A stretch of 27,892 bases of DNA, taken from positions 1 through 27,892 of the IMG/VR virus record IMGVR_UViG_3300042291_000981, one strand, 5' to 3'. This DNA is from a virus. A model generated the notes under the pieces. That model made no database searches, was not told the DNA's origin, and worked only from the letters and a program-made list of their open reading frames with translations. Both the position numbers and the translations under genes were made by a program. Shown here piece after piece: positions 1-27,892 of this stretch; the first letter of the stretch is position 1, and the number at the start of each line of letters is the position of its first letter.

Positions 1-18
1 TTAGTCCAATTGGGCTAA

Positions 19-1494
19 CTACTCCCATTTATCACCAACCCAACCAATGGATGTACTGGTAAGTCTTTTCTTGTATTTATTAAAGTCTATTGGATTTTCA
101 TCCTTGTTTCTTACCATTCCAGAAGACCAAAGAAAATCGACAGTTGGTTCTCCCCACTTATAAGATTCCTCGTAAGAGTCTATGGTTTCTTGAATATACT
201 CAAAAGACAGCCACGGGTAAGGCGGGGAAGCATCAGCCTCATAGCCGACTCGCTTTAGAACCCAAGTAACACCACATTGGTATGTGGCTTTTGTGTCTTC
301 ATTGTAGCACCATTGTGGCTCGGAATCCCAGTAGGAATACTCCTCAGTCTTTAACAGATTTATAGTCATAACTCTGCCATCAAATGCTGGGCAATTTCTA
401 TCAAAATAAGCACTCAACTTCAAGTATTCATCTGGGGTTTCTTGATAGTTTGTACCTTGGTGGTCTGGACCAGTCATGTCTCCGTTAAATGAAACGCCAG
501 TACTAAAGTAAAAATACGGGTCTGGGAATCTTATTCCACCAGACACTCTTGGCTGAGTATCATAACCACTTCTTGTCCCGCCGTAAAACCCGAAACTTTT
601 AAATCCATAAGAAGGAACTAGTTCGTAGTCTTCATCTGTGGCCGTGGGCCACATTTCTATTGAAAATCCGTGTGGATTAAAATATTCATGCTGACCAGTG
701 AATGGAGAGTATGAATAAGTCCAACGGCTTTGACTTTCCGCATATGTTAAGGATGGGTCTTTGGGATTAAGTTCTTTTAAAAACTTTGCACGATGAATAC
801 CAGCCTTCCTGTGTTCACTGCTCGTTCCATTGTTTGTTAATTTAACAAAAACATATGTATTGGAGTCATAAGCATATGATTGAAACTTTGAGTTAAACTC
901 CTTATAGTCTTTGCTTAATATTCCTTCTTCTTCCCAATAACCAATCAACCCTCCATATGGTTCTCGATAAAACCCCTCACTGTCATAATACCCATAAGAC
1001 ACTGGTCTCTCCTCTGGGTCAGTATGAGTGAATGAATTAATTTTTCCATCTATATAGCCCCTTCTCTTTTTTACTGGGAAAAGAAACTCCGAGGGCAGTG
1101 GGCCGTAGTAAACACTCGTAAGATACTTGAAGTCAATCTCCCAAGTTCTTATTCCGTCTTCGTCAACCTCCGTGTTCGGCTCTCCAGTCCCACCAAAGTA
1201 TCTCTTGCTTGCTATATATCCGTACAATCTTTGTCCGTTAAAGAAGTAAACACGCATACCAATTTCGTACTTATTTCCCGCCTTCCAAGGGAGATAAAAT
1301 GAGTAGTCTCTAACCCACTTGTCATCCTCATCTGGTGGCGTTTTGCTTTTTACATAATCAGACTTTGCCCTGTAAACCCAGCCTTGTGAGTTTTCATCTT
1401 TTTGATACCAAACTACTGAGTTTGGACGATAGTAGTTAGCCATCGCCTTTTCTGCCGTCCAAGGGTCGATTTCATCTGCCTTTCTTACTATCAT
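19..1494 (-). CDS. Putative tail/adsorption protein with two CBM5/12-like modules
   Basis: This 491-residue protein is not recognised by name. It starts at ATG and ends in TAG. It is rich in Tyr and Trp throughout, as adsorption and fibre proteins often are. The N-terminal part contains two stretches with the spacing of chitin/carbohydrate-binding (CBM5/12-like) modules. One lies at about residues 22-62, with VVWY, WVYRAKSDYV and then PP and W. The other lies at about residues 69-120, with PWKAGNKYEIGMRV, FNGQ and a closing W. The remaining 370 residues show no motif I can name. It is the last gene of a minus-strand run that follows the tape measure gene, the usual place for tip, receptor-binding or fibre genes, and it is separated from the gene before it by 3 bases. 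There is no signal peptide or membrane segment. A host-surface glycan-binding role is inferred from position and module pattern only. Confidence 0.6.
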   Translation of the reverse strand: MIVRKADEIDPWTAEKAMANYYRPNSVVWYQKDENSQGWVYRAKSDYVKSKTPPDEDDKWVRDYSFYLPWKAGNKYEIGMRVYFFNGQRLYGYIASKRYFGGTGEPNTEVDEDGIRTWEIDFKYLTSVYYGPLPSEFLFPVKKRRGYIDGKINSFTHTDPEERPVSYGYYDSEGFYREPYGGLIGYWEEEGILSKDYKEFNSKFQSYAYDSNTYVFVKLTNNGTSSEHRKAGIHRAKFLKELNPKDPSLTYAESQSRWTYSYSPFTGQHEYFNPHGFSIEMWPTATDEDYELVPSYGFKSFGFYGGTRSGYDTQPRVSGGIRFPDPYFYFSTGVSFNGDMTGPDHQGTNYQETPDEYLKLSAYFDRNCPAFDGRVMTINLLKTEEYSYWDSEPQWCYNEDTKATYQCGVTWVLKRVGYEADASPPYPWLSFEYIQETIDSYEESYKWGEPTVDFLWSSGMVRNKDENPIDFNKYKKRLTSTSIGWVGDKWE

Positions 1495-1497
1495 AAA

Positions 1498-2151
1498 TCA
1501 TACAGTCCACCACTGCCAGTAGAAACGGCTTTGCCCAACCTTTACTCTGGCAACCGAAAGGTTGCCTTGGCTGTGCATCTGAGTAACAAGAACCTCTGCT
1601 GGGTCTTTTGTATTTGTTGCTGGGTTGGTTTTTGCAGGGAAAAAACCAACACTTGCAAGAGGGTATTGAGATGTTTCGCCATTCTCTTGGGTTGGCAGTT
1701 CTGTTACGAATTTAATTTCCGATTGACTCGGGAATGGTTTATTCGCTTCGTACCTGCATTCAATGACAATATAACCGATTGCAGTCACTGAAACCTTTGG
1801 TGTTAACTTATCATTATCAAGTTGGTCTAAGTACTTTCCGTTTATCTTTGGAATAGTCCTGTTTACAGTTCCAATTGCAATAGTAGCAAACCCTTGTTCG
1901 TTTTCATCTACAAAGCCAAATACTCTGAAGTTTTTAAAAGCACCGCCAGCAACATATTGATTTGGTTGTATTACCGTAGAGTTTGAGTATCTTCTTACTT
2001 GATACCCATTACCTGCTACAACAGAGGCCCTGTTGATGCCTTCCATTATCTTGTTAAGAGTATCTATGGAGAACTGGTCTCCGACCTTAAGCATGGGAAG
2101 TCCGTCCCTTGGGACATAACCGCCACCAGAACCAAGATGATTACTTCCCAT
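1498..2151 (-). CDS. Hypothetical distal tail or fibre-associated protein
   Basis: This 217-residue protein is of unknown function. It starts at ATG and its leader is A/T-rich (aataaaa) with no Shine-Dalgarno motif. The N-terminus is Gly-rich (residues 1-12), followed by a short helix-like stretch (FSIDTLNKIMEGINRA, about residues 28-43) and then a mostly beta-patterned body ending in WQWWTV. The helix-then-beta layout resembles small trimeric attachment proteins found next to phage fibres, but no family is recognised. It lies 3 bases before the 491-residue adsorption candidate and 2 bases after the 260-residue gene, so the three genes are very probably cotranscribed and translationally linked. 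No cysteine cluster, catalytic motif or membrane segment is visible. Confidence 0.6.
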   Translation of the reverse strand: MGSNHLGSGGGYVPRDGLPMLKVGDQFSIDTLNKIMEGINRASVVAGNGYQVRRYSNSTVIQPNQYVAGGAFKNFRVFGFVDENEQGFATIAIGTVNRTIPKINGKYLDQLDNDKLTPKVSVTAIGYIVIECRYEANKPFPSQSEIKFVTELPTQENGETSQYPLASVGFFPAKTNPATNTKDPAEVLVTQMHSQGNLSVARVKVGQSRFYWQWWTV

Positions 2152-2153
2152 TT

Positions 2154-2936
2154 TTATTGAGAGCCCCCGCCACCAAGTGAATCGTACATATATTCATTGT
2201 GTTTCTTTCCGAGAACTGACAGGGTGAAGTCAAGTTCAACCTTAAATATTGCTCCGTGTTCAGACACACTTACGCCAGTAAGCAACCAAGACAGATTTCT
2301 GCTAGACGCATTAAGATACTCTGGGCCAAAAGAAGGAGTGTCTGCCTGTTTTCCAAGACCTCCAAACATAAAAGCGGACCAAGTTGCTGTTGACTTGCAA
2401 TAGAACATAACCTTGCAGGTTCCTGTTGGTGCTACAAATTGCTCTATTGCTGGAACCTCTGGATGCTTTGGTCCAAATGAAACGAAGTAACCATTATCAT
2501 CACGCTTAATTTTTTGAACATCATTATTTGCCATCGCCTCCCATTTTGCAAACTTTGGGTGGAATTTTATGCTCTGCTCTGATGCGTTGCCAGAAAGCGT
2601 AAACTCTGGAACCGTCATATTGCCGTTAGCAATTCCAATATATTTTGCAGTAGCATAACCAATCAATGACTTGCCATAAGATGTGGAAACATCCCAGCAA
2701 AGAAGTCTTGGGTCTGCTGGATGGGGAGTTCCCTCTTTTGGAATGTCAGTGTCGTTACCCCTGTTTGCGTGTTCAAATACAAACTTAGCACTCCCTTCAA
2801 GAAGGCCACGACCATTGTCTGTAATTTCCCAATCTGGCTGAAGGCCTCTAAGTGTGGTTGGAAGAGTACCATGTCTAATTGGTGAACTAACTCCGTCTGT
2901 ACGAAGCATACTTGGATTAAATGGAAAGTTTGGCAT
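2154..2936 (-). CDS. Putative distal tail / baseplate-type structural protein
   Basis: This 260-residue protein has an ATG start preceded by an A-rich leader (aataaacaaa). It is the first gene after the tape measure, 8 bases away. In siphophages that place usually holds the distal tail or tail-tip protein (lambda gpM/gpL, SPP1 gp19.1). The composition is soluble and beta-rich, with Trp and Phe spread evenly. The C-terminus is a flexible GGGGSQ tail. No catalytic motif, membrane segment or named domain is visible, so the tail-tip role rests on gene order alone. A minor tail protein is equally possible. Confidence 0.6.
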   Translation of the reverse strand: MPNFPFNPSMLRTDGVSSPIRHGTLPTTLRGLQPDWEITDNGRGLLEGSAKFVFEHANRGNDTDIPKEGTPHPADPRLLCWDVSTSYGKSLIGYATAKYIGIANGNMTVPEFTLSGNASEQSIKFHPKFAKWEAMANNDVQKIKRDDNGYFVSFGPKHPEVPAIEQFVAPTGTCKVMFYCKSTATWSAFMFGGLGKQADTPSFGPEYLNASSRNLSWLLTGVSVSEHGAIFKVELDFTLSVLGKKHNEYMYDSLGGGGSQ

Positions 2937-2944
2937 TTTGTTTA

Positions 2945-5098
2945 TTATTTACCAGCCCTTAATGCACCCTTCATCATCATCGGAACATTTCCGTAGTCAC
3001 CATCGCTGACTCCATACTGAGAACGCATAAGGTCAAGTTGTTGTTTTAATATATCTAACTGGCTCTTAGCCACAGTCAACTGATTTTCTCTGATATCGAT
3101 ACCGCCACCCATACCCTTTTTGGCGGCATCAGAAGCACCGTACTGGAACTGCATAAGGCTGAGTTTGTCTAGTTCGTCTTGTGCCTTGAGAGCGGAGGCA
3201 TCAACATCTTTTCTGGCGGCATCCTTTTGTGCCTGCGTCTTCATTGGGTCAGCCATTACACGGGCTAATTGCTCTTGGTCACGAACCATTTTCTCAACAG
3301 CATTGGACACCATTACGCTCTGCTTGTCCATGCCCGTCATGCCCTGTCTAGCCATGAAGGTTTGTTCACGCTTCTCCATAGATGCAATCAGACCTTCTTT
3401 TCTGTCACGCTCTGCTTCTGCAATTTGAACCGCCTTCTGGTGCAAGAATGTTTTGTGAGCCTTTTCCTTTTCCATAAGTGATATTTGACCATCAAGTATT
3501 TTCTTTGTATACTCAAGTTTTTTCTCTGGACTGTAATTTCCATCTTTTTCCATTTGTGCTATTTCTCTTAGAAGTTGAAGCGTATGTTCTTTTGCCTTTG
3601 CAAGAGCAACTTCTGTTTCAATTTCTGCTTGTGCCGCCCGTGCCACTTGACCGTATTCAAATACATACTTTTGCATACTTGCGGTTAAGTCTTGTTGGTT
3701 CTTCACCTCTTCAGCAGTTCTCGGCTTTGTTCCTTCACCGTCAACCCCAGCCGCCTTTCCTCCAGATGTTCTGAACTGTGCTTGTGTATCACTTAGTTCT
3801 CCACGGAGACCACGACTGTCACCTGTGAGATATGACCCCAAAGTTCCACCGTTAAGAAGTTCGTCATTGTCTTCTTGTTGCTTTAATAGACTTGCCTTTT
3901 CTGCGGCGTGTCTTGCTTGCTCCTCTGGAGACATTTTGGCAATCTCTCCAAGCCTTGCACTTAATCTTTTTCCATTGGCCTCCGCCGCCGCAATCTTTGT
4001 TTTTAAATTATCCATTTCAGTCCCAAGTCTTCTAAGATGCTCCCCTTCTTCTTGTATTCCAACAGATTCCATGAAGGCATTTCCTTGGGTTGTTAATGCT
4101 CTAAGGGGAGCCTGCATTCTTTGTAATCCCTCTCCAGCCTTTTTCAAGTCAGCATCCATTTGGGTTCCCGCAGTCTTTTGCAAGTTTAGTCCTGCGTTTA
4201 TTTCCGAATTACCACCATTAACCAAATCCGTTCCGATTGATTCCAGTCCAATGAACTTCAATGCCTTGCCTCCAAGCCTTGCAAGGAGTCCAACAGTTTC
4301 ACGAACAATTCCAAGTGCGTGTTGAAGGGCATTAATCATCCCATCCTTAACTAATCCAACAACCGTCTTAAATCCTTGAACTAGCAAAGTAACGCCAGTC
4401 AGAAGAAATGTCATCGCAATAGCAAGTGGAGTAAACGGGTCCTTGACTTCTTGTGCAAGTAGTTCCTTGTTTTTCTCATTAAGAGCAAGGGATGTTGTTA
4501 TGAATTCGTTATACTTGTGTGCAGAATTTGCCATTTCATCCTGTTGCTCTTTACTCATCTCAAGTATTGGCAACATATTCTGCCAATTAGCACCATACAT
4601 TGTTTGAAGAAAATAATTTCTACGCTCCTCTTCTCCGATAGCCATAACTTTTGTCTTCATTATGTCCATCGCATAAGCAGTATCACCAGCGGCCCTTGTG
4701 ATTTGCTCTTGGTTTAATCCAAGTTCGTGAAGGGCTTGAGATTGTGGACCCCCAGGTTTGAGCAATGCTCTACTGAAATTCATTTCAAGAAATCTGAAAT
4801 TTCTTGCTACTTGTCCAAGTGATTGCCCAGCAACCTGTGCCATCATCTGAAACTCTCCCATTCTTTTTATTGGTATATCATACTTTGTTGATATTGCTAT
4901 AAGTTCTCTAGATTCACTTATGAGTTTCTTGGTAGCCTCCACCGTATAATCAAGCATCTTCTCCCATATATTCCACTTTTGAATATTTGCACCCATCTTG
5001 CCGACCATCTTGTCGTAAAGGTCATCATAGTGTTGACCAAGTTTTTGCAAATTAGCCCTTGCATTCGCTATGTTTATTATGAAATTCCAAACAGACAT
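2945..5098 (-). CDS. Tail tape measure protein
   Basis: At 717 residues this is the largest protein of the tail block. The tape measure sets tail length and is ejected with the DNA. Visible features fit that role. The first 200 residues are helical. A strongly hydrophobic segment follows at about residues 225-245 (FTPLAIAMTFLLTGVTLLVQ) and continues into amphipathic helix up to about residue 290. The remainder is long, charged coiled-coil-like helix rich in Lys, Glu, Gln and Ala, with few aromatics. It sits between the chaperone-position gene and the distal tail genes, as lambda H does. By the usual rule of about 1.5 angstrom per residue, a tail of roughly 100 nm would be expected. The start is ATG, one base after the previous gene ends, behind an A-rich leader. 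Confidence 0.85.
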   Translation of the reverse strand: MSVWNFIINIANARANLQKLGQHYDDLYDKMVGKMGANIQKWNIWEKMLDYTVEATKKLISESRELIAISTKYDIPIKRMGEFQMMAQVAGQSLGQVARNFRFLEMNFSRALLKPGGPQSQALHELGLNQEQITRAAGDTAYAMDIMKTKVMAIGEEERRNYFLQTMYGANWQNMLPILEMSKEQQDEMANSAHKYNEFITTSLALNEKNKELLAQEVKDPFTPLAIAMTFLLTGVTLLVQGFKTVVGLVKDGMINALQHALGIVRETVGLLARLGGKALKFIGLESIGTDLVNGGNSEINAGLNLQKTAGTQMDADLKKAGEGLQRMQAPLRALTTQGNAFMESVGIQEEGEHLRRLGTEMDNLKTKIAAAEANGKRLSARLGEIAKMSPEEQARHAAEKASLLKQQEDNDELLNGGTLGSYLTGDSRGLRGELSDTQAQFRTSGGKAAGVDGEGTKPRTAEEVKNQQDLTASMQKYVFEYGQVARAAQAEIETEVALAKAKEHTLQLLREIAQMEKDGNYSPEKKLEYTKKILDGQISLMEKEKAHKTFLHQKAVQIAEAERDRKEGLIASMEKREQTFMARQGMTGMDKQSVMVSNAVEKMVRDQEQLARVMADPMKTQAQKDAARKDVDASALKAQDELDKLSLMQFQYGASDAAKKGMGGGIDIRENQLTVAKSQLDILKQQLDLMRSQYGVSDGDYGNVPMMMKGALRAGK

Positions 5099-5099
5099 T

Positions 5100-5726
5100 T
5101 TATTTTTTATTCTTTCTATTCACTGCATCAACTGCGGCTTGCATTGATTTTTCATACTTCTCAAGACCGCTCAAGTCTTCGCTTTCAGATTCTTCTTGCT
5201 CTGTTGTTATGACACTAAGTTCAGCACCTTCTTGTGCTGAATAAGCAGTAGTATACCATACTGCTTTGGAAAATGGCATATTCCAAGCGTCTTGCTCAGA
5301 GAATCCAAACTTAGACATAAGAACGACGGCCATAGAAAGTGTTTCTGGGATGTTTGTTGGCTTTGACTTTTCACTTTCTCCATTCTTTTTAGACCAAATC
5401 TTTGGAACACTCATGGATTCAGAGAGGTATCTTCCGAACTCAGTAAGTGCAACTGCCTTGTTTTCCTGTATTGAATCAATCTTCAAATACCTCCAACGCT
5501 CAAGAAGCGTTGGAGACTTTAGTGAATCAATCCAGTTTTTGGTAGAACAAACTCTTAGTGCGATGAATATGTCCTTGCCAGTTACGCCCTTTGCATTTGG
5601 GTCCAAAAATGGAGACTTTATAATCTGTAAAGTCAAGAAGTGCCTTGGACAAAAATAGTCCAACTCTATGCCCCCGATTACAAACTTCGGGGGGGATAGA
5701 AATGCGTGTAAGAATCGCTTATCCAC
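5100..5726 (-). CDS. Putative tail assembly chaperone (positional)
   Basis: This 208-residue soluble protein lies between the tail-tube-like gene and the tape measure, the slot held by the tail assembly chaperones (lambda G/GT). It begins at GTG. An in-frame TGA lies 9 bases before that GTG and no in-frame ATG occurs until far downstream, so the start is well fixed. The first base of the GTG lies inside a perfect 7-bp hairpin (5726-5743), so initiation may be structure-controlled. The sequence is alpha-helical with a region of about 100 residues typical of such chaperones (KSPTLLERWRYLKID, about residue 71). The C-terminus is acidic and then basic (EESESEDLSGLEK to NRKNKK). No second chaperone frame or obvious slippery site was found. 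Confidence in the reading frame is high; confidence in the function is modest. Confidence 0.65.
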   Translation of the reverse strand: MDKRFLHAFLSPPKFVIGGIELDYFCPRHFLTLQIIKSPFLDPNAKGVTGKDIFIALRVCSTKNWIDSLKSPTLLERWRYLKIDSIQENKAVALTEFGRYLSESMSVPKIWSKKNGESEKSKPTNIPETLSMAVVLMSKFGFSEQDAWNMPFSKAVWYTTAYSAQEGAELSVITTEQEESESEDLSGLEKYEKSMQAAVDAVNRKNKK

Positions 5727-5743
5727 GGCTTGGCATCAAGCCG
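5726..5743 (-). promoter_or_regulatory. Hairpin overlapping the GTG start of the 208-residue gene
   Basis: A perfect inverted repeat (CGGCTTG, loop of 4, CAAGCCG) whose last stem base on the minus strand is the first base of the GTG start codon. It lies between the tail-tube-like stop codon (5752) and that start. In mRNA it would hide the start and could set a low chaperone output relative to the tail tube. There is no T-tract, so it is not a normal terminator. Confidence 0.45.
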
Positions 5744-5751
5744 CTGAGGGC

Positions 5752-6168
5752 TTAAGAGAGGGGTTTGATAGCGGCAATACCTTCGTAACAAGCCGCTTTG
5801 ATATCAACCTTTGTGAACTCTTTCGAGCCAGCAGAAAGGCTTACCTCAGTGATAAGGGCAGTCTCTCCGTTGATTTGGAGTGTAGCACCAGCCTTAACAA
5901 GCGTTACTGCGGATGTTTTAACTCTTCCACTTACAGAAATTTCAGCACGACCATCGGACATACGGATTCCAGTAACGATTCCGTTCTGGTCAACAATTTC
6001 TTCCATATTGGCGTGTTTGACGCTTCTTGAGTAAGAGTCTACAAGGACACCAGCAACGGTTATGCCGTCAACACCATACTTAAGGACTGTACCATACTCC
6101 TTGGCTCCAGTGAGGGTGTCCTCAAGGCCATCAAACTGAGGAGGGTTATTTGAAAAATCTTCTGCCAT
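5752..6168 (-). CDS. Tail tube-like protein
   Basis: This 138-residue protein has a beta-strand-rich pattern (alternating Val, Ile and Gly, few helices) and no membrane segment or catalytic motif. The size and fold pattern fit a small major tail (tube) protein. It comes after the tail-terminator-like gene and the 40-residue membrane protein, and before the chaperone-position gene and tape measure, matching the lambda order U, V, G/T, H. The conserved-looking core is SYSRSVKHANMEEIVDQNG (about residues 46-64) followed by GRAEISVSGRVK. The start is ATG. The assignment is by size, secondary-structure impression and synteny; an alternative is a spike-like or tail-completion protein. Confidence 0.55.
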   Translation of the reverse strand: MAEDFSNNPPQFDGLEDTLTGAKEYGTVLKYGVDGITVAGVLVDSYSRSVKHANMEEIVDQNGIVTGIRMSDGRAEISVSGRVKTSAVTLVKAGATLQINGETALITEVSLSAGSKEFTKVDIKAACYEGIAAIKPLS

Positions 6169-6177
6169 AGTCGTCTA

Positions 6178-6300
6178 TTATTTCTTAAAAGAGTTGATGA
6201 TATCCTTGGCCTTTTCGACCTTGGATGAATTGGCATTCTTGAGGCCAACGAAGAATCCGCCAGCGAAGCCAACGGCGAGAGCAAGAAAAGCGAGAAGCAT
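6178..6300 (-). CDS. Small single-pass membrane protein, 40 residues
   Basis: A short ORF that starts at ATG and ends in TAA. It encodes a hydrophobic N-terminal segment with glycine-zipper spacing (VGFAGGFFVG, residues 9-18) and then a basic, helical tail (KVEKAKDIINSFKK). The start is 15 bases downstream of a GTTGACA element, and the stop lies 9 bases before the tail-tube-like ATG, so the spacing is that of a genuine gene in the run. A membrane protein inside a tail gene block is unusual. A holin/pinholin-like or superinfection-exclusion role is possible, but nothing beyond topology supports either. Confidence 0.6.
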   Translation of the reverse strand: MLLAFLALAVGFAGGFFVGLKNANSSKVEKAKDIINSFKK

Positions 6301-6315
6301 ATAAACTTTGGGCTA

Positions 6316-6322
6316 TGTCAAC
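6316..6322 (-). promoter_or_regulatory. GTTGACA element, 15 nt before the 40-residue gene
   Basis: GTTGACA on the minus strand, in the gap between the 144-residue gene (stop at 6343) and the ATG at 6300. The distance to the ATG is too short for a normal -35 site with its -10 box upstream of the gene. Confidence 0.4.
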
Positions 6323-6342
6323 TTAAGGGTTAGCAGTCCGAG

Positions 6343-6777
6343 TTACTGGCTAACGCTTGGGTTTGGGTTGTAGTTGTAATGGACCTCAAATGTAAGGTGA
6401 GTGGCGAATCTACGCTCTTCTCTCATGTCCTTAACACTTTGATAATAAACATCATATAAATGAAGAAACTTTACATTAGTCTTTCTTCTTTCAATCTTAT
6501 TCATTAGCGTTTGACGAACCTTGTCGCCAACATTCATATGCTCTTCTGGGGACTCTTCGTCAGAACTTGACATAATGATTACATCCAAGTCGCTTCTAAA
6601 GTTGTCCTGTGCTTCTGGATGGTCAATAAGTGGCTGGCTTTCGCCAGCCACTACAATGATGCAAGGCAATTTACGCTCCTCGTAAGTATTGGATTCAACT
6701 ACTGCATAGTTTGAATCTTTAAACGCAATTTTGAGTTTTTGAATAAAGTTATACTCTAATGCTCTTCTTTCGCTCAT
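6343..6777 (-). CDS. Tail terminator / gpU-like minor tail protein
   Basis: This 144-residue protein starts at ATG and directly follows the gp10/gpZ-like gene. It has the layout of tail-terminator and tail-completion proteins: an N-terminal helix (EYNFIQKLKIAF), a strand (LPCIIVVAGES, about residues 33-43), a central helix (EEHMNVGDKVRQTLMNKI) and a final strand containing HLTFEVHYNYNP. The second half, with a strand ending in a charged turn, resembles the gpU/DUF3168-like group, but no diagnostic motif can be checked by eye. Its place between the gp10-like gene and the tail tube supports the call. Confidence 0.5.
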   Translation of the reverse strand: MSERRALEYNFIQKLKIAFKDSNYAVVESNTYEERKLPCIIVVAGESQPLIDHPEAQDNFRSDLDVIIMSSSDEESPEEHMNVGDKVRQTLMNKIERRKTNVKFLHLYDVYYQSVKDMREERRFATHLTFEVHYNYNPNPSVSQ

Positions 6778-6780
6778 ATA

Positions 6781-7716
6781 TTATGGTAGTGATTCGTAGT
6801 ATTTAATCATTTTTTGAAACATAATTTGAACTTCTTGGTCCATTTTTAAGTTTCTGTTTTTCCATATAGTCTGTTGTATGGATGAATTAAAAATTCCGTT
6901 TAAGTTGTAATATGCATTGCGAATTGTCATCGTGTATCCAGCATCTCCATCTTTCTTTATATTGGCACTGCCAGAGCCAAGACCCTTCCCGTAAGGCCAA
7001 GTTACGGCCCTTACCCCAGAAGGAAGTTTGTTTCCAAGACCACGAGCCGCCGCCAGCCACCCGTTTATCACTATGCTAGCATAATTATATAAACTTTTCT
7101 CATTTGCTATCTTTAGTATTGACGCTTTATCTTTTACATAATAAGGTCCACGCTTTGGACCAGACACTTTCTTGTACTGGGATTTCCAGTTTATAAATGT
7201 TCCAAGTTCTGCTTGATTTACAACAAAATTTGGTTCTGGAATTTTTGTTGGGACACTAAACCCCTTTTTCATCAAAAAGTCTCTTAAGAGGTCAAACTTA
7301 CCAACATTAAATAAGTTTTGAGCAGTACTAGATGTAAACTTAAAATTAGTACTTTTTATAACATAGTCTGCAACGCTTGAGTAAGGGGTCATTAGCCAGA
7401 AAATAGCACTCCTCGATTCCCAAGGCTTAAACGCTACATCGGCAAGGCCCTTATTCTCCTGTGCATATGTTGCGAGAGCGTTGTTTGCAGTAAGGGATGT
7501 ATTGGCCCTTGTTGGAAGAGAGTATCTAGCCATTTCGTGACACAAGGCTGAACCATTTTCCTCAAGTACTTTTTTTGAATTTTTATCAAATTCCTTTTTT
7601 AACTTTTCCCACTTTTGCTCATAATTTTGCGTTCCTCTTATGCTGAACTGCATACCGCCCTTGCTCGTGCCCCAAACTGTCCCGAACTGGGTCGGGGCCA
7701 TTATTAGTTTAGCCAT
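6781..7716 (-). CDS. HK97 gp10 / lambda gpZ-like neck or tail-attachment protein
   Basis: This is a protein of about 311 residues. I chose the ATG at 7716 over a TTG 18 bases upstream, because the ATG lies one base after the stop of the preceding gene and needs no overlap. The protein is basic (isoelectric impression) with an N-terminal Gly-rich strand, then a long helix (YEQKWEKLKKEFDKNSKKVLEENG) of the kind that opens HK97 gp10-like tail-completion proteins. The size is larger than gp10 and nearer lambda gpZ (about 190) plus an extension. Position between the head-completion and tail-terminator genes gives the neck role. There are no membrane or catalytic motifs. Confidence 0.5.
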   Translation of the reverse strand: MAKLIMAPTQFGTVWGTSKGGMQFSIRGTQNYEQKWEKLKKEFDKNSKKVLEENGSALCHEMARYSLPTRANTSLTANNALATYAQENKGLADVAFKPWESRSAIFWLMTPYSSVADYVIKSTNFKFTSSTAQNLFNVGKFDLLRDFLMKKGFSVPTKIPEPNFVVNQAELGTFINWKSQYKKVSGPKRGPYYVKDKASILKIANEKSLYNYASIVINGWLAAARGLGNKLPSGVRAVTWPYGKGLGSGSANIKKDGDAGYTMTIRNAYYNLNGIFNSSIQQTIWKNRNLKMDQEVQIMFQKMIKYYESLP

Positions 7717-7717
7717 A

Positions 7718-8038
7718 TTATTGGTTGTATACAACTACATAAGCATCAAACCAAGGGCTTGGTGGCCTGTAAGTTATTTTATCAATAGCGTATGTTTTAC
7801 CATATATTTCCAATCTTTCGCCGAACTCTGGAAGACTCTTTTCAAGCCTTCCACCATGTTCAATATAGAATCTCACTCTATATCCCGCTTGATAAGTGAA
7901 ACCGCCAACATCAAATGTTTCCTGCACCACATTGCTATCGACAAGCACGATATGCTTCTCTTTTCTAAATGTGATTTCCCTTCCAAAGTCCGTAAGGAAC
8001 TCGGTAGCATCAGACCTCATTTCATCCCAGAGTGACAT
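7718..8038 (-). CDS. Head-tail joining / head completion-like protein (gpFII-like position)
   Basis: A compact 106-residue protein with an ATG start. The beta-rich pattern (REITFRKEKHIVLVDSN, GYRVRFYIEHG, RLEIYGKTYAIDKI) matches small ring-forming head completion proteins such as lambda gpFII and the head-tail adaptors of other siphophages. The segment LPEFGERLEIYGKTYAIDKITYRPP is typical of the late part of these proteins, where the element to be measured is a G-x-x-Y-x-I strand. It is the first gene after the capsid-surface block and lies 9 bases from it. No Shine-Dalgarno sequence is present, only taaaaaact before the ATG. Confidence 0.55.
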   Translation of the reverse strand: MSLWDEMRSDATEFLTDFGREITFRKEKHIVLVDSNVVQETFDVGGFTYQAGYRVRFYIEHGGRLEKSLPEFGERLEIYGKTYAIDKITYRPPSPWFDAYVVVYNQ

Positions 8039-8047
8039 AGTTTTTTA

Positions 8048-10639
8048 TTAGTAAGATGTGTAGTATCCACCGTTTCCGTCAGAGTAGTAATATGTGTAAA
8101 TATCCATCAGTGTTTCATAGTCATAATAAGACTGTGAGCCGAAATAGTATCCATATGAGGTATACTCATAAATGTATTCATTGTAGTATCCTCCGTTTCC
8201 ATCGTGATACTCCGTTGCGTAATAACCTCCATTGTCATAACTTGCATCATTTATAGTAATTATATTTCCTCCGCTTGATGTGTTGCCAGTTGGATTTCCG
8301 TATGGCTCATATGAGGGCGTTCCAGTATATTCTCCTTGATAGTATTCACCGTTCCCGCTTGAGTAGTAGTTGTAGTCGTTATAATTTCCAAGATACTCTC
8401 CGTATGGCTTATAGTTACTTCCGCTTTCTGAATAAGTTCCACAATTACCGTCAGCATATACTGAGTAATAACTATAGCCGACAGTCCAAGTACCTCCGCT
8501 TGGGTTGTTTACAGCAATGTCATTATTGCTTCCCTCTATCCAAGTTCCATACGAGTCGCAAGATGGCGTTCCTGTATATTCTCCTTGGTATGAACCTCCA
8601 GAGCCATTAGAGTAGTAGTTGTAGTCGTTGCAGTTTCCAAGGTACTGTCCACTGCTGACATAGTTCGCACCACCGTTTACATAAGTTCCGCAATTTCCGT
8701 CTGCATAAGTTGCGGATGACCAAGTTCCGACAACCCAGTCTCCACAACCAGCATTAACAGTATAGTTTCCAGAGTCAGAGCCAATCTGAGTTCCAGCAGA
8801 ATCACACTGTTGTTGTATTGGCTCAGAATAATAACCACCGCTTCCATTAGCAAAGTAATTATACGATTCGTCACTACCGTAAGAAGTTCCGCTTGGGGTA
8901 TAGTTCCATTCAGACCACTCACCAACAGTATTATTGCTGTATTGAGGTCTTGTTCTTGTTCTGCTAACCACGGAAGCACCTGCTACAGTAATGCGGTCTT
9001 CTTCTCCTTCGTATCCTGTGATTTCTGGAGTTATCGGTTCAGAGTAGTATCCACCAATCCCATTAGAGTAATACTTGTTGTCTGAGTCCTCTGTTATGAG
9101 GGTTCCGTTTGGACTGTATTCTGAGCCGACTTCAAGACCACTGCCACAGTTGCCATCGGCAACTGTGCGTTCATAAGAATATCCAACCGTATAAGTGCCT
9201 GCGTTTATTTCAACGGTTATATCTTCCCTGTCCTCTGAAAGAATTGTTCCAGATGGAGTGCAAGGGTCTGGGTTAACTGGCTCAGTATAATAATAGCCCT
9301 CTCCGTCAGAAAAATACTTGAGTTCGCTTCCTTGATGTATGAGCGTTCCGTAGACAAGGTATACCATCCCAGAGCAGGGCCCCCACAGTACATCTCCGTA
9401 TCCGTTGTCCATGCCCTTCTTTTTATTCGTCCCAACAGTAAATTCCTGCTCTTCAATTGTTACAGTCGCTGGTTCTTCGCAGTTCTCTTCGACTGAAAAT
9501 GGATATACTACATCTGGGTCGCACTCGTCTTCTACGCTTCCATTGATTGGATTTGTAACCTTTCTGAGAACGGAGCAAGGAGGGGGAGGAGGTTGGTCTG
9601 GCTCCTCTGGAGTGAATACCCACCTCCCCTTCGGGGAAGTACCAGCGTTCTCTATTGAAACTTTCCATCGACCGCTATGTATTCTTTCATCTCCAGTTAC
9701 CTTATAAGTGACAAGATAGTCTCCGTTTGGAACTGGATGACCAGCCGTTTCCCAGATGCCTTCTGTAAAACTAGCATCAGATGTTTTATATGGAGTATCT
9801 CCGTCTTGAAAATAATGTTCTACATATAAATCTCCTTCCTTCTTTCTAACACTAATAAAGGTTTGTGTTCCCTTTCCTCCATATCCATCTGCCACTTCAT
9901 ATGAATTCTCAGAGCCCATATAAGTATCAACTTGATAATAAGGACCATATATTGTACCACCGTAATCCAAAGAGTTTAGTATTTTTATTTCTCGGAAATT
10001 CTGTCCGCCAAATCCTGTAAAATTAATTTTAAATCCAGCGGGATAGTGACAACCGTTTGTGTCCTTTTGTCCGACCTCTTCGGATATTATTGTTCCGTCT
10101 GGCAGTGTATATCTGTACCTTGGATATATGGCACAAAAGGTCATATATCCATCAGCCTCCCTTTCTTGCGTAGTGTCACACCCAATCTTTGTCATTGTTG
10201 CACCAATTGCGTTGTCCGTTGTTGTGAAGTTAAACGGGCTCCTTTCGATTCCATTTTCAGTAATGGTCGAGCCCGTGCTTGATATCGGTGGCGTGTTTGG
10301 GGGCGTAAATGAAGTAACTTCAGTCCATAGTGAAGCGTGTGTAGTCGGACCATAGCCCGCCGCACCAATGAAGTTATTTAATTGATAGACCTTCCCTTGG
10401 AAGCGAACTTGGCTACCCCCTCCGTATGTAGTAAAGTTGTCATACTCTGGCACATTGCTTCCAGCCTCAAAAGAAGCCAAACTTCTGGTTGCTGGCTGAT
10501 AGAGGTATACAGCGGCCCCAGTGGCCGATATGGATGCGTAAGCATCCTTTGCCTCTGCCAGCGTTCTAAACTGCCTCAGATAGCCACTTCCGTTGGCGTT
10601 GTGGACTACTATGGTGCAATGCTGTGGTCTATATTGCAT
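8048..10639 (-). CDS. Short-domain family member fused to Tyr/Gly-rich repeat fibre (863 aa)
   Basis: Residues 1-60 are a divergent copy of the short domain found in the next five genes upstream (TIVVHNANGSG, then AEAKDAY and AAVYLYQPATRS). Residues about 66-112 carry a CBM5/12-like pattern (YGGGSQVRFQGKVYQLNNF, later PTTHASLWTEV). The rest is an array of Tyr-, Gly-, Asn- and Ser-rich modules, each with ADGNCG followed by YYSNGxGGYY-type motifs. Two neighbouring modules are almost identical in DNA at a spacing of 249 bases (83 codons). The C-terminus is especially Tyr-rich (DGNGGYY). No signal peptide or membrane segment is seen. The start is ATG, separated by one base from the stop of the 66-residue gene. 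By position I infer a fibre anchored on the head surface; a tail fibre is the alternative. Confidence 0.7.
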   Translation of the reverse strand: MQYRPQHCTIVVHNANGSGYLRQFRTLAEAKDAYASISATGAAVYLYQPATRSLASFEAGSNVPEYDNFTTYGGGSQVRFQGKVYQLNNFIGAAGYGPTTHASLWTEVTSFTPPNTPPISSTGSTITENGIERSPFNFTTTDNAIGATMTKIGCDTTQEREADGYMTFCAIYPRYRYTLPDGTIISEEVGQKDTNGCHYPAGFKINFTGFGGQNFREIKILNSLDYGGTIYGPYYQVDTYMGSENSYEVADGYGGKGTQTFISVRKKEGDLYVEHYFQDGDTPYKTSDASFTEGIWETAGHPVPNGDYLVTYKVTGDERIHSGRWKVSIENAGTSPKGRWVFTPEEPDQPPPPPCSVLRKVTNPINGSVEDECDPDVVYPFSVEENCEEPATVTIEEQEFTVGTNKKKGMDNGYGDVLWGPCSGMVYLVYGTLIHQGSELKYFSDGEGYYYTEPVNPDPCTPSGTILSEDREDITVEINAGTYTVGYSYERTVADGNCGSGLEVGSEYSPNGTLITEDSDNKYYSNGIGGYYSEPITPEITGYEGEEDRITVAGASVVSRTRTRPQYSNNTVGEWSEWNYTPSGTSYGSDESYNYFANGSGGYYSEPIQQQCDSAGTQIGSDSGNYTVNAGCGDWVVGTWSSATYADGNCGTYVNGGANYVSSGQYLGNCNDYNYYSNGSGGSYQGEYTGTPSCDSYGTWIEGSNNDIAVNNPSGGTWTVGYSYYSVYADGNCGTYSESGSNYKPYGEYLGNYNDYNYYSSGNGEYYQGEYTGTPSYEPYGNPTGNTSSGGNIITINDASYDNGGYYATEYHDGNGGYYNEYIYEYTSYGYYFGSQSYYDYETLMDIYTYYYSDGNGGYYTSY
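8316..8650 (-). repeat. Tandem 249-base coding repeat in the 863-residue gene
   Basis: The stretch beginning at 8316 and the stretch beginning at 8565 match closely. Shared runs include ggcgttcc, gtatattctcctt, gagtagtagttgtagtcgtt and ttccaag. The ADGNCG codons lie near 8439 and 8688, also 249 bases apart. The period is a whole number of codons (83), so units could be gained or lost by recombination without breaking the frame. Confidence 0.8.
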
Positions 10640-10640
10640 A

Positions 10641-10841
10641 TCAGAGAGTTACCTTAATCGGAAGTGCTGACGGAATTGTTGCCTTACGCTTTACTGGTAT
10701 GAAATAAAAGTAAGCATCTTTTCCGTCCGCAACTGCCTGCGTATAAGCAATTTTGCACTGGGTAGAGTCGGTAAACTGCTCCACGGATATGGTATCATTG
10801 TTATTAACAATAATAAGTAGTGAATGATTTGGTACTCTCAT
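10641..10841 (-). CDS. Stand-alone short-domain family protein (66 aa)
   Basis: This 66-residue protein is essentially only the short domain: a hydrophobic strand (SLLIIVNNND), a middle helix ending AYTQAVADGKDAY and a second strand (YFYFIPVK). It has lost the FEQPQP-type proline motif of its relatives, keeping only IPVKRK. The ATG lies 9 bases after a 10-bp UUCG-loop hairpin, and the stop overlaps the leader of the 863-residue gene with one intervening base. It is probably made separately from the fibre gene that follows, perhaps as the unadorned form of the same capsid-surface unit. Confidence 0.65.
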   Translation of the reverse strand: MRVPNHSLLIIVNNNDTISVEQFTDSTQCKIAYTQAVADGKDAYFYFIPVKRKATIPSALPIKVTL

Positions 10842-10850
10842 ACAAACAAG

Positions 10851-10874
10851 AAGGGGTGGCCGAAGCCACCCCTT
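10851..10874 (-). terminator. Terminator hairpin with UUCG tetraloop after the 639-residue gene
   Basis: On the minus strand, AAGGGGTGGC, loop TTCG and GCCACCCCTT form a perfect 10-bp stem, followed by CTTGTTTG. It sits between the stop at 10896 and the ATG at 10841. A cUUCGg-type loop is very stable. The U-tract is imperfect, so partial readthrough is likely. Confidence 0.75.
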
Positions 10875-10895
10875 GTTTTCTGTCCACCGTCTTGT

Positions 10896-12815
10896 TTAGA
10901 CTCCTCCCTGTATGGTTACGCCGCCTTCGCCATCGTGATAAATATAAGCACGATAAGCCTTGAACTTCTTCACGCCCGCTTCAGTCTTATCGTACTCGCT
11001 GAACACCCAAACTTGAGGATTTGGCTGAATCGTATGTTTGTTGATATAGTATCCTGCTGGGAAGCATATATTTGGGGATTTCCAAGTTGCTGGAATATTT
11101 GGCGTTTCTGGACTCCATCCGCAGTTTCCGTCCGCAACGAATCGATTTAACCACTGGTCTCCAGTTCTTACTGATATGGTGTTGCTTGGCATTGCTCCGC
11201 CAAGTTGAGTGGTGCTATTCACATAAACACCCTGTGGCAGAGGAACGGTTATGATTCTCTCTCTTCTGCTACCAACAATAGAACCACCCATTACCTTAAA
11301 TGTCCCAGCGGGCTCGCAGGGTTCGTTGGTTGGGTAATCATAGTTTCCATCTGGAACATCTGAGTTGTTATTTGGACCCCAGTCATCTCCAGTGTCGTCC
11401 CAAGAAGGAGATGCGTAGTGAGACCAGTTCCCGTACATAGTTACGAAAACCGTGTAACTCATTGTACCTTCCGTAAATGTTTCAATCACTTGCCCTTCTG
11501 GAGCGTAGTTCTGCTCTGGAGTTCCTTGATATTCTCCGCAAGTTCCATCTGCATAAAACTTCACTGTAGTGACGCTTGAAACATATGACCCGCTATTTCC
11601 AGCCAACTCCCAATAAGCAGTGTCCGACTGTAAAACTGATGTTCTTATTTCAGTGCCTTCCTGTTGGCAGGATGGATTCTCTGGTTCTGTTCCTCCACCG
11701 TTGTCGCCACCTTCATCGGGTGGTGGTTCTTCTGTTGGCTTTTGTTGTGTATAAACACCGCCAGTTCCATTCGACTTCCACCAAGTATTTTCGCTTTCAT
11801 AGACGGTATTGCCATTCGCACTGTAAACATTTAAAACCGATGGAGAATGTCCGCAATCTTCGTCAACTATAGTAACGCTATACTGAGTGCCAATTTGAAC
11901 ATATGTTTCAAGTCCAGTATCTGTTACTATTGGATACATCAAGTCCTGTATGAAGGTTCTCTCTCCAATTTCTGCTCCAACATTTGGGCAGGGTGGGGGC
12001 GGATTTGGGTCCTCTGGGTCTGGTGGAGTAACTTCTTTATTCTGTGAGTAATACCAACCATTACCATTTGAGAAGTAATATGCTGAATCTGTTTCAAGTA
12101 TTATGTTTCCATTTGGAACATAAGTATAAATATCTTCAGAGGTAAAATCCATTGCACTTACTCCTCCAAATGTTTTTCTTACGATTTTTGAACCAATGTT
12201 TACCGCAGGTTGAGTGGCGATTTGAATGAGAACTTGTATTGGTGCGGAATCTTCAATCTCATCTTTATCGGGCCAGAGTTTTTCTATGTCTGGAGGAACG
12301 AGGAATTGACCCTCTCCGTCAGCACGGAAGGTTACTCTCTTATTTGACTTTGTAACTTGAAAAACTATAGTTCCATATGGAGTGTATGTAGTTCCAATGA
12401 GGGCCCTTCTCAACATATTGTTGAAGCCCTTCCAGATTGCATAAGTTTCTTCTCCAAGTTTGAAAAGTCTTGAATCAAGTTGTTCCTGCACACCAAATGC
12501 ATTGGCAATAGCAACTGGAGCAGTCCATCTTCTGATATCTTCTGCTATTTCTGAAATCTTCTGCTCTGTTCCTCCTGCGGAGATTGGCAGTTTTTCAAGA
12601 CCTTTTTCTGTATTAATCTTGAGAGGCTGTTCATCGTTTCTTACAAATCGTGAAGGGCTTGGCTTTTCAAAGTAAAATGCTCGTTTACCGTCTGAAACTG
12701 CCTGCTGGTAGTATTTCTTAGCAAGTTCGTCATTAAAGAAAGCCTGTGCAAAGTCATTCGTAATACCGTTTGTTGTAACGGATATGATGACTATGGAATA
12801 GTCTGGGTAAGCCAT
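10896..12815 (-). CDS. Short-domain family member fused to long repeat region (639 aa)
   Basis: Residues 1-66 are a close copy of the short domain: MAYPDYSIVII, then KKYYQQAVSDGKRAFYFEKPSPSRF and RNDEQP. Next comes an approximately 170-residue globular segment with a helix (QKISEIAEDIRRW) and a PYGTIVFQVT strand. Then come modules related to those of the 863-residue protein (YSANGNTVYES, ADGTCG, ADGNCG, SNGTGGVY) joined by Pro/Gly/Glu-rich linkers (PPDPEDPNPPPP and PPPDEGGDNGGG). The start is ATG, 17 bases after a GTTGACA element. The gene ends in a strong terminator. Head fibre or decoration by position; linkers and repeats fit an extended displayed protein. Confidence 0.7.
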   Translation of the reverse strand: MAYPDYSIVIISVTTNGITNDFAQAFFNDELAKKYYQQAVSDGKRAFYFEKPSPSRFVRNDEQPLKINTEKGLEKLPISAGGTEQKISEIAEDIRRWTAPVAIANAFGVQEQLDSRLFKLGEETYAIWKGFNNMLRRALIGTTYTPYGTIVFQVTKSNKRVTFRADGEGQFLVPPDIEKLWPDKDEIEDSAPIQVLIQIATQPAVNIGSKIVRKTFGGVSAMDFTSEDIYTYVPNGNIILETDSAYYFSNGNGWYYSQNKEVTPPDPEDPNPPPPCPNVGAEIGERTFIQDLMYPIVTDTGLETYVQIGTQYSVTIVDEDCGHSPSVLNVYSANGNTVYESENTWWKSNGTGGVYTQQKPTEEPPPDEGGDNGGGTEPENPSCQQEGTEIRTSVLQSDTAYWELAGNSGSYVSSVTTVKFYADGTCGEYQGTPEQNYAPEGQVIETFTEGTMSYTVFVTMYGNWSHYASPSWDDTGDDWGPNNNSDVPDGNYDYPTNEPCEPAGTFKVMGGSIVGSRRERIITVPLPQGVYVNSTTQLGGAMPSNTISVRTGDQWLNRFVADGNCGWSPETPNIPATWKSPNICFPAGYYINKHTIQPNPQVWVFSEYDKTEAGVKKFKAYRAYIYHDGEGGVTIQGGV

Positions 12816-12832
12816 ATGTGTCTATGGCTTGC

Positions 12833-12839
12833 TGTCAAC
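12833..12839 (-). promoter_or_regulatory. GTTGACA element, 17 nt before the 639-residue gene
   Basis: It stands immediately after the stop of the 103-residue gene (12844), with no terminator in between. No -10 box could fit upstream of the ATG at 12815. Confidence 0.4.
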
Positions 12840-12843
12840 TATT

Positions 12844-13155
12844 TTACTCTATATCTAAAGACTTTGGCTCTGAAGACTTGCCAGACCTCTTGGATGAAGA
12901 CTTAACCTTTTCCTCCTCAATCACAACATCGTCCTGTGACTTAGCACCAGTGAAACCATCTATTTCATCTCTCGCCGCCGCCGACTTGCAACGCTTGTCT
13001 GGTCTTGGGAAGTGAAAAAAGTGTGCTTCCTTGCCCTGCTCTCTAACCTTTGAAAACTCGTTTAATCCATCTTGGGCATCCTCCTTCTTGAAAACCTTTG
13101 ATGTAAGGCTTCCGTTTGCTTCAACGATAATTAAAAATGAAAACTTTTGAGACAT
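12844..13155 (-). CDS. Short-domain family protein with charged tail (103 aa)
   Basis: A member of the short-domain family: FSFLIIVEANGS, then GLNEFSKVREQGKEAHFFHFPRP, in residues 1-52. The domain is followed by a tail of about 50 residues that is highly charged and Ser/Lys/Glu-rich (EEEKVKSSSKRSGKSS). The tail is probably disordered and not shared with any other member. ATG start. It is preceded at 32 bases by GTTGACA, and a weak -10-like TACATT lies 16 bases further on, so this copy may have a real promoter. Inferred capsid-surface protein. Confidence 0.65.
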   Translation of the reverse strand: MSQKFSFLIIVEANGSLTSKVFKKEDAQDGLNEFSKVREQGKEAHFFHFPRPDKRCKSAAARDEIDGFTGAKSQDDVVIEEEKVKSSSKRSGKSSEPKSLDIE

Positions 13156-13187
13156 AGTATGTCTTAATGTATAGACTAAATTGCCAG

Positions 13188-13194
13188 TGTCAAC
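13188..13194 (-). promoter_or_regulatory. GTTGACA element, possible -35 of the 103-residue gene
   Basis: TTGACA, a 16-base spacer and TACATT give a plausible sigma70-like pair. The ATG lies 32 bases after the element. Confidence 0.45.
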
Positions 13195-13197
13195 TGC

Positions 13198-13401
13198 TCA
13201 AGCACTCATTGGCTGAGAATCTTTTCTTCTAAAAGAAGTTGGCTGAGGCTGTTCATAAAGGAACGCCCGCTTGCCCTCATTGACCGCATCTAAATAGAAT
13301 GACTTTGCCTGTGATATCGTCTTAAAGACAAGAGTTTGGGTAGATGTTTCTCCGTTTGTTGTCGATTCGATTATAACTATAGAATAAGCAGGGTAAGGCA
13401 T
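13198..13401 (-). CDS. Stand-alone short-domain family protein (67 aa)
   Basis: I chose the ATG at 13401 rather than a TTG 24 bases upstream, because the protein then starts MPYPAYS, matching MAYPDYS and MAFPDYS in its neighbours; the upstream TTG would also overlap the GTTGACA element. The product is nearly the bare domain: YSIVIIESTTNGE, AKSFYLDAVNEGKRAFLYEQPQPTSF and RRKDSQP. The ATG is 14 bases from GTTGACA. It is one of the two best-conserved members, and close to the first 67 residues of the 639-residue fibre-like protein, suggesting recent duplication. Confidence 0.7.
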   Translation of the reverse strand: MPYPAYSIVIIESTTNGETSTQTLVFKTISQAKSFYLDAVNEGKRAFLYEQPQPTSFRRKDSQPMSA

Positions 13402-13415
13402 ATGTTTTTGGCATA

Positions 13416-13422
13416 TGTCAAC
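13416..13422 (-). promoter_or_regulatory. GTTGACA element, 14 nt before the 67-residue gene
   Basis: It lies between the terminator hairpin at 13431-13450 and the ATG at 13401. Confidence 0.4.
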
Positions 13423-13430
13423 CAAACAAA

Positions 13431-13450
13431 ACAGCCCCGAAAGGGGCTGT
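13431..13450 (-). terminator. Terminator hairpin after the 83-residue gene
   Basis: ACAGCCCC, loop TTTC and GGGGCTGT on the minus strand form an 8-bp perfect stem, followed by the T-tract TTTGTTTGG. It lies 23 bases after the stop at 13473. Confidence 0.8.
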
Positions 13451-13472
13451 TGTTTATTTATGTTAAATTAAA

Positions 13473-13724
13473 TTAGTCCCACTGGTCTAAATAAACTTGG
13501 CCGCTGACGGGGTGTACTGGGTACGCAAGTGAATCGTCTCTATGAAACTTTGTTGGCTGTGGTTGCTCAAACAGAAAAACCCTCTTGTATGGCTGTGCTA
13601 CTTCAGCACGATAAGCAACTTGTGCGTCTTTAACATCAGTAAACAAATAAGTTGCCCGCTCCGTTGCTCCACTCTGGAGGTTAGCGGACTCAACTATAAG
13701 AATAGAATAATCTGGGAAAGCCAT
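13473..13724 (-). CDS. Stand-alone short-domain family protein (83 aa), first after the capsid gene
   Basis: An 83-residue protein starting MAFPDYSILIVES, with a middle helix (VKDAQVAYRAEVAQPYKR) and the signature VFLFEQPQPTKFHRDD, then a 17-residue tail ending YLDQWD. It is the first gene after the major capsid protein, the place of a decoration protein such as lambda gpD. It is enclosed by terminators on both sides and preceded 14 bases upstream by GTTGACA, so its level may be set apart from the capsid gene. No homology to gpD was recognised. Decoration protein is the leading inference. Confidence 0.7.
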   Translation of the reverse strand: MAFPDYSILIVESANLQSGATERATYLFTDVKDAQVAYRAEVAQPYKRVFLFEQPQPTKFHRDDSLAYPVHPVSGQVYLDQWD

Positions 13725-13738
13725 TTGCTTTTGCTTGT

Positions 13739-13745
13739 TGTCAAC
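13739..13745 (-). promoter_or_regulatory. GTTGACA element, 14 nt before the 83-residue gene
   Basis: It lies directly after the T-tract of the capsid terminator. No -10-like sequence is present before the ATG at 13724. Confidence 0.4.
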
Positions 13746-13753
13746 TAAATAAA

Positions 13754-13777
13754 AAGGCCCCCATTTCTGGGGGCCTT
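13754..13777 (-). terminator. Terminator hairpin after the major capsid gene
   Basis: AAGGCCCCC and GGGGGCCTT form a 9-bp stem around a 6-base loop, followed on the minus strand by TTTATTTAG. It begins 20 bases after the capsid stop codon. Confidence 0.85.
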
Positions 13778-13797
13778 ATATTTATTTATCGCTCCGA

Positions 13798-14712
13798 TTA
13801 GACGGCGATAATCTTTCCGAGTGTCGGAGCATTACCGATGGACACACCATACAGGATGCTCATTGACAGTTTCTGGAGACCCTGTGTGCCGTCATACCAT
13901 TCACGGACTTGGACGGTGAGGCCAGACTTTTCGTCTGTGGCCGAGGCGACATTGCCATACCAGTTTGTTGGCAGGGCAGGCTGGCGAGTGGCGATAAGGA
14001 TGGACTCTGGGTTGCAAGCGATACCCTTAAGGTTTGTCATCGTAGCAGGGAGGGCCGCATACTGATTAACTTCAAACCCGTGAATACGAGGCAGAAGATT
14101 TTCAGTCAGAGGAGCGTTAGTACCAGAAGCATACTGGGCACTGATAGCGTTATCCTTAGCAAGAGCGGTGTAGAGCGAAGGACGAACAATCAGAATTCTG
14201 TCCTGTTGAGGGACAAAGCGGTCTGTGAGGGCCTGCGAGATGCCAGCAACAGCGTCAGCATCGAAAGCGGCGACTGTTCCGTTGTAAACCGTCTGGCCGT
14301 AAGGAACAACTTCTGGGAAGTTGGTTTCGTTGACGAGACCAAAGATGGAGTCAAGAACAGCCTTAGAAACTGCGTAAGCGGCAGGACGGATGAATGTTCT
14401 GCGGAGAACATCATAACCACCCTTAGCGACTTCACCATCAGAGAAGCCCATCACGAAGCCATGATGATTGCTGAGTTCAATTCTGCGTTCAACAGAAGTG
14501 ACATTTGTGACTTCGTAGCCCTGCGTTCCGATGTTAGTAATCGGAGTGTTTACCGCATTAGCGATACGGGTTACAACGGTTTCGCCACGAGTAGCGATTT
14601 CACCACCAAAGTTCGTAGTGAACTTGGAGATGAGCGGGAATTCAGCAAGAAGCGTTGTGAGCGAGTCTTGTGCGATGACTGTGAGGTTAATGCCTCCGAG
14701 GTTATTTGACAT
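13798..14712 (-). CDS. Major capsid protein
   Basis: A 304-residue protein that builds the head shell. Its length, beta/alpha pattern and position fit an HK97-fold coat protein: it follows the portal, protease, scaffold and two basic proteins, and precedes the capsid-surface block. The N-terminus (SLTTLLAEFPLISKFTTNF) and the following GGEIATRGETVVTRI stretch resemble the P22 gp5-like branch of coat proteins, and a long A-domain segment with RPSLYTALAKDN (about residue 177) follows. There is no long N-terminal delta domain, consistent with a separate scaffold gene. It is monocistronic-looking: terminators lie on both sides and GTTGACA is 37 bases before the ATG. A +strand ORF across it is a shadow. 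Confidence 0.8.
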   Translation of the reverse strand: MSNNLGGINLTVIAQDSLTTLLAEFPLISKFTTNFGGEIATRGETVVTRIANAVNTPITNIGTQGYEVTNVTSVERRIELSNHHGFVMGFSDGEVAKGGYDVLRRTFIRPAAYAVSKAVLDSIFGLVNETNFPEVVPYGQTVYNGTVAAFDADAVAGISQALTDRFVPQQDRILIVRPSLYTALAKDNAISAQYASGTNAPLTENLLPRIHGFEVNQYAALPATMTNLKGIACNPESILIATRQPALPTNWYGNVASATDEKSGLTVQVREWYDGTQGLQKLSMSILYGVSIGNAPTLGKIIAV

Positions 14713-14749
14713 AATTTATAAAAAGTTCGTATGAACAACTTTTGGATAC

Positions 14750-14756
14750 TGTCAAC
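14750..14756 (-). promoter_or_regulatory. GTTGACA element upstream of the major capsid gene
   Basis: It stands 37 bases before the ATG and just past the T-tract of the 14768-14789 hairpin. This leaves room for a promoter, but the expected -10 place (about TACGAA) is a poor match. The leader also contains the dyad GTTCATACGAAC. Confidence 0.45.
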
Positions 14757-14767
14757 CGTAAAAGAAA

Positions 14768-14789
14768 GAGGCCCCATTTTGGGGGCCTC
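14768..14789 (-). terminator. Terminator hairpin after the second basic protein gene
   Basis: GAGGCCCC and GGGGCCTC form an 8-bp stem with a 6-base loop, followed on the minus strand by TTTCTTTTA. It separates the 264-residue basic protein gene (stop at 14813) from the capsid gene and is similar in sequence to the capsid terminator. Confidence 0.8.
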
Positions 14790-14812
14790 GTTATTTCACT
14801 TATTGTGAGCGT

Positions 14813-15607
14813 TTACTTCTTTCTTCCTCGTCCAGAGCGACCACCTTTTCGGCGTGGCTTGGCTTTTCCCTTTGCTCTGTCTTTCTTTCCACCGCCACCC
14901 TTTCGGCGATTTCCAGTATTTATTACGCCAGCACCAGCAATGAGTCCAGAAGCCTTCTTGCTTCCAGAGCCTCTTGTTCGTCCTCCATCCTTTCCGCCTT
15001 TCTTTACTGGGGCTGTAGCAGGATTCTTCTTTCCTCCACTATTTCCACCCTTTTTGGACGGAGTAGTTGGCTTCGGAGCGTTCTTGGGAGCGGGCTTCGG
15101 CTGGCCCCTCGGGGCTGACTTCGGAGTTGGCCTTGGAGCCGACTTCGGGGTTTGCTTCGGAGTGGGCTTGGAGGCTGGCTTGGAGGCTGGCTTGGGCTGA
15201 CCACGGGGGGCTGGCTTCGGCGTAGCAGGTGCTGGTTTCTGAGCGGGTGTCGGCTGTCCTCTGTTTTGTCCTCCAACAATTGGGGTCGTTCTTGCTGGGG
15301 CTGGCGTGATTTGACGCTGACCTTCGGAAACAAGTCTATTGATTGTTGCAACCTTATTGGCGGCAGTTATCTTGACGCTCGTTCCATCTCCAAACTTAAC
15401 AGTATCGCCAGAGCGAAGAACTTTAGTAAGTTGCTCCTTCGACATAGTTCCAGTTGGAGCCTTTGTAGTGGTTCCGAACGAAGTCTTGATTCTCAGTTCA
15501 CCTTTCCGTGTTGCCTCAGCAACACCAGATTGGTCGGCACGGATTTCGCTACCCTTGGAGAAGCGACCTGCACCAGTCGCATAGTATGTTCTTCCTCCGC
15601 CTGCCAT
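14813..15607 (-). CDS. Basic tandem paralogue 2, histone-H1-like low-complexity tail (264 aa)
   Basis: An N-terminal domain of about 95 residues is followed by a Lys/Pro/Ala-rich repeat region (PKPAPRGQPKPASKPASKP and PKSAPRPTPKSAPRGQ), and then a Gly/Lys/Arg tail ending KGGRSGRGRKK. The first domain is paralogous to that of the 313-residue neighbour: both have GTGxFxRASE / GAGRFSKGSE, then MSKEQLTKVLRSGDTVKFGDG against LTYEQAQKTIRNGDKVTTPDG. The C-termini are also alike. The composition is like histone H1 or a nucleic acid-binding linker protein. Its place between scaffold and capsid genes suggests an internal head or DNA-binding protein. Function is not known. ATG start, 3 bases from the previous stop. 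Confidence 0.65.
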   Translation of the reverse strand: MAGGGRTYYATGAGRFSKGSEIRADQSGVAEATRKGELRIKTSFGTTTKAPTGTMSKEQLTKVLRSGDTVKFGDGTSVKITAANKVATINRLVSEGQRQITPAPARTTPIVGGQNRGQPTPAQKPAPATPKPAPRGQPKPASKPASKPTPKQTPKSAPRPTPKSAPRGQPKPAPKNAPKPTTPSKKGGNSGGKKNPATAPVKKGGKDGGRTRGSGSKKASGLIAGAGVINTGNRRKGGGGKKDRAKGKAKPRRKGGRSGRGRKK

Positions 15608-15610
15608 AAA

Positions 15611-16552
15611 TTACTTGGAGCGGCCCCGACCAGAACGACCACCCTTGCGGCCACCCTTGATTTCACCGAGGAATCCACGAATTCTTTGTTGACCCTTCGG
15701 GACTTTACCAGTGGCTCTCACCGTTCCCTCTGGGAGAGGCTTTCTTGGGCCTCTCTTTACGACAGGCTTAACAACTCCAGACTTCTTGTCAGATGCTCTC
15801 TTGGCCTCTCTGGCTCTTTGACCCGCTGTTCTTGCCTTGCTGACTTCAGAGCGGCTAGACTTGGGTGCATAGCCGCCAACCTTTGATATGCGGGTGTTTA
15901 GTTTTGTATTGCCCTTGCTACCCTGTGTGGCAGTGTTCTTTGAATTTGGACTAGCCTTATAAGTGGATGTTGGGCCAACCTTCTGGAAACCAATTCCAGT
16001 TCCCTTATTAAGTCTATTGGTTCCTTGACCAATTCCTTGAAGAACACCAAACGGAAGAACTTGATTGATGTTTCTTTGTTGCGGAGTTACAATTCTAGTT
16101 GCCCTTCCGCTTCCAGAACCGCCATCTTTTGGCTTGGCTCGACCAGTCTTCGGGTCAATCTTTGCACCCTTGGATAGATTGCCTGTATATCTTTCAACTC
16201 TTCCTCTTGGAACTGTATTCTTGCCAGCCTGTACACGGCCATCATCTTTGGCTGGTCGTATGATTGTAGCACCAAGACGACCAATAAGTTCATCACGGTT
16301 ACTTGCTCTTACTGTGTGAGTGATTCCGTCTGGGGTTGTAACCTTGTCTCCATTACGAATGGTTTTCTGAGCCTGTTCGTATGTTAGAGTGCCCTCTGGG
16401 TTTGCTTCGGTAGCACCGTGAATTGGTACAGCCTTTTGGTTCATGCGGTTTTCAGCCGCCGAGTTGTGTTTGCGAATTGCAGAGCGGTCTCTGCGGACTT
16501 CACTGGCTCTTGTGAAAGAGCCAGTTCCTGTTGCTTTCCATGTTCTTGACAT
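15611..16552 (-). CDS. Basic tandem paralogue 1 (313 aa)
   Basis: This is the longer partner of the basic pair. Residues 1-105 contain the shared domain (WKATGTGSFTRASEVRRD, then EQAQKTIRNGDKV and ASNRDELIGRL). The middle is Gly/Ser/Thr/Asn-rich with little predicted order. The C-terminal third is rich in Arg, Lys and Gly and ends GGRSGRGRSK, almost the same as its neighbour. Few acidic residues are present. The ATG lies about 45 bases after the scaffold-like stop, with a TTGACT-like sequence in the gap. No enzyme motif or signal peptide is present. Binding to DNA or to the acidic scaffold are both reasonable guesses. Confidence 0.65.
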   Translation of the reverse strand: MSRTWKATGTGSFTRASEVRRDRSAIRKHNSAAENRMNQKAVPIHGATEANPEGTLTYEQAQKTIRNGDKVTTPDGITHTVRASNRDELIGRLGATIIRPAKDDGRVQAGKNTVPRGRVERYTGNLSKGAKIDPKTGRAKPKDGGSGSGRATRIVTPQQRNINQVLPFGVLQGIGQGTNRLNKGTGIGFQKVGPTSTYKASPNSKNTATQGSKGNTKLNTRISKVGGYAPKSSRSEVSKARTAGQRAREAKRASDKKSGVVKPVVKRGPRKPLPEGTVRATGKVPKGQQRIRGFLGEIKGGRKGGRSGRGRSK

Positions 16553-16597
16553 AGTGTGTTACTTTACCAAACTATTTTCAGAAGTCAAGCGTTCTTT

Positions 16598-17773
16598 TTA
16601 AGAACGCTTGTTTCTGAGGATTGCGGAAGCGTGACGCTCGATGATGGCCTTGTTTGCAAGGTAGAACTTACGCTGTTCTGTTCCCTTAAGGGCTTCGAAC
16701 TGCTTGAACACCTCATCGTCAGTCTGGTCGGCAGACTTGGCCGCTTGGTCGAGACCAATGGCTACGGCTTCAACTCCAGAGGAGGCAACAATCTGAGCGG
16801 CCTTCTGCTCAACAGTCGATGCCGACTTTTCCATAGTTGATACCTTTGCAACGAGGGCTTCAAACTTGTCGCTTAGAGCCTTCATGTGGGCAACGGCTTC
16901 TTCCTTTGCCTTGGTTTCAAGGGCAAGGGTGGCCTTTGCGGAATCAACTTCAGTGTTGGCTTCTGGCTTTGGCTGGCTCAAGGAAGCAAGTTTTTGAAGA
17001 ACTGCTTCAATCTTGTTATTAAGGGCTTCAGCAGTTGCCTTGATTGTTGGCTCTTCAGAAGCGACAGGAGCAGAGACAGTTTGTTCTGCTTTGACTTCTT
17101 TGGCGACTTCAGCCTTTGGCTCTTCTGTGACTTGCTCGGCTTGGGGTGCTTCATTAGATTCTTTGCAATTCTTGCCAGTGGCATTCTTTCCGCCACGGTT
17201 ACGCTTCATCTTTGGAGCGTCTTCTTCTTCGTCATCCTTGGGTTGACCCATGACAACTTCCTTGTTAACGCCTTCGATTACATTACCTCCAACTTCACCT
17301 TCGGCCTTGGCCTCTTGGTCTGGGCGGGCAGGTCCAGATGTGTTGGAGACTTCGTACTCAGCCTTGGCTTCGGATGGACCTTGGTACATACCGCCATTGT
17401 CCTTAAATTTGCCACCTTTAGTTTCCTTTTCCATGTCATTTTCGGAATCTTCGTCCTTCTTGATGACAACCTTGACATTCTTAGACTCATCGTCATTGTC
17501 TGGATTCTTTTCTGGGGACTGGTAGAGGGAGGAATACTTTCCTTCCATTTCGTCAATCTTTTTGCCCATGTCCTTGCTGTAGTCCTTCATGGTGGCATCC
17601 ATTTCGAGGACCTTTTGCATGGCAGATGTAAGCCCGTCTTCCATCTTTTTCATACGCTCAAAGTATGTGTTGTTGTCACCAGCAAGCGTGGTGAGTTTTT
17701 CATTGAGAGCCACAGTCTGTGCTGTCTGTGATTCGATGAGTTCTTTGAGGATGGTGTCTATTGATTTGCTCAT
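16598..17773 (-). CDS. Putative head scaffolding protein
   Basis: A 391-residue protein, strongly acidic and low in aromatics. The first 90 residues look like a coiled coil (IDTILKELIESQTAQTVALN, KKMEDGLTSAMQKVLEM). A disordered Asp/Glu/Lys-rich middle follows (DDESKNVKVVIKKDEDSEND), then a Glu/Ala/Lys-rich region. It closes with a compact helical end (DDEVFKQFEALKGTEQRKFYLANKAI), a typical position for a coat-binding helix. It lies between the S49 protease and the capsid genes, the order of lambda C, Nu3 and E, but here as its own gene rather than nested in the protease. ATG start, with a GTTGACA and TATTAC pair 29 bases upstream. Confidence 0.65.
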   Translation of the reverse strand: MSKSIDTILKELIESQTAQTVALNEKLTTLAGDNNTYFERMKKMEDGLTSAMQKVLEMDATMKDYSKDMGKKIDEMEGKYSSLYQSPEKNPDNDDESKNVKVVIKKDEDSENDMEKETKGGKFKDNGGMYQGPSEAKAEYEVSNTSGPARPDQEAKAEGEVGGNVIEGVNKEVVMGQPKDDEEEDAPKMKRNRGGKNATGKNCKESNEAPQAEQVTEEPKAEVAKEVKAEQTVSAPVASEEPTIKATAEALNNKIEAVLQKLASLSQPKPEANTEVDSAKATLALETKAKEEAVAHMKALSDKFEALVAKVSTMEKSASTVEQKAAQIVASSGVEAVAIGLDQAAKSADQTDDEVFKQFEALKGTEQRKFYLANKAIIERHASAILRNKRS

Positions 17774-17802
17774 ATTGAGAGTAATAATTAAAAATGTTAA
17801 GT

Positions 17803-17809
17803 TGTCAAC
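17803..17809 (-). promoter_or_regulatory. GTTGACA element, candidate promoter of the scaffold-like gene
   Basis: TTGACA, a 16-base spacer and TATTAC form a moderate sigma70-like promoter ahead of the ATG at 17773, in a gap of about 60 bases after the protease gene. Confidence 0.5.
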
Positions 17810-17831
17810 CCAAGCGAAGGTCGGTTGCGTA

Positions 17832-18809
17832 TTAGAACTTATTTCCTAGAAGGCGGCTTACCGTCTCGTCCATCTTGAACTGTCTATTCATTTTGATGGA
17901 TTGTTCGACTTCCTTCCACCCGTCAACAAGGTTTGTCGCAAGGCCCTTGCGTACAGCCTCATCGCCGTAGAAGGACTGGCCTTGAAGGTCGTCCTCGCTT
18001 GCGAAGACTCTTACCGAGCGAATGTCTCTAATGAACCTTCTGTGCAGTTCATCTACTTCGTCCTGTAGTCTTTGTCTCTGAAGTTCAGACAGGCCAGTAT
18101 TTTCAACCCCAGCCGCCTTGTACTCACCAGACTTGATAATATCAATTTCAATACCTTCCTTTTGATGCTTCTTGTCGTGGTTTTTTAAAGTTAAATAAAT
18201 ACCGCAAGCACCAATGCTTGACGATGATGTTACATAAAAACGAGAGCATTGGCTCGCAAGCCAGTATGCGGCGGAGCCGCAGTCTCCTTCGCAATAAGCA
18301 ATAGTTGTCTTTGGGTACTGTCTAATCTTCTTTGCCATTTCTTCAAGGCCAGAAGTAGAGCCGCCCCCAGAATCAAACTTAAATACAACTTCTTGCACAT
18401 TGTCCATCTTTTCCCAGCAATCCATCGTGCAGGCAATTTCCTTAAGGTCTGCACATCCAAGCATACGCTCAATCTTTGTCAAGCCCTTGCCAATAACGCC
18501 CTCTACGGAAATGCACCCAACGCCATCTTTTATTTCTGGATTCTTGGCTGATGAGAAGAATGAGTCAACATCCATTCCAGCGTTTGTCTCATTATCATCT
18601 TCTTCTACCCAAGGATTTCCAGCACGAGGTCTTTTCTTTTGCTTATTGGCCTTAGATTCATACTTATCTGTCCACGCAGACAGATAATAAGCAATATCTG
18701 GACTGTTCAATAGAAGGTTTGCATTGTCCATGAAAGCCTTGGCTTTCAGTGGGTCAATGAGCATCGGCCTTCCAGCCGAGATTGCATAACAGAGGTCGTT
18801 TCTAATCAT
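17832..18809 (-). CDS. Head maturation protease, S49 (SppA/lambda gpC-like)
   Basis: A 325-residue peptidase that would cut scaffold and other head proteins during maturation. The S49 fold signals are clear: a central strand and turn FKFDSGGGSTSG (about residues 143-154) and the nucleophile Ser179 in GDCGSAAYWLAS. SSSSIGACGIY follows, and the general base is Lys231 in IKSGEYKAAG. These are the Ser-Lys dyad positions of lambda gpC-type enzymes. The start codon overlaps the stop of the portal gene (ATGA), a sign of translational coupling. The C-terminal 60 residues hold the usual DDLQGQSFYGDEAVRKGL segment. No nested scaffold frame was found in it. Confidence 0.85.
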   Translation of the reverse strand: MIRNDLCYAISAGRPMLIDPLKAKAFMDNANLLLNSPDIAYYLSAWTDKYESKANKQKKRPRAGNPWVEEDDNETNAGMDVDSFFSSAKNPEIKDGVGCISVEGVIGKGLTKIERMLGCADLKEIACTMDCWEKMDNVQEVVFKFDSGGGSTSGLEEMAKKIRQYPKTTIAYCEGDCGSAAYWLASQCSRFYVTSSSSIGACGIYLTLKNHDKKHQKEGIEIDIIKSGEYKAAGVENTGLSELQRQRLQDEVDELHRRFIRDIRSVRVFASEDDLQGQSFYGDEAVRKGLATNLVDGWKEVEQSIKMNRQFKMDETVSRLLGNKF

Positions 18810-20503
18810 CTTATGTAAGATTGGTCTCTTGGGGCTGAAAGACCTTGGTTTTGCTTTGGAATGGAGTCAACCGACATATTTGTCTCATTTATTGCTCCAA
18901 CGCCAGAGCCGATGTTCGGCTCTTGTGTTTCTGGAAGGGTAGCACCAACCAAGTCGTCCTGCATTTCAATTCCTTCATCGGCAGACATTGGCTTCTCCAT
19001 TAGAGGCTGTCCGTCTGGTCCGAGGACAGGCTTCCCGTCTGGGCCAATAATTGGCTTACCTCCCTCACTCGGAGAGGGACCACCACCCTGCGGTGAGAAT
19101 CTGAAGAGGTCTTCTCTGTCAAGACCTGTATCCTCAGCAAGTTTCTTCAAGAACAGAAAGTTCTTGGCTCGCTTTCTCATAGTCTTTTCAAACTGTAATC
19201 CACGAGCGGCGAAGTCGTCTTCAAGTGTATTTCTTCCCATCTCAAGGTCGGCTCGCTCATTCTGAGCATCACGACCAGCATCAACTGTAACATTTCTTGT
19301 CACCATCCAATCAACCTTCCACCAATTCTTGGCGGAAGGGAGGTCTCCACGCATAATCTTTGTTCCAAGCCAATACTGGAAGTATGGATTAAGGAAACGC
19401 TTAATCATTATGTTCTGACGCTTTGAGAAATATCTGGATGCCTTGGCAACCACAAGTCTGACGGCGGAGCCGCCAGCCTTGGTTGGGTCTGCTACAAACT
19501 CGTAAGGAAGGGAGCCCATTACAGAGTCCCTTCTAAGGTGTTCAATGAAGCCAGTAAAGGCCGTTGTCGGCCTTGCTGGCTGGTGAGCCACCAGTTCTTC
19601 GTTGGGCTGGATTATTGCCGTGACACCACCGAGAACTCTATCTAGATTTGTTGTGTCAGTGCTACTCGTTCCAAGTGCCTGCCCGAGTCCAATGTCACCA
19701 TTGTCGGCAGAGGTATCGTGCGTTTTGAAAATTCTTGAGACTCTTGCGTTGTCCTTAGCCGCAACCTTCTCCATCGAAAGAAGGTCCATTTCATCACGCA
19801 TATTGTTTATGGCGTGTTGATGCGGAGGATATGCACGAGACGCTGATGCGTGTGTTGGCTCGTAGATATGCATCATGGACGATGCAGGTATAGCCGAATA
19901 AGAGCCGTCAGACTGCTTTACATAGTACTGAGTCGGAACCCCGAATTTGTTATATCTAATGCCATCGCTTACATTATAGTCGGTGAGGAGAGTCGGAGGT
20001 GTCTCAACTCTATGGCACTCGATAATCTGGAATTTTGGAACTCCATTCCGCTTTGCTTTAATGGCAAAGATTTCACCGTCTCTATCGAGGGATTCGCAAA
20101 CAATGTAGAGAGACTCTAGCATCGAAAACCTTCCAGTTACTTCTGGCGATTCACACTCCTGCTCCCACTCTGCTTCAACGAGACCTTGCCAATCAAAGTC
20201 GCCACCATTGGCTTGCATATGAATTCCCTCTCCAACTGAATATAATGCCGTATCTTTTATCGTTTGTCTAAAAAGTCCATTATTCTTTTCAAGCCATCGG
20301 GATAAGCGAACCATCTCACGCCTTACATTCGCCGTCATTTCTTGACGGAAATCCGTTGGCATCGGAGCGTCTATTCTAGACCTGTGCGGAGAATATCTAG
20401 CAGAGTCCCATGTGCCCGTATAAGCCTTCGGCTTAAGCACATTTGCTATTGCTAGTCTTGCTCGGTCAATAAAGCCAAGCGGTTTTTTCTGTTGTTCGCT
20501 CAT
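18806..20503 (-). CDS. Portal protein (lambda gpB family)
   Basis: A 565-residue portal, the dodecameric DNA gate and head-tail vertex (lambda gpB has 533 residues). Recognisable features are the N-terminal DSARYSPHRSRIDAP segment and a long helix TANVRREMVRLSRWLEKNNGL. These are followed by LYIVCESLDRDGEIFAIKA and the family stretch ending SASRAYPPHQHAINNMRDEMDLLSME. The central region has the SYRRLVVAK-like SAVRLVVAKASRYFSKRQN. The C-terminus is Pro/Gly-rich and disordered, with GPDGKPVLGPDGQP repeats. It overlaps the preceding gpW-like gene and the following protease gene by ATGA. The operon order W, B, C is that of lambda. Confidence 0.88.
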   Translation of the reverse strand: MSEQQKKPLGFIDRARLAIANVLKPKAYTGTWDSARYSPHRSRIDAPMPTDFRQEMTANVRREMVRLSRWLEKNNGLFRQTIKDTALYSVGEGIHMQANGGDFDWQGLVEAEWEQECESPEVTGRFSMLESLYIVCESLDRDGEIFAIKAKRNGVPKFQIIECHRVETPPTLLTDYNVSDGIRYNKFGVPTQYYVKQSDGSYSAIPASSMMHIYEPTHASASRAYPPHQHAINNMRDEMDLLSMEKVAAKDNARVSRIFKTHDTSADNGDIGLGQALGTSSTDTTNLDRVLGGVTAIIQPNEELVAHQPARPTTAFTGFIEHLRRDSVMGSLPYEFVADPTKAGGSAVRLVVAKASRYFSKRQNIMIKRFLNPYFQYWLGTKIMRGDLPSAKNWWKVDWMVTRNVTVDAGRDAQNERADLEMGRNTLEDDFAARGLQFEKTMRKRAKNFLFLKKLAEDTGLDREDLFRFSPQGGGPSPSEGGKPIIGPDGKPVLGPDGQPLMEKPMSADEGIEMQDDLVGATLPETQEPNIGSGVGAINETNMSVDSIPKQNQGLSAPRDQSYIR

Positions 20504-20748
20504 CTATAAATTTGACGACCATAGTTAGTCCAGAGACCTCTTATCATCTTGCCATCAAGTTTATCAAGTGCATACTGGGCCTCGTGGAGCATCTCTTTGG
20601 GTGTCATTGCAAATTGCTTTGAGGCGTTATTAACGCCATCTCCATAAGACATAATGGTCTTCCCTTCAAGAATCAAGGCAACAGCCTTGTCCCTTATCTT
20701 TTCGATAGTTTCACGGGGTAGACCAACAAATAATCCTTCAGCGGCCAT
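20500..20748 (-). CDS. gpW-like head-tail joining protein
   Basis: An 82-residue protein, ATG start. Its size and position match lambda gpW, which lies between A and B. The sequence has the helix RETIEKIRDKAVALILEGK followed by a small beta turn (IMSYGDGVNNASKQFAM) and another helix (PKEMLHEAQYALDKLDGK), the helix, hairpin, helix layout of gpW/gp25-like joining proteins. The stop overlaps the start of the portal gene (ATGA). A GTTGACA element lies 14 bases before the ATG. No other role is suggested. Confidence 0.65.
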   Translation of the reverse strand: MAAEGLFVGLPRETIEKIRDKAVALILEGKTIMSYGDGVNNASKQFAMTPKEMLHEAQYALDKLDGKMIRGLWTNYGRQIYR

Positions 20749-20762
20749 TGATAATTGACCAC

Positions 20763-20769
20763 TGTCAAC
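20763..20769 (-). promoter_or_regulatory. GTTGACA element, 14 nt before the gpW-like gene
   Basis: It lies 3 bases after the stop of the 59-residue gene and 14 bases before the ATG at 20748. Confidence 0.4.
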
Positions 20770-20772
20770 TTG

Positions 20773-20952
20773 TTATCCCTCGCTTTTCTTGTCGTTTTTG
20801 TCGAGAAGTTCCTTGTGGAACTTCTCCCAAAGCACCTTTATCTCATCAATTTCTCTCTGAGATGGCTTTATTGTTGTCTTCACAACGCTTGGGTCACGAA
20901 GACTTCTATCGTCTTTTATAATTGTTTCCTTCTTTATTGGGTTCTTTTCCAT
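20773..20952 (-). CDS. Small hypothetical protein (59 aa)
   Basis: A complete ORF (ATG to TAA) for a 59-residue charged helical protein: MEKNPIKKETIIKDD, then SQREIDEIKVLWEKFHKELLDK at about residues 31-52, ending KSEG. It fits the gap between the JAMM-like gene (stop at 20961, 8 bases away) and the gpW-like gene and uses the same strand. It is too short to be recognised. A small terminase or chaperone role is not supported. Confidence 0.6.
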   Translation of the reverse strand: MEKNPIKKETIIKDDRSLRDPSVVKTTIKPSQREIDEIKVLWEKFHKELLDKNDKKSEG

Positions 20953-20960
20953 AAAATTGT

Positions 20961-21821
20961 TTATTTATCAAGCCCTTCAAACCCCTTGTTGGGTATAAAG
21001 GTGTATTTGACTCCGCCCATTGATGCAAGTTGTTTCGCACCATTATGTCTATCCCTCCATACAGCAAGGTCTTGCTGTGAGCATCCAAACTTTGTTGACT
21101 TAGAGTCTGAAAATCTTTGCATGGAAAGGGTTGCCGTAACTGTGGTCCGTACATAACTCCTGTTTACATCAGACCTTTTTACTTTAACATTCCCCGTTCT
21201 TTCAAGCATATAAGTCCCTTCCCTTGAGGTAACAACCATCAATCTTTCTCCAGAATTTAAGAAATTCTTCCAGTCTCCATCGGAGAAAGTGCCACCAAAG
21301 AACCTTGTTGAACTAGATGGATGTGAGTGTAGCGTGGTCCCTCCAACCGTTTGACCAGTTGCTGTTGTGTGAGATACCAATCCAGTGTTTGCTTGAGATT
21401 CCCATCCCAAAAACATTCCATTCTTGTCCCAAGCCGCCGCAACCTCGACCTCTGAGTTTGCCCACTTTTTAATTAATTTATCCATAGAATATTTAAAAGC
21501 CTTATCATCTCGTTCATTTTTCGTCTTTCCATCCCTCATCGCCTCAAGTATTCTTATTACATTTAATGTTAAGAATTTATCGTCTTTATCTACCATTCCG
21601 TACTCTAATATTTGCTTTTTTTCTTTTTCTGTAAGTTTAATGTTTTGTGCTAACCATAACTTTAGACCGTCAATGTCACTAACCTTTAATTCTATACCAG
21701 TCAGTCCATCCGCATTCTTGAACTCAACCGCTTCCGCTTGCTTTCGGGCCATCTGCTCCATCTGCCTTGGTGTTGGCACGATGACCTTTCGGCCTTCTTT
21801 CATTTCATACGAGCGTCCCAT
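20961..21821 (-). CDS. JAMM/MPN-like metallopeptidase-domain protein
   Basis: A 286-residue protein with ATG start. The middle shows a JAMM/MPN signature: LHSHPSSS at residues 164-171 gives the His-x-His-Pro, and FSDGD at residues 179-183 gives the Ser-x-x-Asp. Glu126 in EVEVAAA, or Glu141, could be the upstream acidic residue. The Asp/Ser spacing is normal for zinc isopeptidases, though the loop between the two motifs is Gly/Thr-rich. The first 120 residues are helical. Known phage MPN-domain proteins (lambda gpK in tails, head morphogenesis fusions) act on cell wall or protein. Its place between large terminase and portal is unusual. The substrate is unknown. Confidence 0.6.
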   Translation of the reverse strand: MGRSYEMKEGRKVIVPTPRQMEQMARKQAEAVEFKNADGLTGIELKVSDIDGLKLWLAQNIKLTEKEKKQILEYGMVDKDDKFLTLNVIRILEAMRDGKTKNERDDKAFKYSMDKLIKKWANSEVEVAAAWDKNGMFLGWESQANTGLVSHTTATGQTVGGTTLHSHPSSSTRFFGGTFSDGDWKNFLNSGERLMVVTSREGTYMLERTGNVKVKRSDVNRSYVRTTVTATLSMQRFSDSKSTKFGCSQQDLAVWRDRHNGAKQLASMGGVKYTFIPNKGFEGLDK

Positions 21822-21864
21822 ATATTGTTGTAATGTCTACTTAATTGCTTGACTTTGCGTTGAT

Positions 21865-21890
21865 ATTATACACATATGTTCGTATGTCAA
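21865..21890 (-). promoter_or_regulatory. Candidate promoter of the JAMM-like gene, overlapping the rtcB start
   Basis: Minus strand: TTGACA (21885-21890), then TATAAT (21865-21870) with a 14-base spacer. The -10 is perfect, but the spacer is 3 bases shorter than the ideal. The TTGACA lies over the ATG of the plus-strand rtcB gene, so the two divergent genes share this 60-base region. Confidence 0.4.
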
Positions 21891-23104
21891 GAGAATACGC
21901 AATTTACGGAAAAGAGAACATCGAGCAGTGTGCTTTGACCCAAATGGAGAATGTTATGTCCTTGCCAGTTGTTACCTCTGGTGCTTTAATGCCAGATGCA
22001 CACCAAGGCTATGGTATGCCCATTGGTGGTGTATGTGCCGTTGAAAATGCTATCATTCCTTATGCGGTTGGAGTAGATATTGGATGCAGGATGATGATGA
22101 CCATATTTATCGACACGGACCCCTCCGTACTTAACGACAAGTTCTCGCTAAGTTACAGGCTTCAAAAACAGGCACTTAAAGACTCTACATTCTTTGGAGG
22201 GTACTCCTGCCCTCAAATAAAAAACAATCACGAAATTATGGATGACCCAAGGTGGTCGCTTCTTGATGAAATTAAGATTGGAAACTTTAATGGTCAATCT
22301 CTTAAGGACAGGGCTTGGAGACAACTCGGAACCTCGGGAGGCGGAAATCACTTTGTTGAGTTCGGACAATACACAACCGCTTCCGATGGGAGGCAGAGGG
22401 AAAATTCAAACTCCTGCATAGCACTAATGTCTCACAGCGGAAGCCGTGCCCTTGGACATACCATTGCAACATTCTTTACAAAACTTGCATCCGAACTAAA
22501 CCCTCTCCCCAAGCCACTCAACGAACTGTCGTGGCTTTCAATGGATAGCGAGGAAGGCCAACTTTATTATAAACTTATGGAACTGTGCGGTGACTATTCA
22601 GCCGCAAATCACGAATGCATACACGAGGCTGTGGCTATCTCTGCTGGGCTTGAGTATGAGAGAAAGCAAAAGATAGCCAACCATCACAATTATGCTTGGG
22701 TTGAATCGGTGAACGGAAAGAAGTCTTATGTTCACAGGAAGGGGGCTACACCAGCACAACTCGGGACGGTTGGCATCATACCCTCGTCTATGGCTACAAA
22801 GGCTTACATAGTCATCGGGAAGGGCAATGCTGAGTCGCTATGCTCTGCATCGCACGGCTCTGGCCGTGCTATGTCACGCTCTCAAGCGTTAAAGACCATA
22901 AAGAAAGAAGATAGAGACAGCATTCTCATAGACAACAGGGTTGAACTTCTTGGTGCTGGATTAGACGAGGCTCCACAGGCTTACAAGGATATTGAAAGCG
23001 TGATGGGATTTCAGAGCGAATTGGTTGAAAAGATTGCAGAGTTTCAGCCAAGGATAGTTCGTATGGCTGGACCAATGGAGAAAGATAACTCAGAGGGCAG
23101 TTGA
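21884..23104 (+). CDS. rtcB: RNA-splicing ligase RtcB (3'-phosphate RNA ligase)
   Basis: A 406-residue protein; I chose the ATG at 21884 because the earlier TTG would add 13 non-homologous residues. RtcB joins 2',3'-cyclic phosphate or 3'-phosphate RNA ends to 5'-OH ends with GTP and Mn. All motifs are visible: MPDAHQGYGMP (residues 36-46), GVDIGCR with Asp65 and Cys68, and GTSGGGNHF with His156. SHSGSR carries His184, NHHNY carries His267/268, and HRKGATP (284-290) is the usual stretch. The guanylated His is His324 in SHGSGR. The length equals cellular RtcB (E. coli about 408). It starts the plus-strand cassette. A likely role is repair of tRNAs cut by host defence nucleases, but this is inference. 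Confidence 0.93.
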   Translation: MSREYAIYGKENIEQCALTQMENVMSLPVVTSGALMPDAHQGYGMPIGGVCAVENAIIPYAVGVDIGCRMMMTIFIDTDPSVLNDKFSLSYRLQKQALKDSTFFGGYSCPQIKNNHEIMDDPRWSLLDEIKIGNFNGQSLKDRAWRQLGTSGGGNHFVEFGQYTTASDGRQRENSNSCIALMSHSGSRALGHTIATFFTKLASELNPLPKPLNELSWLSMDSEEGQLYYKLMELCGDYSAANHECIHEAVAISAGLEYERKQKIANHHNYAWVESVNGKKSYVHRKGATPAQLGTVGIIPSSMATKAYIVIGKGNAESLCSASHGSGRAMSRSQALKTIKKEDRDSILIDNRVELLGAGLDEAPQAYKDIESVMGFQSELVEKIAEFQPRIVRMAGPMEKDNSEGS

Positions 23105-23129
23105 CACATGAATTAAAACTGTGTATAAC
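23101..23129 (+). promoter_or_regulatory. Sigma70-like promoter of the plus-strand cassette
   Basis: TTGACA (23101-23106), a 17-base spacer and TATAAC (23124-23129) form a near-consensus promoter. The TGA stop of rtcB lies inside the -35 box. Transcription would start near 23136 and read the small membrane protein and the genes after it. The plus-strand GTTGACA here is the same 7-mer as the minus-strand elements. Confidence 0.8.
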
Positions 23130-23167
23130 TACATATAGTATATATATAGATATCCGCAAAGGGTAAA

Positions 23168-23187
23168 TATGCCGCTAAAGCGGCATA
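23168..23187 (+). other. Hairpin in the leader after the cassette promoter
   Basis: TATGCCGCT, 2 bases, AGCGGCATA is a near-perfect palindrome (8-9 bp stem). The plus side lacks a T-tract directly after it; the minus side has ATTTACCC. It could be a weak terminator for rtcB or a leader structure of the promoter above. Between 23105 and 23284 nothing else codes. Confidence 0.4.
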
Positions 23188-23284
23188 AAGAAACAATCTA
23201 GTTGTTTTATCCCGATTTTAAGTGACATTGCGTCAAGTTGCTAAGTTAACTAAATCTAATGGATGACATTAGACAAACTAATGT

Positions 23285-23404
23285 ATGTGTAGATTCATCT
23301 CAGAAGAAGGCAAAAGATATATAGTTGGTTTTCTTGTTGGATTCTCTTGCGGAGTCTTGGCATCTTGTATTATATTCGTCAAACTTATATCTGGCAAGAT
23401 TTAA
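23285..23404 (+). CDS. Small single-pass membrane protein, 39 residues
   Basis: ATG to TAA, 39 residues: a charged N-terminus (MCRFISEEGKR) and a membrane segment with glycine repeats (VGFLVGFSCGVLASCIIFV, about residues 14-32), then a basic end (KLISGKI). The glycine spacing recalls the 40-residue protein at 6178-6300. It stands between the cassette promoter and the PEP-CTERM-like gene (27 bases later), so it is cotranscribed. Possible membrane-active or envelope-modifying factor; no family recognised. Confidence 0.55.
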   Translation: MCRFISEEGKRYIVGFLVGFSCGVLASCIIFVKLISGKI

Positions 23405-23431
23405 CGAAGGTTGTCATTATTAAATAATAAT

Positions 23432-23968
23432 ATGGCGGAGACAAACTTTACAATAACTGGTCAGAATTTCTTCATTAAGACCGAGTTGGGCGAACGATTT
23501 GAGTCTGGTGGACTTGCTCTCATACAATGGGAGAACGGCTATGACCCAGCGATTCACCCAATGTCTGAGTGGACGCAGAATCCAGTTACGGTTTCGTGGA
23601 CAGGTTGGTATCAGCGTGACTACCAAGGTGTTGGCATGGGCGTATTCGGGTCCAACGGAACGCCAACCAATTATAATAGCCCAATCTACCTTTTCATAGA
23701 CTTTGGAAACTCATCTAATGTGACTCCATCTATGTATGGGCAGGTCTGGATGGGGCAGGTAACTGATACCCTTGTACTCAGCGGGGGTAGCCAAGAACTG
23801 CAAATCAATGCATCAAACATCCGCTCTGTCGTTGGTAGCAATGTTGGGAGTGTTCTCTTCTCAGAGGATTTTAATAGTTGGACTCCGACAGCCATACCAG
23901 AGCCGAGTTACGCTTGGGTGGCTGGATTCATTTTTCTCGGTGCTGTATTATACAAAAAATATGTTTAA
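23432..23968 (+). CDS. Protein with PEP-CTERM-like C-terminal sorting signal, no signal peptide
   Basis: A 178-residue protein. I chose the ATG at 23432; the in-frame TTG upstream adds only 7 residues, and an in-frame TAA lies just before it, so no signal peptide can be hidden. Residues 1-150 are beta-rich, aromatic and Gly/Asn-rich. The end matches a PEP-CTERM signal: IPEPSYAW, a hydrophobic span (VAGFIFLGAVL) and a basic end (YKKYV). Such signals are cut by exosortase in the host envelope and normally come with a Sec signal peptide, which is absent. It overlaps the FecR gene by 8 bases. Function unknown; a membrane-anchored or secreted envelope protein is the inference. Confidence 0.65.
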   Translation: MAETNFTITGQNFFIKTELGERFESGGLALIQWENGYDPAIHPMSEWTQNPVTVSWTGWYQRDYQGVGMGVFGSNGTPTNYNSPIYLFIDFGNSSNVTPSMYGQVWMGQVTDTLVLSGGSQELQINASNIRSVVGSNVGSVLFSEDFNSWTPTAIPEPSYAWVAGFIFLGAVLYKKYV

Positions 23969-24785
23969 ATATATCCTCATACTTTTCTCCGCTTCATTGC
24001 TTGGTGCTGTGATTGATGGAGAGGCTACATCGACTCTCGTTGACGGAGTTGCTAAAGTCTATAACGGAACCGCCTCTGAGCCGATTTCAAACGGCTCTGT
24101 CATACTTGCTGGAAAGAATATAAAGACTGAAGACAAGTCAAAGGTAGAACTCTTCATATCAAATGGAATCAGACTTGTAATGCTTCCAAACTCATCGCTT
24201 CACATAAAGACACTAAAGCAAACTGAGGGTAGTATAATAAAGCCAAATCTAGAAAATAAATCAGTAAGAGAGAATGGACCTTCTGTTACCGAGTTTGAAG
24301 TTGAAAGCGGAAAGGTTCTTGGAGATGTTAAGAAGTTAGCCCCAATGTCGGTCTTTACTCTAAAGACACCCGCTGGTGTCGTTAAGATTAAGGGTACAAC
24401 ATTCTCCGTTGAGTATAGTTTGAACAAGGACGGAACTGCATCGTTTAATGTCGGCTGTCTTACTGGGAGAATCGAAGTTCAAATGGCAGACCCACGCATT
24501 CCTCCAGTAACAGTCCCCGCTGGTCAACAAATGTCTTGTTCTGCTGGTGCTGGAGGTTTTTCTGGGCCAAAGGACGGACCCCCTCCAAAGATGGAAGTAA
24601 AGCAATTGCCTCCGTCTGAAGTGAAGGCAATATCCGTAAGTGCTGGCGTTCCACCGCCTCCACCCCCACAACCAAATGCACCACCACCTCCTCCATCATC
24701 CGAACAGGCACTTGATAGAGTCATTCAGAATGTCGCAAACGAAGTCATGCAAGAGCAACTCAACCCTTCTCCAACTGGAGGTTGA
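23961..24785 (+). CDS. FecR-domain protein, secreted, proline-rich C-terminus
   Basis: A 274-residue protein starting at the ATG at 23961 (the longer frame that starts earlier runs across the previous gene). Residues 1-16 are a signal peptide (MFKYILILFSASLLGA). A FecR-like domain follows: VDGVAKVYNG, then NIKTEDKSKVELFISNGIRLVMLPNSS, then VESGKVLGDV, and the core FTLKTPAGVVKIKGTTFSVEYS at about residues 133-154 with VPAGQQMSC near residue 190. The last 60 residues are Pro-rich (PPPPPPQPNAPPPPP) before a helical end. FecR domains in Gram-negatives bind the periplasmic face of regulators or cell-surface partners. Here there is no ECF sigma factor gene beside it. Its partner may be the PEP-CTERM-like protein, with which it overlaps. 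Confidence 0.75.
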   Translation: MFKYILILFSASLLGAVIDGEATSTLVDGVAKVYNGTASEPISNGSVILAGKNIKTEDKSKVELFISNGIRLVMLPNSSLHIKTLKQTEGSIIKPNLENKSVRENGPSVTEFEVESGKVLGDVKKLAPMSVFTLKTPAGVVKIKGTTFSVEYSLNKDGTASFNVGCLTGRIEVQMADPRIPPVTVPAGQQMSCSAGAGGFSGPKDGPPPKMEVKQLPPSEVKAISVSAGVPPPPPPQPNAPPPPPSSEQALDRVIQNVANEVMQEQLNPSPTGG

Positions 24786-24794
24786 TTCAGTCAA

Positions 24795-25382
24795 GTGAGA
24801 GTAGTTCTTGCTGTTTCTGGCTACGCACAGTCTGGGAAAGACACATTCGCAGATGCAATCGAAAAATCAATCGGAGATAAATTCTCTTGCTCAAGATTTA
24901 AGTTTGCAGAATCTCTAAGAAAAGCCACAAGCCTTGCACTGGAGCATCTTGGAATAAAGGTATCACCGTGGACGGAGGATAAGGAGAAGAAGGACAAGTT
25001 AAGACCAGTTCTTGTATCCCTCGGTGAGTACGCCAGAAGTGAATGTGAGTCTGTTTTTGCTGACTTTCTTGCAAGAGAAATCGACTACGCATTAAATGCA
25101 GATTGTGAAATTGCAATCATTACAGATATGCGATACGAGAATGAAAACTTTATCACCGAGAAGATGTGCCGTGATAAGGGATACCAATATCACAGAGTTC
25201 ATATAACAAGAACTGACAACGGTCCAGCAAATGAAGCAGAGGAAAGAAGTGTGGCAAAGTTGTTGCAATCTCCAGTCAGTGCGTCTTATGTTGCTAGAGA
25301 TGGAGATGTTGGTGCATTGAAAATGGTTGCAACAGACTATGTAAGAACATTCATCCTTCCTCTAAACAAAAGCAATCCTTGA
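24795..25382 (+). CDS. Deoxynucleoside monophosphate kinase (T4 gp1-like)
   Basis: A 195-residue kinase, GTG start 9 bases after the FecR gene. It would phosphorylate dNMPs to feed phage DNA synthesis, as T4 gp1. The P-loop is GYAQSGKDT (residues 9-17). KFAESLRKATSLAL (residues 36-49) is the lid/substrate region. The family motif DMRYENE (residues 111-117) matches the D-x-R-x-x-N-E of phage dNMP kinases. The spacing and length (T4 gp1 241 residues) are plausible for a shorter variant. It is cytosolic. It overlaps the start of the next gene by 4 bases. Confidence 0.85.
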   Translation: MRVVLAVSGYAQSGKDTFADAIEKSIGDKFSCSRFKFAESLRKATSLALEHLGIKVSPWTEDKEKKDKLRPVLVSLGEYARSECESVFADFLAREIDYALNADCEIAIITDMRYENENFITEKMCRDKGYQYHRVHITRTDNGPANEAEERSVAKLLQSPVSASYVARDGDVGALKMVATDYVRTFILPLNKSNP

Positions 25383-25663
25383 GAGACATACCAAGGTACA
25401 GGATAGATGTGTGGAGTCCTTATGCGTTTGCAGATGACCAAAACGGAAGATTCTGTGAATATAGATACTATCAAGAACTTGCTTCAGTAAACAGTTGGCA
25501 AAGCGTAGATACCGCACCTCTGGACAGGCCAATTCTCCTTTTCTGGTCTGCTTTGAACACCCCAGTTGTGGCAGAGTGGAAGAAAGACCATTGGGTTATG
25601 TGTGTGAGTGGCTCTAAGGTTAGCCCAACACACTGGTCAGAACTTCCAGAAAACCCACTGTAG
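25379..25663 (+). CDS. DUF551-like small phage protein
   Basis: A 94-residue protein. The TTG start overlaps the preceding stop (TTGA), which implies coupling. The second half has the DUF551 pattern: WQSVDTAPLDRPILLFWS, then VVAEWKKDHWVM and THWSELPENP at the end. Such small proteins are common in phages and have no known function. The first 35 residues are less typical (a Tyr-rich DVWSPYAFADDQNGR stretch). It is the last gene of the plus cassette, 55 bases before the terminator hairpins. Confidence 0.6.
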   Translation: MRDIPRYRIDVWSPYAFADDQNGRFCEYRYYQELASVNSWQSVDTAPLDRPILLFWSALNTPVVAEWKKDHWVMCVSGSKVSPTHWSELPENPL

Positions 25664-25676
25664 TCAAAGGCGACAA

Positions 25677-25706
25677 TGCGGAGATTAGACATACTTAATC
25701 TCCGCA
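25677..25706 (+). terminator. Hairpin 1 after the plus-strand cassette
   Basis: TGCGGAGATTA and TAATCTCCGCA form an 11-bp perfect stem with an 8-base loop. There is only a weak T-run after it, so it may slow polymerase or block RNases ahead of the stronger hairpin at 25719-25746. Confidence 0.55.
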
Positions 25707-25718
25707 ATGTTACCAATG

Positions 25719-25746
25719 AATAAGGCAGGCCGTAGCCTGCCTTATT
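25719..25746. terminator. Two-way terminator hairpin between cassette and terminase gene
   Basis: AATAAGGCAGGC, loop of 4, GCCTGCCTTATT is a 12-bp perfect stem, with GTTTAAA on the plus side and ATTCATTG on the minus side. It serves the plus cassette and any minus-strand transcript that arrives from 26056. A minus-strand open frame ends inside it (TAA at 25742). Confidence 0.75.
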
Positions 25747-25937
25747 GTTTAAATGAATTGGGTGCTGGAAGAAGGTTATGCCCCAACAGATGGAGGGTAA
25801 CGGCACTTTCGTCATCCGTATCATCATCAGCCACCCAAAGTGAATGGCGGTGAGTGGGGTCAATCGAGGAAATATTGGTAACGCCGTGGGAATGCGTACC
25901 GCACAGTTGGGGTTACTGTGCTAACCTTGCACATCAT
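25742..25937 (-). pseudogene. Possible frameshifted small ORF (about 64 aa) or remnant
   Basis: From ATG at 25937 the frame reads MMCKVSTVT and stops after about 25 codons. A +1 shift at a CCCC run (about 25909-25912) opens a frame that continues to a TAA at 25742, inside the terminator. It has codon use and composition like real protein: CGTHSHGVTN, PTHRHSLWVADDD, TDDESAVTLHLL. No homologue is recognised. It could be a broken gene, a programmed shift, a sequencing error or chance, as the same bases may form RNA structure. Confidence 0.25.
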
Positions 25938-26009
25938 TTCTGTATGTGCTTACCACCGCACCGCCAAAATTTTAAAGAGCAATCAGTTATTGATATACAT
26001 CACTCACCG
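25848..26009 (-). ncRNA. Candidate structured RNA segment downstream of the large terminase gene
   Basis: CGGTGAGTG (25848-25856) is the exact complement of CACTCACCG (26001-26009), a 9-bp long-range stem. The overlapping TGGCGGTG (25845-25852) pairs instead with CACCGCCA (25959-25966), so the two pairings exclude each other, as in an attenuator. A candidate promoter precedes it and a strong terminator follows. Confidence 0.3.
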
Positions 26010-26018
26010 ATAAGAGCA

Positions 26019-26046
26019 ATCATAGTAAAGGTGAGCCAATAGTCAA
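26019..26046 (-). promoter_or_regulatory. Candidate minus-strand promoter downstream of the terminase gene
   Basis: TTGACT (26041-26046), a 16-base spacer and TATGAT (26019-26024) match sigma70 at 5 of 6 bases in each box. Transcription would start near 26012 and end at the 25719-25746 hairpin, giving an RNA of about 290 nt. Confidence 0.45.
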
Positions 26047-26055
26047 CGGAGTAAC

Positions 26056-27891
26056 TCAATTGCTTTTACCTTCGTCAACTACTGTCTCTGTTGTGCCTTC
26101 TTCACTATTGACTGTTTCTGTTTCTACGACCTTCGGGGCTCCGAGGAACCCAAATGCCGCCGCCGCAATAAGTTGCATTACCTCGCAGTCCCACAAGTGG
26201 TTCGCCCTCTTTCCGATTCTACGCCACTCTGGCTTTCCATTGTTACCCATAACACGAGCCTCTGACTCCATCTGGTCCATGTAGTCCTGCCCGCAATCGT
26301 GAGGACACATATGCTTGCCCGTCTTTCTTATTCTTGAGAGTTGGTCTTTTAACGCCAAGTTTGAAAAGTGGTGGACTCTGACTACACCAGTCCCAGCATT
26401 AACTAGTCTTGCTGGTGCATATGTCTTGTTAACTGTCTTATAGCCTCCAGCCATTTGTATTCTCCAAGGGAATTCTCCACGCTGGTCGCCTCTGAGTGCA
26501 GTCCATTTGTTTATACCACACTGTCTTATCACATCATCAAATTGGTCTCCGCAGTCAACATATACCAATGCGTTGTGTACGCTGTGAAGTTTCTGGAATG
26601 CCGCTACATCGTTCCAAGTAGATACGAACTTCCAAGTTCTCAACCTGCTGTATCCACCCTCAGCCCAACTTCTAATGAGACAATAGAATCCATTTCTCTG
26701 TACATCGACAGTCATAAATCTTGACAACACTTGCTCCTTTAATGTCTTGTCTGTATGCACCTTTTTGGTTTTCGGATTAATAAGTGCTTCATCTTCCCAA
26801 TCCTCTCCCTGTTTAAACTCTCCAACGGACTGAACTGAGTCAAAGGAGTCTGGCTCATCTGTCCAGAATTCTGCCAACTGCTTTTGTTTGAATATCCTCA
26901 TCGGGCCAGCATCGCCGTTGAAGTCAAGCATTACCTTTGCCCGCATATAAGCCTCTGCGGCCATACCCCAAGAGCGAGCCGCTAGACAATTCCAAGTATA
27001 GCCAGCATTGTAGTCAGCCGCATTCGGATTACTTAGTGAATAGAATCCTCTTAAATTCATTTCGTCTCTTGACGCTCTGCTGTCCTTGAATTGATACTTA
27101 CACCCCTCGCATTCGTAAGTCGTGTTGTCTCTTATCTTGTTGTAGTCATATTCACCTTCGTAAACCATAGCGTCTTCTGGTATTCTAACCTGTGACCACT
27201 TAAACTCCTGCCTGTGTTCGCAGTGCGGACAAGCGAATGACCATATCCGCTTATCCGTAACTGCCCAGAATTCCTCCGTCTCGTCACCAGCAAACCCACC
27301 TTGTGACATGAATATTCTTTTGCCAAGCCAGCCGAATGATGTTACACGGGCAGATGCTTCTGCCAAGTGACCCTTCGGGTATAGCCAAGTTTCGTCAGCA
27401 AGTAGCCATCTAATTGAGCGGCGTTGTAGATTCTTTTCGTTATAAGCACCGAGACACCAGAATGTCATATCATTTGTCTGGACCGTATCGCTTTTTGACT
27501 TCTCCTCGCCCTTCGGGAGTTTAGCCATAACTGGAGGACAGTTTTCCCAGAGGACACGAAGGCGTGTCTTCATCCAGTCGGAAGCATTATCATTGGTATC
27601 ATTTAGATACAATGTTGGAGCGGGCTGGCGGGCCAAAATATAACAAGACAACATTTCGGCAAGAAGTGACTTGCCAGACTGAATCGGTGCAATGATTTGG
27701 ACGAGACGCTTCTCTGGGTCGGCACACGCTCTAAGTGGCTCAATCAACCAAGGGGTTTCCTTGGCTCTAAATCCAGCAGGCATCGGCGAGAAGGGAATCT
27801 GCTTAATGTTGCTCTCAAGCCAAGAAACTATATCTCCCCCTTCGTCTGGAAGGAATGCACGGCGAAGCCGTGATTCAAGTTCATCTGCCAA
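26056..27891 (-). CDS. Terminase large subunit (lambda gpA-like), 5' end cut by the window
   Basis: 611 residues are seen; the reading frame runs to the window edge, so the start shown is a TTG and the true start is probably outside. The protein cuts and pumps DNA into the head. The ATPase has a Walker A-like APIQSGKS (residues 68-75) and a Walker B-like RWLLADETW with Asp166 and Glu167. A zinc-binding pair follows: CPHC (221-224) and CEGC (261-264), a feature of the gpA family. The nuclease part has MTVDVQRNG (about residue 393) as its first acidic centre. The Glu/Thr-rich C-terminus (TETVVDEGKSN) is where a portal-binding tail would be. It heads the lambda-like head order but is separated from it by the plus-strand cassette. 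Confidence 0.9.
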   Translation of the reverse strand: MADELESRLRRAFLPDEGGDIVSWLESNIKQIPFSPMPAGFRAKETPWLIEPLRACADPEKRLVQIIAPIQSGKSLLAEMLSCYILARQPAPTLYLNDTNDNASDWMKTRLRVLWENCPPVMAKLPKGEEKSKSDTVQTNDMTFWCLGAYNEKNLQRRSIRWLLADETWLYPKGHLAEASARVTSFGWLGKRIFMSQGGFAGDETEEFWAVTDKRIWSFACPHCEHRQEFKWSQVRIPEDAMVYEGEYDYNKIRDNTTYECEGCKYQFKDSRASRDEMNLRGFYSLSNPNAADYNAGYTWNCLAARSWGMAAEAYMRAKVMLDFNGDAGPMRIFKQKQLAEFWTDEPDSFDSVQSVGEFKQGEDWEDEALINPKTKKVHTDKTLKEQVLSRFMTVDVQRNGFYCLIRSWAEGGYSRLRTWKFVSTWNDVAAFQKLHSVHNALVYVDCGDQFDDVIRQCGINKWTALRGDQRGEFPWRIQMAGGYKTVNKTYAPARLVNAGTGVVRVHHFSNLALKDQLSRIRKTGKHMCPHDCGQDYMDQMESEARVMGNNGKPEWRRIGKRANHLWDCEVMQLIAAAAFGFLGAPKVVETETVNSEEGTTETVVDEGKSN

Positions 27892-27892
27892 T

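Follow-up and report, generated by a model that had tools for sequence, protein, structure and literature searches.

What are six related genes in a row behind a major capsid gene used for, and where would their products act? The window (the whole stretch of DNA that was analysed, 27,892 bases of an uncultivated virus record) carries a siphophage structural module on its minus strand with a lambda-like gene order. TerL (GpA type), a small gene at the gpW position, the portal, the head protease and a scaffold-like gene are followed by two basic proteins, the major capsid protein, a six-gene cassette, a head-closure-like gene and the tail genes. The nearest annotated phage was P8625, a siphophage that grows on the Verrucomicrobia strain Puniceicoccales IMCC8625, with 27% identity in the capsid protein and 24% in the terminase, and since P8625 is the nearest by both proteins, the host of the window virus is likely a member of the Verrucomicrobiota. 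Relatives of the capsid protein and of the protein of gene C were absent from the genome collection searched, and therefore no prophage host is named. The six genes, named A to F in transcription order, and the two genes that border them are listed below.

13798-14712, minus strand: major capsid protein gene (phrog_283, E 1e-27)
13473-13724, minus strand: gene A, 83 aa, a single anchor domain (13536-13724) and a short tail
13198-13401, minus strand: gene B, 67 aa, a single anchor domain (AlphaFold2 model ββαβ, pLDDT 84)
12844-13155, minus strand: gene C, 103 aa, an anchor (12976-13155) and a low-complexity tail ending in SLDIE; the universal core copy
10896-12815, minus strand: gene D, 639 aa, an anchor (12630-12815) and a fibre-like region that evolves fast and has its Tyr/Gly repeats from about 12125 downwards
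10641-10841, minus strand: gene E, 66 aa, a single anchor domain, sister of the F anchor and always directly before F
8048-10639, minus strand: gene F, 863 aa, an anchor (10466-10639), a CBM5/12-like module, a middle region and Tyr/Gly repeats predicted to be all-beta
7718-8038, minus strand: head-closure-like gene at the FII position, which ends the cassette (phrog_161, weak, E 0.12)

A sequence-only reading of this DNA had described six consecutive minus-strand genes right after the capsid gene that share one N-terminal domain. The open reading frames are present as described, and HMM searches supported a common domain of about 60 residues in all six beyond chance. An alignment of the six window copies alone was too divergent for scanning. 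Leave-one-out HMMs, searched against the 174 open reading frames of the window, recovered the family members with E-values of 8.9e-21, 1.5e-13, 1.3e-12, 1.8e-11, 8.9e-5 and 0.0026 (the last for F), while all open reading frames outside the family had E>0.8. An independent HMM, built from the sequences of other phages only, matched all six with E-values from 1.7e-22 to 6.1e-13, and all 3,480 shuffled decoy open reading frames gave E>1. Both searches thus showed the six N-termini to be related. Some details of the earlier description needed correction. An EQPQP-type motif is found only in A and B, D has EKPSP, and the motif is absent from E and F. Four genes were said to be little more than the domain, which holds for A, B and E, whereas C adds a low-complexity tail of about 45 residues. 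The remaining two, D and F, do run on into long Tyr/Gly-rich modules with a repeat type common to both, although the two long proteins are unlike in that a CBM5/12-type module follows the anchor in F and not in D.

A ββαβ fold was predicted for the domain with AlphaFold2 from a 60-sequence alignment, with a pLDDT of 84. Foldseek of this model gave nothing significant, the best E-values being 0.5 in the PDB and 0.026 in the viral library, and beta-tulip, OB, Ig-like, Soc and Psu folds were not among the 50 matches listed. No family match for the domain was obtained in Pfam, in which 60 domains were tested, or in PHROGs, and searches of an annotated phage collection with the domain and with the fibres were both without a match. 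The earlier statement that no described family was recognised agrees with these searches of Pfam, PHROGs, the PDB and viral-structure libraries. Head fibres and decorations as such are known, but the sources searched contain no description of the anchor family, of its six-paralogue expansion with two fibre lineages or of an E-F unit at a second site.

Scans with the capsid protein yielded about 29 related contigs. In these loci, repeated rounds of HMM searching detected the domain in 60 distinct copies, each of them between the capsid and head-closure genes. Class C was present in 25 of the 25 loci whose contig reaches far enough. The number of copies per capsid locus varied from one (L006, L010 and L012) through two, as in most loci, and three or four to six (the window and L005), and the order of the accessory copies was variable, with E-F before C in L024 and L043 and after C in the window. 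When whole records were searched, a single exception to the capsid locus came up, an E-F pair (L083 4656-6700, minus strand) in the 80.6-kb record of L008 (G003). This pair carries CBM5/12 and adjoins replication genes, with the capsid gene about 15 kb downstream of it. E and F are thus inherited as a pair and, judged from this site, appear to behave as one transferable unit.

We favour, with modest confidence, the reading that the six genes form one paralogous family of head-associated proteins, with D and F as head fibres and F as the glycan-binding one; the location on the virion is one that we infer. The sequence-only reading had suggested a common anchor used alone or bearing appendages, and the homology, the near-exclusive position behind the capsid gene and the different rates of the D anchor and fibre support it. 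The domain would bind the assembled capsid shell, and C would be the ancestral capsid partner, as a decoration or a stabilising protein. A, B and E would be extra single-domain decorations, with E as partner of the F anchor, whereas D and F would project fibres from the head. Until the tail meets its receptor, the CBM of F would keep the particle attached to glycans, either extracellular ones or those of the host surface. A further-reaching version is put forward tentatively. It describes a ββαβ capsid-binding family of up to six paralogues on different sites of the shell, with two independent head fibres, one of them glycan-binding, and with E-F as a mobile, self-contained adhesin module.

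The head-associated reading is plausible because carbohydrate-binding head fibres and decorations are known, among them Hoc, pb10, SPP1 gp12 and phi29 gp8.5 (PMC7602432). Several observations weigh against it: the domain matches none of the known decoration folds, the E-F pair of G003 is away from the capsid locus, C has the position of lambda gpFI, and the F fibre evolves no faster than its anchor in the comparison with L007. As is proposed for D and F, phi29 gp8.5 contacts the capsid with its N-terminal domain and continues as a long fibre that helps in cell attachment (PMC7602432), but it combines a beta-tulip base with a helical coiled-coil fibre, whereas the window proteins join a predicted ββαβ domain to Tyr/Gly repeats predicted to be all-beta, and paralogues of one domain stand alongside them. 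T4 Hoc, T5 pb10 and N4 gp17 are likewise head decorations with a capsid-anchoring part and are thought to bind carbohydrate (PMC7602432). They consist of Ig-like domains and are encoded by one gene each, in contrast to the six-gene family of the window, and no Ig domains were found with Pfam in the window proteins.

The history of the family was traced from the core copy. In the relatives, the tail of C ends in a semi-conserved, short acidic terminus (SLDIE, AVDLE or AIDM). In P8625 (NC_029047), the gene immediately after the capsid gene encodes gp12, a protein of 82 aa annotated as hypothetical. A comparison of single sequences with gp12 was suggestive only. A P8625-type profile was also compared, made of gp12 and its homologues from relatives of P8625, and hhalign matched it to the domain family profile (A4 against A6) with an E-value of 3.1e-7 and a probability of 93; a second comparison (A2 against A6) gave an E-value of 4e-5 and a probability of 70. 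By these profile comparisons, class C is a remote homologue of P8625 gp12, and both stand directly after the capsid gene in their phages' lineages, P8625 being a cultured siphophage; gp12 differs in being a single copy with a Lys-rich tail and no fibres. Two contigs (L067 and L072) stand apart from the other P8625-type core homologues, which have Lys-rich tails: their P8625-type gene after the capsid gene encodes a linker that is long and acidic, and a C-terminus that is charged and prone to form helices (DGRKAEVKEAKEKLAELGI).

Since the sequences are short, only the strong forks of the tree were used. Class C and the P8625 type formed one clade (100/98), and every accessory copy fell in the other, in which A, B and D formed one group (100/99) and E and F another (96/87). 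The fibre-bearing anchors of D and F were separate supported clades. The simplest reading of the tree would be an old single capsid-adjacent gene that was duplicated later, after which two different anchors each acquired a fibre. Because D and F have a common repeat type, one fibre may instead have been exchanged between their anchors.

Small late genes beside the capsid gene are also found in lambda, as gpD and gpFI (PMC7602432). The window domain differs from these in having no sequence or fold match to the beta-tulip gpD or to Packaging_FI. The map position of lambda FI is presumably that of class C, and lambda gpFI is not known as a decoration of the mature virion. Because C occupies this position, an assembly role was kept as a rival: C would be a gpFI-like accessory of head assembly and packaging that is on the prohead during assembly only, and just D and F, perhaps with E, would be in the virion. 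The lambda-like order, with C between the capsid gene and the FII-position gene (itself identified by phrog_161 at E 0.12 only), speaks for this, as do the disordered tail with its semi-conserved terminus and the charged, helix-prone C-terminus of some P8625-type homologues (L067, L072). However, Packaging_FI of Pfam matched neither C nor one of the 60 domains. The paralogues A, B and E likewise consist of one domain, and most of them have the promoter-like element of the capsid gene; the radiation to fibres is easier to explain if the ancestor stayed on the particle. We regard the assembly role as unlikely. The location of the core gene product is directly testable, because a homologue exists in the cultured phage P8625.

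Expression signals of the cassette were compared with those of the other structural genes. The heptamer GTTGACA occurred in 205 sense and 9 antisense copies in 497 kb of related loci. Its distance to the W-position, scaffold, capsid and cassette genes that follow it was mostly 20-60 nt, and that to the tail-tube gene was about 30 or about 155 nt. About 20 of the 205 copies fell within the last part of the portal gene, ahead of the protease gene. The elements and terminator-like hairpins around the cassette are as follows.

14750-14756, minus strand: GTTGACA upstream of the capsid gene
13754-13777, minus strand: terminator-like hairpin between the capsid gene and A
13739-13745, minus strand: GTTGACA upstream of A
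13430-13451, minus strand: terminator-like hairpin between A and B
13416-13422, minus strand: GTTGACA upstream of B
13188-13194, minus strand: GTTGACA upstream of C
12833-12839, minus strand: GTTGACA upstream of D
10851-10874, minus strand: terminator-like hairpin between D and E

A sigma-70 promoter was considered for GTTGACA and rejected, as for most genes there was no -10 hexamer at 16-18 nt. Since the element is often only about 20 nt before the ATG and has no -10 box, it may serve as a phage-specific late promoter whose transcripts have little or no leader. In the window (6316-20769, minus strand) and in loci L005-L026 and L041-L047, CCA or CAA often follows 4-5 nt later. Strong terminator-like hairpins were found on both sides of the capsid gene and also between A and B and between D and E. 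E (10641-10841) and F (8048-10639) come after the D/E hairpin and are near-overlapping, suggesting that their translation may be coupled. Read as a putative promoter, the late-promoter-like signals place the cassette in the class of the capsid and tail-tube genes, and together with the separate terminators they would give late expression of that type. Two features looked for in a decoration protein were both found: in all relatives the gene is next to that of the capsid protein, and GTTGACA is a putative signal of late expression.

The same signals could suggest that the six genes encode small non-structural proteins, for example anti-defence or regulatory ones, carried as independently transcribed morons that happen to have been inserted there. 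A separate GTTGACA precedes A, B, C and D, terminators stand beside some of the genes, and the weak Foldseek neighbours of the domain, none of them significant, include the small phage inhibitors Dmd and p56. Yet GTTGACA also precedes the capsid, scaffold and tail-tube genes, C is universal and, given the P8625 type, older than the group, and the fibre or CBM modules of two members set them apart from cytoplasmic inhibitors. We consider this explanation very improbable.

The long proteins of the head-associated reading were then compared part by part. The fibres of D and F are alike in their Tyr/Gly-rich repeats and show BLAST similarity to each other. The repeats of F have the motif [SA]DGxGG/C at spacings of about 31 and 50 residues. 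PHROGs and Pfam gave no match for D or the window F, and no known tail-fibre family was hit. Two parts of F were delimited.

10325-10444, minus strand: CBM5/12-like module of F, aa 66-105 (PF02839, 22.8 bits)
8051-9487, minus strand: repeat region of F, aa about 385-863, all-beta predicted with low to moderate confidence

The structure model of F was all-beta at low confidence, with a mean pLDDT of 51. A beta-propeller-like architecture was rejected, as the Foldseek hits of this low-confidence model had a TM of about 0.09, and none of its matches could be used.

The fibre of D has diverged much more quickly than the D anchor and the capsid protein. Compared with L005, identity was 92% in the capsid protein, 66% in the D anchor and 40% in the D fibre, and compared with L026 the values were 83%, 71% and 30%, respectively. 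Parts that bind the host often evolve fast. F showed this weakly or not at all: compared with L007, its fibre was 54% and its anchor 50% identical, so the F fibre was no faster than the anchor.

Binding of glycans, which had been suggested for the appendages, has a basis in F and none in D. The window segment of F scored 22.8 bits with PF02839, under the Pfam gathering cut-off of 26.2 bits, whereas two F orthologues scored above it (26.9 bits for the L005 segment and 30.7 bits for the whole L083 protein); the window copy shares 63-66% identity with them. Among solved structures, the segment profile matched best to the chitin-binding domain of chitinase A1 (1ed7, E 0.002), and residues 66-105 of F align over the CBM5/12 module. 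The usual setting of this module is in chitinases, but the CBM-like module of F has a phage anchor domain before it and a fibre after it. It is missing in two F orthologues (L024 and L043).

Modules of this kind bear on a further alternative, in which the domain anchors to the neck, collar or tail, and the head block would encode, in D and F, whiskers of the collar or side fibres of the tail. It is favoured by the connector genes, on which the cassette borders as well, by the E-F pair, which is able to sit outside the capsid locus, and by the frequent presence of carbohydrate-binding modules on tails and baseplates, for example BppU in Douge (PMC13033339). On the other hand, the number of single-domain paralogues and the invariant adjacency of C and capsid gene fit a shell protein better, and the distal tail block (19-2936) has its own separate proteins, without the domain. 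D and F themselves lie in the head block, not in the distal tail block. We judge a neck or tail anchor to be quite unlikely. CBM5/12 modules were also considered in the distal tail gene 19-1494, for which Pfam gave no match.

On the favoured head-associated reading, the locus looks like a small head-associated protein turned into host-gripping appendages. Verrucomicrobiota are abundant and include many polysaccharide degraders, and the attachment of their phages is almost uncharted. If the reading is true, a new anchor family, undescribed in the libraries searched, has grown from a single head-associated gene into a six-gene display set, which would be a natural toolkit for protein display on a phage shell.

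Three other features of the window were observed. Between the scaffold and capsid genes (14813-16552, minus strand) are two very basic Lys/Pro/Gly-rich proteins of 264 and 313 aa, which have a common N-terminal pattern; PHROGs gave a match for neither. An opposite-strand block (21845-25663, plus strand) lies between the terminase and the W-position gene; it encodes an RtcB-like RNA ligase, kept in L005, L010, L012 and L042, and also holds a dNMP-kinase-like gene (24795-25382). Also in this block, at 23411-23968 on the plus strand, a phage protein ends in a PEP-CTERM-like sorting signal (PEP, a hydrophobic stretch and KK). PEP-CTERM proteins are known in Verrucomicrobiota-like hosts, and the one seen here was confined to the window and to L011, a near-identical contig.
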